Shown here one piece after another: positions 1-64,000 of a stretch of DNA of 64,000 bases (within the stretch, counting starts at the first letter, position 1; every line of letters starts with the position of its first letter). Made by a program: the position numbers and the translations under genes. The notes under the pieces are model-generated. The model saw only the letters and a program-made list of their open reading frames with translations. It was not told the origin of the DNA and searched no databases. Location of the stretch: the NCBI RefSeq assembly GCF_009766105.1, contig NZ_LMUH01000025.1, positions 625,190-689,189 of the forward strand. The letters are read 5' to 3'. Origin of the DNA: Granulicella sp. S156. Lineage in GTDB: Bacteria > Acidobacteriota > Terriglobia > Terriglobales > Acidobacteriaceae.

Positions 1-336
1 CAACTCGATTTCAAGTCCCAGATACGGCTTATCGGAACTTGCGTCGGTGACCGTACCACGCGAAGGTATATCGACGGCGACCATAAGTCCCTGCCCTGCC
101 GCAAATTTGTAACGCTTCTCACCGAAGGTCGCCCATTTGGCTCCTTGCAGAGTCATGTAGAGAGCAGGTTTAAACAGGCAGTGGGCGGGCCGATTCGCCT
201 GGTCTGAGCGAAGAAATCGCAGACCCTCAATTGCAGTCGGCAACGGAGCGCTTCCATCGGCACCCTCTGTGTACTGCCGTACGCTCTGTGCCAGTTCTTG
301 CAGGTTTCTCGATTCGCTTTGTTCGAGAAGGCTCAT
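1..336 (-). CDS. AraC-type regulator, N-terminal part (cut by window edge)
   Basis: Reading the minus strand from an ATG at 334-336 gives 112 codons open to base 1. The product begins MSLLEQSESRNLQELAQSVR and continues through a stretch typical of the AraC_N ligand-binding domain (FLRSDQANRPAHCLFKPALY, then MTLQGAKWATFGEKRYKF, then GLMVAVDIPSRGTVTDAS). The C-terminal AraC DNA-binding domain lies outside the window. The gene is divergent from the tautomerase at 522, with about 185 bases between the starts, so it probably controls that gene or its own promoter. Family assignment rests on the N-terminal domain only. Confidence 0.8.
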   Translation of the reverse strand, partial: MSLLEQSESRNLQELAQSVRQYTEGADGSAPLPTAIEGLRFLRSDQANRPAHCLFKPALYMTLQGAKWATFGEKRYKFAAGQGLMVAVDIPSRGTVTDASSDKPYLGLEIEL

Positions 337-521
337 ATAGCCGTAGTGTACGTGACAGGATTAGGCATGTATTTGAAAGCCTTCGGCATTTACGAAGGCA
401 GGTTGGCAACCTACGCTGAAAGTAGAACTACCGGGGGGCATGGAGATCTATCATCCGCCGCCGACTGTGATGAGAAATACGAACGCTTTTCAACCAACTC
501 TGCACCTAATAGGAGACAACC

Positions 522-899
522 ATGCCGTTTGCACGTATCGACTTACTTAAAGGGAAAACTGCTGAGTATCGCGCCACTGTGGCCGACGTCGTGTACCAGG
601 GGATTGTCGATGTCCTGAAGGCACCGGACGGCGACCGCTTCATAGTCGTCGGCGAGCATGCACCCGATAATTTAATTTATGACCCCCACTTTCTCGGTTG
701 GGAGCGATCGCCTGACTTCATCTTGATCCAAGTGACCAGCACTGTCGGAAACAATAAAGAGTCGAAGCTTGCCTTCTACCGATACATAGCCGACGAACTG
801 AAGAGCAAGCTATCTGTTCGCCCCGATGACGTCATGATCAACATGGTCTTTGTCGACCGTTCGGATTGGTCATTCGGTAATGGCGAACCGTGGAACTAG
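522..899 (+). CDS. tautomerase family protein
   Basis: A 125-residue protein starting MPFARIDLL, with a good AGGAGA ribosome site just before the ATG. The Pro directly after the initiator Met is the catalytic base in the 4-oxalocrotonate tautomerase superfamily. The length is about twice the 4-OT monomer, which fits the fused Tautomerase_2 group (cis-CaaD/MSAD-like). The C-terminal part (VFVDRSDWSFGNGEPWN) matches the conserved end of that group. Substrate is unknown. Likely a cytosolic isomerase regulated by the divergent AraC gene at 1-336. The 216 bases after it, up to 1115, hold no convincing gene. Confidence 0.85.
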   Translation: MPFARIDLLKGKTAEYRATVADVVYQGIVDVLKAPDGDRFIVVGEHAPDNLIYDPHFLGWERSPDFILIQVTSTVGNNKESKLAFYRYIADELKSKLSVRPDDVMINMVFVDRSDWSFGNGEPWN

Positions 900-1085
900 C
901 CGATCATAGTCAACACGATTCGACGGTAAATCGCTGGAGATCGTCGCAGCCTTACATCGGCGGATTACTCCTGAGAGGTCGTCTTCTCGTCAGTAATAGC
1001 TGTGCACGCAAAGCAGCCCCAACGGCTGAGTATTCGTGCAGACTGCCGCCACCCTTGCGGGCCTCACTACCGGGACGAAGTTGAC

Positions 1086-1095
1086 TGTCTAGACA
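1086..1095. promoter_or_regulatory. palindrome TGTCTAGACA, probable TetR operator (copy 1)
   Basis: A perfect 10-base palindrome lies 20 bases before the TetR start at 1116. The 13-mer GACTGTCTAGACA recurs exactly at 1698-1710 before the SDR gene. Repetition in both promoters of one regulator-enzyme pair suggests the operator of the TetR protein encoded between them. Inferred from symmetry and position. Confidence 0.6.
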
Positions 1096-1115
1096 TTTAC
1101 CTATAGATTGGGTAT

Positions 1116-1679
1116 GTGCCAAGGCCAAAGAGCGACGAGAAGAGGAACGCTATTCTGCAGGCAGCGACGCGCGTCATCGTAATGCAGGGCCTGAGCGCGC
1201 CCACGATGGTCATCGCCAAAGAAGCTGGCGTCGCCAATGGATCGCTCTTCACCTACTTCGAGACCAAGACGGACCTCTTCAACCAGCTCTTTCTTGAGCT
1301 GAAAATGGAACTGGCAACCGGCTCGATGAACCTTCCAGTGGATGCCGAAGTTCGTGAGCAGTTCTTCGACCTGTGGAAGAAGTGGATGAACTGGGCAATC
1401 TCGAACCCGGAGAAGCGGCGAGCGCTCGCACAGCTTAGCGTATCCGACGAAATCACTCCGGTGACCCGTGCAGCAGGACACAAGATGATGGCCCACGTCG
1501 CCGATTTGTTGGATCGCTCTCGCGCCCACGGTCCTATGCAAAAGGTGTCAATGGGTTTCTTGGTTGCTCTCATGAACTCCGTGGCGGAGGCAACAATGGA
1601 TTTCATGACGCAGGATCCGGCCAAGGCAAAGAAGCACAGCAAAGAGGGGTTCGATGCTTTTTGGCGAATGCTGAGTTGA
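1116..1679 (+). CDS. TetR/AcrR family transcriptional regulator
   Basis: A 187-residue protein with a GTG start; the product begins MPRPKSDEKRNAILQAATRV. Residues 10-55 form the TetR helix-turn-helix, ending in GVANGSLFTYFETKTDLFN, the typical recognition-helix region. The C-terminal part is a variable helical ligand domain. A palindrome precedes it and is repeated before the SDR at 1739, so the protein probably represses itself and that enzyme. An ATG two bases upstream is in a different frame, so the GTG is needed. Ligand unknown. Confidence 0.9.
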   Translation: MPRPKSDEKRNAILQAATRVIVMQGLSAPTMVIAKEAGVANGSLFTYFETKTDLFNQLFLELKMELATGSMNLPVDAEVREQFFDLWKKWMNWAISNPEKRRALAQLSVSDEITPVTRAAGHKMMAHVADLLDRSRAHGPMQKVSMGFLVALMNSVAEATMDFMTQDPAKAKKHSKEGFDAFWRMLS

Positions 1680-1700
1680 TTTTCTGATGCTGATGAAGAC

Positions 1701-1710
1701 TGTCTAGACA
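1701..1710. promoter_or_regulatory. palindrome TGTCTAGACA, probable TetR operator (copy 2)
   Basis: Same palindrome as at 1086-1095, here extended to CTGTCTAGACAG (1700-1711). It lies about 28 bases before the SDR start at 1739, a position where bound repressor would block transcription of the enzyme. Confidence 0.6.
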
Positions 1711-1738
1711 GACAATATACGACTAAAATGGAGAAAAA

Positions 1739-2614
1739 ATGTCAATAAAAACAGTAATTATGACAGGTGGAACTGCCGGTTTCGGTGCAGTTGCCGCAAA
1801 GAGAATCTTCAACACCCCAAATACGAAACTGATTCTGGGGGCACGAGACAACAAGAATCCGTCGATCGAAACCCTGCCATTAGATCTGGCCCGTCTTTCG
1901 AATGTTCGGTCCTTCGTTCAATCGCTCACGAAGAATTTGAACGGCACAAAGATCGATAGCCTCATCATGAATGCCGGGGCGCAGTTCGGAAACACCAAGC
2001 ATCGGACAGGTGACGGATTCGAATCGACGTTCGCAATCAACCACCTCGCGCACTATCTTCTACTCAGGCTTCTGACGCCTAGCCTCGCGAAGAATGCCAC
2101 CATCGTTATCACCACGAGCGATGTCCACGATTCAAAGATGGTTCCATTCGGACCGAAGGAACTCGATCCCGAGACGCTGGCTCATCCCAGAGATAAGAGC
2201 AAAGGCTTCGGCCCAGGAATTCGAGCTTACGCAAGCTCGAAGCTCTGCAACCTCCTCACTGCGCGTGCCTTCGAGAACTCCACCGATGCGCAGATGAATG
2301 GCATGCGGGTTATTGCCTACAATCCCGGACTGACTCCCGGCACGTCGCTGTTTCGCGCGTGGCCCTGGTGGGCAAAGTTGATGATGGCGGTGGCTTCCAA
2401 ACTTCGTCCCGTGAATACGATCGAGCAGGCAGGAAATGCGATTGCCGATCTGGGGCTCAGAACGATTGTGCCTCCGTCCGGCCGCATATACGCCTCACTA
2501 GTGAAGGGTAAGCTGACGTGGCCGGATCCTTCGGAACTGGCGCAAAGCGACACGGCAATGAGAGGGCTGTGGGTAGAAAGTGCCCACATGGTCGGTCTGC
2601 CCGGACAAGCTTAA
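1739..2614 (+). CDS. SDR family NAD(P)-dependent oxidoreductase
   Basis: A 291-residue short-chain dehydrogenase resembling the retinol dehydrogenase/protochlorophyllide reductase branch. Visible motifs are the cofactor loop TGGTAGFG (residues 9-16), MNAG in the middle, and the active-site YASSK. A GGAG ribosome site lies just before the ATG. It stands 60 bases after the TetR gene and shares its palindrome, so the two form a regulator-enzyme unit. It converges with the MFS gene that ends at 2671. Substrate cannot be told from sequence. Confidence 0.9.
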   Translation: MSIKTVIMTGGTAGFGAVAAKRIFNTPNTKLILGARDNKNPSIETLPLDLARLSNVRSFVQSLTKNLNGTKIDSLIMNAGAQFGNTKHRTGDGFESTFAINHLAHYLLLRLLTPSLAKNATIVITTSDVHDSKMVPFGPKELDPETLAHPRDKSKGFGPGIRAYASSKLCNLLTARAFENSTDAQMNGMRVIAYNPGLTPGTSLFRAWPWWAKLMMAVASKLRPVNTIEQAGNAIADLGLRTIVPPSGRIYASLVKGKLTWPDPSELAQSDTAMRGLWVESAHMVGLPGQA

Positions 2615-2670
2615 GGGGTTGTCGGGGCCAATATTGAACGGCTTCGTCGAGGAGAGACACCGCATCGCTG

Positions 2671-4149
2671 TCATCGCTTCAGGTCGCCGAGCAGATGTGC
2701 AACCCGTCCCGTGCTGGCTTGCGCCCACGGTGTGCTGGACACCCAGCCGAGCACCAGAACGACAGCACCGCATCCCGTCATGATCCACCAGATGGGATGC
2801 GTAGCCCTTGTGAAGTCCAACCCCTTGGCGTGGCTCGTTGCGACAACGGTGCCGGCCACCGCCACCCCCAGAGTTGCTCCAACCTGACGCCCCGTTGAGG
2901 CGATCGCCGCAGCCACTCCGGCTTGCGATAGGGGCATGCCTGCAACGGCGCTGTTGGTAATCGCCGGGTTGACCATGCCCAGGCCAACGCCAAACAACGC
3001 ATAGGCCACCATCAAGTAGCTCACAGGAGTATCGATCGTCAGATGAGTGAGCATCAGAGTGCTCAGCAGAAAGCCCGCACCGGCAGCCAGCAATGGAAGT
3101 CGTGTGCCGTAGCTACCCACCAGACGCCCGGAGAGCGGCGCAAAGACCATCATCATCACGGCCAGCGGCAGCGTGCAGAGCCCCGTGTAAAAGGCGGAGA
3201 GCCCGCGTACCTGTTGCAGGTACAGAACATTCAGAAAAAGGAAGCCGGCGAACGAAATAAAGGCACAGAGGGCCAGCAGCGTCGCACTGCTGAAAGGCAC
3301 GCTGCGAAAGAAGCGCAGGTCCACCAGGGGATCCTTACGCCGCGGTTCGTACAGGAGGAAGATCGTCAAAGCCACGGCTGACGCAGCAAACAAACCGAGG
3401 ATCAACCCGGATGTCCAGCCGGCATGTGGGCCCTCGATCACCGCGGAGGTCAGGGACGCCAGTCCAACAAACACCAGCGATTGCCCCACGGGATCAAACG
3501 CTCGTGCTCGCGGAGCCTTCGACTCCGGCACGAATTTAGCGGCCAGCACTACCGCTGTAAAGCCGATGGGGAGGTTGATCCAGAAGATGGAGCGCCAGCC
3601 CACGGTCTGTGTCAACGCGCCGCCAAGCAGCGGGCCAATCGCCAGCGAAACGCCTGCCACAGCGCCCCAGACGCCTACAGCGCGCGCCCGATCTTTCGGG
3701 TTCGGAAAAGCATTGGCAATGATCGACAGCGCTACAGGATTGAGCATGGACGCGCCCAGCCCCTGCAACGCGCGGAAAGCGATAAGTTGTCCAATGTTTT
3801 GCGACAAACTGCACAGCAGCGATCCCGTGAGGAATAGAACCAGGCCAATCTGAAAGACACGCCTCCGCCCGAAACGATCCGACATAGAGCCCGAGAGCAT
3901 GAGCAGGCTGGCGACGACGAGCGTATACGCGTCGAGTATCCATTGGAGCCCCGAGAGATTCGCTTTGAGGTCATGCTGAATAGCCGGCAGCGCGACATTG
4001 ACGATAGTGACGTCCATGCCGACGAGCAACAGGCTCATGCAGCATATGCCTAAGATCAGATTCGGGTGGCTCGATTTGTTTACAGGACCGGCCGATGTGG
4101 CGGCGTTGATCCTGAAGGATGGGCTTGATTGTGTGCTGTTTTTTGGCAA
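2671..4149 (-). CDS. MFS transporter, DHA2 (EmrB/QacA) type
   Basis: A 492-residue inner-membrane transporter with about 14 predicted helices. The signature DVTIVNVALPAIQHDL in helix 1 and the motif-A stretch GSMSDRFGRRRVFQIG mark the drug:H+ antiporter-2 family. The first 25 residues are polar, and translation could instead begin at an internal Met near LLLVGMDVTIVN. It lies 56 bases after the DUF1772 gene on the same strand, so co-transcription is possible. It is probably a proton-driven exporter of organic compounds; substrate unknown. Confidence 0.92.
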   Translation of the reverse strand: MPKNSTQSSPSFRINAATSAGPVNKSSHPNLILGICCMSLLLVGMDVTIVNVALPAIQHDLKANLSGLQWILDAYTLVVASLLMLSGSMSDRFGRRRVFQIGLVLFLTGSLLCSLSQNIGQLIAFRALQGLGASMLNPVALSIIANAFPNPKDRARAVGVWGAVAGVSLAIGPLLGGALTQTVGWRSIFWINLPIGFTAVVLAAKFVPESKAPRARAFDPVGQSLVFVGLASLTSAVIEGPHAGWTSGLILGLFAASAVALTIFLLYEPRRKDPLVDLRFFRSVPFSSATLLALCAFISFAGFLFLNVLYLQQVRGLSAFYTGLCTLPLAVMMMVFAPLSGRLVGSYGTRLPLLAAGAGFLLSTLMLTHLTIDTPVSYLMVAYALFGVGLGMVNPAITNSAVAGMPLSQAGVAAAIASTGRQVGATLGVAVAGTVVATSHAKGLDFTRATHPIWWIMTGCGAVVLVLGWVSSTPWAQASTGRVAHLLGDLKR

Positions 4150-4205
4150 GGCGGCTCCATCTTATAGATGCGCTCACCGCCGGGAAGATTTTAAAACTGA
4201 CGATT

Positions 4206-4658
4206 CTAGAAGATGGCTCCGGCCAGAAGGAAGACAAGACTAGCAAGGCCTGCAACCACTCGGAGAACGTGGAATCTTCTCCAGCGGTCACGAAGCTGCT
4301 GCCAGTTGGCCGGCAGCGTATCCACCTTCCAGGTCACGATCTCTTCGACGATAGGAACCTCAACGAACATCGTCACAAGCAGCGCAGAGAGGAAGAAGAC
4401 GAACCCTGCCAACGTTAGATAGAAGGTCCTTGGCTGCGCGGGATACGAGAGAAACAGAACAGGCACGATCGACAGGAAAGCAGCCGGCATCAACACGGTC
4501 ATCACCGGTGCCATATTGCGATTCATCCGGTCTACGATCGCGAGAAAGACCTCCGGCTCGAAGGTATTCAGCGACCTGCTCAAAGCCGCCCACGGACCAT
4601 AGAACATTCCAGCAACCAACGCCGAGAGAACGATACTGATCAACTCCCAGGTCTTCAT
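4206..4658 (-). CDS. DUF1772 (anthrone oxygenase-like) membrane protein
   Basis: A 150-residue integral membrane protein with about four helices. It has the DUF1772 pattern: a glycine in the first helix (AGMFYGPWAALS), a central acidic-proline segment (MFVEVPIVEEIVTWKVDTLP) and the closing NWQQLRDRWRRFHVLR. Fungal relatives include anthrone oxygenases, but most bacterial members have no assigned role. It is flanked on the same strand by an NTF2-like gene upstream and an MFS pump downstream. Confidence 0.8.
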   Translation of the reverse strand: MKTWELISIVLSALVAGMFYGPWAALSRSLNTFEPEVFLAIVDRMNRNMAPVMTVLMPAAFLSIVPVLFLSYPAQPRTFYLTLAGFVFFLSALLVTMFVEVPIVEEIVTWKVDTLPANWQQLRDRWRRFHVLRVVAGLASLVFLLAGAIF

Positions 4659-4695
4659 CGTTTCCCTCCATGTTGATGATCGTACTCAACTATAA

Positions 4696-4742
4696 AGGGT
4701 GGATGCCTCCGTCTCGCTTCTGAGAAGTGAGCCATCCACCCT
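4696..4742. repeat. long intergenic hairpin with AGGGTGGATG arms
   Basis: AGGGTGGATG at 4696-4705 pairs exactly with CATCCACCCT at 4733-4742. Inside, CTCGCTTCT (4713-4721) pairs with AGAAGTGAG (4723-4731) with one mismatch. It lies between the NTF2-like gene and the DUF1772 gene on the minus strand. No U-tract follows, so it is either an attenuator/processing hairpin or a dispersed repeat. A related GCCCACCC/GTGGGC hairpin lies at 44413-44449. Confidence 0.6.
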
Positions 4743-4770
4743 AAAGCCGATTGCAAAGGAACGAATTCGA

Positions 4771-5154
4771 TCAAGGCTGCAGTGCGGCCATCACAGGATC
4801 GGGATCCCAGAAGGCCCGGACCAGCACAATCTTTCCAGCTTCGTTGCAGTCGATCACATCGACCCCCTCGAAGGTGACAGTCTTCCCGCTGTGGGCGACG
4901 CCCTTCCCCGTCCATTTGACGGCAGCGGAACTGCCGTTCACGTGGACACTATCCTCAGTCAGACCAACGACTTTAAAACCGCTGACTATCTGGGTAAAAA
5001 ACGCGCGAATCGCTTCATGCCCGATATTCGGAGGCGTGCCGACCGGGTCGTGATGTTCGGCGTCAGATGCGAAGACCGCAACACAGCGTTCGACATCCAT
5101 GGCGCGGATAGCAGAGAAGTATTCAGCCACTGTTTGTTCGGTAAGAGTAGACAT
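4771..5154 (-). CDS. NTF2-like / SnoaL-like protein
   Basis: A 127-residue protein with the NTF2-like cone fold pattern: an opening helix (EQTVAEYFSAIRAMDVERCV), a strand with FASDAEHHDPVGTPP, a GHEAIRAFF helix, and the later strands AAVKWTGKGVAHSGKTVTF and IDCNEAGKIV. Such small proteins include ketosteroid isomerase-like enzymes and polyketide cyclases, but the exact activity is not predictable. It is divergent from the methyltransferase at 5294 and first in a possible minus-strand unit with DUF1772 and the MFS pump. Confidence 0.82.
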   Translation of the reverse strand: MSTLTEQTVAEYFSAIRAMDVERCVAVFASDAEHHDPVGTPPNIGHEAIRAFFTQIVSGFKVVGLTEDSVHVNGSSAAVKWTGKGVAHSGKTVTFEGVDVIDCNEAGKIVLVRAFWDPDPVMAALQP

Positions 5155-5293
5155 AGCCGAATAGTAAATGGAATATCGCGGCTATTCAGCCTCGAATATG
5201 GAGCAAATTCCAAGGGCACATCATTAAAATGACAATGACACTATCAATACGACCGGTCCAGAAACCGATATCCGACCGAGTCCAGGAGCAGAG

Positions 5294-6067
5294 ATGAGTT
5301 GGTCCGCTGTCCAGTACACGAAATTTGAAGAAGAACGAAACCGGCCGATTCGCGACCTGCTCAACCAGATCCCCACCACCACCGCTTTGAACGCCCTGGA
5401 TCTGGGCTGCGGTCCTGGAAATTCGACGGAACTCCTCAGCCAGCGATTTCCCAACGCTATCGTCACAGGGATCGACAGCTCCGACGACATGCTTGAGGCT
5501 GCTCGAACAAGATTACCTGGCATTCGCTTCGAGAAGGATGACATCGCTCTCCTTCATACGGTGACTTCGTCCTCCGACGTGATCTTTGCGAACGCTTCCC
5601 TGCAATGGGTGCCCGACCATGCGTTGCTTCTCAAGACACTCACATCAAGGCTCTCACCAGGTGGCAGTCTGGCGGTCCAAATACCCGACAATCTCGACGA
5701 ACCGGCACACCGCTTGATGCGAGAGGTTGCATCCTCGGGTCCCTGGGCTGAGAGACTCATCGATGCATCGAATGCCCGGGAAGATCGCCATACCGCTGAT
5801 TGGTACTACACGGCGCTGCACGATCACATGCCGGCCATCAACATCTGGCGCACTACGTACTATCATCCGTTAGCGGGTGGCGCAGCAGCCATTGTTGAGT
5901 GGTTTAAAGGGAGCGGACTTCGCCCCTACCTCGCGCCACTGAATGAAGCCGATCGCGCCCTCTTCCTGACTCAGTATCAGGCTGCCATCGCACAGGCCTA
6001 TCCTTCCCTGCCCGATGGAACCGTCCTGCTGCCCTTTCCGCGTCTGTTCTTCGTAGCCACTCGATAA
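5294..6067 (+). CDS. tam: trans-aconitate 2-methyltransferase-like SAM methyltransferase
   Basis: A 257-residue class I methyltransferase, about the length of E. coli Tam (252). SAM motif I is LDLGCGPGNS (residues 35-44), followed by the acidic GIDSSDDML. The opening WSAVQYTKFEEERNRPIRDLL and the central FANASLQWVPDHALLL are characteristic of Tam, which esterifies trans-aconitate formed from spontaneous loss of cis-aconitate. It is cytosolic and convergent with the hydrolase ending at 6162. Family is confident; the exact acceptor is likely but unproven. Confidence 0.85.
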   Translation: MSWSAVQYTKFEEERNRPIRDLLNQIPTTTALNALDLGCGPGNSTELLSQRFPNAIVTGIDSSDDMLEAARTRLPGIRFEKDDIALLHTVTSSSDVIFANASLQWVPDHALLLKTLTSRLSPGGSLAVQIPDNLDEPAHRLMREVASSGPWAERLIDASNAREDRHTADWYYTALHDHMPAINIWRTTYYHPLAGGAAAIVEWFKGSGLRPYLAPLNEADRALFLTQYQAAIAQAYPSLPDGTVLLPFPRLFFVATR

Positions 6068-6161
6068 GCCGTCGCGGCCGTGGAAGCAAACGTGAATTTG
6101 CCGGCAGCCGCCGCGAATCGGCTGGCACTGCCGGCATCTCTTCTATCGCAACAAAGCCGTG

Positions 6162-7040
6162 CTACTCCGACGCCTTCTGACCAGCCTGCGATGCAGCTTC
6201 TTCAATCACAGCCGCAACCTCCTTCGGCCTGGAGACATAGACAGAGTGGCTGGCACCGGCGACTTCGACCTTATGGCTGCCGGCACGTTCCGCATACCAC
6301 CGTTCGAGATCAGGATTGATGGTTCTATCCTTGCCCGCTACCACCATCCAGCTCGGCTTGCCTCTCCACGCCGGCGTCGTAATCACGGCATGGAAGTTGG
6401 CATCGGCAATCAACACCTGGGAACGCGCTCCGAAGGCGGCTTGCGCAGCAGTCAGATCGGCGGCGAAGTACTCACGATATTGCGCAGGATCGAGGTAATC
6501 GAAGTCGTCCGCGGTCTTCTTGATCGCATTGGATTTACTAAGATCACTGGGAAAGCGCTTGCCATCAGCGGCCTCACTCTCGCCGGCATCCGGCATGTGG
6601 GCTGCGACGTACACCAAACCGACAACCGAAGGGTCAGTCCCCGCCTCTGTAATCACCGATCCTCCATAGCTATGAGCGACAAGAATGGTCGGTCCATCCT
6701 GTAGAGCAAGAACGCGCTTCGTGGCTGTCACATCGTCCTGAAAGGATGTCTCCGGCTCTTGAACGATGCTGACGTTGAAACCATCCTTGCTAAGAATGTC
6801 GTAAACGCCCTTCCAGCCGGAACCATCTGCCCAGGCTCCGTGAACCAAAACGATATTCCGAACACGATGTCCCTGACCTGACGCCGCAACCGAGGAAGCT
6901 GCAGGCCCCGTCGCAGCCTGAGCTGCAGCCAGTGGAACCATCCCACCAAGGGTAAGACCGATCAAGCCGAGAATGGCCTGGCTCTGCGCAAAGCGGCGAA
7001 GGCGGCTTGTATTTTCTGCTGCGAATCCTGCTAACGTCAT
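6162..7040 (-). CDS. secreted or periplasmic alpha/beta hydrolase
   Basis: A 292-residue protein. Residues 1-42 look like an export signal (LRRFAQ with an arginine pair, then a hydrophobic stretch ending AAAQAA). The mature part begins with NIVLVHGAWADGSGWKGVYD, the oxyanion loop of EstC-like esterases. The nucleophile is S124 in VAHSYGG, with probable D238 (VAGKDRT) and H265 (GASHSVYV). Members act on small esters or amides; substrate unknown. A region of about 290 bases separates its start from the divergent GH2 gene. Confidence 0.87.
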   Translation of the reverse strand: MTLAGFAAENTSRLRRFAQSQAILGLIGLTLGGMVPLAAAQAATGPAASSVAASGQGHRVRNIVLVHGAWADGSGWKGVYDILSKDGFNVSIVQEPETSFQDDVTATKRVLALQDGPTILVAHSYGGSVITEAGTDPSVVGLVYVAAHMPDAGESEAADGKRFPSDLSKSNAIKKTADDFDYLDPAQYREYFAADLTAAQAAFGARSQVLIADANFHAVITTPAWRGKPSWMVVAGKDRTINPDLERWYAERAGSHKVEVAGASHSVYVSRPKEVAAVIEEAASQAGQKASE

Positions 7041-7203
7041 GGGGGTGCTCCTTAGGTTGGGCGTTCTTCGCTGCCAACATCCCAGTTAGAGTCCCGTTAC
7101 CTTGCCTGGGATAATCGTTTGTTTGAATAGCTGTGATCTGATTCCTGAATAAGTGATACAGCGATTGAACGGGTTTCGCTAAGGGCCCTGGTTAGCCAGA
7201 CTT

Positions 7204-7220
7204 CCTAAATAACATTTAGG
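7204..7220. promoter_or_regulatory. palindrome CCTAAAT-AAC-ATTTAGG
   Basis: A perfect dyad with 7-base arms lies in the 291-base space between the divergent hydrolase (7040) and GH2 (7332) genes, which is otherwise without genes. It could be a repressor site for either. No matching second copy was noticed, so the assignment is tentative. Confidence 0.35.
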
Positions 7221-7331
7221 ATCTCATCATAGTTAGGGAATCCGAAAACATACGATAGCCGCATCGCAAACTCCGAGGTTCATCGAGCCTCAAAGGTAGT
7301 CTCGGGCCACTCATCTACACGTGAGACAAAC

Positions 7332-10028
7332 ATGTTTATGACTTATCGGAAAAGCAAGCCTGTCCGCTCCTTGTGTCTTCTTGTTCTCCTCTCGTTTGCC
7401 TGTTGCGGCTTCGCATCCGGCAGCGCTCAGACCGCCAGCTCTCACCACATCAAGCTGGACCAGGGCTGGGAGATTCAATCGTCTGCCAAAGTGCAGGAGC
7501 CGGGAGAGAAGATCTCCGCAGACAGCTTTGTGGCGCGAGACTGGTATCCCGTGACTGTCCCTACAACCGTCATGGCAGCCCTGGTGAAGGCAAAGATCTA
7601 TCCGGATCCCACCGTCGGGATGAATCTGCGCAGCCTTCCCGGCGTGGATTACCCTGTCAGCGAAAACTTCTCCAGAGTTCCAATGAAGCCCACCAGCCCC
7701 TTCGCCCCCTCATGGTGGTATCGCAAGGCGTTTGTCTTGCCCGCGGACGAGGCTGGCAAGACGATCTGGCTGAACTTCCTTGGCATCAACTACCGCGCCA
7801 ACATCTGGGTGAATGGCCACAAGATCGCCGACACGACAAAGGTCGCTGGAGCATGGCGACACTACGAGTTCGATATCACGCAGGCCGTGAAGGCCGAGGG
7901 CAAGAATGTTGTGGCCGTCGAAGTATTTGCTCCGACCGAAAATGACCTTGCTGTTACCTTCGTCGACTGGAACCCGATGCCTCCCGATAAAGATATGGGT
8001 CTGTATCGCGAGGTGTTCCTCTCCACAAGCGGCCCGGTCGCGGTGCGCAACCCCGCCGTGTTCTCCCAGGTGAACTCGCCTCAAAACGATGAGGCAAAGC
8101 TAAGCGTGACCGCACAACTGAAGAATGCGTCGGATAAAAGCGTTCAGGGCACTCTCCACGGCCGGATCGAGAAGATCGAGTTTAAGAAGGATGTGACACT
8201 TGCGCCAGGAGAGACAAAAGATGTCAATTTCGAGCCGGCGGACTTCCCGCAGCTGATCGTCACGCATCCGCAGCTATGGTGGCCAACCCAGATGGGGACG
8301 CCTCACCTTCACGAACTGCACCTGCAATTCGATATCAAGGGTCAGGTATCGGACACCACAGAATCGCAGTTCGGCATACGCCAGATCACCTCGGAGGTTA
8401 CAGAGAACACACGGCGGCTCTTTCGCATCAATGGAAAACCCTTGTTGATTCGCGGCGGAGGCTGGGCCATGGATCTCATGCTGCGCGAGAACTCGGAACG
8501 CCTCAAAGATGAGATGGACTACGTACAGGACATGGGCCTGAATACCGTTCGTCTGGAAGGAAGACCGCAGACACCGGAGTTCTTTAACGAGACTGACCGC
8601 CGTGGCATTCTCGTCATGGCTGGATGGAGCTGCTGCGACCACTGGGAAAACTGGGCCAAGTGGACTGCGGAAGATCATGACATCGCCAAACAGTCGCTGC
8701 GTTCGCAGATGCTGCAACTGCGCAGCCACGCGAGCCTGGTGATGTGGCTGAACGGAAGCGACAATCAGCCTCCGCCGGATCAGGAGCAGGTCTACCTCGA
8801 TATCGAAAAGGAGCTGCGCTGGCCCAATCCCCTTCTCTCTTCGGCCACGGCGAACCTTGGTGTCGGCGGCGCCCCGAATGGCGCGCGCATGACGGGTCCC
8901 TATGACTACGTTGCACCTTCCTACTGGCTGCAGGACTCACAAGCCAACCAGCCGGACCATACCTGTGGGCTCGGCGGTTGCGGAGGAGCTCATGGATTCA
9001 ACACCGAGACCAGCGCCGGGCCGGCCGTACCTCCTGTCGAAAGCCTTACGGCCATGCTCGGAAAAGATCACCTCTGGCCCATCGACTCCACCTGGAGTTT
9101 TCATGCCGGAGGCGGCGTCTTCAAAGACCTGGACATCTACACACAGTCGTTGAACGCGCGCTACGGACCGGCGAGCAGTGTTGAGGACTACGCCGAAAAG
9201 TCGCAGATGATGTCGTACGAAGGCACCCGCGCCATGTTCGAGAGCTATAGCCGCAACAAGTATGACTCCACCGGCGTGATCCAGTGGATGCTGAACAACG
9301 CGTGGCCCTCCGTCATCTGGCATCTGTACGACTACTATCTGCGTCCGGGCGGTGGTTACTTTGGCACCAAGATCGCCCTGGAGCCACTGCATCCCCTGTA
9401 CTCCTACGACGATCATGCAATCTGGGTGATCAGCAGCCAGTATCAGGACGCAAAGGGCCTGAAGGCCAGTGCCACCATCTACAACCTCAATATGACGAAG
9501 AAGTTCTCTCGTCAGGAGACCGTGGATATTCCGGCAGACGGCAAGATTCGCCTCTTTACTCTTCCCGCGATTCATGGCCTGACTCCCACCTACTTCCTCA
9601 AACTGGATCTGCAGGATGAAACCGGGAAGACAGTGGGATCAAACTTCTACTGGCTGTCCACCACACCCGAGACCTTCAATTGGACGAAGTCGAATTGGTA
9701 CACAACACCCACAACCTCGCAGAGCAACTTCACGGCGCTGTCTCAGTTGCCGAAGGTCAAATTAGTGACGGAGACAACCACTGAAAAACGGGGCGATGAG
9801 GAGATCACTCGCGTGACGATTCGGAATCCGGGAAATAGCCTGGCCTTCTTCATTCGCTTGAAGCTCGACAAAGGGGCGACCGCAGAAGAGGTTCTCCCTG
9901 TTCTCTGGCAGGACAACTACTTCTCCCTGCTGCCGGGAGAGAGCCGCGAGATCACAGCCACCTATCAGTCCAACATGTTAGGCTCCGACAAACCGATCGT
10001 CACCGCGCACGGATGGAACACAAACTAA
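7332..10028 (+). CDS. GH2 family exo-beta-D-glucosaminidase-like enzyme
   Basis: An 898-residue secreted glycosidase with a Sec signal at about residues 1-33 (LCLLVLLSFACCGFASG). The GH2 order is visible: sugar-binding jelly roll (WYRKAFVLPADEAGKTIWLNF, ANIWVNGH), Ig-like domain, TIM barrel, then C-terminal beta domains. The catalytic pair matches the CsxA chitosanase pattern: D477 in LNGSD as acid/base and E559 in GFNTETSAG as nucleophile. It would release glucosamine from chitosan oligomers in the periplasm or outside the cell. No sugar transporter or other glycosidase adjoins it. Plain beta-mannosidase activity is the main alternative. Confidence 0.88.
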   Translation: MFMTYRKSKPVRSLCLLVLLSFACCGFASGSAQTASSHHIKLDQGWEIQSSAKVQEPGEKISADSFVARDWYPVTVPTTVMAALVKAKIYPDPTVGMNLRSLPGVDYPVSENFSRVPMKPTSPFAPSWWYRKAFVLPADEAGKTIWLNFLGINYRANIWVNGHKIADTTKVAGAWRHYEFDITQAVKAEGKNVVAVEVFAPTENDLAVTFVDWNPMPPDKDMGLYREVFLSTSGPVAVRNPAVFSQVNSPQNDEAKLSVTAQLKNASDKSVQGTLHGRIEKIEFKKDVTLAPGETKDVNFEPADFPQLIVTHPQLWWPTQMGTPHLHELHLQFDIKGQVSDTTESQFGIRQITSEVTENTRRLFRINGKPLLIRGGGWAMDLMLRENSERLKDEMDYVQDMGLNTVRLEGRPQTPEFFNETDRRGILVMAGWSCCDHWENWAKWTAEDHDIAKQSLRSQMLQLRSHASLVMWLNGSDNQPPPDQEQVYLDIEKELRWPNPLLSSATANLGVGGAPNGARMTGPYDYVAPSYWLQDSQANQPDHTCGLGGCGGAHGFNTETSAGPAVPPVESLTAMLGKDHLWPIDSTWSFHAGGGVFKDLDIYTQSLNARYGPASSVEDYAEKSQMMSYEGTRAMFESYSRNKYDSTGVIQWMLNNAWPSVIWHLYDYYLRPGGGYFGTKIALEPLHPLYSYDDHAIWVISSQYQDAKGLKASATIYNLNMTKKFSRQETVDIPADGKIRLFTLPAIHGLTPTYFLKLDLQDETGKTVGSNFYWLSTTPETFNWTKSNWYTTPTTSQSNFTALSQLPKVKLVTETTTEKRGDEEITRVTIRNPGNSLAFFIRLKLDKGATAEEVLPVLWQDNYFSLLPGESREITATYQSNMLGSDKPIVTAHGWNTN

Positions 10029-10130
10029 GATTCCGCGAGCATAGACGAATACTGCCACCGCTCTAAGGCAATACCAGGAAAGCCGTATCCAATGGCGTTT
10101 TATTTTCGTACCCCATAGAAGCATCAGCGT

Positions 10131-10898
10131 CTAGCGCATCACATAGCCGCCGTCGACTGAGATCGACTGGCCCGTAACGTAGCTTGCTGCATCACTGCAA
10201 AGCCACAAGACGGCATCCGCAATCTCCTCGGGCCGTCCCAGCCGCTTCATTGGAACGAGGGTCTGCAGCATCTTGTCGAGCTCTGGTCCCTGGCCTTCGG
10301 CGATCATCTTGTCGGACATCGGGGTTTCGATCATACCGGGGCAAACATCGTTCACACGAATTCCGCGCGTAGCATATTCAAGCGCCGCACTCTTCGTAAA
10401 TCCGATGACGCCGTGCTTCGCCGCATGATATGTTCCACGCTGATTGCCGCCGATGAGACCTCCGAGTGAGGAGCAGTTCACGATGGCGCCGCTGCCTTGC
10501 TCCCGCATCTGTTGGAGTTCGAACTTCATACAGCTCCACACACCGCGCAGGTTGATGCCCATGACGCGGTCGTAGTCCTCACGGGGAGAGTCCGCAGTTT
10601 CAGCAAGAACGTTCTGGATGCCTGCGTTGTTATACGCTGCATCAAGTCGCCCGAATGCAGCAACAGTCTGCTTCACCATGGCTTCCACCTGCGCGTCGTC
10701 TGACACGTCACAGCGGATGGCAAGCGTCTTATGACCTTCGTTCGCGAGGTCTTTCGCCGCTACTTGCACTTCTTTTTCGTTCCAGTCGGCGAGCACGACA
10801 GAGGCACCGGCTTTAGCAAAAGCCTTTGCGGTCGCGAGACCTAAACCGGAGGCTGCGCCGGTCACCAGGGCGACCCTATCTTCAAAGGTGATGTTCAT
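10131..10898 (-). CDS. SDR family oxidoreductase (glucose 1-dehydrogenase-like)
   Basis: A 255-residue classical short-chain dehydrogenase. Motifs: TGAASGLG (residues 13-20), NNAG (90-93), catalytic S143/S144, Y157 and K161 (YHAAK), then the RVNDVCPGMIETPM and SVDGGYVMR ends usual in FabG/glucose-1-dehydrogenase relatives. It lies just downstream of the aldo-keto reductase on the same strand (40 bases), so the two probably form an operon of reductases. Substrate unknown. Confidence 0.92.
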   Translation of the reverse strand: MNITFEDRVALVTGAASGLGLATAKAFAKAGASVVLADWNEKEVQVAAKDLANEGHKTLAIRCDVSDDAQVEAMVKQTVAAFGRLDAAYNNAGIQNVLAETADSPREDYDRVMGINLRGVWSCMKFELQQMREQGSGAIVNCSSLGGLIGGNQRGTYHAAKHGVIGFTKSAALEYATRGIRVNDVCPGMIETPMSDKMIAEGQGPELDKMLQTLVPMKRLGRPEEIADAVLWLCSDAASYVTGQSISVDGGYVMR

Positions 10899-10938
10899 TC
10901 TTCTCTCCGTATTTCGTCCTGAGTGAGGCCGATCGCGT

Positions 10939-12045
<1,107 letters not shown>

Positions 12046-12047
12046 TC

Positions 12048-12932
12048 ATGAGAAACGATCTGGGAGAGCTTTCGGCATTTGCAATCGTGGCGGAAGAGCG
12101 TAGCTTCACACGCGCCGCCGCGCGCCTGGGCATCTCGCAGTCCGCGCTGAGCCACTCCATTAGCGGACTCGAGAAGAGGCTGGGACTTCAGCTACTCGCA
12201 CGAACCACACGAAGCGTCTCCCCGACTTCGGCGGGCACAGCCCTTCTTCATGAACTCGCGCCTGCCCTGGAGCGGATCGAGCGAGCGGTTGCGGAGACAC
12301 GGAAGCAGAGAGAGACTCCCTCCGGACGGATACGACTCATCATCCCGCGAACAGCGACGAAAAAGGTAGTTCTACCGAAGCTGGCTCAGTTCGCTCGCAA
12401 CTATCCTGAAATCGTGTTGGAGGTCACGTCTTCCAATGACCCTGTCGATCTTGTAGCGGGAGAGTACGACGCAGGTGTGCAGCTTGGTGAATTCATTCAA
12501 CGCGACATGATTGCCGTCCGGGTGACCAAAGAGATGCGCCTCGCTATAGTGGGATCTCCAAAGTACTTCAAATCCAACAGCATCCCGAAACATCCGCAGG
12601 ATCTGAAAGACCACGCCTGCATCGGCTTCCGCTTCAGCAATGGCCTCTACCGGTGGGAGTTTGAGAAGGGTCGCAAGGCCCTTACTGTCAGCCCGCAGGG
12701 GCCCGCCTCTTTCGACGATCCAGACCTCGTCATCCAGGCCGTGCTCGATGGTGTAGGCATCGGATCAGCCATGGAAGATTCACTGAGGGACTTGATTGCA
12801 CAGGGACGTCTAGTTCAGGTCCTCAGAGACTGGTGCCCATCCTTCCCCGGATACTTTCTGTACTATCCCAGCCGCCGGAATCAACCTGCTGCTTTAGCCG
12901 CGCTGATCGAAACGCTTCGAGTGTCAGAGTGA
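12048..12932 (+). CDS. LysR family transcriptional regulator
   Basis: A 294-residue LysR protein. Residues 1-60 form the winged helix-turn-helix (FAIVAEERSFTRAAARLGIS, then QSALSHSISGLEKRLG), followed by a linker helix and a substrate-binding domain of the CrgA/DntR type. It is divergent from the aldo-keto reductase with 113 bases between starts, the classical LysR target arrangement. Inducer unknown. Confidence 0.93.
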   Translation: MRNDLGELSAFAIVAEERSFTRAAARLGISQSALSHSISGLEKRLGLQLLARTTRSVSPTSAGTALLHELAPALERIERAVAETRKQRETPSGRIRLIIPRTATKKVVLPKLAQFARNYPEIVLEVTSSNDPVDLVAGEYDAGVQLGEFIQRDMIAVRVTKEMRLAIVGSPKYFKSNSIPKHPQDLKDHACIGFRFSNGLYRWEFEKGRKALTVSPQGPASFDDPDLVIQAVLDGVGIGSAMEDSLRDLIAQGRLVQVLRDWCPSFPGYFLYYPSRRNQPAALAALIETLRVSE

Positions 12933-13042
12933 ACGCAAGAGCATCTCGAGTTCTGCATGGTTTGAGAAGCACGGAATGGAACAAGTTGACCCAATAGACT
13001 TCATACTCGAATCGACTAGCCAATTTGTGCGGTTTCTGGCCA

Positions 13043-13327
13043 TCACAGGTTTGGTGGGTGCTCAATGACTCTGGAGGCCACACAATCGGCAGTGACGATT
13101 GAAACGTGGCGCCAGTTCGGGATAGTTTCGTCTAAGGGCCAATCCATCGTCTCCATCTCTTCGATCCAATCGTATGCGGCCCTCTTCGCTTCCCCTGGAC
13201 CATACCTTCGTACGACTGCCGTATAGAAGGCTGCTAGCTCCCTCTCCGCTGTCATCAAGAGATCGGCAACTAATCCGACGGGTGCTTGCCGAGTTGCAAT
13301 AATTGGGTTCTTCTTTTCGTCGCACAT
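13043..13327 (-). CDS. small conserved-looking hypothetical protein
   Basis: A 94-residue protein starting MCDEKKNPIIATRQAPVGLV. ATG 13325-13327 is preferred over one 51 bases upstream because an AGGAGA site precedes it. It is predicted to be helical and soluble (DLLMTAERELAAFYTAVVRR, then an acidic DWIEEMETMDWP). No known domain is recognised. It lies 62 bases downstream of the MFS gene on the same strand, so it may be co-transcribed with it. It converges with the LysR gene. Confidence 0.6.
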   Translation of the reverse strand: MCDEKKNPIIATRQAPVGLVADLLMTAERELAAFYTAVVRRYGPGEAKRAAYDWIEEMETMDWPLDETIPNWRHVSIVTADCVASRVIEHPPNL

Positions 13328-13389
13328 TGGGACCTGTCTCCTGGCTGGAACTGCTTCTATCAATGCCGCCTTCCTCACAAAGCGCTTCG

Positions 13390-14982
13390 CTAGTGCACAG
13401 CTTCTCCTTTGGGTGCTCCCTCTCCGGGTTTGTTCTTACTGAGAATGAAGGCACACACGATCATGCCCATTGCCATCCATGAGAGCAGACGGTAGATGTC
13501 CTGATACGCCATCGCCGTTGCTTGCTGATTAAGCTCCTGGTAGATCTCAGCTCTCGCCATAAGCGAAGGCCCTGGCCCTTTTCCGCTTCCACCGAAGTAG
13601 GCGGTCAACGCATTGAGCCGACTGACGAATGCGGGATTACCGGGCTGCATGTATTCCTGCAGATGCGCCTGGTGAAACAAAGACCGGTTGGTGACGATCG
13701 CCCCAGTGACGGCGATGAAGATGCTTCCGCCAACGTTGCGAACGAAATTAATGATTCCCGAAACCTGGTTGCTCGCCTCTTTCGGAAGCCCCACATAGGC
13801 CGCAGTGGTAATCGCTATGAACGCGAAAGGAATCGCGAACATCTGAAGGATGCGGAGCCAGGAAGCAAAACCGAAGGTCATGTCGAGCGTAAAGTGCGTG
13901 GAGGTGTAATAGAACGCGATGGCGAAGCAGGCGAAGCCGAATGCGGCCATGTTCCTTGCTGGGAACTTGCCGGTAGCAAAACCCGCAAGAGGCATAATGA
14001 CCAGGAGGGCAAGTCCACCGCCCGTAAGCGCCTCTCCCGCAAGAGTTGCCGTATAGCCCATCAGTTGCTGTAGGAATTGCGGCTCCAGCACGGTTGCAGC
14101 ATTCAAGACGCCGCCGACCAGGATCATGAGCAGGCAGCAGATAGCGAAGTTCTTGTACTTGAAGAGCCTCAGATTCATGATGGGATTCTTAGCTCGCCAC
14201 TGCCACCAGATCAGACCGGTCATCCCAGCAACGAACAGCAAGCCACAGATGAGGATTAAGTTGGAGGCAAACCAGTCGTTCTCTTCACCCTTATCGAGCA
14301 TGATCTGCATGCCAGCCATGGCAACGGTCAGCAGACCCAGGCCGATGTAATCCAGTTTCTTGAGGTTGGAACGGTCGGCTTTGATCCAGGGCGGATCTTG
14401 AACCAGTCGGCTGACCAGGAAGAAGGCGAGAATGCCAACCGGCAGATTGATATAGAAGATCCACCGCCACGAGTAGTTGTCCGTGATCCAACCGCCGATC
14501 GTCGGTCCGAGAGAAGGCGCAAGTACAGCGACGAGGCCATAAAGCGCGAAGGCCTGGCCTCTTTTCTTCGGTTCAAACGAATCCGCCATAATGGCTTGTG
14601 CCATAGGCTGGAGGCCACCCCCTCCGACTCCTTGAAGAACACGCGCAAGAAGCAGGATTGGGAGGGTAGGCGCGATACCACAAAGAAAGCTTGCCGCGGT
14701 GAAGATGGTAATGCAGAGCAGAAAGAAATTCTTGCGGCCGATGACACTCGACGCCCATGCACCAACCGGCAGAATGATGGCGTTGGAGACCAGATAGCTG
14801 GTGAGAACCCAGGTTCCCTGGCTGGTGCTGGCGCCGAGGTCGCCGGCAATATGCGGAAGGGCAACATTCGCAATGGAGGTATCCAGAACTTCCATGAAGG
14901 CAGCCAGCGCGACCGTCCCAGCAATGAGCCATGGATTGACGTCAGGTTTCCACTGCCCGCCACTAGATACATCTGCTGCCAT
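13390..14982 (-). CDS. MFS transporter, DHA2 (EmrB) family
   Basis: A 530-residue, 14-helix transporter. Helix 1 carries the motif EVLDTSIANVALPHIAGDLG and helix 5 carries GPTIGGWITDNYSWRWIFYINLPVG, both typical of EmrB. In Gram-negative bacteria EmrB works with the EmrA adaptor and an outer-membrane channel, but neither is visible nearby. It probably exports hydrophobic compounds from the inner membrane. It lies downstream of a 54-residue reading frame (15084-15248). Confidence 0.92.
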   Translation of the reverse strand: MAADVSSGGQWKPDVNPWLIAGTVALAAFMEVLDTSIANVALPHIAGDLGASTSQGTWVLTSYLVSNAIILPVGAWASSVIGRKNFFLLCITIFTAASFLCGIAPTLPILLLARVLQGVGGGGLQPMAQAIMADSFEPKKRGQAFALYGLVAVLAPSLGPTIGGWITDNYSWRWIFYINLPVGILAFFLVSRLVQDPPWIKADRSNLKKLDYIGLGLLTVAMAGMQIMLDKGEENDWFASNLILICGLLFVAGMTGLIWWQWRAKNPIMNLRLFKYKNFAICCLLMILVGGVLNAATVLEPQFLQQLMGYTATLAGEALTGGGLALLVIMPLAGFATGKFPARNMAAFGFACFAIAFYYTSTHFTLDMTFGFASWLRILQMFAIPFAFIAITTAAYVGLPKEASNQVSGIINFVRNVGGSIFIAVTGAIVTNRSLFHQAHLQEYMQPGNPAFVSRLNALTAYFGGSGKGPGPSLMARAEIYQELNQQATAMAYQDIYRLLSWMAMGMIVCAFILSKNKPGEGAPKGEAVH

Positions 14983-15083
14983 TGCACTCCCTTTCCATGC
15001 AGAAGTTTTGCGGACCGGTTTATGGCTGCCGACGTCTATTCATGCGCATATAGATTTCCGTGCCCTGATTGCGAAACTGAACC

Positions 15084-15248
15084 TTATCCATGAGTGATGG
15101 CAATGGCCAACGCTTCCCAGATCGCTACGTAAAACGCGGCTTCGCGTCCGTCAATGCGTGATCGCAATTCCGGGTCAGACCGAAGCTTCTCGACCATCGC
15201 CGGGACCAAGCTCAATCGACTTTCCATCGCGACTTCATCTGAAAGCAT
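15084..15248 (-). CDS. possible 54-residue protein
   Basis: A short reading frame, MLSDEVAMESRLSLVPAMVE and on to AAFYVAIWEALAIAITHG. It has a helical pattern with balanced charge and a hydrophobic C-terminal helix. It lies about 100 bases before the MFS gene on the same strand. Its composition looks coding, but no ribosome site stands out (GAAGAG at a weak distance). It could be a small regulator or a fragment of a larger gene. The rest of 14983-15320 shows no gene. Confidence 0.38.
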   Translation of the reverse strand: MLSDEVAMESRLSLVPAMVEKLRSDPELRSRIDGREAAFYVAIWEALAIAITHG

Positions 15249-15320
15249 CACTCTTCACTCAAAGACAAACTGTATCTGAAAGCGTATTGTATGTAAATAG
15301 ACGCTATGGAGGTGTCGGAG

Positions 15321-15770
15321 ATGGCTGGCTCAGGCGTAGGTCGGATGTTGGCGACTTCAGGTAGATCTGCGATTTCCGGGAGTGCCCAAAGCCATCAGGG
15401 AGTGGATAGAGGCCTCGATCGCGAGGACACATTGAATTCCGAGCGAAGGATAGAGAAGAAGGCAGGAGCCAACCAGAGCCGCTTTCCCGTCAGCCTGATT
15501 GTTGTGATCGAGCAGTGGATCTGCCTGGGGTTGGGAATGATCTGCATGATCTCAGGGACTTTGGGTATCTCCATGAGTACCAGTCAGAATGATCTTTCTG
15601 CGCACTTCGCATGGGCGGGATTGGGATACGTACCTCTGTTGCGAATAACAGCGGCCGCGTGCCTGGCTTTGGGTATCGTCCTGGTACGCCTGGGATCTAC
15701 CAGCCGCTGGCCGCAGCCGACAGGAGGTTCCGACATGCAAATAGTCAAGGAGGAACCAGATGAAGAATGA
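15321..15770 (+). CDS. hypothetical two-helix membrane protein
   Basis: A 149-residue protein starting MAGSGVGRML. ATG 15321 is preferred over 15306 because GGAGG lies 8 bases upstream. The first 50 residues are polar and low in complexity. Two membrane segments follow (SLIVVIEQWICLGLGMICMI and YVPLLRITAAACLALGIVLV), then a charged tail ending EEPDEE. No family is recognised. Its last codons overlap the next small gene, so the two are likely translated together. Confidence 0.55.
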   Translation: MAGSGVGRMLATSGRSAISGSAQSHQGVDRGLDREDTLNSERRIEKKAGANQSRFPVSLIVVIEQWICLGLGMICMISGTLGISMSTSQNDLSAHFAWAGLGYVPLLRITAAACLALGIVLVRLGSTSRWPQPTGGSDMQIVKEEPDEE

Positions 15771-15873
15771 CGTTGAAGATATTCCGCTGGTCTATCTGTT
15801 GTACGTGCTTCTTGCCATCGTAGTAGTTGTGGGCATCGCAGCGGTTGTGATCGTCAGATTGATTCGCGCCTGA
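15760..15873 (+). CDS. 37-residue single-span membrane microprotein
   Basis: ATG 15760 follows a perfect AAGGAGG site (15747-15753) with 6-base spacing. The product starts MKNDVEDIPLVYLLYVLL and ends VVIVRLIRA: an acidic N-terminus, one hydrophobic helix of about 24 residues and a positive tail, implying N-out/C-in insertion. It overlaps the stop of the upstream gene by 11 bases, which suggests translational coupling. No family is known to me. Confidence 0.6.
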   Translation: MKNDVEDIPLVYLLYVLLAIVVVVGIAAVVIVRLIRA

Positions 15874-16023
15874 GCGCAGTTGCAGCTGTTATCGTATCTG
15901 GATGCAGAGTGTTCATCGAACTCTGGAGCGGACAGGTCCGACAGCCGTTCAGAACGTCTTCAGGCGTGTCCCCACGATCATCAATAGAAGATCGCGCCGG
16001 CAATCATTGGAAGGAGATCGTTT

Positions 16024-16647
16024 GTGACCATTGCAAGGCCGCGAAAGCGCCTCACCCGCGAGGAAAGTCGAGCCCAGACCCGTGCCACACTGATCGCCGT
16101 GGGACGAAAGCACTTTTTGCGTTTCGGGCTGGGTGGCGCCGTGACGGAGAAGATCGCGGAGGATGCCGGTTATTCCCGGGGCGCACTGTATTCTAACTTC
16201 GACAGTAAGGAAGAGCTGTTTGTCGCTGTCATCCATGACGAACAGGCGCGCCACTTAAATTTCTTCCGGTCTCTGCTGAAGGACGAGCCTTCCTCCAGGA
16301 AGCGTGTGAAGAAATTACGGGACGGCATTGCCGACCTGATGACAGACCATGATTGGATTGTGCTTCGCGCTGAATTCGAGATCGGTGCTCTTCGAAGCGA
16401 AAGTATCCGGAAGCGCTTCGTTGAAGCACATCGGCAGCAGCTTCACGACGGAAGCGAGCTGGTTAGGGATCTCTTGCGATCTCCCGATGTCACTTCGAGA
16501 TTGACGCCGGATGATTTCATCACGGTTATCATCAATCTCGCTCACGGTCTGGCTGTCACGCAGAGAATACTTGGTTCAGAACTCTCTCAGAAGAGCACGC
16601 GCAGTCTGATCCAAACGCTGTTCGATCGTTTGATATCGTCTACGTGA
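16024..16647 (+). CDS. TetR/AcrR family transcriptional regulator
   Basis: A 207-residue TetR protein with a GTG start (MTIARPRKRLTREESRAQTR). The helix-turn-helix spans about residues 17-62, ending GYSRGALYSNFDSKEELF, the canonical form. The remaining helices form a ligand pocket. Its target is unclear: the upstream neighbours are small membrane proteins and the downstream gene is on the other strand. Two repeat elements follow it immediately. Confidence 0.9.
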   Translation: MTIARPRKRLTREESRAQTRATLIAVGRKHFLRFGLGGAVTEKIAEDAGYSRGALYSNFDSKEELFVAVIHDEQARHLNFFRSLLKDEPSSRKRVKKLRDGIADLMTDHDWIVLRAEFEIGALRSESIRKRFVEAHRQQLHDGSELVRDLLRSPDVTSRLTPDDFITVIINLAHGLAVTQRILGSELSQKSTRSLIQTLFDRLISST

Positions 16648-16650
16648 TCT

Positions 16651-16697
16651 TTTGCAGCCGGGCACTTTCGCACGGTAGTCATGCGGGCACCTCCTAT
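16651..16697. repeat. intergenic repeat family D, copy 1
   Basis: The segment reading TTTGCAGC, GGCACTTTCGCA, GG, AGTCAT, CGGGC, CTCCTAT recurs at 23228-23272 with a few substitutions and a two-base gap. Both copies start a few bases after a gene stop. No coding potential. It is probably a dispersed intergenic element; function unknown. Confidence 0.6.
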
Positions 16698-16747
16698 CCA
16701 ACTCAGCCCGCGCGGGCGAGCCTGAAACTTTTGAAGAATCAGTGTTG

Positions 16748-16810
16748 CCCTCCGCTACTTGACGCTTCAGCGTCGCGGAGCGGAGGGAGCCATAGCCTTT
16801 AGGCTACGGA
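16748..16810. repeat. REP-like double hairpin, family A, copy 1
   Basis: CCCTCCGC (16748-16755) pairs with GCGGAGGG (16780-16787) around an inner hairpin GACGCT-TC-AGCGTC (16761-16774). A second hairpin TAGCCT-TT-AGGCTA follows (16793-16806). The same two-hairpin unit recurs at 46141-46195 with the shared spacer CGGAGGGAGCC. It resembles a REP/BIME element. Confidence 0.7.
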
Positions 16811-16831
16811 CAAGGGCTCGCGTTTCCCTCT

Positions 16832-17623
16832 TTACGGAATGATCGAAGCCGTAGCTGGATGCTCGGGCGTTGGGCGCGGAGGCAGCGGGGTGAGTGGCGG
16901 CTCGTTATGCGCGTCCTTCGCAGCCGCCTTGGCGGACCCAGCGCGACGGCGTTGCTCAGCCGCAAGCTCCAGCTGATCGGCGCGCGTCTCCGGCAACGGC
17001 CCTCCTGCGGCGTTCTCCGCGATGTGTGAGCGCCGTTGCGCCGTTAGCGTCTCCTCATCCGGCGGGTAGCACGGCTTGATTGTGCACGGGTGCTCATTGG
17101 TCTTCGTCGTGCCGAGGAAGTTGTGATTGAAATCCGCCGACGCTGGCACCAGATAGAAAGTCACTGTCTGCGCGAAGTAGCTCTCGTCCGTCGTAGGCAA
17201 AACGCGTGTGGGGTCTGCATTCAGATACTGCACCAGATACCACTTCGTGTTCACTGCGCGATACGCCGAAAGGTCTTCGAGCCTGACATCCAGGCCTGTC
17301 GTGTCCTCCTCTTCCCGCATCGAACCGTTGTCGGCTAATTCGTGATCCTTTGCCGGATCCTTTACGCCGACCAGCACGAGCTTCCGGTCGGCTCTCTCCT
17401 TGAGCCGCTTCACAGCTTCTTTCAGGCACGGCAATGCACTGTTCTCTACACGCGCAGGTCGAACACTGTCCTGGTCGAAGGAGATAGAGCATACCTCCTC
17501 CACGCCGGATGGTGGAGCGGGCTTGTTGCGTGTCTGTGCGAGCGATACCAGCGCACTTGCGAAGCTGACTGTAAGCACGAGAACAGCTTGTGTACGTCGC
17601 AGACTAAATCCAGATTGCATCAT
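16832..17623 (-). CDS. exported protein with OmpA-like domain
   Basis: About 263 residues from MMQSGFSLRRTQAVLV. The start is uncertain, with Mets also at 17620, 17632 and 17656. A Sec signal (VLTVSFASALVSLAQ) is followed by a domain resembling the OmpA C-terminal peptidoglycan-binding fold: SISFDQDSVRPARVENSALP, a helix, LVLVGVKDPAKD, then LEDLSAYRAVNTKWYLVQYL and DPTRV. The usual Gly-His-Thr-Asp is altered to VGVKDP, so peptidoglycan binding is uncertain. The tail is proline-rich and ends HPATASIIP, echoing HPAVTSIPD at the end of the next gene. It follows the 17669-18580 gene on the same strand by 45 bases. Confidence 0.65.
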   Translation of the reverse strand: MMQSGFSLRRTQAVLVLTVSFASALVSLAQTRNKPAPPSGVEEVCSISFDQDSVRPARVENSALPCLKEAVKRLKERADRKLVLVGVKDPAKDHELADNGSMREEEDTTGLDVRLEDLSAYRAVNTKWYLVQYLNADPTRVLPTTDESYFAQTVTFYLVPASADFNHNFLGTTKTNEHPCTIKPCYPPDEETLTAQRRSHIAENAAGGPLPETRADQLELAAEQRRRAGSAKAAAKDAHNEPPLTPLPPRPTPEHPATASIIP

Positions 17624-17668
17624 GTCTCTCATTCTTTTTTGGAATTTCGGTCGCAACTCTCGTCCACG

Positions 17669-18580
17669 TTAGTCCGGAATCGAAGTGACAGCGGGATGAT
17701 CCTTCGAGGGCGGAGGCGGCAGCGGTGCGAGCTTCTCATAGCCGCGCTCGCCGTTCGGTGCAATCACACCGGGACCAGGCCCGAGGTGCGGAGCATCCAC
17801 GTTGTCCTCCGAGCAGGAGAACTCCCGTACCTCGTCAGCCGGCTTGCCGAGCAACCAGGTCCGCTGGTAATGGATGGGCTCGGTGTAGTATCTCGGGTCA
17901 TCCACCGTCATCTCCAGGTGCAGGTGACCGATGTCGGGCCTTGTCCACCGCTCCACGACGTGCTGAGCGTCGCTATGAGGATCGGCGTTCTCGTCCGCCC
18001 ACGTGCGCCCCTCTTTGAAGCCAGTAGAGTCGATCACAAACGTTTCGTCAGCCCACGATCCGATCTCATCGCCAAAGAACGAAGGATCGGGATCAGGATC
18101 GTGCTTGCGACCATCGGTGGCCACCAGACGGTACGTGGTGTACCAGTAGAGAAACACCGTGTGGTCCTCTCCCTGCAGAAGCTGGAACGGAAGTCCGCTG
18201 GCATTGTGGCGCGGCAAGCCGCCGACGATGCAGAGCGCCTCGGGATCGATCGTGTGCTCGACGTTGTACTTATGCGCCGCTTCGCCAGCCGGCGTGAACG
18301 GCAGCTTATAGTTCGGATAATCCTTACCGAGGTTTCCGATGGGCTTGTCTTTCGGAGCATGCGACGGAACCCAGTAGCCGGAGAGATCAGGATGCGTGCC
18401 GAGCCGTGGCGCTGGCCCCTTCGGCAGGTCTGCCTCGTTACGCGAGAACGGAGAGTTGGCACGCCCCGTAGCGTCGTCTGCTTTTTTCTTGGAATCCTGC
18501 GCTTGAGCACCGGATGAAGGTACGAGCACAAGAGTCACTACGGCTAGCGCAGATGCGGCGATGGCATGGTTGAACGTCAA
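17669..18580 (-). CDS. secreted protein of unknown function (PDLSG type)
   Basis: Translation probably begins at TTG 18578-18580, because AAGGAG sits 8 bases upstream and the resulting TFNHAIAASALAVVTLVLVP signal peptide is well formed; an ATG frame upstream adds an unlikely N-terminus. The mature part contains THPDLSGYWVP, a motif common in acidobacterial exported proteins, then LPRHNASGLPFQLLQGEDHT, DETFVIDSTGFKEGRTWADE and DDPRYYTEPIHYQRTWLL. Its role is unknown. It is divergent from the DUF6152-DUF6644 genes, and proteins of these types are often neighbours in this phylum. Confidence 0.75.
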   Translation of the reverse strand: MTFNHAIAASALAVVTLVLVPSSGAQAQDSKKKADDATGRANSPFSRNEADLPKGPAPRLGTHPDLSGYWVPSHAPKDKPIGNLGKDYPNYKLPFTPAGEAAHKYNVEHTIDPEALCIVGGLPRHNASGLPFQLLQGEDHTVFLYWYTTYRLVATDGRKHDPDPDPSFFGDEIGSWADETFVIDSTGFKEGRTWADENADPHSDAQHVVERWTRPDIGHLHLEMTVDDPRYYTEPIHYQRTWLLGKPADEVREFSCSEDNVDAPHLGPGPGVIAPNGERGYEKLAPLPPPPSKDHPAVTSIPD

Positions 18581-19145
18581 GTGAGAACTCCTTGTTCTTC
18601 CGTCGTGCATACGCGGCATAGATGCCGCATGCAACGCGAGTCATCCTTCGCTGCTCGATCGCAGCAGGACTGACGGGTTAGGTATGTGTTGGAAGAAATC
18701 GTGCCGAGCCTGCTCGAGATTGCAGGCTCCGCTCACGCGTGTGCGCTCAGCGACAGGAGCAACAACAGCGGCGCGAACACTGCATCGTGGAAATGCTGGG
18801 CATAGGCAGAAATTAGACCATCACTGAGACAACGTCAAGTCCGTCCCCTTGACAGGGGTCGGCTTGTTCCCTAAAGTTCAGGCATGTTCTCTCTCGCAGC
18901 TTCGCGTTGTTGTCGTTGTTCGCTCCCGTTGGAGTGGACTTCGGCGTGCGCCCGGCTGTAACGCGTGTGGTGCCTGCGAAAGCGCAGGCGGAACGTATGA
19001 ACAGCTAAGCCCTACGAGATCGAAGGCCGCTCCATCCGGAGCGGCCTTTCCATTTGCCTCGCACTCACAGCCTTTGCATTGCCTAGCAATCACAGCCTTC
19101 GCAAAGAGTTTCTTCTCTTCCACTTCGTTCGACAAAGGAATCGAC
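18581..19145. other. 565-base intergenic region with two strong hairpins
   Basis: No convincing gene is seen. GCCTGCG-AAAG-CGCAGGC forms a 7-bp hairpin at 18972-18989. A perfect 11-bp hairpin with AAGGCCGCTCC and GGAGCGGCCTT arms lies at 19023-19048, followed by only a short pyrimidine run. The second could be a terminator for a small RNA starting upstream, or an attenuator before DUF6152. Confidence 0.4.
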
Positions 19146-19592
19146 ATGAAAGCTAAACTCGCAACCTCGGCTCTCATCGTCGCGACGCTTCTCGCGGCGG
19201 TCCCGGCATACGCGCATCACTCGTTCGCCGCAGAATTCGACGGCTCCAAGCCCACGCGGCTGGTCGGCAAGATCACACGGGTGGAGTGGACCAACCCGCA
19301 CTCGTACTTCTACGTCGACGTGTCGGACTCCAAGGGCAAAGTCTCCAACTGGGGATGCGAAGGCGCCGGCCCCGGCGCTCTCAGCCGTCGCGGCTGGAAG
19401 AAGGGTGACCTCAAGATCGGCGACTCCATCGTCGTGGATGGCTACCGCGCCAAGGACGGCTCGCATCTGATCGACGCTCGCCGCGTAACCCTGCCCGACG
19501 GTCGCTCGGTCTACGGCGGCAGTCCCGGAGACGGCGGCCCCGGAGACAACGGCACCGTACAGGGCAACCTGCCCGGTACCGGCAAGAGCTAA
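19146..19592 (+). CDS. DUF6152 family periplasmic protein
   Basis: A 148-residue protein from ATG 19146, preceded by AAGGA; an in-frame start 297 bases upstream gives a non-protein-like extension. The Sec signal is MKAKLATSALIVATLLAAVP ending AYA. The mature part opens HHSFAAEFDGSKPTRLVGKI and continues TRVEWTNPHSYFYVDVSDSK, the DUF6152 signature, with a predicted small beta-barrel fold. The mature N-terminal His-His is a possible metal ligand (inference). A Gly/Pro-rich tail follows. Two DUF6644 membrane proteins come next. Confidence 0.82.
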   Translation: MKAKLATSALIVATLLAAVPAYAHHSFAAEFDGSKPTRLVGKITRVEWTNPHSYFYVDVSDSKGKVSNWGCEGAGPGALSRRGWKKGDLKIGDSIVVDGYRAKDGSHLIDARRVTLPDGRSVYGGSPGDGGPGDNGTVQGNLPGTGKS

Positions 19593-19639
19593 GGATTCTG
19601 AGGCCCGGCGTCTTCTCGGAGGCGCCGGCATTTTTCTCA

Positions 19640-20137
19640 ATGACACAACCTCTTCTCCAACACATATGCCAGGTCATCTACGACTCCCACGTCGGCACCA
19701 TGATCCGCGAGTCGGACTACGCCTTCTCGATCATCGAATCTGTTCACGTACTGGCGATCACGCTCCTCGTCGGCTCTATCTCCATCCTCGACCTGCGCAT
19801 GCTCGGCCTTATCCTTCGTGAGATTCCGGTCACCCGCGTTTCACGCGCGGTCTTCCCCATCACCTGGACCGGCTTCGCGGTGATGCTCACAAGCGGCCTG
19901 TTGCTCTTTTGGGCCGAGGCAGCGAAGAACTACCTGAACCCCGCCTTTCGCATAAAGCTCTTGCTGTTGCTGCTCGTCGGTCTCAATCCTCTGATCTTTC
20001 ACACATCCATCTATCGCCGCGTTGCAGAGTGGGAACTCCAGCATCGCTCTCCCTGGCGGGCGCGTGCAGCCGCCATCGCCTCGCTCACTCTGTGGAGTGG
20101 CATTATCGTCGCGGGCCGCGCGATCGCTTACTTCTAA
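19640..20137 (+). CDS. DUF6644 family four-helix membrane protein (first of pair)
   Basis: A 165-residue inner-membrane protein with four predicted helices: IIESVHVLAITLLVGSISIL, FPITWTGFAVMLTSGLLLFW, KLLLLLLVGLNPLIFH and AAIASLTLWSGIIVAGRAIA. The His in the first helix and the NPLIFH segment are the notable polar positions. It is a paralogue of the next gene (same RYxWAF-like entry and GVAGRAI/IVAGRAI ending). Function unknown; probably acts with DUF6152. Confidence 0.78.
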   Translation: MTQPLLQHICQVIYDSHVGTMIRESDYAFSIIESVHVLAITLLVGSISILDLRMLGLILREIPVTRVSRAVFPITWTGFAVMLTSGLLLFWAEAAKNYLNPAFRIKLLLLLLVGLNPLIFHTSIYRRVAEWELQHRSPWRARAAAIASLTLWSGIIVAGRAIAYF

Positions 20138-20158
20138 CGCACCTGAGGAATCATCCGC

Positions 20159-20638
20159 TTGCTCGCCGCCCAACATTGGTTTGAACTCCTCTCGCAGTCC
20201 CCGCTCGGACTCTACATGCAGACCAGCCGGTGGGCCTTTGCAGTCGTCGAGATGGTCCACTTGCTCGCTATTGCGGCTCTCGGCGGCTCCGTGTTGCTCA
20301 TCGACCTTCGCCTGCTCGGCGTGATCCTGAAAGGCGAGTCCGCGAAGAGCATAGGCCGCGACCTCGGCCGTATCCTGCTCGGCAGCTTGGTCGTGCTCAT
20401 CTTCTCTGGCATCGGGCTGCTCTCGGAAGAATCCATGAAGTGCTACTTCAGCCCTGCCTTTCGCTGGAAGATGGCCCTTCTCGCAAGCTCCATCGTGTTC
20501 TACTTCACGATTCACCGTCGAGCGTTGAATCGTGCCGGCACGGCTTCCCCTGGAATCGGGCAGAGAACCATCGCAGTGATCTCGATGCTGCTTTGGCTAG
20601 GCGTCGGAGTCGCAGGACGAGCGATTGGATTGATCTAA
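20159..20638 (+). CDS. DUF6644 family membrane protein (second of pair)
   Basis: A 159-residue protein with a TTG start preceded by GAGGA. This start keeps an N-terminus homologous to the first copy; ATG 20216 would remove it. Four helices are predicted, including VVEMVHLLAIAALGGSVLLI and ISMLLWLGVGVAGRAIGLI. The His in VHLLAI is shared with the first copy, as is the AEA/EES loop preceding a short FSPAFRWKM/LNPAFRIKL segment. The pair probably forms a hetero-oligomer in the inner membrane. Confidence 0.78.
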   Translation: MLAAQHWFELLSQSPLGLYMQTSRWAFAVVEMVHLLAIAALGGSVLLIDLRLLGVILKGESAKSIGRDLGRILLGSLVVLIFSGIGLLSEESMKCYFSPAFRWKMALLASSIVFYFTIHRRALNRAGTASPGIGQRTIAVISMLLWLGVGVAGRAIGLI

Positions 20639-20653
20639 GCGACGAAAACTGCA

Positions 20654-20746
20654 GTAGCGGAGAGACCTCTTGACCATTCTCCGACCTTGTCATCTCGACC
20701 GGAGGCGCGCTTTTGCGCCGTAGCGGAGAGACCCCTGTATTTTGGC
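20654..20746. repeat. intergenic repeat family B, copy 1
   Basis: The unit GTCATCTCGACCGGAGGCGC runs from 20689 and closes with GGAGAGACCCCTGTATTTTG at 20725-20744. It encloses the hairpin GGCGC-GCTTTT-GCGCC. A partial extra unit (TAGCGGAGAGACCTCTTG) lies just before it at 20654. A related copy lies at 49529-49629. It is an intergenic element without coding potential. Confidence 0.6.
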
Positions 20747-20881
20747 TGAAGCGGCAATGCAACTTCGGGCAAAACAGGGCTTAAACCACCGCACCGTCTT
20801 CAAAATATCCCTGAGACCAAGCCCCAAAGAAATAAGCAAAACAAATTCTTGACTTCCATCCTGCGTGGCTGATATTTAACC

Positions 20882-20898
20882 TACTACTAGATGTAGTA
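20882..20898. promoter_or_regulatory. BlaI-type operator TACTAC-TAGAT-GTAGTA
   Basis: A perfect inverted repeat of TACTAC/GTAGTA with a 5-base centre lies 25 bases before the BlaI start. It agrees with the known BlaI/MecI/CopY operator pattern of TAC(T)AC..GTA(G)TA dyads. It predicts autoregulation of the blaI-M56 pair. Confidence 0.75.
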
Positions 20899-20922
20899 AA
20901 TACTCCTACAAGGTCAGTAGCG

Positions 20923-21306
20923 ATGCCACCTATCCGCCTCAGCCCCCGCGAAAAGCAGCTCATGGAGATCCTCTGGCAGCAGAGTGAGGCCTCCATCCGC
21001 GAACTCCACGCGGCGCTTCCTACCCGCAAACGCCCCGCTTACACCACCGTCCAAACTCTCATTTACCGGCTCGAAGACAAGCATGCAGTGCGCCGTATCC
21101 GCAAGGTCGGCAACTTTCACATCTTCGCTCCTTCTATCACGCGAGAAGAAACGGAACGCGGCCTCCTCAACGACCTGCTTGCCCTCTTCCATGGCCAGTC
21201 CCGCCCTGTCATAGCTCATCTCATCGAATCCGGCAAACTCACCCGAGAAGACATCGCCTATGCCGAAGACACTCTTAGCGCGTTCGAGAAAGAAGGTCAG
21301 TTCTGA
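20923..21306 (+). CDS. blaI: BlaI/MecI/CopY family repressor
   Basis: A 127-residue winged-helix repressor. The opening LSPREKQLMEILWQQSEASI and the recognition region KRPAYTTVQTLIYRLEDKHA are typical of BlaI/MecI. The C-terminal half provides the dimer and the site cleaved when the partner BlaR1-type protease is activated. Its stop overlaps the start of the M56 gene by one base (TGATG), so the two are translationally coupled. It probably binds 20882-20898. Confidence 0.92.
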   Translation: MPPIRLSPREKQLMEILWQQSEASIRELHAALPTRKRPAYTTVQTLIYRLEDKHAVRRIRKVGNFHIFAPSITREETERGLLNDLLALFHGQSRPVIAHLIESGKLTREDIAYAEDTLSAFEKEGQF

Positions 21307-23207
21307 TGACTACCCTCACCGAGCCAGCAGTATTCCTTCCGCCCGCAGCCTTTCACTCCGTCCAGGCCCTTGCCGCGACGTTCCGCTCAATCGTTCCAGC
21401 CATCGCCAACCACCTCTGGCAATCCACTGCCGTATTTCTGCTCGCGTGGCTGCTCACGCTCCTGCTTCGCCGCAACCGCCCTGCTACCCGGCACGCCATC
21501 TGGCTCGCGGCTTCGCTCAAGTTCCTCGTTCCGTTCTCCACCTTGTCTGTGCTCTCCGGCTTCCTCTACGCACCCCGGACCACAGTACCCACAAGTCATA
21601 TCACCACTGCCGCCCAGGCCGCTGCACAGCCGTTCTTTGCAACGCCACCCACGCACGCGTTCCCACAACCGTTCGTCTCCGCACAGCCCTTGCCTACGGC
21701 ATGGCCAATCATCCTGCTGGCTTCCATTTGGCTCATTGGCGCGCTCCTCGTCCTCACTGTATGGTGTGCTCGATGGCGCACCGCCCGCCAAGTGCTGAAG
21801 GCTTCTACACTCGCCAGGCAGGGCCGAGAGCTCACACTGCTCCGCAGCCTCGAGTCCTCGCTCCCCACACGCCGCACCTTGCCGCTGCACGTGTGCTCTT
21901 CTCTCTCTGAACCGGGACTCTTCGGCGTTCTGCGGCCCAGGCTCATCTGGCCGTCCTCGCTCTCAGAACATCTCACCGACGACCACATCAAATCCATCCT
22001 CCTCCACGAACTCATCCACGCCCGCCGCCGCGACAACCTGACCGCAACGCTCCACATGCTGGTGCAGGCGCTCTTCTGGTTCCACCCTGCCGTCTGGTAC
22101 ATCGAAACCCGCCTTCTCGCTGAGCGGGAACTTGCCTGCGACGAAGCTGTCATTGGCCTCGAAGGTAATCGCCGCATCTACGCTCAAGGCCTTATCAAAG
22201 CCTCATGTCACGCGATCGGCTCGCCACTCCCGTATGCCGCAGGGTTCACCGGCGGCGGTCCGCTCAGCACCCGCATCACCGCAATCCTCCGCACCCAAAC
22301 GCGCTCCCTGACAACGGCGCAGAAGATCATGCTCGCTGCCGTCGCTGTCTGCACACTCGCGGTACCCCTCCTCATCGCGCAGGCCAACCATCGGCTCGAA
22401 TTCGAAGTCGCATCCGTCCGTCAGGCTCCACCCCATTTACCGGAACGCGGCAATGAATCCCTCAATGGCTACGAGCTACAGGGCAAAAGCTTCACTGGCG
22501 GCCTCTTCTCCACCAACGCGCCGCTCTACCTCTACCTTGACTTCGCCTACAAGATCACCGACGTACGCCAGGCCACATCCTTTATGGACCAGATGCCGCC
22601 CTGGGCTCGCGACGTCAACTACACCATCGAAGCCCGCGCCGCCGAGTCCGCCACAGCCGACGACGTCCGTCTCATGATGCGCTCGCTCCTCGAAGACCGT
22701 TTCCACCTCCACCTCCACTCGGAGACTCATGATGCACCAGCCCTCGTCCTCACCCTCGCCCACTCCGCACCCGGCCCGCAGCTACACCTGCACACTGCCC
22801 CCACACCTTGCGTCAGCCGCGCTTCTGCCACGGAAACCATGTCAGCCGGAGGCGTCAACCGCCCCATCTACTGTGGCCTTGACGCGTGGAATGTTGATGG
22901 CCGCCTGCACTTTCGCTACATCAACGCGACGCCATCGCAGCTCACGAGCTCCGTCGGCTCACTCGTCAACGTTTCGCAAGATCCGGGGATGCGTACCTAC
23001 TCCGTAGTCGATGGCACAAATTTTTCTGGTCTTATCGATTTCGATATCGAATTTGTCAAAAACGAGCAGCAGGCCGAGGCGAATCACACCTCCGGGCCGC
23101 TCTTTGATCAGGCTTTCGCACAACAACTGGGCCTGCGCATTACACGCGCCACTGCCCCCGTCACTACACTCATGATCGATCACATCGAGCCACCAACTCC
23201 GAATTGA
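21306..23207 (+). CDS. BlaR1-like M56 metallopeptidase fused to a TIGR03435 domain
   Basis: A 633-residue membrane protein. Residues 1-355 are the M56 part, with helices near WQSTAVFLLAWLLTLLL and IILLASIWLIGALLVLTVWC, the zinc motif HELIH (H234, E235, H238), a downstream ELACDEAV with the probable third ligand, and a last helix LAAVAVCTLAVPLLIAQ. Residues about 362-632 are a TIGR03435 domain, beginning LEFEVASVRQAP and ending in ATAPVTTLMIDHIEPPTPN. In BlaR1 that extracytoplasmic place is held by a penicillin-binding sensor, so TIGR03435 is inferred to sense an unknown envelope signal, leading to cleavage of the BlaI encoded just upstream. Confidence 0.9.
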   Translation: MTTLTEPAVFLPPAAFHSVQALAATFRSIVPAIANHLWQSTAVFLLAWLLTLLLRRNRPATRHAIWLAASLKFLVPFSTLSVLSGFLYAPRTTVPTSHITTAAQAAAQPFFATPPTHAFPQPFVSAQPLPTAWPIILLASIWLIGALLVLTVWCARWRTARQVLKASTLARQGRELTLLRSLESSLPTRRTLPLHVCSSLSEPGLFGVLRPRLIWPSSLSEHLTDDHIKSILLHELIHARRRDNLTATLHMLVQALFWFHPAVWYIETRLLAERELACDEAVIGLEGNRRIYAQGLIKASCHAIGSPLPYAAGFTGGGPLSTRITAILRTQTRSLTTAQKIMLAAVAVCTLAVPLLIAQANHRLEFEVASVRQAPPHLPERGNESLNGYELQGKSFTGGLFSTNAPLYLYLDFAYKITDVRQATSFMDQMPPWARDVNYTIEARAAESATADDVRLMMRSLLEDRFHLHLHSETHDAPALVLTLAHSAPGPQLHLHTAPTPCVSRASATETMSAGGVNRPIYCGLDAWNVDGRLHFRYINATPSQLTSSVGSLVNVSQDPGMRTYSVVDGTNFSGLIDFDIEFVKNEQQAEANHTSGPLFDQAFAQQLGLRITRATAPVTTLMIDHIEPPTPN

Positions 23208-23227
23208 ACCACAGCCGACCAAAGAGT

Positions 23228-23272
23228 TTTGCAGCAAGGCACTTTCGCAAGGCAGTCATCCGGGCCTCCTAT
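23228..23272. repeat. intergenic repeat family D, copy 2
   Basis: The same motif as at 16651-16697 (TTTGCAGC, GGCACTTTCGCA, AGTCAT, CGGGC, CTCCTAT), here 20 bases after the M56 stop. Confidence 0.6.
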
Positions 23273-23292
23273 TTATTTACAGCCGAAAGATA

Positions 23293-23320
23293 GCCCCGGG
23301 TGCAGGTCAGCATCCGGGGC
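23293..23320. terminator. GC-rich hairpin between convergent genes
   Basis: GCCCCGGGTGC (23293-23303) pairs with GCATCCGGGGC (23310-23320) across a 6-base loop, 11 pairs with one G-T. On the minus strand it is followed by TATCTTT, weakly U-rich. It may end transcription of the MBL gene (stop at 23371) and perhaps of the M56 gene. Confidence 0.45.
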
Positions 23321-23370
23321 AAATTGCTGCTACTTACAGCATAGCTAGCGATGCCCTTGACCATCGCCGG

Positions 23371-24375
23371 CTATGGCTTGTCACCATTCTTGTGTGGGTC
23401 CATGAACGTTGCACCTCTGCTAATGTCTCGGTTCTCGTAAAGAATGGGCACCCATATATACCCGTCGCCATTTGCCTTAAGGTGCCCAACGCCCGGAAAC
23501 GGAAGATGAGGAACGGCGACCAAGGTGCGATCTCTTGCGAATTCAGCAAAGGAGGTCTCACGTACTGCAGCAGCTTTGGCAGGATCGACGTCGTAAGCGA
23601 TGGTGATCTCGGGGGCCGGTGTCTGGACAGCAGCGACATGAATAATGTCACCAACGAATGTGATGGATTGGCCATGACTGCGAAGGATGTAGAAGGTGCT
23701 TCCCGGTGTATGCCCTGGATGAATCACAGCCTCGACCCCCGGCACGACTTCCTCACCGCTATGGAACGGTACGATCTTGCCAGCATCCTGTTCAGGCTTG
23801 AGCGCTGTGTATGCCTGGTCGAAGTAAGACATGGCGTAGTGAGCCTTGGCAGAGTTCGACCGATCCAGGAAGAAGGCCAGATCAGGCGCACTCAGATGCA
23901 CGATCGCATGCGGGAAGACAAGCTGCCCGTTGTGAACAAGACCGCCCATGTGGTCGTCATGAGCATGAGTCAGGAGCACATCGGTAATCTGGTTGGGGCT
24001 CACGTGGATCGACGCCAGGCTCTCGAGAAGCTTGCCACCGTAACCGGGGCCAAAGAAGTCGCCAGCCCCAGTGTCCACCAGCACCACACGCCCTGCATCC
24101 CGGAGCAGAAAGGCGTTGATGGAAGTCTCCACAGGGTTGGAGAGGAAAGCATCATGCAGGAGTGCATCTGTTTTCTGATCGGTGGTGTCGTGTAGCAAAG
24201 TGTGGAGGTCCTGGGGAACGGTGCCGTCCGACAGCGATGTGATCTCGATATCGCCTACCCGAAAGGTATAGTGATTCGCTCCTTGAAGAGCACCTTGCGG
24301 ATTATCGATCGGAGCTTGAGCCCGCACCGCAAAGGTAAAGCAGCACAAACTAAGGGTAAGAAGAAGCTGTTTCAT
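23371..24375 (-). CDS. exported MBL-fold metallo-hydrolase
   Basis: A 334-residue protein from ATG 24373-24375. An earlier in-frame ATG (24483) would add a cysteine-rich extension and is disfavoured. The Sec signal is MKQLLLTLSLCCFTFAVRAQ. The zinc motif is LLTHAHDDHMGG (HxHxDH), with later ligands in IHPGHTPGS and FVGDIIHVA. It resembles periplasmic lactonase/hydrolase members of the metallo-beta-lactamase superfamily. The substrate could be a lactone or beta-lactam-like ring, but this is unproven. Convergent with the M56 gene. Confidence 0.88.
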   Translation of the reverse strand: MKQLLLTLSLCCFTFAVRAQAPIDNPQGALQGANHYTFRVGDIEITSLSDGTVPQDLHTLLHDTTDQKTDALLHDAFLSNPVETSINAFLLRDAGRVVLVDTGAGDFFGPGYGGKLLESLASIHVSPNQITDVLLTHAHDDHMGGLVHNGQLVFPHAIVHLSAPDLAFFLDRSNSAKAHYAMSYFDQAYTALKPEQDAGKIVPFHSGEEVVPGVEAVIHPGHTPGSTFYILRSHGQSITFVGDIIHVAAVQTPAPEITIAYDVDPAKAAAVRETSFAEFARDRTLVAVPHLPFPGVGHLKANGDGYIWVPILYENRDISRGATFMDPHKNGDKP

Positions 24376-24464
24376 GATGGATTTCACTTTCTGAAAGAGG
24401 CAGGTGTGAGCGGTGAGTGAACCGCATCGGCAGCGCACGTACCACCGGAAGTAGGCGCAACGTA

Positions 24465-24623
24465 CTAGGGTTGAACGTCGCACCCGTGAAAGAACGATCC
24501 AGAGAGACCATTCGCAGGAAGGGTGGCAAGGATGACATGCATGCCGCCATGCCCAGGCTGGCGAGCTGTTTCAAAACCAATACCTTTGTTGGCTCCGGTG
24601 ATGAGTGCGCTCTGCTGAGACAT
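24465..24623 (-). pseudogene. SDR gene reduced by a large internal deletion
   Basis: The minus-strand frame from ATG 24621-24623 reads MSQQSALITGANKGIGFETA, the perfect N-terminus of an SDR with its TGANKGIG cofactor loop. After about 30 residues it jumps to ATLPANGLSGSFFHGCDVQP and a stop, which matches the C-terminal end of the same SDR group (usual form LATLPADGPTGGFF). The 180-200 middle residues, including NAG and YxxxK, are missing without a frame break. The 52-residue product cannot be an active reductase. It faces the LysR gene at 24675, whose target it probably was. Confidence 0.7.
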
Positions 24624-24674
24624 GGTGTCCCTCCGAAACAGAGACTATGGCCCCACTGCGTATAATACAAATCA

Positions 24675-25739
24675 ATGCAAAGCATTCGCCGAATCGATAA
24701 AAAGCATAATGGGCAGCCTGCGAGCAAACCATTGAAAGAACATGCGGCCGCTGGCGCGCCCCTGCAACTCGTTGGTGCAGACCACGGTGAGAGTCACGAA
24801 CGTGAAGCTTCGCCGATCGATCATTTCAATTTACGTTCGTTCGACCTCAACCTCATGCTGGTGTTCGACGCGCTGATGCAGGAACGCAGCGTTACGAAAG
24901 CTGCGGTGAAACTGCGGATTCAGCAGCCGGCGATGAGTCACAGCCTCTCCACGCTACGGCTTCTGCTGCAGGATGAATTGTTTGTCAGGGTGGGACAGAC
25001 GATGCGGCCGACTCCGCGAGCACATGCCATGGCAGTAGGCGTCAATCAGGTACTCTCGCAGGCCCACCGCATTCTGCTAACCGCGCAGCCCTTTGATCCC
25101 AGCCGGGAGGAGCGTATCTTCCGCATCGGTTTTTCAAACGAGCTTGAAGTCATCCTGATGCCGCCACTCGCTACTCACCTTCATAAGCACGCGTCCGGTA
25201 TTCGTGTGCATGCCCGAGCCGCCTCTCCCGAGAGCGTCTTTCACATGCTCGACGATCACATCATCGACTTCGCGGTTGGCTGTTATGCAGAAGGCACAAG
25301 CCGCTACCGGCGCAAGGAGCTCTTTCAGCAGTCGCTTTCGTGTTGCTATAACCCAAAGCTGCTCAAGTTTCCTCGCGGCCTCACGCAGAAAGAGTACCTT
25401 GCGGCGAGACATGCACTCGTGTCGCAAAAGCAGGAGATCGAGGGATGCCTCGATGCCGCATTGAAGAAGCTCGATCTTCGGCTCGACGTTGCCATGGCAG
25501 CCCCGGAATTCCTGACCGTTCTTACTGCGGCGGCCGAATCGCCATTTATAGCAACGCTCCCAACGCGGATTGCAAAGCGTTACGCACGTATGTTTGGTCT
25601 AAAAGTCTGCGAAGTTCCGTTCAATTTAGAAGTAGCTCCAATCGCGATGATCTGGACCGCTCACGCAGACAAAGAACCCGCCTTTGAGTGGATTCGCGAA
25701 CAGGTTTGTCCCGTGATTGCTGCGGCGCAACAGCTTTAA
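24675..25739 (+). CDS. LysR family transcriptional regulator (NodD/LinR-like)
   Basis: A 354-residue frame. The helix-turn-helix begins near residue 52 (FNLRSFDLNLMLVFDALMQE, then RSVTKAAVKLRIQQPAMSHS), so about 50 residues of unusual N-terminal extension precede it. A TATAAT box at 24661-24666 lies only 9 bases before the annotated ATG, so the mRNA would be leaderless or translation begins further downstream, for instance at a TTG near residue 25. The effector domain follows. It is divergent from the deleted SDR at 24465-24623. Confidence 0.87.
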   Translation: MQSIRRIDKKHNGQPASKPLKEHAAAGAPLQLVGADHGESHEREASPIDHFNLRSFDLNLMLVFDALMQERSVTKAAVKLRIQQPAMSHSLSTLRLLLQDELFVRVGQTMRPTPRAHAMAVGVNQVLSQAHRILLTAQPFDPSREERIFRIGFSNELEVILMPPLATHLHKHASGIRVHARAASPESVFHMLDDHIIDFAVGCYAEGTSRYRRKELFQQSLSCCYNPKLLKFPRGLTQKEYLAARHALVSQKQEIEGCLDAALKKLDLRLDVAMAAPEFLTVLTAAAESPFIATLPTRIAKRYARMFGLKVCEVPFNLEVAPIAMIWTAHADKEPAFEWIREQVCPVIAAAQQL

Positions 25740-25923
25740 TTCCAAACGTCTATCCCGCGCTCTGCGTCAGCGTCCGCCCCACAGCGGCGCAAACCACGCC
25801 GTTGTGAGGAGAGCCGAACACGAATCAAAATCCATCGACATCGACGACCGCCTGAGCAAAGGCCTGCCAAATATCCAAGAGGCCATCAGTAGCAGTTCAG
25901 AGGTACAGCGAACCGGTGAGACA

Positions 25924-26193
25924 TTAGCCCAACGGTGAACACGCTGCTCGACTCCTTACACGAGTTCCGGATAACAGAGTAGCGGAAGGCGTGCAGATGT
26001 GGGCAGCGATACCTCGATCGTGTACCAGGGCCCCGGAAGGCAGTCCGTCGACTGGCTGAACTGCTTGATTCGTAGCACCAAACATCCCAGGTAAATATTC
26101 AGAAAGAAGAATTTGTGTGGAAGCAAACTGTACTAGCGCCAACGCAAGTAGAACCGCCGATTCTTCGAATCGAATTACCTTCCGAGGATGCAT
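25924..26193 (-). CDS. possible truncated exported protein
   Basis: ATG 26191-26193 follows a strong CAGGAG site with 8-base spacing. The product starts MHPRKVIRFEESAVLLALAL and continues VQFASTQILLSEYLPGMFG, which looks like a signal peptide. The rest of the 89 residues (to SRAACSPLG) resembles no family and reads as random, so the gene may be a remnant truncated or frameshifted after its signal. It lies 110 bases after the TonB receptor stop on the same strand. The stretch 25740-25923 shows nothing. Confidence 0.35.
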   Translation of the reverse strand: MHPRKVIRFEESAVLLALALVQFASTQILLSEYLPGMFGATNQAVQPVDGLPSGALVHDRGIAAHICTPSATLLSGTRVRSRAACSPLG

Positions 26194-26303
26194 TCTTTAT
26201 TCTCCTGATGAATGGGTTTCTCTTTGTCAGTGAAGGTCAAAGACAGTCCATACGAAGTACAAGAAATGGTCTGACTGGAGTTCTGTTCTCACAGAACTCC
26301 ACC

Positions 26304-29171
26304 TCAGAAGCTGAAGCTAGCTTGGAAGTCGACGGTACGATTGGCTGCCGCGGAACCGAAGAAGCCTCCGGAGATCGCGGTAGATTGGCCAAACAGTGGC
26401 GATTCAAGTACGCCCACCGGAGCCGCCAGGCTTACGTGGTTGAAGACATTTCGACTCATCGCAGAGAGGGTCAGCGAATAACGCCGCGGTGCCACCTGAT
26501 CGAGTCTCGGGGGCCCAGTGTTGCCACTCAAGCCTCCTGGCCCAAGACCTCCTCCTGGAGGACCGCCTCCAGGCCCACCCCCGCCAGGTCCTCCTCCGGG
26601 TCCTCCCGGGCCACCATTGGAAGTCCCACCCGTGGAGCCGCCTTGGACTCTCGGACCAATTCCAAAGGTCTTACTCAAACGCAGATTCATGCTGAACTGC
26701 GCCGGTCCGGTCCCGACGTTGTAAGGAATTCGCGTTGCATCTGCGCTCGGGTCAAGATCGAAGTCTCCGTATGCCGTTTGCAGCGTATCGGTGCTGCTGG
26801 CGGTCGCATACGAGGGCCGGTCGTTGTACTGATTGTCTCCATTCAAGTCCTGCCCAATGGTGATGTTGAATGGACTGCCGGAGTTTGCAACCAGAAAAGG
26901 GCTGACCGAAATCCCGAAGGGGGCTTGGTAGTTTCCGCCGAGCAGAAAGCGACTGCGCACATCGAAGGTTGCTCGTCCGTAGTCAGCTCCAGGATTTGTC
27001 TGATTAGAAGGAAAGTAGGTGGCGCCGGAGGTGTCGGCCTTCGCAAAGTTCAACATATAGAAACCGAAGAGGGATAGCTTGCGGGCCTTGACCGAATAGT
27101 TCAACATCAGTTGATTCTGGTTGTACACTCCACCGGATTGAAACTGATAGATGTTTTCGTTGATTCCGTTGGGGCGGACACCCGTTCCCGTTGTCGCGTT
27201 GTACGTTGAGGCGATGTATGCATTGGTGTTGTCGCTCAGATACTGATGCAGACCCCGCGAGTTGATATAGGTTGCGGAGACAGTGACGGCCTTCCCAAAC
27301 TGATGATCGATCCCGACCGCCGCCTGCATGTTGGTGGCTGCTTTCAAATTGGGAGCGACCGTGTATAAAGTGGGCGCAGTCGTGCTGCTGCTCGCGAGCT
27401 GTGATGCCGAAGGTGCGTCGGTCGTGAACGTTGGATTTTTCACAACATACTGCTGCTGGTTGATTCCGTTCTGATGAATAGCATCCAGAACGTACGTCGA
27501 AGAGAATCGGTCGAAGAACCAACCATACCCCGCGCGGAAAACGGTGCTGGCCTTTTTGCCGTTTCGCGCTCCCGGAGCGTATGCCAGCGAAAGGCGTGGA
27601 GCCCAATCGTCATGATCACTGATGCGGTTCTGGCCTTCATACCGAAGACCGTAGCTGAGAGTCAGGTTCGGCCGCAGACTCCAATCATCCTGGAAGAACA
27701 GCGCAGCGTCGAAGAGATTGACCCCTGCCGTTGGGTTCCCGGCAGTAACGTCATACTCCGACGGAGTGCCCGCAGCATAGGCGCTGAGGGATTGGTAGAT
27801 GTAGTTCCCATTGAAGCCAGAGGTGGAGGAGTTGACCTCGTGTGTGAGCCGCAAGCGTGTGCCAAAGTTCAGCGCGTGCTTTCCTTCCGCGGCTGTAACG
27901 TAGTCCTGCAATTCGAAGCGATCCTGATTGTCGCGGACTGTGCCAGAGTTGTTTCCTCCCCCCGTAAAGGCACCTTGTACCGTGGTAGTCGGGTCTGTAT
28001 CGGAGGCTGCCTGGCTATCGCGGTCCGCAGTGTACTGAAAGCGCGTCTCGTTGACGGCCTTCGGGCTAAGAACCTGGGTGTCACTGATCTGAACCGTATT
28101 CTCGTAATTGAGCACGTTGTACGCCTGGCTTTGCAATGAGAATCCGGAGACACCGCTGTTGGTCTCTTTTTGGCGATCGAACATATAGCGCACAGTGAGC
28201 GTGTTGTTCGCCCCGAGCTGGAAATCAAACCGGGGGCTGATGTCGAGTCGCGACTGGGGGTTCGGAACTGCCAACGTAAAATTCTGTACCGCTCCATCGG
28301 ATCCAAGGATGTCGGCGTTGATGATGGAATTCGATGCGTTGTCTCGGCGGAACACGCTGGTGAACCAGGATGCGCTCTTGCTTAACGCACCACTCGCATT
28401 GCCAGTGAGGAAAGTGGAGTAATACGACGGCTCGTTCGTGACAAATGGGTTCAGCGAATTGAACGCTTTCTCATTTCCATCGATCATGAACGATCCATGG
28501 AATTTGTCCGTACCAGGCTTCGTCAGAATCTCGATACGCCCGTAGCCCAGCTTGTCATATTGTGCAGAAAACGGATTCCGGTTGATACGGATTTCACGGA
28601 TGGAACTCTTTGGCGGCAGTTGACCTCCAGTGAAGCCGTCGATATATATCTGGGCTCCACTCGGTCCAGCTGCGGGGCCAGCGAGAGCAGTCAGTTCATT
28701 CTGGAGATCGTCCGGATCGTCTGACAGCGCATCCAGATCCTTGCCTTTGATGACCAGGGCGCTCGCGTTGTTGTCGGGACTCATACTTAAACTTGGATCT
28801 TCAGCAGCGACCTGGACATTGGATTCCACAGAAATTACGAGCTTCACATTCTCACTCGTAACCTTGTCGCCGTATACCAGAACGTCACCCACCAGAGCAG
28901 GCGTAAAGCCCTTTGCCTTAACACTCAAGGAATAGCGGCCCGGCACAAGGCGTGTCACCTCGAATGTTCCAGCAGCACCACTCTTAAGAGTCCGGGAGAA
29001 ACCGCTTGCGTTGGAGAGCGTGAGATCGGCCTGAGGTATGAGCGCCCCAGAGGGATCGGCAACAGTCCCTCTAATCGTCCCCGTGGCCACTTGAGCGAGA
29101 ATGGGAGTTGTCATGCAGAACATCAACAGCACGCCAAGGGCGAATTGAAAAACAGTATTTTTCCTTATCAT
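26304..29171 (-). CDS. Oar-like TonB-dependent outer-membrane receptor
   Basis: About 955 residues from ATG 29169-29171, preceded by GGAAGG; an earlier Met at 29213 is unlikely. The Sec signal (FALGVLLMFCMTTPILAQ) is followed by a carboxypeptidase-regulatory beta-sandwich (ATGTIRGTVADPSGALIPQA to GRYSLSVKAKGF). A plug follows with LDALSDDPDDLQNELTALAG and a PPKSSIREIRINRNPFSAQY motif shared with the receptor at 54468. The long beta-barrel ends in FQASFSF, the outer-membrane terminal Phe pattern. Near the C-terminus there is a Gly/Pro-rich loop (GGPGGPGGGPGGGGPGGG and on) of about 40 residues. It probably imports a large organic ligand; divergent from the two-component system at 29331. Confidence 0.9.
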   Translation of the reverse strand: MIRKNTVFQFALGVLLMFCMTTPILAQVATGTIRGTVADPSGALIPQADLTLSNASGFSRTLKSGAAGTFEVTRLVPGRYSLSVKAKGFTPALVGDVLVYGDKVTSENVKLVISVESNVQVAAEDPSLSMSPDNNASALVIKGKDLDALSDDPDDLQNELTALAGPAAGPSGAQIYIDGFTGGQLPPKSSIREIRINRNPFSAQYDKLGYGRIEILTKPGTDKFHGSFMIDGNEKAFNSLNPFVTNEPSYYSTFLTGNASGALSKSASWFTSVFRRDNASNSIINADILGSDGAVQNFTLAVPNPQSRLDISPRFDFQLGANNTLTVRYMFDRQKETNSGVSGFSLQSQAYNVLNYENTVQISDTQVLSPKAVNETRFQYTADRDSQAASDTDPTTTVQGAFTGGGNNSGTVRDNQDRFELQDYVTAAEGKHALNFGTRLRLTHEVNSSTSGFNGNYIYQSLSAYAAGTPSEYDVTAGNPTAGVNLFDAALFFQDDWSLRPNLTLSYGLRYEGQNRISDHDDWAPRLSLAYAPGARNGKKASTVFRAGYGWFFDRFSSTYVLDAIHQNGINQQQYVVKNPTFTTDAPSASQLASSSTTAPTLYTVAPNLKAATNMQAAVGIDHQFGKAVTVSATYINSRGLHQYLSDNTNAYIASTYNATTGTGVRPNGINENIYQFQSGGVYNQNQLMLNYSVKARKLSLFGFYMLNFAKADTSGATYFPSNQTNPGADYGRATFDVRSRFLLGGNYQAPFGISVSPFLVANSGSPFNITIGQDLNGDNQYNDRPSYATASSTDTLQTAYGDFDLDPSADATRIPYNVGTGPAQFSMNLRLSKTFGIGPRVQGGSTGGTSNGGPGGPGGGPGGGGPGGGPPGGGLGPGGLSGNTGPPRLDQVAPRRYSLTLSAMSRNVFNHVSLAAPVGVLESPLFGQSTAISGGFFGSAAANRTVDFQASFSF

Positions 29172-29234
29172 GATGGCGCCTTCCAGAAGCTTCTTCAGAA
29201 GAACGCATCGCACGATTCAGTACAGCCACATTGA

Positions 29235-29283
29235 GTAACGCTATGTAAAGCTTTGTCACCAACGCCGTGACGATTCTTTACAT
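29235..29283. promoter_or_regulatory. nested dyad with CpxR-box-like half sites
   Basis: ATGTAAAG (29243-29250) mirrors CTTTACAT (29276-29283). Inside, GTCAC (29255-29259) mirrors GTGAC (29267-29271), with equal 4-base spacers on each side. GTAAC-GCTAT-GTAAA at 29235-29249 matches the enterobacterial CpxR box (GTAAA, five bases, GTAAA) but for one base. It lies between the divergent TonB receptor and the CpxR/CpxA-like genes, so it is a likely response-regulator site. Confidence 0.55.
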
Positions 29284-29330
29284 CGCTGTCCGTAATGCGG
29301 GTTTACCCTACTGAGGAACGCAGTTGAGCC

Positions 29331-30041
29331 ATGGAAGATATTCTCCTGATCGATGACGACGTAGAGTTGTGCGAGATGCTGACCGAGTATCTCGGCCGCT
29401 ACGATCTTCGCGTCTGCGCAGTGCATCGTGGAGACTCAGGGCTGCAGGCCGCGCGCACCCGCCCCTGGCCTATGATTTTGCTGGACGTGATGCTCCCCGG
29501 CATGGATGGTTTCGAGGTTCTCAAGCAGATTCGCACCTTCTCCGCCGACAATATACTTCTGTTGACCGCACGTGGAGAAGACATTGACCGTATCGTCGGC
29601 CTGGAGATGGGAGCCGACGACTATCTTGCAAAGCCCTTCAATGCACGTGAACTCCTCGCACGCATTCGCGCTATCCGCCGTCGGAGCGAAGCTCCGGCGG
29701 CAGGAATCGACTCTCCTCCGCTCGTTGTGGAAGATCTCGCCCTTGATCCAGGAGCGCGGACTGTCCGGCGGAATGGCGAACAGCTCGAGCTAACCGACGT
29801 GGAGTTCACGTTACTCGAAGTGCTTATGCGGTCGCCCGGTAAAGTTGTCGAACGCGAAAGCCTGGCAGAGGCGGTGCTGGGCCGAAAATTCAATCCGTTT
29901 GATCGAAGCCTCGACATGCATGTAAGCCGCCTTCGGAAGAAGTTGGCCGGTGACGGCAACGGCGAAGAACGTGTCAAAACGGTCCGCGGAACGGGTTATC
30001 AGCTTGTCCTTCGTCGAACTCTTGTGCGTGGGAGGAACTGA
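29331..30041 (+). CDS. OmpR/CpxR-type response regulator
   Basis: A 236-residue protein. The receiver domain has the acidic pocket LIDDDVELCEML, phosphoacceptor D52 (MILLDVMLPGMDG), the Thr switch in LLTARGED and Lys in YLAKPF. A winged-helix DNA-binding domain follows (LVVEDLALDPGARTVRRNGE to VKTVRGTGYQLVL). The kinase gene begins 3 bases after its stop. It closely resembles CpxR. Confidence 0.93.
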   Translation: MEDILLIDDDVELCEMLTEYLGRYDLRVCAVHRGDSGLQAARTRPWPMILLDVMLPGMDGFEVLKQIRTFSADNILLLTARGEDIDRIVGLEMGADDYLAKPFNARELLARIRAIRRRSEAPAAGIDSPPLVVEDLALDPGARTVRRNGEQLELTDVEFTLLEVLMRSPGKVVERESLAEAVLGRKFNPFDRSLDMHVSRLRKKLAGDGNGEERVKTVRGTGYQLVLRRTLVRGRN

Positions 30042-30044
30042 CAC

Positions 30045-31430
30045 ATGCGCGGACTGTTCTTCAAAATATTCGCTATTTTCTGGCTGGCACAAAGCCTGAT
30101 CTTCGTGATATCCACCGCGCTTATCGTGCGGCAGCGCTTTCCGAGTCCGAATATTGTGTCGGATGCGCTCGACAGCAATCTGCGGCACGATGGAGATGCG
30201 GCGCTTCACGCGTATGAAGCCGGTGGCTGCAGTAGCTTTGCCGATAATGCAGCTCGACACGAGCCATCCGGTTCGACACTTCTGAAGAAGAGTGGAGAGA
30301 TTGTCTGCCGCACGCCGAACGTACCTTCTCTTTCCGGTCTGGATACCCATTTCCCGGACAGAATTGATGGACGCCAGATTGGTGGCCACTATGCATGGCT
30401 GATTCCAGTTGTATCCAGCGACGGCGCCCCCTACGAATACGTCTGGTTTCAGCCTCCAGCCTCTGCAAGACATCCAGAACCGCATTGGAAATTTCTTCAC
30501 TACGCCTTTCCTCAGTTGCCTGTCGCCATCGCAGTGGGTGGTCTAACGACGTTTGTCCTGGTACTTCTTTTCAGCCGTCCTCTCGTCCGTCTGCGCAAAG
30601 CCGCACGCGAACTTGCGGAGGGCAATCTCGCTGTACGTGTCGAAGCGTCCCCGTCGGGAGCGTTGCGGTCACACTCCGATGAGTTCCAGGGGCTTGTCCA
30701 CGACTTCAACCACATGGCGGAGCGACTGGAGTCGCTCGTCGGAGCGCAGAGGCTTTTATTGCGCGACGTCTCCCATGAACTGCGCTCGCCACTTTCGCGG
30801 CTAAGCGTGGCACTGGAGCTGGCGCGGGAAGATGCGACACCGGAGCTGGGAGTGCATCTGGCGCGCATTGAGCGAGAAGGAGAAAAGCTCAACCAGCTTA
30901 TCGGTCAACTACTCACCCTGTCTTCGATGGAAGCGAGAGACAGCGTCTCCTCTTTCAAGCCTGTTTCACTCAACCAACTCTGCGAACAGATCCTGCCTGA
31001 TGCTGAATACGAGGCACAGCGACGTCCCTGTATCGTCATCCTGCAACAGGACTCAGAGTGCGCGATCCGTGGCGACTGGGAGCTGTTATATCGCGCTATC
31101 GAGAATGTAGTCCGCAATGCAATCCGGTACACAGACCCAGGCACACTGGTCACAATCAGCATTCGAAAAACGTCTCTGGAAGCAACGCAGCTGGCGACGA
31201 TCGAAGTAACAGACTGCGGTCCAGGTATTCCCGCCCCAGAACTGGAGCATATCTTTCGCCCCTTTTATCGCCTGGATGAGGCACGCACCTCCACAACCGG
31301 AGGATTCGGGGTCGGACTGGCCATTACGGAACGCGCCGTGAGACTTCATGGCGGAACACTGCGAGCGATCAACCGGACAGAAGGTGGAACCTGCATCCAG
31401 ATAATGTTCCCCACAAATCACCAGCCATGA
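30045..31430 (+). CDS. CpxA-like sensor histidine kinase
   Basis: A 461-residue inner-membrane kinase. An N-terminal helix (LFFKIFAIFWLAQSLIFVIS) and a second near VAIAVGGLTTFVLVLLFSRP bracket a periplasmic loop of about 135 residues. A HAMP region follows (VRLRKAARELAEGNLAVRVE), then the H-box DVSHELRSPLSRLSVALELA with H244, and the ATPase boxes NVVRNAIRYTD, DCGPGIP and GFGVGLAI. It phosphorylates the regulator encoded just upstream. The signal is unknown; adjacency suggests a link to the TonB receptor. Confidence 0.93.
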   Translation: MRGLFFKIFAIFWLAQSLIFVISTALIVRQRFPSPNIVSDALDSNLRHDGDAALHAYEAGGCSSFADNAARHEPSGSTLLKKSGEIVCRTPNVPSLSGLDTHFPDRIDGRQIGGHYAWLIPVVSSDGAPYEYVWFQPPASARHPEPHWKFLHYAFPQLPVAIAVGGLTTFVLVLLFSRPLVRLRKAARELAEGNLAVRVEASPSGALRSHSDEFQGLVHDFNHMAERLESLVGAQRLLLRDVSHELRSPLSRLSVALELAREDATPELGVHLARIEREGEKLNQLIGQLLTLSSMEARDSVSSFKPVSLNQLCEQILPDAEYEAQRRPCIVILQQDSECAIRGDWELLYRAIENVVRNAIRYTDPGTLVTISIRKTSLEATQLATIEVTDCGPGIPAPELEHIFRPFYRLDEARTSTTGGFGVGLAITERAVRLHGGTLRAINRTEGGTCIQIMFPTNHQP

Positions 31431-31632
31431 TCCCCTCTTTGGCCAGTGCGCGCCTGATGCCATCCACCGGCCGACCCTCAATAGAAAACCAGAACTGATC
31501 TACAGTGATCCCAAAACGAGTTGCACTGGAGAGTGTTGTATTGCTATACCTTGTTGTCGCTCAACATGCAGAGATTCGAACGCTCCAACGTCCTACTGGT
31601 AGCAGTTACGCTACTCGAGTAAAAGGGCTGAC

Positions 31633-32433
31633 ATGATTTATGTCGAGCATAAACCCGATGCCACGATTAAGAGCTGCGTGCGCTTGCTATGGTACTGCAA
31701 AGCTCCCGGGTTGCTTCATACCCACGAGCGGATCTTGCCTCGTGGCGAAATGCAGATCATCGTCAACCTTGCCGGCGATGCACTTACGAATCATAGCCTG
31801 GGGCAGGATGGAGCTGTTTCCGCGCTGCCGTCCTGCATTGTGGTTGGCCCGCGAGGACGGTACGACCTCGTTGATACACAGGACCTGAAAGAACTGGTCG
31901 GGGTGGTTTTCTGGCCCGGAGGAGCAGCTCCATTCCTTCGTGAAGATGCAGGCGCCTTCTTTGAAAGATTCATCGCCCTGGAAGATGTCCTATCGTGTCG
32001 CGAAATCCGCACTCTGTTACAGGGACAGCCATCCCCCAGCCAAAAGCTCCGGGCTTTGGAACGTTGGCTTGAAGCCGGGTTGACCGGAAGACTCCCGCAG
32101 AGAAATCCAGTGGTTATTCAGGCACTGAACCTGCTTAGGCAGCACTCCGTGCGCGATGCCGCTCGATTACTTTCCATCAGCGAAAGACGTCTTCATCAGA
32201 TCATGAAGACTGAGGTAGGCCTATCGCCAAAAGTTTGGAGCCGCGTGCAACGTTTCCAGCATGCGATTAGTCTTTTGCAAGCCCGAACAGAACCAAGATG
32301 GGAGCAGCTTGCCCTGGCATGCGGTTTCTACGATCAGTCTCACTTCTGCAATGAATTCAAGGCTTTCTCTGGAATCGACCCGAGCACTTATTCGAATTCA
32401 CCGCGACTGTGGGCGAATCACATAGCGGAGTAA
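31633..32433 (+). CDS. AraC family regulator with DUF6597-type N-terminal domain
   Basis: A 266-residue protein. The N-terminal half (SCVRLLWYCKAPGLLHTHER, ILPRGEMQIIVNLAGDAL) is the DUF6597 sensor-like domain. The C-terminal 100 residues are an AraC double helix-turn-helix (DAARLLSISERRLHQIMKTE, then QLALACGFYDQSHFCNEFKA). It lies about 50 bases before the VOC gene on the same strand and probably regulates or is co-transcribed with it. Confidence 0.88.
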   Translation: MIYVEHKPDATIKSCVRLLWYCKAPGLLHTHERILPRGEMQIIVNLAGDALTNHSLGQDGAVSALPSCIVVGPRGRYDLVDTQDLKELVGVVFWPGGAAPFLREDAGAFFERFIALEDVLSCREIRTLLQGQPSPSQKLRALERWLEAGLTGRLPQRNPVVIQALNLLRQHSVRDAARLLSISERRLHQIMKTEVGLSPKVWSRVQRFQHAISLLQARTEPRWEQLALACGFYDQSHFCNEFKAFSGIDPSTYSNSPRLWANHIAE

Positions 32434-32481
32434 AAAAGGACGTCATATTTCCGATTCTTCCAAGAGTTAGAAGAGAGTTCT

Positions 32482-32940
32482 GTGGATCATGAGAACATGA
32501 CAACCTCAAACGCAATCCCCGTCACTTGCATTCCAGCTATTCGCTACGCCAATGCCGATAGAGCAATCGATTGGCTAAAACACGCCCTCGGCTTTACCGC
32601 AAAGGCGGTGTACCGGGATGACAACGGAGTCGTTGCCCACGCGGAGCTGTTACTCGGCAACGGCATGGTTATGATCGGAACCGCCGGACAAAACAAAGAG
32701 ACATCGCACTGGTTTGTAAAACCGGATGCAGTGGGTGGAGTCACCGCATCGGTTTATCTGATCGTTCCAGAGTGTGACCCTGTCTACGCCACCGCGAAAG
32801 CTGCCGGAGCCGAGATCCTTCAGGAGTTGCAAGCGAAGGACTACGGGGGCAAGGCCTTCATCGTCCGCGATCCCGAGGGTCACATCTGGTCGATCGGCGA
32901 ATACAACCCATGGTCCACGGAATCGTCGAACCAGGATTGA
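32482..32940 (+). CDS. VOC family (PhnB/glyoxalase-like) protein
   Basis: A 152-residue protein. It opens VTCIPAIRYANADRAIDWLK and has the second repeat GGVTASVYLIVPECDPVYAT, closing with AFIVRDPEGHIWSIGEYNP, the vicinal-oxygen-chelate pattern with a late Glu/His metal position. The start is GTG 32482 or ATG 32497; neither has a strong ribosome site. Members include isomerases, dioxygenases and antibiotic-binding proteins, so function is open. Convergent with the oxidoreductase at 32960. Confidence 0.85.
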   Translation: MDHENMTTSNAIPVTCIPAIRYANADRAIDWLKHALGFTAKAVYRDDNGVVAHAELLLGNGMVMIGTAGQNKETSHWFVKPDAVGGVTASVYLIVPECDPVYATAKAAGAEILQELQAKDYGGKAFIVRDPEGHIWSIGEYNPWSTESSNQD

Positions 32941-32959
32941 TTCAAAGGGCCGAAACGCC

Positions 32960-33937
32960 TTATGGGATCGAGAAGACCACGCGCGGCTTCCCTTTCGCTT
33001 TCTCCCATGTCGCCTCTACTTCGGAGAGCGGTACGACTGTGGTTGCAATCTTCAGGCCTGCCGGCTGAACCGCTTCGAAAACACTCCTGATCGCCTGCAG
33101 AAAAGCGGGCAAGCTTACGCTCTTTATTCCGCTACCCATGAGCATGATCGCCGAGGAGCGAAGCGCCGCCCCAGGCAGATCGATACTCTCTTCTCCACTG
33201 GATCCACCAACATGAACAAAGCGGGCAGGAGTTCCGTCCTCCACAGTCTTCGCGATGGCCACGATCACTGTTTTTGCGCTCTCACCCCACAGGTAATCGA
33301 TGACGACATTGATCCCCGAAGCGAAGACCTGCTTCAAAGCGTTCTCGTAGTCCTTAGCTCCCGATGGGTGCAGTGTGCCCAGAGTGAACGGAATGACGAC
33401 ATCAGCTCCAAGCTTCTTCACCTCTTCCAGTTCTTCCGCATTGCGGCCTGTCGCGATAACTTTGGCCGCGCCCAGATGCTTCGCCAGTTGCACAGCAATC
33501 CTGCCCGCCGTTCCAGTCGCGCCATTAATGAGAACTGTCTCACCAGCCACAAGGTGCGCGCGCTCCACGAGCGCGGCCCAGGCCGACATACCAGGGTTAG
33601 CGATGGCGGCGGCCGTAATGTCATCCAGCGAGTCCGGGAGTTCCACGCACTGTTCGGAACGGATCGGGCAGAACTCCGCAAGAGCTCCGTACGGAGCTTT
33701 CGGCAAGATGAAATAAACTCTACGCCCATCCTGCGTAATGCCAACACCATCTGATCCGGCAACTGCGGGAAAGTCCCCATCCGAACTGTAATGCGCGCCC
33801 GAAGCTCGCGACCTTGTGAATTGACTCAGTGCGGATGCCCGTACCGAAATAAGCTCTTCCCCTGCTTGTGCGATGGGTGTCTCGAAATCACCATAGATGG
33901 GCGCCTTGCCTGCTGCTGGAACCACTGCTGCTTTCAT
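32960..33937 (-). CDS. zinc-independent quinone oxidoreductase-like MDR enzyme
   Basis: A 325-residue medium-chain dehydrogenase/reductase. The N-terminal GroES-like fold (GEELISVRASALSQFTRSRA) is followed by the NADP-binding Rossmann motif INGATGTAGRIAVQLAKHLG (GATGTAG at 139-145). The structural and catalytic zinc cysteines of alcohol dehydrogenases are absent, which fits the quinone oxidoreductase group. It is divergent from the TetR gene at 34050 with paired TTAGA boxes between them, a typical quinone/redox-responsive arrangement. Confidence 0.9.
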   Translation of the reverse strand: MKAAVVPAAGKAPIYGDFETPIAQAGEELISVRASALSQFTRSRASGAHYSSDGDFPAVAGSDGVGITQDGRRVYFILPKAPYGALAEFCPIRSEQCVELPDSLDDITAAAIANPGMSAWAALVERAHLVAGETVLINGATGTAGRIAVQLAKHLGAAKVIATGRNAEELEEVKKLGADVVIPFTLGTLHPSGAKDYENALKQVFASGINVVIDYLWGESAKTVIVAIAKTVEDGTPARFVHVGGSSGEESIDLPGAALRSSAIMLMGSGIKSVSLPAFLQAIRSVFEAVQPAGLKIATTVVPLSEVEATWEKAKGKPRVVFSIP

Positions 33938-33985
33938 AACCTCTCTCCTTCTTGTTTGTAGTCGAAACTGAATTCCTAAAAATTG

Positions 33986-34019
33986 AACATCGTTAGATAA
34001 ACTCTAACATTGTTAGATA
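33986..34019. promoter_or_regulatory. tandem AACATYGTTAGATA boxes, probable TetR operator
   Basis: AACATCGTTAGATA (33986-33999) and AACATTGTTAGATA (34006-34019) repeat with a 20-base offset, about two helical turns. The second also forms the dyad TCTAAC-ATT-GTTAGA (34003-34017). They lie between the divergent oxidoreductase and TetR genes. Confidence 0.6.
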
Positions 34020-34049
34020 CGGGTATGTCAAACCCTGTATTCTCGATGT

Positions 34050-34715
34050 ATGAAGATCAACCGGGACATGGTGACGCGGGCAGGACTGAAACTGCTGAAC
34101 GAGGATGGGCTGGAGCAACTGACCCTTCGCCGCTTAGGGGTAGAGCTCAACGTGCAGGCGGCGACCATCTACTGGCACTTCAAGAGCAAAGAAGAGTTGC
34201 TCGACGAGATGGCGACTACGGTCCTTGCCGATGGGGCAAACAATCTCACCCCTCGACGGAGTTCCTCCGACTGGAGAGTATGGGCTTCTACTTTCGGTGA
34301 AGGTCTGCGCAAGACACTTCTGGCCTACCGTGATGGCGCACGGATGGTCGGCGGAACAAGACTCACCAATCTGGAATACGTGAAGACGACAGAAAGAATA
34401 GGAGCCCAGATGGTCGCATCGGGATTTTCCGTGCGGGCTGCCATTGTTCTGATGAGCACCATCTACAACTACACGCTCAGCTTCGTCACGGAAGAACAGG
34501 CAGTATTTCCGACTCCGGGCGAACGATCTCCCCGCTACTCCATTGAAGAGCGGAATGCACGTCTCGACCCGGCGATCTTCCCGTTCCATCGTCAGGCGTC
34601 GTCGATTTTATTCGATCGCTACGACCGCCGTTTTCGAGAAGGTCTGGAACTCATCCTGCAAGGCGCAAAGCCAGAAACACCGAGGAAAACACGACAAGCA
34701 GACGAGAAGAAATAA
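34050..34715 (+). CDS. TetR family regulator (TetR_C-type ligand domain)
   Basis: A 221-residue repressor. The helix-turn-helix (RAGLKLLNEDGLEQLTLRRL, then LNVQAATIYWHFKSKEELLD) is close to that of classical TetR. The C-terminal domain contains GARMVGGTRLTNLEYVKTTE and further helices. It is divergent from the quinone oxidoreductase gene, which it probably represses through the boxes at 33986-34019. Confidence 0.92.
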   Translation: MKINRDMVTRAGLKLLNEDGLEQLTLRRLGVELNVQAATIYWHFKSKEELLDEMATTVLADGANNLTPRRSSSDWRVWASTFGEGLRKTLLAYRDGARMVGGTRLTNLEYVKTTERIGAQMVASGFSVRAAIVLMSTIYNYTLSFVTEEQAVFPTPGERSPRYSIEERNARLDPAIFPFHRQASSILFDRYDRRFREGLELILQGAKPETPRKTRQADEKK

Positions 34716-34826
34716 GCGAGATTCGACTCGGTCGAACGCTGAAGGGTGTCATGCCGAACGGCCAGATAACCTTCGACTTTTGTTGCTAAAGCAAGTCAGT
34801 CATGAAGCGCACAGCTTGAATCTGCA

Positions 34827-34868
34827 GATCCCTTTCGCCGTCTATTCAGATAGACGGCGAAAGGGATC
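34827..34868 (+). promoter_or_regulatory. perfect 19-bp hairpin covering the ribosome site of the next gene
   Basis: Bases 34827-34845 are the exact complement of 34850-34868, with loop TCAG. The right arm holds the AAAGGGATC segment, so the AAGGG ribosome-binding site at 34861-34865 (8 bases before ATG 34874) is locked in the stem. Such a stem would block initiation unless melted or bound. It could equally be a DNA dyad for a repressor. Confidence 0.7.
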
Positions 34869-34873
34869 AGTCC

Positions 34874-35539
34874 ATGTTCTTGCGGCAACTCACCAGAACC
34901 ATCGTTATCGGCGCCACGGCCATCGTGGTCGTAGCAGTAGTCGCGTTTCCTGCGGAAATATCGGCGCAAGGCGCGCGCGGCAACGGGGGATCCAACGCTC
35001 GCTCTGGGCCCGCCGCAGGGGGAGTAGCCGGTACCGTCGACAGCGTGTCCACATCGAGCTTCGCCGTCTTGACGGCAGCGGGGCAGAACGTGACCATCCA
35101 GGAGGCGCCCTCTACGGAATACCAGAAGGGAACAAACTCGATTCCGGCGAGTGCCCTTACAAAGGGCGACAGCGTGCTCGTACTCGGGATCGTCAACGGA
35201 CGATCCATCACGGCCAGCCAAGTTATCGTGCAACCTGCCGACAAGGGAGGATCTGCGACTTCCTCGGCGGCAGGAGTGATCCCCTTCCAGCACGGTGCAC
35301 CTTCCGCGGCAAAGCAGGTCGGTCAGGTCCCCGCCAATTACAGTCAAGGGTCGGGGACCATCGTCAGCGGAACGGAAGCGAACAAGGCGACCGAAGCTGC
35401 ATTAGCTAACTACCCTGGGGGCATTGTCGACCGCGTTGTGGAGCTGAGTAACGGCGAATACGAGGTTCACAATATCGGCGTTAACTGGCCGCATCACATC
35501 TTCGTCAGCCGCGACTTCAAGGTCGTCGGCGCCTTTTAG
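34874..35539 (+). CDS. exported DUF5666-like protein
   Basis: A 221-residue protein with a Sec signal (TIVIGATAIVVVAVVAFPAE ending ISAQG). Residues about 45-125 match the DUF5666 beta-barrel pattern: GVAGTVDSVSTSSFAVLTAA, ALTKGDSVLVLG and GRSITASQVIVQP. The C-terminal part (TEAALANYPGGIVDRVVELS, then GEYEVHNIGVNWPHHIFVSR) resembles a PepSY-like peptide-binding fold. Likely periplasmic; function unknown. The ribosome site lies in a strong hairpin. Confidence 0.72.
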   Translation: MFLRQLTRTIVIGATAIVVVAVVAFPAEISAQGARGNGGSNARSGPAAGGVAGTVDSVSTSSFAVLTAAGQNVTIQEAPSTEYQKGTNSIPASALTKGDSVLVLGIVNGRSITASQVIVQPADKGGSATSSAAGVIPFQHGAPSAAKQVGQVPANYSQGSGTIVSGTEANKATEAALANYPGGIVDRVVELSNGEYEVHNIGVNWPHHIFVSRDFKVVGAF

Positions 35540-35572
35540 CCGCCACAGATTCACGGCTGTCCTTTCACTCGA

Positions 35573-36451
35573 CTAATTAAGGACTGCGGGCTTCAATACC
35601 TCCTCGCACCACTGCCGGAAGCTGGTAGGGGTGGTGGATTGTGGAGTGCGCGGTTCCCTGTTGTCCATGCCTTCATTCTTGGCCACCAGCATGTTGATCA
35701 TGGCTTGCGTCATTCCCTCCGACATCCCGCGGCTGAGCAGCCTGGTCTTCAATGCATCGACCGCCGTCTCCTCAAAGCGCACGGGTTTCCCCAGCACCTC
35801 CGACATGATCTGCGCTATGTCGTTGAAGGACAGATCCTCGGGGCCGAGTATAGGGAGGCTGCCCACGCCGCTCCAGGAACGATCGAGCAGCAGCCTCGCG
35901 GCAACGCTGGCGATATCGCGTGTGGCGCAGGTCGGGGCCTTGAGATCCCCGGAAATTGGCCAGGAGAACATTCCCTGGCTCTTGATCACCTCCACCTGGC
36001 GAAGCATGTTATCTATGAAACCAGGACAAGTCAGCGCACGATAGCTCACACCCGTATGCGCAATCATGTCGTCCATCGCTAGAGTGGCTGTCACATGCCC
36101 GGCGTTCTTTGGCCAACCTCGGCCCAGCGCCGAAATACCGACCACCCTCTTTACCCCTTGGCTCTTAAAGGCCTCACAACCAGGCCGGGCGAAGTCCACA
36201 TAAGCGGCTTCAGCGCTCTCGGCGCGAGGATCCGCAGGAACGAGCCAGAACACACTGTCGGCACCCTGGAAGGCTTTTGTGACAACGTCGAGATCGCTGT
36301 GGGACCCCTCGACGACCTCGACGCGTTTCCGCGTCTGCTCAGGCATGCGGGAGGGATCGCGTGCAATAACCCGGATCGACTCTCCGCTGTCGAGAATGTT
36401 TTCGAGGACCTGGCTGCCGATATTGCTTGTGGGTGCGGTGACAACGATCAT
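35573..36451 (-). CDS. NmrA-like NAD(P)-binding protein
   Basis: A 292-residue atypical SDR. It begins MIVVTAPTSNIGSQVLENIL, an NmrA-type GxxGxxG variant (TAPTSNIG), and continues with IRVIARDPSRMPEQTRKRVE and VFWLVPADPRAESAEAAYVD. There is no YxxxK at the usual place, as in NmrA/azoreductase-like sensors. It may be a redox-cofactor sensor or a reductase. It is divergent from the TetR gene at 36564 with repeated ACCGT boxes between. Confidence 0.88.
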   Translation of the reverse strand: MIVVTAPTSNIGSQVLENILDSGESIRVIARDPSRMPEQTRKRVEVVEGSHSDLDVVTKAFQGADSVFWLVPADPRAESAEAAYVDFARPGCEAFKSQGVKRVVGISALGRGWPKNAGHVTATLAMDDMIAHTGVSYRALTCPGFIDNMLRQVEVIKSQGMFSWPISGDLKAPTCATRDIASVAARLLLDRSWSGVGSLPILGPEDLSFNDIAQIMSEVLGKPVRFEETAVDALKTRLLSRGMSEGMTQAMINMLVAKNEGMDNREPRTPQSTTPTSFRQWCEEVLKPAVLN

Positions 36452-36488
36452 GCTTTTCTCCTCTGATACAAATCAATAAAGTAAACTC

Positions 36489-36529
36489 TACCGTACCGTT
36501 TACTAAGTAGACAGTACCGTACCGTATAC
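36489..36529. promoter_or_regulatory. two TACCGTACCGTWTAC boxes, probable TetR operator
   Basis: TACCGTACCGTTTAC (36489-36503) and TACCGTACCGTATAC (36515-36529) repeat with a 26-base offset in the divergent promoter between the NmrA-like and TetR genes. GTAAAC at 36481-36486 also mirrors the end of the first box. Four ACCGT half-sites are present. Confidence 0.6.
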
Positions 36530-36563
36530 CTGTTGTCAAACGAGAGATCAGCGACAATAGGGT

Positions 36564-37184
36564 ATGGCAAGACGAGGCGATCAACTTCGCGAACACATGC
36601 TCTGGATCGCCAAAGACGTGTTCCTGGAAATGGGTTTCGAGCGGGCGTCGATGGATGTGGTCGCCAGCCGCGCGGAGACCTCGAAACGGTCCTTGTACGC
36701 TCACTTCGAGAGCAAAGAGAAGCTCTTCCTTGCAGTCATTGAACTGGTGAGAGGACTTTTTCTCAGCCGATTAAAGATGCCCGGCGACTACTCAGAAAAG
36801 CCTGCGGAAGCCCTGGTGATGTTTTGCGGCCGGTATCTTGAAGTTCTGCTCTACGAGCCCTCCATTCAAATGTGTCGCATGAGCATGGCTGAGACCGAAA
36901 GATTTCCCGAGCAGGCAGCACAATATTTCGACGTGCTGCTCACACAGGTCCACGCACGCTTGAGCGCCTATCTCAAGACAACGTTTAGGCTCTCAACTCG
37001 CGCCAGTGCTGAGGCGGCGCACAGGCTTCTCGGCCAGATTCTTTACCCGCGATTCCCTCGGGCACTCTTCGGCATGGACCTGTTGGCTGAGAGCTTCGAC
37101 CGCGAGACCCTGGCCCCAGACTTTGACCTGAAACCTATTCGCAAAGCCGTTGCGGATCTAATCGAGTCTCTAGCAAAACATTGA
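36564..37184 (+). CDS. TetR/AcrR family transcriptional regulator
   Basis: A 206-residue protein starting MARRGDQLREHMLWIAKDVF. The helix-turn-helix ends ETSKRSLYAHFESKEKLFLA. The C-terminal region resembles the AefR-like/TetR_C_7 group (AAQYFDVLLTQVHARLSAYL). It probably represses the divergent NmrA-like gene and itself through the boxes at 36489-36529. Confidence 0.91.
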   Translation: MARRGDQLREHMLWIAKDVFLEMGFERASMDVVASRAETSKRSLYAHFESKEKLFLAVIELVRGLFLSRLKMPGDYSEKPAEALVMFCGRYLEVLLYEPSIQMCRMSMAETERFPEQAAQYFDVLLTQVHARLSAYLKTTFRLSTRASAEAAHRLLGQILYPRFPRALFGMDLLAESFDRETLAPDFDLKPIRKAVADLIESLAKH

Positions 37185-37377
37185 CGATCCACCGCACCTT
37201 CGGATAGGTACTGCTGGACGCGCCCAGGGCAACAGACATCCCAGCCGTCAATAAACAGAAGCCACTTACAGTTACCGATTGCACTGCTGCATGGGCGGAC
37301 GAAGCCAAAGTGGCGTCCTCTGGGGCAGCCGCGCACCAGCAGCGCAAAGCCACTACTGGCACGCAGTCTATTCATAC

Positions 37378-38265
37378 CTAGAAGTAGCGCATTTGTTCGA
37401 GATCAGCAATCAGCCCAGGTCCAGTCGGATGCCATCCCAGCCGTTGCTGCGTCAGCGCGCTCGAAGCTGGCATATCGAAGCCCGCGAACATCGCTAGCCA
37501 GCCAAAATGAGCTGGTGCCTCTTCCGGAGTGAGGCTAACCGTCGGCACCTTCAAGCCTCGGCCAATGACCTCCGCGATCTCCCGCATCGATATTCCTTCT
37601 TCAGCGACTGCGTTGTACCTGCTGCCTGCTTCGTGCTTCTCCAACGCAACCCTGTAGAGATGGGCAACATCAAGAACATGAGCCGCCGGCCAGCGATTGA
37701 GTCCGTTCCCTACATACGCCGAGACTCCCTTCTCGCGGGCCATCTGGACCGCTGGAGTAATGAGTCCCTGCTTGACCGTATCGTGGACCTGAGGAAGGCG
37801 CACCACCGACACATTCACACCACGCGCCAAGACGGAAGCTCCTGCTTCTTCCGAAGCTTTACGAGGATTCTGGTGGTTAGAATTGTAGTGATCTTCGGTT
37901 GCAGGTTGACCTGGAGCAGCGCTCCCCATCCCAGTCCCGGAGGTAATGATCAACGGACGGTCCGAGCCGACGAGTACGTCGCCCATCGCTTCGATGACCT
38001 TTCGGTCTTGCTCGCAATTCGCGATGAAGGTCGAGAAGTCGTGGTTGAAGGCAGTGTGGATCACGCCGTCAACCTTGGCTGCGCCACTGCGCAGACTCTC
38101 CAGGTCTTCAATATCTCCTCGATGCACTTCGGCACCAGCGGCCTTGAGGGACTCGGCACCCGCATCCGACCGCGTCAGTCCAAGCACCTGATGACCCGCG
38201 TTGATAAGTTCCGGAACAATGGCTGAACCGATAAAGCCGGTAGCGCCTGTGAGAAAAATACGCAT
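37378..38265 (-). CDS. NAD-dependent epimerase/dehydratase-like SDR (copy 1)
   Basis: About 295 residues from ATG 38263-38265, preceded by AGGAG; the Met 51 bases upstream is disfavoured. It opens MRIFLTGATGFIGSAIVPEL with the extended-SDR motif TGATGFIG. It is closely related to the next gene: both have the LNRWPxxHxxDxAxxxRxAL segment, the YNAVAEEGIxxREIA region and the LTQxRLGWHPT end. The usual YxxxK is not clear. Substrate unknown. It follows copy 2 by 75 bases on the same strand. Confidence 0.9.
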   Translation of the reverse strand: MRIFLTGATGFIGSAIVPELINAGHQVLGLTRSDAGAESLKAAGAEVHRGDIEDLESLRSGAAKVDGVIHTAFNHDFSTFIANCEQDRKVIEAMGDVLVGSDRPLIITSGTGMGSAAPGQPATEDHYNSNHQNPRKASEEAGASVLARGVNVSVVRLPQVHDTVKQGLITPAVQMAREKGVSAYVGNGLNRWPAAHVLDVAHLYRVALEKHEAGSRYNAVAEEGISMREIAEVIGRGLKVPTVSLTPEEAPAHFGWLAMFAGFDMPASSALTQQRLGWHPTGPGLIADLEQMRYF

Positions 38266-38340
38266 GATGAACTCTCCTGTACTGCGGTTGAGGAACTGCA
38301 TTCGCAGCCCGGTCATTCGGTGGATAGGAACGCCATCTGC

Positions 38341-39303
38341 TCAGGCTTTGAAGTAGTCCGCCTGATCGAGATCGTCGAGTAAGCCGACCTGTGTTGGGTG
38401 CCAGCCCAAACGTTCCTGGGTCAGACGGCTAGAGGTGGGATTGTCGATGCCGACGAAGAGTCCAAGAAAGCTGAAGTGCTTGGCGGCTTCCGATGGAGAC
38501 TTGCTGACGACAGGTACGTTCAAACGCCGTCCGATCAGGCCGGCAATGTCCCGGAAAGGGATGCCCTCCTCGGCGACAGCGTGATAGGTTCCTCCCGCAG
38601 GTCCGTTCTCGAGTGCTAAGCGGAAGACACGGGCAGCATCGAACCGGTGCACCGAAGGCCATCGGTTGAGACCGTCTGCCACATATCCCGACTCCTTCTT
38701 CTTCCGCGCAATCTGGATAAGCCGCGGAGCGAAGCCCTGATCGCCGGCACCATGAACGATCGGTGGAAGTCGAATCGCCGAGGTGCGAATGCCGCGCGCA
38801 GCCAACTCCTGCAGCGTATCTTCCGTCTTGGCGCGGAGAGCGCCCATGAAGTTGGGGTCGTGCGCTTCATCCTCGGTGGCGAGTCGTCCTGATTTCATGG
38901 CTAGTGTCCCGAAGGAAGCCACCAGGGGGCGATCCGTTCCGGAGAGCGCTTGTTCGATCGTCTTCAGCGTGTTCCGATCGGTAGCAACGGCTGCTGCCAT
39001 GAACCTTCGTACGATGCCGCCTGGAGCTCCTCCAAGCAACACGCGAAGGCGCGTTCCGAGAGGCATGTGCGAGATCTTGTGATAGAAGGCGGTGTGAATG
39101 GCACCGTCCGCAGCGGCGGCGGCGCGGCGCAGACAATCGAGGTCTTCGACGGAACCCAACTGCACTCGCGCACCGGCGGCCGTCAGCTTCCTACCGGAAG
39201 CCTCCGAGCGTGCAAGACCGGTGACCTGATGGCCCGCGCTGATGAGTTCTTTGACAATCGCAAATCCAATAAACCCTGTAGCGCCGGTTACAAAAACACG
39301 CAT
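38341..39303 (-). CDS. NAD-dependent epimerase/dehydratase-like SDR (copy 2)
   Basis: A 320-residue extended SDR starting MRVFVTGATGFIGFAIVKEL. It is a tandem paralogue of 37378-38265, differing by an insertion around residues 75-95 (PLGTRLRVLLGGAPGGIVRR). It shares the late motif DGLNRWPSVHRFDAARVFRL and the VAEEGIPFRDIA helix. It is divergent from the AraC regulator at 39416, which probably controls both paralogues. Confidence 0.9.
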   Translation of the reverse strand: MRVFVTGATGFIGFAIVKELISAGHQVTGLARSEASGRKLTAAGARVQLGSVEDLDCLRRAAAAADGAIHTAFYHKISHMPLGTRLRVLLGGAPGGIVRRFMAAAVATDRNTLKTIEQALSGTDRPLVASFGTLAMKSGRLATEDEAHDPNFMGALRAKTEDTLQELAARGIRTSAIRLPPIVHGAGDQGFAPRLIQIARKKKESGYVADGLNRWPSVHRFDAARVFRLALENGPAGGTYHAVAEEGIPFRDIAGLIGRRLNVPVVSKSPSEAAKHFSFLGLFVGIDNPTSSRLTQERLGWHPTQVGLLDDLDQADYFKA

Positions 39304-39415
39304 TGTTATCTCCTGAGCTTTCGCATTGGCGTCCTGCTACACATCTAGATGGGCATCGGAGCCATACGATCTATACTGAAGGTCCGCATTATTGGCTCAA
39401 TCGTCCGGAGGCTGC

Positions 39416-40393
39416 ATGGATCCGCTCTCAGATGTGTTGTCGTTGCTCAAACCCCGGAGTTACGTGGCGGGCGGTTTCGCGGTGGATGGCGACATGGCTA
39501 TCCAATGGCCAAAGCATCAAGGCATAAAGTGCTACGCCATACTCTCTGGCCAGTGCTGGCTATCCGTAGAAAGCGTTCCCGATCCTGTGCTCCTCACGGC
39601 CGGGGACTGTTTCCTTTTGCCGCGCGGATTGCCCTTCAGTCTCTCGACCGATCTGTCACTCACTCCCGTCGACTTCGCTACCATTCTCGCCACAAGGAAG
39701 TCGGGTGGCACAGCCTTCAATAACGAAGTCGGGGATCGCTATATTGTCGGTGGCCACTTCGTCCTTACCGGCAGTCATGCTGACATCTTGCTGAAATCTC
39801 TGCCGCCCATCGTGCATATCCGGAAAGAGTCGGATAAAGCGGCGATGCGTTGGTCGCTCGAACGTATGAAGGAGGAGTTACGCGATCCGCAACCGGGTGG
39901 CGCTCTGATCACCCAACAACTCGCCTACATGATGATCGTTCAGGCTCTTCGCCTTCACCTGGCAGATGGAGCGAGAGGGGGCGTTGGCTGGCTCTTCGCA
40001 CTGGCGGATAAACAGATGAGCGCAGCCATCACCTACATGCATGACGACCCCGGACATCCATGGACGCTACAGAAACTGGCGGAGCGCGTCGGAATGTCGC
40101 GATCGATCTTTGCTCTACGGTTCAAAGAGACCGTGGGGGATACCCCCATGGAGTACCTCACCCGCTGGCGGATGCTACTGGCCGGCGACAGGCTGAAGAA
40201 CTCCGACGATTCCATCTCCGCAATTGCCTTGTCGCTCGGCTACGAATCCGAAAGCGCCTTCGGTAAAGCTTTCAAGAGGGTCATGGGCTGCTCCCCAAGG
40301 CAACACAACCGCGAGAGCCGCCCTGCGCCGCCTCCTTCAACCGCCAGTGAGGCCAACTACGACGATCAGTCGGAACTAGCTCCGGTTGGATAG
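39416..40393 (+). CDS. AraC family regulator with cupin N-terminal domain
   Basis: A 325-residue protein from ATG 39416, preceded by GGAGG with 5-base spacing; a TTG 24 bases earlier is weaker. The N-terminal cupin_6 domain (GGFAVDGDMAIQWPKHQGIK to LLTAGDCFLLPRGLPFSLST) is followed by a C-terminal double helix-turn-helix (WTLQKLAERVGMSRSIFALR and ISAIALSLGYESESAFGKAF). It is divergent from the tandem SDR genes, the usual target arrangement for this group. Confidence 0.92.
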   Translation: MDPLSDVLSLLKPRSYVAGGFAVDGDMAIQWPKHQGIKCYAILSGQCWLSVESVPDPVLLTAGDCFLLPRGLPFSLSTDLSLTPVDFATILATRKSGGTAFNNEVGDRYIVGGHFVLTGSHADILLKSLPPIVHIRKESDKAAMRWSLERMKEELRDPQPGGALITQQLAYMMIVQALRLHLADGARGGVGWLFALADKQMSAAITYMHDDPGHPWTLQKLAERVGMSRSIFALRFKETVGDTPMEYLTRWRMLLAGDRLKNSDDSISAIALSLGYESESAFGKAFKRVMGCSPRQHNRESRPAPPPSTASEANYDDQSELAPVG

Positions 40394-40505
40394 GGCTTTT
40401 CCGTCCCCAGATCTTGCGATAGATATACACGCCAGCTAGTAGAGCGCCGCAGGTGACACATTGAGTGGCTGGCATTCCACTTCGCGATAGCAGCATTGTT
40501 GCTAC

Positions 40506-41450
40506 TCAACCCTGATAGCTCGCATGAGTAGCAGCGAGTGCGTGCGAACCATTTCGCCAGATGGGTATCACGAACAGGATGGACATAACAGCCAACGCAA
40601 CTCCAAACTCCCCGGCGAACCACGCTGCCCTGCCTGATTCAACCGTCATCGAATCGAACAACCATTGGATGACGGCGTTGTGGCAGGCATGCAGCATAAC
40701 CGCAGGCCACACCGAACCGCTCTTCAGCCGTAGCCATGCTGCCATGGCACCGGTGGCGATGATCATGCTTGTAAAACAAAGGAGCGCTACCCACTTTGGG
40801 GCGGTGCTATCGTACGTTCCGAAGAGGATGAGAGGGTAGTGCCACAGTGCCCAGATAACGCCACTGACCAGGGCTAAGCCAGTAAAGCTAAGCCGTTGCG
40901 CTAAAGCCGGTACCAGAAATCCCCTCCAGCCAATCTCTTCACCGGCTGCGGAGACGCCGCTTTGCAGAACACCGAATGTCATGATGAGTAAGGCATTCAG
41001 CGCACCAGCGCCTGATCCGATCTGGAGCGACTTCTGACTGAGATGCAGGAAGCCTGCGAAGTCGGCAGGCGCGAGACCGGTGGCCCAGACCAGGAGATAC
41101 GCAGTCGCGGCGTACGCCACAGGCAGAAGATATCCCCAGGACACCGCTCGCGCTCCAGGCCAGTGGAAACCCAAAAAGCTAAGCGGGATGCGAAAGAGAG
41201 CACAGCATGTAAACGCTGCAAGAGCAGGCGCCCACATCTCGGTATGAATGACGAACCCTCTGCCAATGTCGAGACGATGGGCGTGCAGTAACAGCAAGGT
41301 CCAGGGCGCTGTGAAAAGCGCCGTCAGAGCAACATAGAGAGCGACGAGAAGCGACACGTGAACGTCACGAGACAAGCGAGGAAGGATCGCTGGAGATTGC
41401 CCCATCATCGCCGATGGTGATGCCGTACCAGCACTTCGCTTCAATACCAT
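40506..41450 (-). CDS. CPBP-type intramembrane glutamic protease
   Basis: A 314-residue membrane protein with about eight helices. The Abi/CPBP motifs are present: GEEIGWRGFLVPAL (EExxxR), VIWALWHYPLIL (FxxxH variant) and MLHACHNAVIQW (HxxxN/B). Members are relatives of the Rce1 CAAX protease; bacterial roles include bacteriocin self-immunity and signal cleavage. It follows the DUF899 gene by 24 bases on the same strand and is probably co-transcribed with it. Confidence 0.88.
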   Translation of the reverse strand: MVLKRSAGTASPSAMMGQSPAILPRLSRDVHVSLLVALYVALTALFTAPWTLLLLHAHRLDIGRGFVIHTEMWAPALAAFTCCALFRIPLSFLGFHWPGARAVSWGYLLPVAYAATAYLLVWATGLAPADFAGFLHLSQKSLQIGSGAGALNALLIMTFGVLQSGVSAAGEEIGWRGFLVPALAQRLSFTGLALVSGVIWALWHYPLILFGTYDSTAPKWVALLCFTSMIIATGAMAAWLRLKSGSVWPAVMLHACHNAVIQWLFDSMTVESGRAAWFAGEFGVALAVMSILFVIPIWRNGSHALAATHASYQG

Positions 41451-41474
41451 CGCCCTCCTTACCTGGATCTTGGG

Positions 41475-42182
41475 TTACTTGTGCCCATAGTCGAGCTTCG
41501 GATACCAATCGGTGCCCCGCCCTTCCGGCGTCACATCCAACATCAGCCAAAGAGGGTCGAGGTCTGGAGCACCGCGCGGGTCCTGTCCGGGATCAGCCAT
41601 CGCGCCGCTCAGCTCACCACTGTAGAAGTGGTAAACCGTTCCGTCGCGCCGAGTGAAAACACTGAAGCCGGGTACGTCGGCATCTTCGGGATTGACGTAG
41701 GTGCGGGTGTAATCGGCGGACGCATCGGAGACAAACGGGAGATACGCGAACCCGCGTTGTTTCTTGTATTCCGCCAGCCGCTCTATGGGCGAACGCGCCG
41801 TAACGACGATCGCAGCCCGTTCGCGCAGATTGGCAGCGGTGCCATTCCAGGAGCTCAAAAACGAGGTGCAACTAGGACACGGCCCTTTGCGCTCTGGACC
41901 GAACATCATGCTGTAAACCATCAGCGTATCTTTATCGCCGAACAGACTGGAGAGGCGAACCGGACCAGCCTCGGAGACGAACTCAAAGTCGTGCGAGACT
42001 TCGCCCCCCTGGGGCAGCGCGCGCCGCTGCGCTGCCACGCGCTCGACATGACGGCGCAGTTCGATCTCTTCCACGAGAAGCGCATTTCGAGCGGTACGAT
42101 ATTCCGCACTCTCATTAGGAAAATGAGCCGTATTGGTGGCGACAAGCTCCGTCGCAGGTGAAAGCGTCTGAGGAACGGACAT
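41475..42182 (-). CDS. DUF899 family thioredoxin-like protein
   Basis: About 235 residues from ATG 42180-42182, with GGAGG 5 bases upstream, chosen over an ATG 15 bases earlier. The DUF899 order is clear: VEEIELRRHVERVAAQRRAL, RLSSLFGDKDTLMVYSMMFG, then CPSCTSFLSSW. The CPSC pair sits where thioredoxins have CxxC. Later, TVYHFYSGELSGAMADPGQD and DLDPLWLMLDVTPEGRG close the domain. The role is unproven; probably a redox enzyme. First gene of a short unit with the CPBP protease, divergent from the amidohydrolase. Confidence 0.88.
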   Translation of the reverse strand: MSVPQTLSPATELVATNTAHFPNESAEYRTARNALLVEEIELRRHVERVAAQRRALPQGGEVSHDFEFVSEAGPVRLSSLFGDKDTLMVYSMMFGPERKGPCPSCTSFLSSWNGTAANLRERAAIVVTARSPIERLAEYKKQRGFAYLPFVSDASADYTRTYVNPEDADVPGFSVFTRRDGTVYHFYSGELSGAMADPGQDPRGAPDLDPLWLMLDVTPEGRGTDWYPKLDYGHK

Positions 42183-42302
42183 AATACCTCCGGTCACATC
42201 CTAACGCCATTTCATACTACGTGTAGAGTCAGCGGAGGCCCCATGAAGTCGCGCTACCATAGCCATAGATCTCTTCATCCTTGTCTTTCCTCGAGGAACT
42301 CC

Positions 42303-43676
42303 ATGCAGACACTTACCCGATTCAGCATCTTGTCTCTTCTCGCCTTCTCTGCAGTCGCTTCTGCTCATTCCCAGATGACCTACAAACCCGCAGCGCCGCG
42401 CACACTACTGCGGGCCGGTCACGTTCTGGATGTCCACACCGGCAAGGAAGCTGCGGACCAGACGGTCGTCGTGGAAGGTGACAAGATTGTCGCCATCGCC
42501 GCCACCAAAGACACGCCTGGGAAGCCTGGGGATCGCGAGGTGGATCTCAGCGGCTATACGCTGCTTCCCGGCCTGATCGATGTCCATACACATCTCACGA
42601 TGGCCAATAACTTCGATCCGTTCTTCGAAGTCACGATGACGCCCGGCAAGGAAGCGATCATCGGCGTGGAGAACGCCAGGACCACCCTCGAAGCCGGCTT
42701 CACCACCGTGCGCAACGTTGGAGCCAACGGCTTCACCGACGTCGCCCTGCGCGATGAGATTAACGAAGGACACATCCCTGGACCGCACATGCAGGTCTCC
42801 GGTCCCCCGCTCGGGATCACCGGCGGCCACATGGATGAGAACCTTCTACCCGAGCAATATCACGTCACCGGAGAAGGTGTCGCCGATGGCATCCCCGCCG
42901 TGCAGCACATGGTGCGGCAGAACATCAAGTACGGAGCGGACCTGATCAAGATCGGCGCCTCCGGTGGCGTGCTCTCCAAAGGTGACGACCCTCAGGCCTC
43001 GCAATACACCCTCGAAGAGATGCAGGCCATTGTCGCGGATGCTCACCGTCTGGGACGAAAGGTCGCGGCGCACGCTCACGGAGCCCAGGCTATCCTCTGG
43101 GCCTCGGAAGCCGGCGTTGATTCCATCGAGCATGGCAGTTACATGGATGAAGCCGATATCGCCATGATGAAGAAGAACGGCACGTACTTCGTACCCACCG
43201 CTTACCTCATCGACTGGATGGCACAGAACGGCCACCTCTCACCGTTTTATGCGCAGAAGATGAAGGACGTCAGCGCTGTAGAAAAGCAGAACGCCATCCG
43301 CGCCATCAAGGCAGGAGTGAAGGTGGCGCTTGGCACCGATGCAGCCGTCTATCCGCACGGGCTCAATGCTCATGAGCTGGATGTCTATGTGAACCAGTTC
43401 GGCATGACTCCGCTGGCCGCGATCCAGACCGGCACTCTCAATGCCGCGGACCTGATGGGTTGGAGCGACAAGGTCGGCTCTCTCGACCCCGGCAAATGGG
43501 CCGATGTCATCGCGGTCCAGGGCGATCCCCTGGCAGACGTTCGGATTCTGCAACACGTTCCCTTCGTGATGAAGTCCGGCGTCATTTATAAAAACGAAGC
43601 CCAGCCCAACTCCGTCGACAAACTCGTCGCAGCAACACCCGCGCTCAACGGCAACAACGCGATGAACAGCTACTAG
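42303..43676 (+). CDS. exported metal-dependent amidohydrolase
   Basis: About 457 residues from ATG 42303, preceded by GAGGA; the Met at 42243 adds a poor N-terminus. The Sec signal is MQTLTRFSILSLLAFSAVAS. Metal motifs are DVHTHL (H95, H97 in this numbering), a Lys near LIKIGASGG, VAAHAHGAQA, SIEHGSY and the late Asp in ALGTDAAVY. It resembles the imidazolonepropionase/prolidase-like group found in the periplasm of Acidobacteriota, often acting on dipeptide or cyclic amide substrates. Exact substrate unknown. Confidence 0.9.
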   Translation: MQTLTRFSILSLLAFSAVASAHSQMTYKPAAPRTLLRAGHVLDVHTGKEAADQTVVVEGDKIVAIAATKDTPGKPGDREVDLSGYTLLPGLIDVHTHLTMANNFDPFFEVTMTPGKEAIIGVENARTTLEAGFTTVRNVGANGFTDVALRDEINEGHIPGPHMQVSGPPLGITGGHMDENLLPEQYHVTGEGVADGIPAVQHMVRQNIKYGADLIKIGASGGVLSKGDDPQASQYTLEEMQAIVADAHRLGRKVAAHAHGAQAILWASEAGVDSIEHGSYMDEADIAMMKKNGTYFVPTAYLIDWMAQNGHLSPFYAQKMKDVSAVEKQNAIRAIKAGVKVALGTDAAVYPHGLNAHELDVYVNQFGMTPLAAIQTGTLNAADLMGWSDKVGSLDPGKWADVIAVQGDPLADVRILQHVPFVMKSGVIYKNEAQPNSVDKLVAATPALNGNNAMNSY

Positions 43677-43695
43677 TACCGTGACCGGGTGAAGA

Positions 43696-43849
43696 GGTGT
43701 TCTTGCTTTTGTTGTTGTTCTCGCTTTTCTGGTTGTCATTCCCGAAGGGAACCTGCTGTTGGCCGTATAGCCACAGCCTTCTTGCCAGCGCAGGAGGAAG
43801 CAGATTCCCTTCGGGAATGACAAGCCAGAAAAGCAAAAACAAGAGCACC
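43696..43849. repeat. large imperfect inverted repeat (family C)
   Basis: GTCATTCCCGAAGGGAA on the left mirrors TTCCCTTCGGGAATGAC on the right. The flanks also mirror each other (CTTGCTTTT, CTTTTCTGG against CCAGAAAAG, AAAAACAAG), with about a 12-base insert in the left arm. The arms enclose roughly 50 bases. It fills the 276-base space between the amidohydrolase and cupin genes. It may be two head-to-head copies of a short dispersed repeat. Confidence 0.65.
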
Positions 43850-43952
43850 TTTTCATGCGGTCGTGCTACTACTGTCCTGAGCCTGAAGTTCGTTGGATAT
43901 GTTTGGTTAAGGGCATGCCTTCACAAGCTATCGAAAAAGAATGGAGGAAGTG

Positions 43953-44384
43953 ATGAACGAGAAGAAATCTTTTGGACGCTTCAACCTGCATGAAATCGCT
44001 CAGTCCTTCCCCGAGACGGCTGAGACCTTATTACTGGATACGTACCTGACGAACGAAGAGTCGGCAAGTGCCCGTGTGTTCCGCGTCTATCGAGGAACGC
44101 CGCCCCACTATCATGCCTCTTCCGATGAGTACCTCTATGTGCTCTCCGGAAGAGGCACATTCTGGATGGAGAACTCTGCCAACGGAGGAGAGTTCTCTCC
44201 GGGAGATTTCCTCTTCTTCAAGCGCGGCACCGTGCATGCCCTGCCCGACATCTATGAAAGCCCCGTGGTCTTCCTTTCGGTGGACGCTCCAAGACGCGAT
44301 CCCAAAGACATCATCTTTGTAAATCCAGAAGATGGAACCCCAGACAGTTTCATCCAGAAGAGTGGGACGTCTCCCAACAATTAG
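43953..44384 (+). CDS. cupin domain protein
   Basis: A 143-residue protein from ATG 43953, with GGAGG 5 bases upstream; an ATG 12 bases earlier lies over that site. The cupin motif 1 is PHYHASSDEYLYVLSGRGTF (two His and Glu as metal ligands) and motif 2 is FSPGDFLFFKRGTVHALPD. It is a single-domain metal-binding beta-barrel. Function is unassigned; such proteins bind or oxidise small organics. Convergent with the SDR ending at 44460. Confidence 0.85.
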   Translation: MNEKKSFGRFNLHEIAQSFPETAETLLLDTYLTNEESASARVFRVYRGTPPHYHASSDEYLYVLSGRGTFWMENSANGGEFSPGDFLFFKRGTVHALPDIYESPVVFLSVDAPRRDPKDIIFVNPEDGTPDSFIQKSGTSPNN

Positions 44385-44412
44385 AGTGCGTCTGGTGCAT
44401 AGACATCAGAAA

Positions 44413-44449
44413 GCCCACCCTTCACGCATCCTGCACGTAAAGAGTGGGC
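44413..44449. terminator. hairpin between convergent cupin and SDR genes
   Basis: GCCCAC (44413-44418) pairs with GTGGGC (44444-44449), and CTTCACG (44420-44426) pairs with CGTAAAG (44436-44442) with one mismatch. It lies between two convergent stops, as a bidirectional terminator would. No U-tract is seen on either strand. It is of the same general type as the hairpin at 4696-4742. Confidence 0.45.
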
Positions 44450-44459
44450 GACTCCACAA

Positions 44460-45332
44460 CTATCCCAAGAGCGTCTTGATATCCAAAACGCCTTCCGCGG
44501 GATCGTCGAAGGCCATGTCCACCGACACAGGCTCCCAACGCTTGTACTCCTCAAGCTCTGACTCGAACTTCGCGCGAATCCCCTGCAAAGCATCGGCGCC
44601 GAGTGCGAGACGCAGCGGCGGAGCATCGGCCTCTACGGCCTTGATGATGCCCTGCGCTGCACGAGCCGGGTCTCCAAAGACAGCACTGCTGAAGGCCTGC
44701 ACCAGCGCATCATAGACAGGCTGATACGCCGCAATCCGCTCCCCACGCACCAGCGAGCGAGTGCCGAAGTCCGTCTTGAATCCGCCCGGCTCGACGATCG
44801 TGACTTTAATGCCGAGTCCTGCCACTTCCTGCGCTAACGACTCCGAGATGCCTTCCACCGCATACTTGGTGCCGTGATACATGCCAAAGCCCGGGAAGCT
44901 GACCTGTCCGCCCATGGAAGTAATGTTCAGGATGTGGCCGGACTTCTGCTCACGCAGCCGTGGAAGCACCTCGCGGGTCACGTTGAGCAGCCCGAAGAGG
45001 TTGGTCTCAAACTGATGCCGAATCTGCGCATCGCTGACCTCCTCAACCGTGCCGACCAGGCCATAGCCCGCGTTGTTGACCACAACATCGATTCGGCCGA
45101 AGGCGTCGACGGCAGCCTGCACCGAGGCCTTTACCTGCGCCAGATCGGTTACGTCCAGGCGCACTGCCTTTGCGTGGCCCGGATACTTCTTCTCCAGGTC
45201 GGCAACAGTCTCTTCCTTGCGGGCCGTAGCAACAACCTTGTCGCCCTTAGCCAGCACAGCCTCTGCCAGGCTACGGCCCAGGCCAGTCGATGCGCCGGTG
45301 ATAAACCAAACACGTGATTTCTGAGTGCTCAT
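44460..45332 (-). CDS. SDR family oxidoreductase
   Basis: A 290-residue classical SDR. Motifs: TGASTGLG (residues 12-19), NNAG (86-89), S139, Y152 and K156 (YHGTK). The C-terminal part (GIKVTIVEPGGFKTDFGTRS) fits the retinol dehydrogenase/steroid reductase-like group. It lies downstream of the TetR gene on the same strand, with the palindrome at 45439-45462 between them. Probably a TetR-repressed reductase of an unknown carbonyl compound. Confidence 0.92.
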   Translation of the reverse strand: MSTQKSRVWFITGASTGLGRSLAEAVLAKGDKVVATARKEETVADLEKKYPGHAKAVRLDVTDLAQVKASVQAAVDAFGRIDVVVNNAGYGLVGTVEEVSDAQIRHQFETNLFGLLNVTREVLPRLREQKSGHILNITSMGGQVSFPGFGMYHGTKYAVEGISESLAQEVAGLGIKVTIVEPGGFKTDFGTRSLVRGERIAAYQPVYDALVQAFSSAVFGDPARAAQGIIKAVEADAPPLRLALGADALQGIRAKFESELEEYKRWEPVSVDMAFDDPAEGVLDIKTLLG

Positions 45333-45438
45333 AATTCCTGATCCTTTTCTGGTTGGGTTCGCTGTTCAAGAGAAGAAGGATTGCCGGTTAGTCGCAATCC
45401 CGTTCCAACGAACAGGTAAACGTGAAATCAAACTACTC

Positions 45439-45462
45439 TATAGATTGAACGTTCATTCTATA
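45439..45462. promoter_or_regulatory. 24-bp near-perfect palindrome centred on TGAACGTTCA, probable TetR operator
   Basis: TATAGATTGAAC mirrors GTTCATTCTATA with a single mismatched pair. The element lies between the TetR gene (stop 45484) and the SDR start (45332). A related half, TGAATGTTCATTCTA, lies before the TetR gene at 46062-46076. Confidence 0.65.
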
Positions 45463-45483
45463 AGGTTCAAAAAAAATACTCTT

Positions 45484-46050
45484 TTATGTCACGGCCCGCC
45501 AGCACGCCGCGGCAGCCTTCTCCAGCACGTCTTTTTTCAGAGCCTTCTCTCTTCTCGCCAGACGTGCGGCAACGCCAATAGACAGGTCGCCAAGAACCTC
45601 CAGCGGCAGATTGTTGAGCGGCCCTCCCGCACTTTTCTGGCGAAATAGCTTCATCAGCACGACAAAGTTCTGGTCCTGGCTTGCCAGGAGCTCTGCCTCG
45701 GAATACGTCACACAGTAGGGCGAACTCTCATATTGGTCGAGAAACTTCATCTCCTGCTGATGGGTGCGATAGAAGCGATAGGCATTGATCCAAACCTGCT
45801 TGAAGGCCTGCTCCGCAGACATCCCTGCCACGTGCCCTTCTATGAGGAACCGGCTCATCTTCGCCTTTACATGGAAGTAGAGTGCACGAATCAGTTCGTC
45901 TTTGCTGGGAAAGTAGTGATAGATAATCCCCGCACTGGCACCGGCACGTTTGGCAACCACCGACATGGGAGCGTCGTGAAACCCGCGCTCAGCCACCAAC
46001 TCGAGCATGGCCTGCAGGATCGCTTCGCGCTTGTCTTTGAGGGTTGTCAT
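45484..46050 (-). CDS. TetR/AcrR family transcriptional regulator
   Basis: A 188-residue repressor starting MTTLKDKREAILQAMLELVA. The helix-turn-helix ends GASAGIIYHYFPSKDELIRA. The C-terminal half (FYRTHQQEMKFLDQYESSPY) resembles the TetR_C_11-like group. Related TGAAYGTTCATTCTA sites lie before this gene and before the SDR downstream, so it probably controls both. Confidence 0.92.
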   Translation of the reverse strand: MTTLKDKREAILQAMLELVAERGFHDAPMSVVAKRAGASAGIIYHYFPSKDELIRALYFHVKAKMSRFLIEGHVAGMSAEQAFKQVWINAYRFYRTHQQEMKFLDQYESSPYCVTYSEAELLASQDQNFVVLMKLFRQKSAGGPLNNLPLEVLGDLSIGVAARLARREKALKKDVLEKAAAACWRAVT

Positions 46051-46061
46051 CGCATCTGGAC

Positions 46062-46076
46062 TGAATGTTCATTCTA
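46062..46076. promoter_or_regulatory. TGAATGTTCATTCTA, second TetR operator copy
   Basis: Shares TGAAYGTTCATTCTA with the palindrome at 45446-45460, and contains the dyad GAATG-TT-CATTC (46063-46074). It lies 12 bases before the TetR start, consistent with autoregulation. Confidence 0.6.
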
Positions 46077-46140
46077 GAACCACTTAGACACGTGTTCAAG
46101 GGGCAATTGAAGCAAGTGATATCAATAGCGCGAAGCGCGT

Positions 46141-46195
46141 TCCCTGACGCTTCAGCGTCAGGGAGACGGAGGGAGCCGTAGCCTTTAGGCTACGG
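46141..46195. repeat. REP-like double hairpin, family A, copy 2
   Basis: TCCCTGACGCT-TC-AGCGTCAGGGA (46141-46164) is a perfect 11-bp hairpin, followed by CGGAGGGAG and the 9-bp hairpin CCGTAGCCT-TT-AGGCTACGG (46176-46195). The order and spacer match the copy at 16748-16810. Confidence 0.7.
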
Positions 46196-46217
46196 AATAA
46201 AGGTCAGGCGAAAATCG

Positions 46218-46400
46218 GGCTTTAGAGGGTGCTGAAAAAGTCTAGCTTTGTGAGCAGTTAGAAATTGCTTCGAAATAACGACTCTCCAGAAGGCCCTACA
46301 AACGACGTTTGCGAAATCTTTGAGGGTTTTACATACGCAAAGTACACAGCAAAAATCGTCTTCAGTGAAGTCATCGACTTTTTCAGCAACCTCTTTAGCC
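46218..46400. mobile_element. 183-bp MITE-like element with 25-bp terminal inverted repeats
   Basis: The left end GGCTTTAGAGGGTGCTGAAA (46218 on) matches the complement of the right end (46376-46400, GGCTAAAGAGGTTGCTGAAA when inverted) at 22 of 25 positions, and both continue AAGTC inward. The inside has no transposase or other gene. Ends of the form GGTGCTGAAAAAGTC are frequent on bacterial DDE insertion sequences, so this is probably a non-autonomous derivative. No clear target duplication was seen. Confidence 0.65.
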
Positions 46401-46435
46401 CCGGGCCTCTTGCCGATGCGAGCAAGAAAGCCTGT

Positions 46436-49051
46436 CTACTCTGCACGCAGCGCTTCCATAGGATCCACCTCAGCAGCCCGCAATGCCGGAATGGCCGCAG
46501 CCATCGCACAGACCAGCAGCAATACCGCGGCCACTGTACCGAGCGTCGACAGATCCAGCGCTTTCACCCCAAACAAAAACGACTTCAACCCATGTCCTGC
46601 CGCCCACGCTGCCGCAGCCCCAGGCACCAGCCCGAGCAGCACCATCTTCCCTGCCTGCTGAAACACGATCCGTACGACTCCTGCTCGCGAAGACCCCAGC
46701 GCCATGCGAACCCCAATCTCCCTGCGCCGCAGTGATACGGAATAAGCCAGCACGCCATATATCCCAATCGCCGAAAGTATCAGCGCCACTCCGCCAAAGC
46801 CTGTCACCATCCGCAACGCCAGCCGTCTTTGCTGCAACGACCCCGAGATCGCATCATCCATCGGCTGCAGACCTAGCTCTGCCATGTTCGGCGCTACCTG
46901 CTTGATAGCTTCGCGCAGCTCCTTGTCTACCGCTGCCTGCGGCAGTGTCGACCGTACCGCAAACTGGCTCACCATACTGAAGAGCGAGGTGAACCCCGAG
47001 CTGATCGGAAGCTGCATGTAGTCCATGTACACCATTGGCTCGAACGGCGCTCCAAGGTCTCCGCCTTGCAAGTCATTCTCAACGACACCCACCACCGTCA
47101 TCGCAGACGTAAACGGTATGTCTGAATCTTTGTCCCCAGGGTCGCGATGCATCGTGATGCTTGTGCCGAGAGGATCACGTCCCGCCAGGAACTTGTTGAC
47201 GAACGCTTGATTTATCAGGACTACTGCGGCTCCGCTTGAATCATCCTGGGGCATAAACCCACGCCCCCGCAGCAGATCTATCCCGCTCGCACGCACAAAG
47301 TTGGCGCTCACCAGACTGTAAAACGCCGTGTCCCCCTCATGAAATACGCGTCCATTGACATCAGTCTTGCCGTTCAGGGAAACGTTGAAATTCGAAAATG
47401 GAAGGGAGCTCTGCATCGTAGCTGACTCAATCCCCGGGAGTGCCGCGAACCGTTCCAATAAACGAGCAACGGTTTGGCGAGCGATCTCCGGAGCGATGTG
47501 CTGATCTTCAGGCATCAGCACCATGGTTGTTACACCACGCGGATCGAACCCCAGCTTCACGTCTTGCAGCGCACGAAGCGTCCGCACAAACAATCCACTC
47601 GTCACCAGCAGCACACAGGTCAACGCAATCTGCAGAGCCACCAACAGACCAGGTAGCCGAGACCTTTGCGTTGCGCGCTTCGTCATCAGTCCAACATCCG
47701 TATGCCGGCGGATACTGAGCGCCGGTGCCAGGGAAGCCAGCACTCCGGCCAATAAAGCAAGCGCAACACTAACCCCAAACACCCCTGGATGAATCGTCAG
47801 CTCATCGAAGCGTGCGAACTTCGATCCATAGCCAGCCTTTACAGTTCTAATCAGCGCATAGGCCAGTGCGCCACCCAGCGCAGCCCCCACCAGTGAAAGC
47901 ACTGCACTTTCGGTTGCCACCTGCTGCAGGAGACGTCCAAAGCTCGCGCCCAGAGCCGACCGGACATTCATCTCCGGCATGCGTCCCGTCGCCCGGGCAA
48001 TTTGCAGGTTCGCCGCATTCGCACAAGAGATCAGCAGTAGTATCGCGACTCCACCCAGCAACGCCAGCAGTGGCCTTTGCATGTCTCCCGTCAGATAGTC
48101 CTTATAGGAGTGCATTTCAAGGGTGTCACGATCTTGCGTGCCTCCTGTCCCCGAGTGCGCAAACACGCTGCTCGCATCGGCAAACGCCTGCTGCGGGGAC
48201 ACCCCTGGTTTCATCCGCGCCATCACCGTAGCCGCATCGCCGCTAAACATGCCAACTTCGCCCGTCGCAATCGGCATATATACCACCGGCGCTTCCGTCC
48301 CCAGCGGAAAATGAATCCCCTCCGGCAACACCCCAATCACCGTCCGCAATTGCCCGGAGATCTTGACGGTCGAGCCAATCACCTTTGGATCTCCATGCAT
48401 CCAGTCCTTCCAGAAAAGAGCACTCACCATCACGACGGGCGTCTTCTCGTCCGCATCGCCCAGCACCCGTCCAAGCTTTGCACGGACATCCAGCATCTTG
48501 AAGAACTGTGGCGTTACCTCCGTGAGTACAGCCATGCGAGTCCCATCGGACGTACCGACAGGCTTCACCATCGTGTTGTATCCGCTCACCGCGGTGAACG
48601 AGCGCGTATCGTGGCGCAAGGCATCAATCTTTGGATAGCTCAGTGCGTAGGTTCTTCCGTCCTGCTGTGCTTTTCCAGAGAGCATCACCAGTTGTTCTGG
48701 ATGAGGCAGCGCCACGGGCCGCAGCAAGACTGAGTCCACAATCGCCAGCATCGCCGTCACGGAGCCCAGGCCAAGCGCCAGTGTAAGCACTACCGTCACC
48801 GCATAACCTGGGGCATTTCTTAAGCCACGGAATGCGTAGCGCACGTCTTGCAGCAGACGTTCCAGCCACACCCATCCCCAGATCTCACGGGCGCGTTCCT
48901 TCGCCAGCAGGACGTTGCCGAACTTCTGCATGGCGGCGTGCCGCGCTTCCTTCGGGGACATTCCGGCGTCGATGTTCTCCTGTATCTCGAAGTCGACGTG
49001 AGTCTGGATTTCGTCTTCTAATTGCTCTCTGCGGCTCTTCCACCAGTGCAT
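46436..49051 (-). CDS. ADOP-type FtsX/MacB-like ABC transporter permease
   Basis: About 871 residues from ATG 49049-49051, 16 bases past the PadR stop; an upstream start at 49096 would overlap PadR. The N-terminal REQLEDEIQTHVDFEIQENI and KEARHAAMQKFGN segment is the hallmark of acidobacterial duplicated orphan permeases. Then come two MacB-periplasmic plus FtsX units: the first has TVVLTLALGLGSVTAMLAIV, the last has LSAIGIYGVLAYSVSLRRRE and IGVRMALGSS. No ATPase gene adjoins it. It may act in efflux or envelope stress with an ATPase encoded elsewhere. Confidence 0.93.
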   Translation of the reverse strand: MHWWKSRREQLEDEIQTHVDFEIQENIDAGMSPKEARHAAMQKFGNVLLAKERAREIWGWVWLERLLQDVRYAFRGLRNAPGYAVTVVLTLALGLGSVTAMLAIVDSVLLRPVALPHPEQLVMLSGKAQQDGRTYALSYPKIDALRHDTRSFTAVSGYNTMVKPVGTSDGTRMAVLTEVTPQFFKMLDVRAKLGRVLGDADEKTPVVMVSALFWKDWMHGDPKVIGSTVKISGQLRTVIGVLPEGIHFPLGTEAPVVYMPIATGEVGMFSGDAATVMARMKPGVSPQQAFADASSVFAHSGTGGTQDRDTLEMHSYKDYLTGDMQRPLLALLGGVAILLLISCANAANLQIARATGRMPEMNVRSALGASFGRLLQQVATESAVLSLVGAALGGALAYALIRTVKAGYGSKFARFDELTIHPGVFGVSVALALLAGVLASLAPALSIRRHTDVGLMTKRATQRSRLPGLLVALQIALTCVLLVTSGLFVRTLRALQDVKLGFDPRGVTTMVLMPEDQHIAPEIARQTVARLLERFAALPGIESATMQSSLPFSNFNVSLNGKTDVNGRVFHEGDTAFYSLVSANFVRASGIDLLRGRGFMPQDDSSGAAVVLINQAFVNKFLAGRDPLGTSITMHRDPGDKDSDIPFTSAMTVVGVVENDLQGGDLGAPFEPMVYMDYMQLPISSGFTSLFSMVSQFAVRSTLPQAAVDKELREAIKQVAPNMAELGLQPMDDAISGSLQQRRLALRMVTGFGGVALILSAIGIYGVLAYSVSLRRREIGVRMALGSSRAGVVRIVFQQAGKMVLLGLVPGAAAAWAAGHGLKSFLFGVKALDLSTLGTVAAVLLLVCAMAAAIPALRAAEVDPMEALRAE

Positions 49052-49067
49052 GACAAGAATCCTTTCG

Positions 49068-49427
49068 CTATTCGTTTTCCTCAGCCATAGGCGCAAGAAT
49101 GCGCCCCATCGCCTCTGAGAACCGCTCCCACTTCGAGGTTTCGGTATAGAGTCTCTTCCGGCCCTTCGCAGTCAGGCGATAGAACCTGGCCTTGCGATTG
49201 TTCTCGGACAGGCCATCCTCGGCCACGATGAGACCAAGCTTCAACAGACGCTGTATCGCCGGATACAAGGAGCCATGGCCCACCTGCAACACCTCTTCCG
49301 ATCGCCGCTCGATGGACTTCGCGATGGCGTGCCCATGAGCATGCCCAAAGGCAAGCGTCTGCAGGATGAGCAGGTCTAAGGTGCCCTGTAAAAGCTCTAA
49401 CTGTTCGTGCTCTTCTCTAGTCGACAT
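49068..49427 (-). CDS. PadR family transcriptional regulator
   Basis: A 119-residue protein from ATG 49425-49427 ([20 protein letters not shown]). The upstream in-frame Met gives an extra 32 residues that do not fit the family. The winged helix ([20 protein letters not shown] and [20 protein letters not shown]) is typical of the PadR-s1 group that precedes ADOP permeases. The permease gene begins 16 bases after its stop, so they form an operon. Confidence 0.93.
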
Positions 49428-49528
49428 TCGAGCCAACAATAAATATCCTTCAGGTCGAATGTCAAGGGGAAGGCGAAAAATATCCCCTATGGCCATATCG
49501 GGCAGACAATTCCATGCCCACAAAGCCT

Positions 49529-49629
49529 GTCATTTCGACCGACCAACGGGAGCGGAGAAACCCCTTGATGCAGAGCGTGATGCAAATGTTTGTGGCGCGC
49601 TTTGCGTCAAGAAACCCCTGTATTTTGCG
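49529..49629. repeat. intergenic repeat family B, copy 2
   Basis: It begins GTCATTTCGACCGACCAACG (49529 on), then GGAGCGGAGAAACCCCTTGA, and closes with GAAACCCCTGTATTTTGCGG near 49610-49630. It matches the scheme of the copy at 20654-20746, with a different centre. It has no coding potential. Confidence 0.55.
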
Positions 49630-49721
49630 GATGCTTGTACATTCGATTGCCGCTCTCAATCCCACAGACAGGCACGGGCGGAGACACCGTCTCCGCCCGT
49701 CCTATTGTTTTGCGTCTCGTC

Positions 49722-51488
49722 CTACTGCCCGCCAGTCGCACCCGGAAAGAGCCCCGGAATCGGCGCACTCCTCTTCTTCTCATCCTCCGGATGCGGGAAC
49801 GGCTTGCGCGGCATCATCGCTTCACGCTCGCTAGTGTCCCACAAAAAGATCGCTTCGACGATCGCAGCCTGCTCGAGATCGGCCGCGTGCAGGTGGTCGA
49901 CCGTATCCAGGCTCGAGTGGTGCGTGCGAGTCTCATAGTCGAGCTCGTCCTGGAGGAATTCAAAACCCGGCAGGCCCGCATCATCGAAGCTCTCATGGTC
50001 AGAGCCGACGTCAATGCGGTTAGTGATCGTAGTGACTCCCAGGTCCTTCAGCGGAGCGATCCACTGCGCGAAGATGGGCGCAATGGCATAGTTGCCCTGC
50101 GTATAGATCCCGCGCACCCTGCCGCCGCCTTCGTCGATGTTGTAGTAGGCATCCAGCGTCTCCCACTCCTTCTTCGTGGTCAGCGCGCCGGATTCACCCG
50201 AGGGAGCCGGAGCGAATCCGCCGAAGTGTTGCGTAACATAACCACCGGAGCCGAACTCGCCTTGCTCTTCCCCACTCCACAGAGCGATGCGAATGGTGCG
50301 CTTCGGTTTCACATCCAGCACCCGCAGAATGCGGACCGCTTCCATCGCGATGACGGCACCTGCTCCGTTGTCGGTTGCGCCCGTACCGGCAGGCCAACTG
50401 TCGAGATGCCCTCCCACCATCACGACCTGATCCTTCAGCTTCGGATCGGTGCCGGGGATCTCGGCTACGGTGTTGAAGCCGTGTTCATGGTCGCCCGTGA
50501 AGGCGGTCTGAATGTTTACCTCCAGCGTAACTGGCACATGCGCCTGCGCAAGTCGCGCCAGGCGGTTGTAGTGCTCCGTCATCACGACCGCATACGGAAT
50601 GGGCACCGCGTTCTCGCGACGCTGAGCATCGCGCGCAAGCTCGACACCGTTGTCGTCAAGCAGGAGACCCGTATCGTCGTTCCTGCCCTCTTCATGCGAC
50701 GGCAGCAGGATCGCGACGGCTCCTTCCTCCTGCGCCATCTTCACAGCGCGCAGGCGGAGTTCGGCAACCCGCCGCCGCTCAATTCGCGAGGGAGCGTTGG
50801 CCGGCGGAGGACCCGTGGCGCGTCGTGGAACGCCCGGCCCTTCCAGCTCTTTCAGTTCGTCGTCGGTATAGCGATAAGAGAGTGGCTGGTCGAGTTCGGG
50901 GATTGGACGCGCCGCGCCAAGCAGAACAATCTTGCCCTTCAACGTTCCCTTGAGCGCATCAAGCTGGCCGGCATCGCTCAGCGAAGCGTATATAATCTCG
51001 CCGCGCACCGGACCATTGGTTGCAGCAGACCATACCGCCGACTGCATCCAGATCGGTTCCGGATCAGGAGTCACGATGCGACCCCAGGTGTTGACCTGAT
51101 ACCAACCCATGCCAAACTCTCCCCAGTCTTCCAGGTGCGAGTTCTCCAGGCCAATCTTAGCCAGCGTGTCACGCGTCCACTCGTTGGCCTTCTTCATGTT
51201 GGGCGACCCGGTCAAGCGTGGGCCAATGCCATCCGAAAGCGCGCTGGCAAAATCTATCGCCTTGCCATGCGTCGTGCCCTCCGCACGGATGCGTTCATAC
51301 ATGCTCAAGTCAAGATGCTCGACCGCCGGCTGCGGACCATAGTAGCCGCCGGGCTGCATGCCCTTATTCTCTGCAACAACGGAAACGTCGGCAGCTTTCT
51401 TCTGTGCATACGTTGTCGCAACGGGCATTACAAGCGTGGCAGCGAGCGCAAGCACACTGCCGCGCAAAACGGTTTGTTGGGATTTCAA
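49722..51488 (-). CDS. M28 family zinc peptidase with PA domain
   Basis: About 588 residues if started at TTG 51486-51488, with GGAG 10 bases upstream and a clean signal (KSQQTVLRGSVLALAATLVM); ATG 51542 is the alternative. A PA domain (KGKIVLLGAARPIPELDQPL) is followed by the M28 core: GGHLDSW, GATDNGAG, SGEEQGEFGS, VGSDHESFDDAG and a final THHSSLDT, which supply the zinc ligands and the general base. It is probably a periplasmic aminopeptidase or carboxypeptidase releasing amino acids from peptides. Confidence 0.9.
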   Translation of the reverse strand: MKSQQTVLRGSVLALAATLVMPVATTYAQKKAADVSVVAENKGMQPGGYYGPQPAVEHLDLSMYERIRAEGTTHGKAIDFASALSDGIGPRLTGSPNMKKANEWTRDTLAKIGLENSHLEDWGEFGMGWYQVNTWGRIVTPDPEPIWMQSAVWSAATNGPVRGEIIYASLSDAGQLDALKGTLKGKIVLLGAARPIPELDQPLSYRYTDDELKELEGPGVPRRATGPPPANAPSRIERRRVAELRLRAVKMAQEEGAVAILLPSHEEGRNDDTGLLLDDNGVELARDAQRRENAVPIPYAVVMTEHYNRLARLAQAHVPVTLEVNIQTAFTGDHEHGFNTVAEIPGTDPKLKDQVVMVGGHLDSWPAGTGATDNGAGAVIAMEAVRILRVLDVKPKRTIRIALWSGEEQGEFGSGGYVTQHFGGFAPAPSGESGALTTKKEWETLDAYYNIDEGGGRVRGIYTQGNYAIAPIFAQWIAPLKDLGVTTITNRIDVGSDHESFDDAGLPGFEFLQDELDYETRTHHSSLDTVDHLHAADLEQAAIVEAIFLWDTSEREAMMPRKPFPHPEDEKKRSAPIPGLFPGATGGQ

Positions 51489-51672
51489 AACTTGTTCAAC
51501 TCCAAGCCGCAGGGGCAGCGCAATCGGGAATGCATACAGCACTCCACACGCTTGATACGTGAGAAGGAGGGCAATTGTTCCTTACGAAGACACGCTGGAT
51601 CGTGCTGCCACATTTAGGAATGGCACACAGAAGCACCTCGGACTATGAGCAGAAGCCCAATACACTGGCTTC

Positions 51673-52422
51673 ATGGAAAAACCGCTGGTTCTCATTACCG
51701 GAGTGGGCAGGTCGGTCGGCATAGGAGCTGGAATCGCGAGACAGCTCGCTTCAGACGGGTGGGATATCGCCATCAACTATTGGCCTTCGTACGATCTGAA
51801 GATGCCTTCGAGCACCTTTCCTTCGGACTTGGAAAGTCTCATCGCGGAGCTAACGGCCGCAGGAGCCCAAGTGATTGCGGTACCTGGAGACCTCGCGCAG
51901 GTCGATACCGCGAAGACGATCTTTGACACCATCGCGAAGAACAAAAGGGTCGCCTCTGGGTTGATCCTTTCGCATTGCGAATCCGTAAACTCAGGCATCC
52001 TCGATACCAGCCTCGAAAGCTTTGAGCAACATTTTGCTGTGAATGTAAGAGCAAGCTGGCAGCTCATCCGCGAGTTCGCTCTTCAGGTGCCATCCGAAGG
52101 TGGTCGTATCGTCGCCCTGACGAGCGATTCCATCGTCAACAATCTTCCTTATGGCGCGAGCAAAGCAGCTCTGGACCGAATTGTGCTGGCCGCCTCCAGA
52201 GAGCTCGCCCATCTCCATATTGTTTCGAACGTCATCAATCCTGGCCCCGTCGATACCGGATGGATGAGTGAAGCTGTTCGAACGGCCTGCCTGTCTCGCC
52301 AACCGTCGGGAAGGCTCGGCACTCCAGCAGATACTGCTAACCTTGTGAGTTTCTTGTTCTCTGATCGAGGGGCATGGATCAACGGGCAGCTGCTGAAATC
52401 GGACGGAGGGTTCTCCGCCTGA
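51673..52422 (+). CDS. SDR family oxidoreductase (3-ketoacyl-reductase-like)
   Basis: A 249-residue SDR. The cofactor loop is ITGVGRSVGIGAGIARQLAS, a TGxGRxxGIG variant. The usual NNAG is replaced by ILSHCES, and the active-site YGASKAA follows VALTSDSIVNN, with the SNVINPGPVDTGWM and SDGGFSA ends of the FabG-like group. It resembles the aminoglycoside-producer type of SDR in having the altered NNAG. Convergent with the LytTR regulator. Confidence 0.88.
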   Translation: MEKPLVLITGVGRSVGIGAGIARQLASDGWDIAINYWPSYDLKMPSSTFPSDLESLIAELTAAGAQVIAVPGDLAQVDTAKTIFDTIAKNKRVASGLILSHCESVNSGILDTSLESFEQHFAVNVRASWQLIREFALQVPSEGGRIVALTSDSIVNNLPYGASKAALDRIVLAASRELAHLHIVSNVINPGPVDTGWMSEAVRTACLSRQPSGRLGTPADTANLVSFLFSDRGAWINGQLLKSDGGFSA

Positions 52423-52492
52423 AGGCTATACAGAACCATCTATGGCTGACGAAGAACATATCCTTCCGTAGGCGGCAATATCGCCGCGTGCG

Positions 52493-53266
52493 TCATACCT
52501 TTCCAAGTTCAACCAGTTTCTGACGACCCACTTTGCTCATCTTGAGCCGCTGGCTGTCCATAAGCACGATGGAACCGTCCCCCTGCCCTTCCCGGTAGAT
52601 CTCATGTATCCGGTCGAGATTGACAATCGACGACCGATGAATGCGGGCGAACTGTTTGGGATTGAGTTTGTTGCTCAGGTCGGTGATGGTCTCGCGTAGC
52701 ATGTACCTGCGTCCATTTGTATGGATACAGCTGTAATAGGACGCTGCTTCAATCCAGTCGATCTTTTCGACCGGAACGAGTATCTCTTTCTCGCCATCTT
52801 TCACAAGAAAACGAGAGGGATAGGATCTCGATTCCACAGTCGAGTTCCGCAGTCCGTTCAGCATAGCCGTAAGTTGCTCTTGCGTCATCAGCGCAACCCT
52901 GGCTGCCATCTTCTCTCTTACGCGCTCCACCGCCACCCGCAGCCTCTCGGCGTCTACAGGCTTTGTAAGATAGTCAACGGCATGGACATCAAATGCCCGG
53001 ACAGCGTGCTGATGGTATGCCGTCACGAAGATGGTCGGCGGCAGATGCCGTAACCCAATCTGTTCGACCACATCGAAGCCATCTATATTCGGCATCTGAA
53101 CATCGAGAAAGAGCAAATCCACTGGCTCCGATTGCAGATAAGAGATGGCTTCTCGACCGTTCTGACATCTCGCAACGACTTGAATATCCTCGTGGTCGGC
53201 GAGCAACAGACCGAGGAGGTCACACGCCAGCGGTTCATCATCCACAATCACGGCTCGAAGTGTCAT
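52493..53266 (-). CDS. LytTR family response regulator
   Basis: A 257-residue protein. The receiver domain (VDDEPLACDLLGLLLADHED, phosphoacceptor D55 in LLFLDVQMPNIDG, Lys in YLTKPVD) is followed by a LytTR DNA-binding domain (LVPVEKIDWIEAASYYSCIH to FARIHRSSIVNLDRIHEIYR). Its start overlaps the kinase stop by 4 bases (ATGA), so the pair is translationally coupled. Confidence 0.93.
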   Translation of the reverse strand: MTLRAVIVDDEPLACDLLGLLLADHEDIQVVARCQNGREAISYLQSEPVDLLFLDVQMPNIDGFDVVEQIGLRHLPPTIFVTAYHQHAVRAFDVHAVDYLTKPVDAERLRVAVERVREKMAARVALMTQEQLTAMLNGLRNSTVESRSYPSRFLVKDGEKEILVPVEKIDWIEAASYYSCIHTNGRRYMLRETITDLSNKLNPKQFARIHRSSIVNLDRIHEIYREGQGDGSIVLMDSQRLKMSKVGRQKLVELGKV

Positions 53267-54396
53267 GCCATTGCTCGTTCGTAGGGGATTTGAATGGTGA
53301 CCTCATAGCCTCCGCCCACAGGAGCCACTGCATGGAACTCATAGGCGTCAGGATAGAAATATGCAAGCCTCTCCCTTATGTTCTGCATACCGATGCCGTG
53401 CCCCTTCGTGTCGGAACCAATGGGGCCGCAGCCATTATCTTTGACTTCCATCCAGAGCATGTCTCCTACTCGCTTGACATGGGTTTCTATCAATCCACCC
53501 GCCTCCAAAGGCGCTATTCCATGCTGGATGGCATTTTCGACGATAGGCTGTAAGAGGAAGCACGGGACAAGCCCATCCATTGCTTCTGGAGTCGCATCGA
53601 TCTTTACTTCCAGACGACCGGCAAACCGAACCTGCTGAATAGCCAGATAGCTTTCTACAACTCGCAGTTCCTCAGCAAACGGCACTTTCTCAGGAGCCTT
53701 ACGCTGCAAGGTCGTTCGCAGAATGTTGTTGAGATGGGTCATGGTCTTGATCGCTTCCTTATTTCTTCCCTGAACCATCAGACTCGTAATCGCATTCAGC
53801 GTATTAAAGAGGAAATGCGGCTCCATCTGCATTTGAAGTGCTTTGAGCTGAGCCTGGGTCAACCTGCGCTCTAATTCCAGTGTTTGAACTGTTGCCTCTT
53901 GAGCGTGGTACTGCGCATACCACACGGCGGAAAGGCCGTACACGCAACCATAGATGGCGAGATCCAATCCAAATCTGTTCAGAGAAGTCACATAGAACCC
54001 TGCATAGGCATGCCCCCATGCTAGCCAATGCGTCGAATCCCAGTGAAGCGTCAACGTCAAGAAAACAATGTGAAGTTCCGCAACGATACTGGCAAGTCCT
54101 GCATGAAGCAGCACTCCCTTGGATGACACATTCAAAAATGGCGGCCAGCGTGTAGCGGTCTTCCAAATGAGAACGGTGACACCCACCCACCAGAACCACG
54201 ATGCTGCGCCGAAAAGCAGGGATGGAAGAAACGAGGTACGCACTCCGTGAAAGGCCAGGCTGAGATGGCACTCTCGCGCGGTCATCGTCGTAAGGGCTCC
54301 TGCCGTGATGACGGTCGCCAACAGGCCGAGCGGACCCATGCTTGGCCTGGTCCCCCTTCGTTCTGTCATGAACGGGCTCACTAAGTCTCCTTCCAT
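53263..54396 (-). CDS. LytS-like sensor histidine kinase
   Basis: A 377-residue membrane kinase with about four N-terminal helices (GLLATVITAGALTTMTARE, SWFWWVGVTVLIWKTATRW, LHAGLASIVAELHIVFLTLT and NRFGLDLAIYGCVYGLSAVW). The H-box is ALQMQMEPHFLFNTLNAITS with H194, the LytS/YehU form, followed by the ATPase region (PIVENAIQHGIAPLEAGG, DNGCGPIG, GIGMQNIRERL). It lies 71 bases after the TonB receptor gene on the same strand, suggesting a receptor-kinase-regulator operon. Confidence 0.92.
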   Translation of the reverse strand: MEGDLVSPFMTERRGTRPSMGPLGLLATVITAGALTTMTARECHLSLAFHGVRTSFLPSLLFGAASWFWWVGVTVLIWKTATRWPPFLNVSSKGVLLHAGLASIVAELHIVFLTLTLHWDSTHWLAWGHAYAGFYVTSLNRFGLDLAIYGCVYGLSAVWYAQYHAQEATVQTLELERRLTQAQLKALQMQMEPHFLFNTLNAITSLMVQGRNKEAIKTMTHLNNILRTTLQRKAPEKVPFAEELRVVESYLAIQQVRFAGRLEVKIDATPEAMDGLVPCFLLQPIVENAIQHGIAPLEAGGLIETHVKRVGDMLWMEVKDNGCGPIGSDTKGHGIGMQNIRERLAYFYPDAYEFHAVAPVGGGYEVTIQIPYERAMA

Positions 54397-54467
54397 ATTC
54401 CCACCTCTCCGACTTCCTGTTCCCGTAAAAGGATAGCCCGCAATGACCCTACACGTCAGAATTCTTA

Positions 54468-57233
54468 CTAAAAGCTAAAGCGTACTCCCAGTTCCAGCCG
54501 CCGGGCAGTGTCGGCTGCTACCGGTTGCCCGACCGTGGACGAGGAAAGAATGGTATTCACCGCGGTCACATTGGTGTGATTCAGCACATTGGCGCTACGC
54601 GCATTGAAAGCAACGGTGCGGAGATGATCCTTATCCTTTGGATTGAGCTGAAATGTCCGACTTAGATTCAGATCGAGATAGGCCACTGCGGGCATGTTTC
54701 CCAGATTGCGCGGAACATTGCCGTTGACCGTGTTCGTGGTGAGCAGCCCAAAGCGAGTCAGGTATACGCCCGCCCCGGATGCGGAGGCAGCGGCATAGGC
54801 AGGCCGATCGTTGAAGCTGCCGTCCCCGTTGTTGTCCGTACCTGTGGTGATGTTATAGGGTCGTCCGCTTCTCGCATGAAACTGCTCAGAAAGTTGCAAC
54901 TTTCCAGGTAGGAAGACGGTTCCAAACAGAGACACGACGTTAGGGGCGTACCAGTCGATGCGGGAGTTTTCGCCCTTCTCGCTGTAACTGGATTGCGGTG
55001 TGGCCGCACCCAGCCCGCCATCGGATTTGACGGTATTCATATGAAGGTAGTTGAAGTTGAAATTGAACCACTTGTAACTGTTTTGCTGAAGGCTGAAGAT
55101 CAGCATCGTCCCCTGGGTATGACCGGAGTTTTCGTACTGCAAGATGTTCCGATTGGGAGCGAAGGGCCGCGGCGTAAGCAGAGCGGTAGTCGGATTGGGT
55201 GCGATGCCGGTGCTGCTCGCCACCATCGGAGCGTTGATGTTCCGTTCCCGGATCTGATCCCAATTGTTTCCAAAAGTAAGATCCGCCTGCGCGTTCCAGT
55301 GGTGCCGGAATTCATGTTCAAGGCGAAGGTCCGCACCCGCGTTCGGTGACTGCTCCACAGAGTGTGGAAACTGCCATACGGTTCCTACCTGAATCGATCC
55401 CGCCACGGACGTCAGCGGAGTGCTGAAGCTCGGAGAATAGATGGTTGTCTGTTGCTGGCGAATGCCGTTCAGCCGATAGACCGTAGACGCATACGTCGGA
55501 TCATTCGCCGAGGCGAACAGGCCACCCCGGATGTGAAGCACCCATGTGGATTTCTTATCGAGTGCCAAAGAGAGTCCTGCGCGGGGACTGAAGTTCGCGA
55601 AGCTGCTTGGGGTAGTCTGGAACTGATAACGCAGGCTCGCAGAGACAGAGAGCCGTGGAGAGAGCTTGATATCGTCCTGTGCGAACAGGCCCACGCGCCA
55701 CTGTATGAGTGGAATAAGAGGTGTGCCGCTGGTGAGTTGGTAGGTCGTTGGGTTTCCACCAGCGAGATTATCGAGTGCCCGGCGATATTGCTCAATGGGT
55801 GTGATGCTTGCCGTCTGGCCGGTCGGATTGTTATTGGCATCGAGGACCGGCGCACTGCCTCCGCCGAAGACGAAGGCTCCGTTGAAGGTGTCGGGATCGT
55901 AGTCATGCACGAAGATAGCGAGGGATTGAGCGCCGGTCTTCCAGGAATGTTTGCCGTGGGTGCCCATCACGTCATCGTCAATCTCCAGATCACGCTCTCG
56001 GTTGTTCAAGTTCTGGCTGGTTGATCCTCCGCCTGTGAAGTAGCCTGCCACCTGAAGGGCGGGAGCGGTTGAGTTCGGACTTTGTTCTGTACGTTTCCAG
56101 GTATAGCCGATTCGGGTCTCGTGCAGCAGGGTCGCACTCAAGGTCTGAACATTCGTAAACCGCAGATCGTATTCGCTGAGCAGACTGGAATATCCAGCCT
56201 CCGGCAGAGTAAGCCCGCCAACACCCAAATTGCCCTGATTATTGACATGGGCCGCAAAGGAGAGAGTGGCCACGTCCTTCGGAGAAACCTGCCAGTCGCC
56301 ACGAGCGGAGGCGATCCAGAGTCTTTGCGGGGCCTCGACGGTTTGCTGGAAGGGAGTCGGATTGCCAATGGAATCGAGTGTCGTGGCATTCACGACGTTG
56401 AACTCATTGATATCGCGCTTTTCCAGCCCGAGCGCAAAATCGACCTTTTTCGCGATGACTGGCCCGCTCAGTTCAAATCCGTAGCGACGCTTTCCAGCCG
56501 GAGTGGCCGTAATCGAAAAGGGGTCGGTCGCATTGAAGACGCCTTCGCTGTCTGTATAGAACAAGGCCCCATGCCAGGATTCTGCGCCGGGTTTGGTCGT
56601 AATCTCGATACGTCCCCCGCTCCAGGGAGGAGATTCATATTCCGCGGAGAACAGATCAGGATTGATACGGATCGAAGCAATAGCGCTCTTCGGAGGCATG
56701 ACGCTTCCGTTCTGAAATCCATCCACAACGACCAACGCTGATTCCGGGGGACCACCGCCCGACGCCGCTAATGCCTGCAATTGAGTCAGGAAGTCGTCCG
56801 GGTCATCCGCGAGTTGCTGCACCTGTCTGGTATTCAGCACCGTGGTTCCAACACCTCGGCCGTTATCGCTGCCGGTATCGCCGTTTACCTGAACATCCTC
56901 CTGCACCGCCGCAAGCGCCAACTGAAAGTTGGCATGGGTAACCCGTCCGGGTTGTATCAGGATGGTTTGACTCTTCCCTTCGAAGCCCTGTGCTTGTACA
57001 GCGACGGTCGCCGTGCCGGAGGGAACGCACGGAAGTACATAGTGTCCAACCGGATCGCTTGTCGCTTTTTCGCCGTTGGAGGCTTGGATTTGCGCACCTG
57101 GTACCACCGCTCCGGTCGGATCGGTAATCGTCCCATCAACGCGAATGCCGTTGACGCAACTCTGCTGCGCATGTGCCAGGGATGCAACCAGCCCGCTGGT
57201 CAATATCAGTCTGTATGTCCAATTCCTGTGCAT
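54468..57233 (-). CDS. Oar-like TonB-dependent outer-membrane receptor
   Basis: About 921 residues from ATG 57231-57233, chosen over one 24 bases upstream. The Sec signal is followed by a carboxypeptidase-regulatory domain (RVDGTITDPTGAVVPGAQIQ to ATVAVQAQGFEGKSQ). The plug shares LADDPDDFLTQLQALAASGG and MPPKSAIASIRINPDLFSAE with the receptor at 26304. The barrel ends LELGVRFSF, an outer-membrane terminal pattern. It leads the apparent operon with the LytS/LytTR pair. Ligand unknown. Confidence 0.9.
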   Translation of the reverse strand: MHRNWTYRLILTSGLVASLAHAQQSCVNGIRVDGTITDPTGAVVPGAQIQASNGEKATSDPVGHYVLPCVPSGTATVAVQAQGFEGKSQTILIQPGRVTHANFQLALAAVQEDVQVNGDTGSDNGRGVGTTVLNTRQVQQLADDPDDFLTQLQALAASGGGPPESALVVVDGFQNGSVMPPKSAIASIRINPDLFSAEYESPPWSGGRIEITTKPGAESWHGALFYTDSEGVFNATDPFSITATPAGKRRYGFELSGPVIAKKVDFALGLEKRDINEFNVVNATTLDSIGNPTPFQQTVEAPQRLWIASARGDWQVSPKDVATLSFAAHVNNQGNLGVGGLTLPEAGYSSLLSEYDLRFTNVQTLSATLLHETRIGYTWKRTEQSPNSTAPALQVAGYFTGGGSTSQNLNNRERDLEIDDDVMGTHGKHSWKTGAQSLAIFVHDYDPDTFNGAFVFGGGSAPVLDANNNPTGQTASITPIEQYRRALDNLAGGNPTTYQLTSGTPLIPLIQWRVGLFAQDDIKLSPRLSVSASLRYQFQTTPSSFANFSPRAGLSLALDKKSTWVLHIRGGLFASANDPTYASTVYRLNGIRQQQTTIYSPSFSTPLTSVAGSIQVGTVWQFPHSVEQSPNAGADLRLEHEFRHHWNAQADLTFGNNWDQIRERNINAPMVASSTGIAPNPTTALLTPRPFAPNRNILQYENSGHTQGTMLIFSLQQNSYKWFNFNFNYLHMNTVKSDGGLGAATPQSSYSEKGENSRIDWYAPNVVSLFGTVFLPGKLQLSEQFHARSGRPYNITTGTDNNGDGSFNDRPAYAAASASGAGVYLTRFGLLTTNTVNGNVPRNLGNMPAVAYLDLNLSRTFQLNPKDKDHLRTVAFNARSANVLNHTNVTAVNTILSSSTVGQPVAADTARRLELGVRFSF

Positions 57234-57312
57234 GGGCCGCTTCGTCTCCTGATCCAAAAATCACAGAGACGGCGTATTGAATCCAACACTTTGCAACGAA
57301 GGGGCGTATTCA

Positions 57313-57342
57313 CAGGGGGAAAGGTCAGATTTTCAGGGGGAA
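57313..57342 (-). promoter_or_regulatory. direct repeats CAGGGGGAA, candidate LytTR site
   Basis: CAGGGGGAA occurs at 57313-57321 and again at 57334-57342: two 9-base repeats with a 12-base gap, the spacing known for LytTR regulators. They lie 80 bases before the TonB receptor start. The sequence differs from the published LytTR consensus, so the match is in geometry only. Confidence 0.45.
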
Positions 57343-57510
57343 CCTAATTTGTATGTTGAGAGTTAAGGGAAACGCGACGCAGAGGTAACCTCGACATTCA
57401 ATGCACTATTGACTGGTTTGATCACTGACTATCAGCAGACATCACAGTAGCCACGAACGCCGCTTCCCAGTACTCTGTTGCTGCATCGGAAAACTGACGA
57501 GGTGATGCGG

Positions 57511-58305
57511 ATGAGCAGGAGTTTTAGTCTGTGGAGATGCGCGCTGGCTTGTGTTTTGTTGGCTCCGGTGTGTGCGGTAGCGCAGCAGAGTGCCACACCT
57601 GAAGCGGCGCCCTTGAAGTATGACGTAGTGACGGTGAAGGAGAACAAAAGCCAGGACTACGTCACACGACTTGGCTACACTGAGGGCGACATGCTCAAGA
57701 TGGAAAACGCCAACTTGAGCACGATGTTGTCGGCAGCGTTTGATCTGCACGACTACATGATTGAGGGCGTCCCGGCCTGGGGCAAGAGCCAGCACTTCGA
57801 CGTACAGGGAAAGATTCTGGACGCAACGCCAGAGCAGATCAAGGCGTTGACGATACAGCAGCGGCAAGCGATGCTCGCAGCAGTGTTGCAGCAGCGTTTT
57901 GGTTTGAAGACGCACTGGGTAACCCGCGACAAGCCGAAGTATGAACTGATCGTAGCCAGGAACGGCAGCAAGCTGAAGGCGAGCACAGAGAAGCAAGAGT
58001 CAAGCGCGCTGAACATGGGTGCGCTGGACGCAACCCGCATCACTACGGACGATTTGGCGAAAGATCTGGCGGCGCGATTAGAGAAACCAGTTGTTAATAA
58101 GACCGGATTAACCGGAAGGTACGACATCCAGCTCAAGTGGTCGGTCGAAGGGCAGACATTGAACGGACAGGACGTGCAGGACGGGGAAACAGCGCCGTCG
58201 ATCTTTACGGCAGTGAAAGAGACGCTCGGGCTGGAGCTGAAACCAACGCACGGACCGGTGCAGGTGCTGGTGGTGGACGCAGCCGAACCGCCTACCGCAA
58301 ACTGA
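57511..58305 (+). CDS. exported TIGR03435 family protein
   Basis: About 264 residues from ATG 57511, with GAGG 8 bases upstream; earlier in-frame Mets lie over that site. A Sec signal (CALACVLLAPVCAVAQQ) is followed by the TIGR03435 domain: LKYDVVTVKENKSQDYVTRL, LSTMLSAAFDLHDYMIEGVP, AWGKSQHFDVQGKI, MLAAVLQQRFGLKTHWVTRD and the closing LGLELKPTHGPVQVLVVDAA. The family is a soil-associated group of unknown function. It is divergent from the TonB receptor-LytS-LytTR operon; another copy is fused to the M56 peptidase at 21306. Confidence 0.88.
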   Translation: MSRSFSLWRCALACVLLAPVCAVAQQSATPEAAPLKYDVVTVKENKSQDYVTRLGYTEGDMLKMENANLSTMLSAAFDLHDYMIEGVPAWGKSQHFDVQGKILDATPEQIKALTIQQRQAMLAAVLQQRFGLKTHWVTRDKPKYELIVARNGSKLKASTEKQESSALNMGALDATRITTDDLAKDLAARLEKPVVNKTGLTGRYDIQLKWSVEGQTLNGQDVQDGETAPSIFTAVKETLGLELKPTHGPVQVLVVDAAEPPTAN

Positions 58306-58372
58306 TGCGCTGCCACTCGTGAAAAGCGAACGAGGCCGTTACTAAACTCAACAGCTTGCCCTTAATACTCGA

Positions 58373-58765
58373 TTAGAGCGTTAAGAGCTGCAGCGGGTTC
58401 ATGTAATCCCGGATGTGCGTCACCTGGCCATTGCGCCGGGTGATGAACCAGATGTAGCTAATCTCCCTGGCGGTGTCGTCCGAGACGCGCCGGTGATGGC
58501 CAGTAGCCTCGATGATGAGTTCATCACCAACTTCGCGGACGCGGACGTCGCTGAGCGATCCAAAACGGATGCGGCCTGGAAGCTGGCTCATGTAGGCCGA
58601 AATGGCGTCGCGTCCTTCCAGACTGCGTACAGCGCCCGTCTGGGCGAACGGGAACTCGTGGATTGCGTTGGGTGCATAGATTTCCATCCAACCGTCGATA
58701 TCTCCAGCTTGGAGGGCCTCGATGGCGTGGGCGAACCATGCAGGTAGCGAAGATGTGGGTGACAT
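58373..58765 (-). CDS. NTF2-like / SnoaL-like protein
   Basis: A 130-residue small protein with the NTF2-like pattern: PAWFAHAIEALQAGDIDGWM, EIYAPNAIHEFPFAQ, LEGRDAISAYMSQLPGRIRF, then strands ELIIEATGHHRRV and SYIWFITRRNGQVTHIRDYM. It may be an isomerase, cyclase or binding protein. It is divergent from the TetR gene at 58795, only 29 bases away, and probably its target. Confidence 0.84.
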   Translation of the reverse strand: MSPTSSLPAWFAHAIEALQAGDIDGWMEIYAPNAIHEFPFAQTGAVRSLEGRDAISAYMSQLPGRIRFGSLSDVRVREVGDELIIEATGHHRRVSDDTAREISYIWFITRRNGQVTHIRDYMNPLQLLTL

Positions 58766-58789
58766 AGGTGGAACCTCCGATAGAATAAA

Positions 58790-58836
58790 GGACTATGAGT
58801 CCTAAAAAGAACTCTAACATATCGGACCATGAGTCC
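58790..58836. promoter_or_regulatory. repeated GGACYATGAGTCC boxes across the TetR start
   Basis: GGACTATGAGTCC (58790-58802) contains the TetR start ATG (58795-58797), and GGACCATGAGTCC (58824-58836) recurs 34 bases later inside the gene. Each is a GGAC..GTCC dyad. Together they are a likely operator pair for the TetR protein and the divergent NTF2-like gene. Confidence 0.55.
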
Positions 58837-59433
58837 GAAACTGGCAAGCTACGTCGCGGCCGACCGGCTGTGCCTCCCGCACTGGTGCTCAAAGCCGCCG
58901 ACGCGCTCTTCGCTAACGCGGACTCCCCAGGAACGGTGACGATGGACGCCATCGCAGCCGCCGCCGGCGTTGGCAAGGGCACTCTATTTCGCGCCTTTGG
59001 CAGTCGCGAAGGGTTACTCCATGCCTTGTGGGCTGCAAGGCTCGCCGCGCTCCGGGACGATGTGGCCAGTGGCGACTTGCCGGGCGGAGCCAAGACGTCA
59101 TCGCGCGACCGGGCGGTTGCCTTTCTGGACGCGCTTCTGCTTTTCAAGCTCAAAAATATATATCTCATTCGTGCTCTTGAGCTAGGCCCGGGTGTACTGC
59201 AATCAGAGCACTACAAGTGGATGCACGGCCAGCTGCAGCATTTCATCGAGGATGCATCGCCCGGGGCAAAGGCGGCCGCTGCTGTATTCGCCGGGCATGC
59301 CCTGCTCGCCGGATTGCATATCGATCTCGTCGAGGAGATGATCGCTGGTGGGTTATCCGTTGAAGCGATCCGGGAGGCACAGGCTGCGCACGCAAGAGCT
59401 GTGATCGACAGTGCTCGAGGCACTAGAAGCTGA
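58795..59433 (+). CDS. TetR/AcrR family transcriptional regulator
   Basis: A 212-residue protein with a polar 18-residue N-terminus before the DNA-binding domain (LRRGRPAVPPALVLKAADAL to GVGKGTLFRAFGSREGLLHA). The start ATG lies within a palindromic box that recurs 34 bases later, so translation may begin downstream of the operator in fact. It is divergent from the NTF2-like gene. Confidence 0.9.
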   Translation: MSPKKNSNISDHESETGKLRRGRPAVPPALVLKAADALFANADSPGTVTMDAIAAAAGVGKGTLFRAFGSREGLLHALWAARLAALRDDVASGDLPGGAKTSSRDRAVAFLDALLLFKLKNIYLIRALELGPGVLQSEHYKWMHGQLQHFIEDASPGAKAAAAVFAGHALLAGLHIDLVEEMIAGGLSVEAIREAQAAHARAVIDSARGTRS

Positions 59434-59608
59434 ACGCACAGGAACTGCGCGACGCCCGGATGCACATGAGCACCAAGGGCTCTTTCGTGTTTTGGCGAAG
59501 CTTTTTCATGGTTCCCTCGGTGTGCGTTGCTGCGGTTAAAGTGCCGTCTTCCAATCTCAAGGCTCTCACTTCATGATGTAAGTATTTAGTCGTAACCAAG
59601 GAGTGCGT

Positions 59609-60571
59609 ATGCCCGCAGCACAATCTAAAGATCATCCGACACCTGTCCTCTCTGTAAGCCCGATCGTGCTGTCAGCACCCGGACGTGGTTCGGATTTGCA
59701 ATTGCGAGTCTCAGCCCCCGTAGCCGAGACCCAATTGCCCATCATCGTCTTCTCGCACGGCTTCGGCTCCTCGATGGACGGATATGCTCCGCTCGCCAAC
59801 TTCTGGGCGGCCCACGGATTTGTCGTGATCCAGCCCACCTTCCTCGATTCGAAGACGCTGAGTGCAAATCCGGCGGCCTCTCATAGCGAGGCAGTCAAAG
59901 CCTACCTCGGCGATCCACGGAAGTTTGACATGTGGCGTTATCGCGTAGAAGACGTGAAACGTATCCTGGACCGGCTCGACTTCATTGAGGACTCGGTCTT
60001 GGGATTGAAGGGTCGTCTTGACCGAAGCCGCATCGCCGCCGCGGGACATTCTTTCGGTGCTCAAACGACAGCAATGTTGTTAGGCGCGAGGGTGATCGGG
60101 CCGGACGGCAGCTTAGGGGAGGATCTCTCCGATGCGAGGATCAAGGCAGGCGTGCTGCTCTCCGCTGGTGGCCGAGGAGGAGACGCTCTTAGCCCATTCG
60201 CAATCGAGCATTTTCCGCACCTCAATCAAAGCTATACAGAGATGACGACACCAACCCTCGTGGTGGCCGGCGATAAGGACGACTCACCACTCACCGTTCT
60301 CGGACCTGAGTGGTTCACCGACGCATATACCCTCAGCCCTGGAGCCGATTGGCTCGTTACCCTGTTCGGAGGGGAACACATGCTCGGTGGTATCTCCGGT
60401 TATCAGGTGACAGAGACAACGGATGAGAACCCAGAACGAGTCGCCGCCGTACAGCGGCTGACGTACGCATACCTCCAAAGTGCGTTCAATCCAGGAGAAG
60501 GATCCTGGACAGCGGAACGCGCCGCGTTCGCGGGTAGCGGCGAACTGGTGGGCCAAATTGACGGCAAGTGA
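59609..60571 (+). CDS. alpha/beta hydrolase (dienelactone hydrolase/chlorophyllase-like)
   Basis: About 320 residues from ATG 59609, with AAGGAG 5 bases upstream; the GTG 6 bases earlier is part of that site. The fold starts with SVSPIVLSAPGRGSDLQLRV and the oxyanion loop VFSHGFGSSMDGYAP. The nucleophile is S148 in AAAGHSFGAQT; a later GDKDDSPL and GGEHMLGGI supply the probable Asp and His. It resembles the predicted dienelactone hydrolase/PAF-acetylhydrolase-like group. No export signal. Substrate unknown. Confidence 0.87.
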   Translation: MPAAQSKDHPTPVLSVSPIVLSAPGRGSDLQLRVSAPVAETQLPIIVFSHGFGSSMDGYAPLANFWAAHGFVVIQPTFLDSKTLSANPAASHSEAVKAYLGDPRKFDMWRYRVEDVKRILDRLDFIEDSVLGLKGRLDRSRIAAAGHSFGAQTTAMLLGARVIGPDGSLGEDLSDARIKAGVLLSAGGRGGDALSPFAIEHFPHLNQSYTEMTTPTLVVAGDKDDSPLTVLGPEWFTDAYTLSPGADWLVTLFGGEHMLGGISGYQVTETTDENPERVAAVQRLTYAYLQSAFNPGEGSWTAERAAFAGSGELVGQIDGK

Positions 60572-60744
60572 AGCGTCCAGAATTTACTAACGCTGGAGTA
60601 ACAATAAATGCACTTGTATTGACTTGAGCCGCCGCACCTGGCTCGATGAGTACATTGGCCTGTTATCGACAACTGAGTTCAACTTCCGGTTAGACCGTGA
60701 TTCGGAGACAGGCGTGCTGCAGTCCAGCAAGGGTGACCGTGAAC

Positions 60745-61962
60745 TCACGACTTTCCGGCGTAGTCTCCGTATTCCCAGTCATACGGCACGCCGGTGTCGC
60801 CGAGAATAAACCGGACTAGCTCGGAGAAACCTGCTTCGGAGCGGACGTCGTTTGAGAGGATCAAGACACAGCGCTGACTGGCCTTGATGCAGACCATGGT
60901 GTTGGCGGTATAGCCGTCGTGGCCACCTTTGTAGAAGCCGTGGCCTTGTGGGCCGTCGAAGACGACAACGCCTAAACCCGCGTATAGATCTTTGCGTTGC
61001 TCACTTACTGGTATGTCGGGCTGGAAAATCGGGAACTGATAGACGGTGGTGATGTGTAACTGTGGCTTTATCATCTCGGCGCTTGAGGCCGCGCTCAGGC
61101 CGCCGCCGGTCACCAGGGCAGCGGTAAACTTCGAAAGGTCGGAGATGGTTGTATTCATGGAGCCTGCCGCACGTACCTTGGTGCGGTTGGAATGCGGCTC
61201 CGGCTGGCCCTGGTCGTTCCATCCATCTGCGACGTTGGGGTCCTGACCGTTATGCCAAATCAGGCTGGTGCGGGTCATCCCTAAACGGTCGAAGTTGGCC
61301 TTGGTCAGATCGCCGACATCAAGCCCCAGGCCTTGCGACTTGCGCCCGTGTTCGATGGCGAATTGCAGCAAGATCAAGCCTTCACCCGAATAGCTGAAAT
61401 GCGTGCCGGGTTCGAAATGGATGTGCAGCTTTTTATCGGGTTCCATAAACGAGAAGTTGCTGAAGCCAGTGGAATGAGTCAGACACATACGGGGTGTAAT
61501 GCGTTCCCAGCGCGGATCGTCGGCGAGATCCTTGTAGGGGCCGTACTTGTCGGGGAAGACCGGATCGGGGCCATACGTCGGTAGTGGTTTGTCGAGGTCG
61601 TCCTTGATTGGAGTGTCGAGGTTGAGCTTGCCCTGATCGACCAGTTGAAGGACGGTGTATGCGAACACCGTTTTGGTTAGCGACGCGCCGTACATGACGG
61701 TGTCCGGGGTCAGCGGATCTCCCTTGGCGTCTCGAACACCGTAGGCGTGTACATAGCCGACCTTGCCATGATCGATGACTGCAACGGCCATGCCGTTGGC
61801 GTGGGTGTTGGTCATGATCTTGCGCACTTCTGCTTCGATCGCGGAGCCGTTGGGAATTGTCGGAGTTGTTTGCGCGGCAATCGCCAATGGGAGCGCCAAC
61901 GGGAGGCAGAAGAGAGCGCAGAGTACCGCTACGAGTGGAGAAAGACTTTTCAATGCTTTCAT
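60745..61962 (-). CDS. exported serine hydrolase (beta-lactamase class C family)
   Basis: A 405-residue protein with a Sec signal (LVAVLCALFCLPLALPLAIA). Active-site motifs are S94-L-T-K97 (YGASLTKTVF) and Y191-S-G193 (FSYSGEG), with KGGHDGY as the third element. This is the esterase/DD-peptidase-like form of class C enzymes rather than a true AmpC, because the third element is not KTG. It is probably a periplasmic esterase or peptidase. The final residues end DYAGKS. Confidence 0.9.
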   Translation of the reverse strand: MKALKSLSPLVAVLCALFCLPLALPLAIAAQTTPTIPNGSAIEAEVRKIMTNTHANGMAVAVIDHGKVGYVHAYGVRDAKGDPLTPDTVMYGASLTKTVFAYTVLQLVDQGKLNLDTPIKDDLDKPLPTYGPDPVFPDKYGPYKDLADDPRWERITPRMCLTHSTGFSNFSFMEPDKKLHIHFEPGTHFSYSGEGLILLQFAIEHGRKSQGLGLDVGDLTKANFDRLGMTRTSLIWHNGQDPNVADGWNDQGQPEPHSNRTKVRAAGSMNTTISDLSKFTAALVTGGGLSAASSAEMIKPQLHITTVYQFPIFQPDIPVSEQRKDLYAGLGVVVFDGPQGHGFYKGGHDGYTANTMVCIKASQRCVLILSNDVRSEAGFSELVRFILGDTGVPYDWEYGDYAGKS

Positions 61963-62649
61963 GTTGAGATATCCATTCGGAGTTGGAGCTGACTGGTGAG
62001 ATCACCACGCGCATATTTACATGAGCCGCTGCTGTCATGCGGTAGGTTCTGGAAAGGTCCATGATACCGGAGGGTTCGTGACGCGTTGCGGTCCTGATGC
62101 AGGATTCTATGTCGCCCCGTCGACAAACCCCTCCCTAAGAACGATAAGGTCACGGTTTGTCGGCCATCCGGAAGTGGAGACAGGCGGGTCTTTCTCAGTT
62201 GGCACTAAATCGCCAATGCACTCATTGAGTGAGACGATAACTTCCGAGAGGCCGACATACCGGTACTGATGCGGACACGATCTGGCTTGTTGCCAGTTGT
62301 TCGATGGCTTCTCGACGTGGTCAACAAAACTGGGCCTTTGGACGGTTTCAACTTGAGACCAGCTGTTCCTCAAAGGCTGTAAAAACGTTCGGAAATCATG
62401 TTTTAGAGGGGCACCGATCTCATCGATGGGCTCAGGCGTCCATCGAAGCTCGGCATTGTATCTGCCTCGCCAAAGTTGTTATGTCCCATGTAGGTATCGA
62501 CAGAAGCCAGGGAGGCTTCCTGCCAAGTCACTGGCAGTGAGGTTTCGAACACCAAATCCTTGACACGGTCCTGGCCCCCTCATAGTGTCAAGACGTCGCC
62601 CAAATTACTCCACCTGGAGCCGCTAAAACGCGGCTCATCGGAGCTCTAC
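61963..62649. other. 687-base region without a convincing gene
   Basis: Several short frames exist but none looks like a protein. CGACAAACC (62121-62129) is mirrored by GGTTTGTCG (62154-62162), and GAGCCG (62617-62622) by CGGCTC (62631-62636). It may hold promoters for the two divergent flanking genes. No transposase or RNA gene was recognised. Confidence 0.5.
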
Positions 62650-64000
62650 GTGCATCTGCGTCGTGTCCTGGCCGTTTTCCTTCTCGCATCCACGCTTCCT
62701 GCCATTGCCCAGACCGCTCCCAAACCACCCCTCCCGCCTGTCGCGCCGCCTTCTTCGAACACGTACCCTCAAATCGTGCGCATCCGCTACGCGGAGGGTG
62801 ACGTTCGCGTCACCCGTGGCAAAGATATCGAAAAATCGGCCGGGACCGTTTGGGAACAGGCCACCACCGGACTCCCCCTGGAAACCGGCTTCACTCTTGT
62901 CACCACCACGGGCCGCGCGGAGATCGAGTTTGAAGACGCTTCGACTCTCTATCTCGCCGACAACTCCGCCCTCCAGCTCGAGGACATTCGTACCACCTCC
63001 GGTATCCCTCATACGACGCTTAGCCTCCTCACCGGAACCGCCACCGTTCACCTCCATACGGTCGCTGCAGGGGAAGCCTTTGTTATTAAAACCCCTACCG
63101 ATAGCATCACCATCGCCTATCCGGAAAAGCTTTACGCTCGCATCACCAGCTACCTCGATGCCATTGCTATCACTCCACAAAAAGACGAGACGTTTTACCT
63201 CACCGGAATCGCACCGCAGAACGGAGTGGTCGGCAAGACCGAAGCCTATAACTACGGCAGACCCGTTTCGCTCGAATCGGTCGCAGCAACGAACGACTTC
63301 GCTCCGTGGGACGCCTGGGTTCAAGCCCGCGTCACTCTTCGCTCTGCCGCTCTCGCCTCCGTCACGGCATCCTCCGGCCTTCCTGCATCGACTCCGGGTC
63401 TTGCCGACAGGGCCAACCAGGGTGCATTTTTCTCTTGTGCACCCTACGGCACCTGCTGGGAGCCGCCCGCCGACACCGAGCAATCCCAGCTCCAGGCTCC
63501 AGGCATCCCTACCGGCCCTGACTTCAACATCTTCTTAGCGCCAGATACAGTCACCGTGGCCCCCGGCGATAACGCCACCACTAAACTCTCCGCGGTCGCT
63601 TTCGGCGGATTTGCTTCACCCATCGACATCGCCACGTCCCTGCCGGCGGGTATCACCTGTGTTCGGTCCTGCAGCGGCCAGCTTGCGTTCGGAAGCCAGG
63701 CATTCGCCCTGCGTTTTGCGGTAGCCGCATCTGTAGCTCCGGGCTCCTATCCCGTTACCGTCACGGCGACCTCCGGCACTATCCTTCACACCATCACCTT
63801 CACCATCTATGTCATGACATCCCAGGTTGATGCTCTTCCGTTCTTGCCCGAGATTGCTCCGTACTATCCCTGCTTCCCGGAGGGAGTTCGACCCATCACC
63901 CTCTCCGAACATCTCCGCTCGCTCACTCTCCATTACGGCTATGGCCCCTTCACCCATTCCTATGACTGGGCCGTCTGTCATACCGGGGCCTGGATATTCC
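62650..64000 (+). CDS. FecR-domain exported protein, cut by window edge
   Basis: An open frame from GTG 62650 (GGAG 7 bases upstream) to the window end, 450 codons. The signal is HLRRVLAVFLLASTLPAIAQ, followed by a proline-rich stretch. A FecR domain is visible: IVRIRYAEGDVRVTRGKDIE, LETGFTLVTTTGRAEIEFED, ASTLYLADNSALQLEDI and LSLLTGTATVHLHT. A later region (DTVTVAPGDNATTKLSAVAF, YPVTVTATSG) looks like an Ig-type repeat. It is probably a large envelope protein; the family of the unseen remainder is unknown. Confidence 0.8.
   Translation, partial: MHLRRVLAVFLLASTLPAIAQTAPKPPLPPVAPPSSNTYPQIVRIRYAEGDVRVTRGKDIEKSAGTVWEQATTGLPLETGFTLVTTTGRAEIEFEDASTLYLADNSALQLEDIRTTSGIPHTTLSLLTGTATVHLHTVAAGEAFVIKTPTDSITIAYPEKLYARITSYLDAIAITPQKDETFYLTGIAPQNGVVGKTEAYNYGRPVSLESVAATNDFAPWDAWVQARVTLRSAALASVTASSGLPASTPGLADRANQGAFFSCAPYGTCWEPPADTEQSQLQAPGIPTGPDFNIFLAPDTVTVAPGDNATTKLSAVAFGGFASPIDIATSLPAGITCVRSCSGQLAFGSQAFALRFAVAASVAPGSYPVTVTATSGTILHTITFTIYVMTSQVDALPFLPEIAPYYPCFPEGVRPITLSEHLRSLTLHYGYGPFTHSYDWAVCHTGAWIF

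Follow-up and report, generated by a model that had tools for sequence, protein, structure and literature searches.

BlaR1 is known as an antibiotic sensor, and the pairs BlaR1-BlaI and MecR1-MecI (S. aureus, B. licheniformis) are the closest described counterparts of the locus reported here. As described in PMC9834060, BlaR1 cuts the repressor BlaI; according to a proposal there, its extracytoplasmic loop EL1 fills the sensor site and gives way when the drug arrives; and signal peptidase cuts the receptor behind its last helix. Searches of the open-licence PMC literature for TIGR03435, DUF3738, TIGR03436, and BlaI/BlaR1/M56 in Acidobacteria found no paper on the system. PMC10470040 names a BlaI and an M56 gene.

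The two-gene locus

The window, which is the whole stretch of 64,000 nucleotides analysed here, contains a repressor gene and a receptor gene that overlap by one base (repressor TGA at 21304-21306, receptor ATG at 21306-21308). An earlier note, made from the letters of the window, had described a BlaI repressor, a dyad, the one-base overlap, and an M56 protease with HELIH; all were confirmed (Table 1). The repressor matches Pfam Penicillinase_R, a winged-helix repressor domain, at E 1.1e-24 (profile positions 1-110 of 115), and aligns to S. aureus BlaI (1sd4, E 2.3e-6); the NCBIfam repressor model matches it below its cut-off. The S. aureus residues N101-F102 align with H99-L100 of the window protein, and across 73 aligned BlaI rows the first of these positions has H in 64 and the second L in 71. 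H99-L100 is a candidate site for cutting by the receptor.

Table 1. Features of the locus and a stand-alone family member, with positions in the window.
Feature	Position	Strand	Basis
Sigma-70-like promoter, TTGACT-16-GATATT	20849..20876	+	consensus match only
Predicted BlaI-type operator dyad TACTACTAGATGTAGTA, spacer 5	20882..20898	.	place and family operator motif
BlaI/MecI-family repressor, 127 aa	20923..21306	+	Pfam PF03965
M56-DUF3738 receptor-protease, 633 aa	21306..23207	+	Pfam, NCBIfam, 8exp match
Predicted extracytoplasmic loop EL1, residues 84-134	21555..21707	+	near-invariant Pro109-Phe110 at 21630-21635
Zinc-protease site HELIH (residues 234-238) and E275	22005..22130	+	conservation
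Last membrane helix, residues 341-359, ending in an AQA signal-peptidase-like stretch	22326..22382	+	hydropathy
DUF3738/TIGR03435 domain, predicted exported sensor, residues 364-633	22395..23204	+	Pfam, NCBIfam, AlphaFold2 model
Stand-alone DUF3738/TIGR03435 protein	57511..58305	+	Pfam E 3.2e-50, TIGR03435 E 2.6e-51

Upstream of the repressor, a dyad without mismatches (TACTAC-N5-GTAGTA) stands directly past a promoter-like pair, which has 9 of 12 consensus matches and was the one pair found in a consensus scan of the region, against 0.6 expected. With up to two mismatches allowed, the pattern occurs nowhere else in the window, where 0.37 matches were expected and 32 of 100 shuffles had one or more; in the whole genome no other place matches it exactly. 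Because of its position, and because like dyads stand upstream of related BlaI genes, it is read as the predicted BlaI operator at the repressor's own promoter. The family dyad core has a spacer of four bases and the window dyad one of five; under the family matrix, a weaker site nearer the start codon was picked instead (score 8.3). The gene after the receptor is a convergent gene of metallo-beta-lactamase fold (23371-24483), and neither an OMP nor a VWFA gene belongs to the operon seen here. The window copy is an orphan paralogue, and its sole evident target is its own two-gene operon.

The receptor combines an M56 protease part (Pfam Peptidase_M56, E 5.5e-43, residues 39-326) with a C-terminal domain that is DUF3738 in Pfam (E 6.1e-32; 111.7 bits against a cut-off of 22) and TIGR03435 in NCBIfam (E 1.3e-34 over residues 365-633, scoring 120 bits where the cut-off is 40). 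The protease part matches the S. aureus BlaR1 structure 8exp (residues 140-348, E 1.4e-6), and the generic BlaR1 model of NCBIfam gives 98.9 bits against a cut-off of 400. The earlier note had named TIGR03435, and not a penicillin-binding domain, as the extracytoplasmic part. Both databases agree with it, and neither gave a penicillin-binding match in the receptor at E 0.001. HELIH and E275 are invariant in the six fusions of the own genome; H234, E235, H238, and E275 are found in 89 of 89 fusions. Hydropathy gave four hydrophobic segments (36-54, 65-83, 135-153, and 341-359), which would place the C-terminal domain outside the membrane, as in BlaR1; this is the export topology on which the earlier proposal had depended. 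Past the last helix, a small-x-A/G-Q stretch was found in 56 of 86 fusions, using a crude motif without chance control.

Relatives, family operator, and operon output

Among 149 genomes sampled from the phylum (completeness at least 90%, own genome included), 16 have DUF3738. Scanning contigs with the six fusions of the own genome led to 180 confirmed places, and the top 80 were taken further. The survey of fusions proposed in the earlier note bore out the pairing: 79 of these best 80 loci hold an M56-DUF3738 fusion, a proportion that is partly by construction: the seed patterns derive from the first membrane helices, yet places were ranked on the fusion in full. The 93 M56 open frames in these loci include 72 fusions with BlaI upstream (72 of 87 fusion genes), 15 fusions without BlaI within 600 bases, several of which are second copies or stand at contig ends, and six frames without a DUF3738 hit. 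The relatives are taken by us to be Acidobacteriota, except locus L106, labelled Phycisphaerae; it resembles L105 and may be misbinned.

The operator is also kept. From 76 upstream regions (70 of relatives and six of the own genome), a BlaI-type operator was recovered de novo: its refined matrix scores at least 13 in 56 of the 76 regions, a score reached by 0.5% of shuffles with the same matrix and in 1.9 of 76 regions when the training was repeated on shuffles. ACTA-N6-TAGT occurs in 25 of the 76 regions (shuffled mean 0.2), CTAC-N4-GTAG in 13 (shuffled 0.14), and CTAC-N5-GTAG in two. Scores above 6 were reached in 71 regions, with 70 of the 71 sites lying 15-60 bases before the start codon, although this threshold is weak: 12% of shuffles pass it when scored with that matrix, as do 39 of 76 regions after retraining.

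The own genome (6.44 Mb, 26 contigs) has ten M56 and ten BlaI matches, which form ten pairs by position. The C-terminal parts of its M56 proteins are DUF3738 in six, TonB_C in one, and GWxTD in one, and two are without a Pfam match; none of the ten gave a transpeptidase domain in Pfam. Another 26 M56 proteins from the phylum, of which 24 came from the 29 control loci and the other two are L142 and L091, have TonB_C in six, TPR in two, HEAT in one, and HlyD in one; no transpeptidase domain was among the 25 of 34 families listed for them. A plasmid search returned 27 records, none covering 80% of the query, and the matches, where annotated, were BlaR1, MecR1, or M56 over part of the query among the 20 listed.

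The strongest clue to the output comes from genes that were invisible to the earlier reader, because they are located outside the window. An Oar-like outer-membrane barrel (OMP) is the next same-strand gene past the receptor/DUF3738 run in 20 of 71 loci: 18 by a strict gap rule, plus L082 and L101, with a gap of up to about 590 bases. These 71 loci have at least 600 bases past the receptor run, with eight too short and one without a fusion left out. The other 51 have no OMP there, and 15 of the 71 have less than 3 kb left, some of them thus being blind; with at least 3 kb left, the OMP is next in 19 of 56. Within 1.17 Mb of loci, 20 of 26 OMP open frames stand on the same strand past a receptor/DUF3738 run and six stand elsewhere, as detected by a profile that was built from five OMPs of such operons plus two of the window and may miss unlike OMPs elsewhere. 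Five of the 20 operon OMPs were scanned with Pfam and contain CarboxypepD_reg and OMP_b-brl_4.

Behind the OMP, 18 of these 20 operons encode a TIGR03436-like VWFA protein on that strand too, in most within a few bases; it lies further off by first ATG in L085 and L126, and is in two frames in L134. L116 has none, and in L087 the contig ends. These proteins are 56-74% identical to a VWFA protein of the own genome, and the two that were scanned are TIGR03436 (234.7 and 236.6 bits; cut-off 81.25). On contig 7 of the own genome, BlaI, M56-DUF3738, DUF3738, OMP, and VWFA stand in this order on one strand; the full operons have 0-4 extra DUF3738 genes. Median identities across 19 operons rise from DUF3738 (40.5%) through M56 (50.5%) and OMP (54.8%) to VWFA (63.3%), a gradient that fits a sensor which varies while the output stays more constant. 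Mapped on the tree of receptors, the OMP label switches 16 times (seven forced by starred branches) against a shuffled mean of 18.4-18.6; the OMP operons are thus scattered and do not form one clade. Since the same switch heads an operon with an OMP and a secreted partner in a good part of the relatives, these analyses suggest that it serves the cell envelope, not antibiotic resistance.

The DUF3738 domain and the EL1 loop

The AlphaFold2 model of the DUF3738 domain has a pLDDT of 86.5 and a pTM of 0.79. Foldseek gave no match at E 0.001 or better for the whole model, and none at E 0.001 for the C-half (C-half model pLDDT 78.5, last strand lost), and VIA-align gave one chain with Z 2.8; such missing matches do not by themselves show that the fold is new. 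The best match of the DUF3738 profile to PDB sequences was troponin (E 0.09), judged to be chance. A likeness of the C-half to the secretin N0/STN domain, seen by eye, found no clear profile support: hhalign with 28 STN sequences gave a probability of 4.2% (E 0.0098), with 0.3% for the N-half and 1.8% for the whole domain. Pairs chosen as negatives scored 0.06-1.2%, apart from one with 19.8% over 12 columns, in which a seed extended into the start of DUF3738. The N-half and C-half of DUF3738 align to each other with a probability of 56% (P 1e-4, 84 columns), and this alignment suggests that the halves may come from an old internal duplication. At least 90% of 88 DUF3738 sequences share the final Asn, and likewise the Pro three residues earlier. 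According to the earlier note, the domain swap implied signal binding. DUF3738 does stand in the sensor position of a BlaR1-type pair; no ligand, pocket, or known fold was found, and binding is what we infer.

The own genome has 48 DUF3738 matches, some of them fragments; six are in M56 fusions, and most are outside M56 genes. The window's stand-alone protein is TIGR03435, as the earlier note had it, and thus belongs to the same family as the receptor domain; membership in the BlaI circuit is not implied. Its reported nearness to a signalling operon holds in that a regulator/kinase-like pair is nearby, but this is a single case. In a tree of 136 rows, the fused and stand-alone copies are mixed, with 38 label changes (at least 13 forced by starred branches) against a shuffled mean of 43; counts as low arose in 27-30 of 500 shuffles, and incomplete records could add false stand-alone labels. 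Among 66 stand-alone rows, 11 resemble the last helix and linker of the receptor at E <0.001, eight of them at <1e-6; this comparison left out one cut fusion, and the weaker likenesses may be chance (hydrophobic leaders). In the own genome, 29 of 36 stand-alone rows have a hydrophobic stretch ahead of the domain. Some stand-alone copies are located in receptor operons, and DUF3738 is also found joined to thioredoxin-like proteins.

Two wider associations found no support. For the stand-alone genes as a BlaI regulon, an operator score above 10 occurred in none of 40 own-genome rows and in 13 of 600 control frames, which came from loci holding operators. Distant operators genome-wide numbered nine places against nine for the reversed control pattern, and in the genome-wide pattern searches for this regulon the reversed control gave as many places or more. 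For a general DUF3738-OMP adjacency in the own genome, two of 48 lay within 3 kb against 3.6 expected, with an OMP list drawn from 65 scored of 162 candidates. The idea of a general envelope sensor, raised in the earlier note, is in line with the mixed tree and with the copies in receptor operons, but not with the absence of operators from the 40 rows. The earlier reading was right on contents and too general on meaning.

Across the fusions, EL1 (residues 84-136 in the alignment) is conserved at its edges and at Pro109-Phe110 and varies elsewhere. Of 89 distinct fusions, 83 have Pro-Phe in EL1, where shuffled loops would give 23.5; P stands at position 109 in 87 and F at position 110 in 84. 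In a generously drawn membrane-loop region of M56 controls it occurs in 4 of 29 frames, or 3 of 24 confirmed M56, never with Gln just before; these controls are distant M56 proteins, and the contrast may partly reflect relatedness. L194, L198, and L205 have the HLWQ start, yet no Pro-Phe; L091, with an HlyD-type part instead of DUF3738, retains it. By analogy with the loop of BlaR1, the EL1 Pro-Phe could be a built-in plug.

Proposed switch, alternatives, and known systems

The locus is best read as a one-receptor, one-repressor proteolytic switch built like BlaR1-BlaI, with an OMP/VWFA output in the best-preserved operons (probability about 0.7). The domains, hydropathy topology, operator motif, gene order, and conservation are its observed basis. 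Signal binding, the EL1 plug, BlaI cleavage, and derepression are steps that we infer. BlaI would sit on the dyad beside its own promoter and keep the operon off, as its position and family indicate. The receptor, with four predicted membrane helices, would hold its M56 zinc protease in the cytoplasm and DUF3738 outside; DUF3738 would meet a signal in the periplasm and turn the protease on, probably via release of the EL1 Pro-Phe loop from the sensor domain. The active receptor would then cut BlaI, and the operon would open. In the best-preserved operons the output would be the Oar-like OMP together with the TIGR03436-like VWFA protein.

How DUF3738 is used, and whether the window pair is still in use, may be seen differently. 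DUF3738 might be a protein-protein module, rather than a sensor of small molecules, docking on another DUF3738, on the OMP, or on the VWFA protein, with the receptor reporting assembly or occupancy of an envelope complex; we give this a little less than an even chance. Stand-alone DUF3738 genes beside receptors and OMP genes in the same operons, the intermixed tree, the 11 of 66 stand-alone rows with receptor-like helix and linker, and the junctions with thioredoxin-like proteins are all consistent with docking, but only 9 of 86 fusion genes (five at contig ends) have a stand-alone DUF3738 gene next to them on the same strand within 300 bases. That the window pair is a decaying paralogue, with a drifted DUF3738 and its signalling lost, seems unlikely: the open frame is intact, and HExxH, E275, the perfect dyad, and the EL1 Pro-Phe are all kept, even if its DUF3738 (115 bits) ranks 41st of the 48 matches, the stretch T-G-L-x-G-x-Y-D reads T-N-F-S-G-L-I-D, the operator spacer is N5, and the output genes are absent.

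An ordinary regulator of beta-lactam resistance, in which DUF3738 would bind beta-lactams or wall fragments and the target would be a lactamase, is very improbable. The BlaI/M56 homology fits it, as does the metallo-beta-lactamase-fold gene downstream, but that gene is convergent and has a general superfamily match only. Moreover, the dyad does not recur in the window even with two mismatches allowed, the generic BlaR1 score is below its cut-off, and no transpeptidase domain came up, either for the ten M56 proteins of this genome or, for the 26 others, in the 25 of 34 families listed. In its mechanics the system resembles BlaR1, but its domain content is not that of a beta-lactam receptor.

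The proteolytic switch could be part of a larger picture, which we put forward tentatively and with the odds leaning against it as a whole. Acidobacteriota would possess a widespread, undescribed envelope switch in the order BlaI, M56-DUF3738, a variable number of DUF3738, Oar-like OMP, and TIGR03436-like VWFA. Its fast-evolving DUF3738, plugged by the EL1 Pro-Phe, would monitor an outer-membrane uptake or display complex and open the operon by BlaI proteolysis. Secreted DUF3738 proteins would be detached co-sensors or decoys, and DUF3738 itself a duplicated alpha/beta module of unrecognised fold.

The proposed switch would mean that a major soil phylum employs the BlaR1 machinery with a different sensor. 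For some members of the family, the operon ties TIGR03435, TIGR03436, and a large class of outer-membrane barrels together, and this offers a testable handle on the roles of expanded families, with 48 DUF3738 matches in the own genome alone. The M56 receptors also form a natural sensor-swap set for asking how such a receptor transmits a signal across the membrane.

In comparison with known systems, FecR-FecA type surface signalling may be a parallel, as it links a periplasmic sensor to an outer-membrane transporter-like barrel; a repressor and a protease are found here, whereas an ECF sigma factor with its anti-sigma factor, and an OMP with an STN domain, are used there. The receptor's exported domain is a member of TIGR03435/DUF3738 (PF12543). 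Other M56 receptors (TonB_C, GWxTD, TPR, HEAT, and HlyD) have the M56 core in common and the exported module swapped, and differ in the rarity of Pro-Phe in the membrane-loop region (only 3 of 24 confirmed controls). BlaR1-BlaI and MecR1-MecI share with this locus the repressor beside the receptor, the dyad operator, the M56 zinc protease of four helices, which has HExxH and, as third ligand, a Glu further along, the EL1 loop, and the exported C-terminal domain with a signal-peptidase-like site before it. However, their exported domain is a penicillin-binding domain, whereas here it is DUF3738; no lactamase target is evident here, and some of the relatives' operons continue into OMP and VWFA genes.

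Other architectures of DUF3738

A second DUF3738 architecture was found at six loci, in which a divergent DUF3738 forms the C-terminus of thioredoxin/AhpC-TSA-like proteins, an assignment that lies slightly under the Pfam cut-offs in two of them (Table). These proteins come mostly from other families within the phylum. At another fetched locus (L091, 7377-9281), the sensor position of an M56 protein is taken by an HlyD-type efflux-adaptor part, and an M56-DUF3738 gene immediately precedes this gene. The DUF3738 alignment (A2) also showed that the asparagine at the extreme C-terminus of the DUF3738 proteins (residue 270 of the domain model) is near-invariant.

Table. Positions of the thioredoxin-like DUF3738 proteins and of the neighbours of the stand-alone DUF3738 gene
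Feature	Locus	Position	Remark
Thioredoxin/AhpC-TSA-like + DUF3738	L146	3004-4308	
Thioredoxin/AhpC-TSA-like + DUF3738	L147	2299-3600	
Thioredoxin/AhpC-TSA-like + DUF3738	L148	2978-4204	
Thioredoxin/AhpC-TSA-like + DUF3738	L150	2467-3666	just below Pfam cut-off
Thioredoxin/AhpC-TSA-like + DUF3738	L151	2966-4291	
Thioredoxin/AhpC-TSA-like + DUF3738	L153	2566-4020	just below Pfam cut-off
OMP, kinase-like, LytTR-regulator-like	Window	52493-54396 and 54468-57257	

Surroundings of the DUF3738 genes in Granulicella sp. S156

Two adjoining DUF6644 membrane proteins (window 19640-20638) are encoded upstream of the BlaI gene. The stand-alone DUF3738 gene (window 57511-58305) is divergent from an Oar-like outer-membrane barrel (OMP) gene, past which lie a kinase-like gene and a LytTR-regulator-like gene, both named by eye. 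Just 5' of the contig-7 operon there are a transposase and two further DUF3738 genes (L230, 12771-16336), and this cluster may therefore be rearranged.

Permease-like proteins

Another DUF3738 protein of this genome (L018, about 1483-3123, minus strand; about 543 residues) has an N-terminal stretch that appears permease-like by eye, and retains a remnant of the last M56 helix. The product of window 46436-49096 was named by eye, and we take it to be a large permease of the MacB/FtsX kind; its N-terminal part presumably resembles, again by eye, that of the Acidobacterial orphan permeases.
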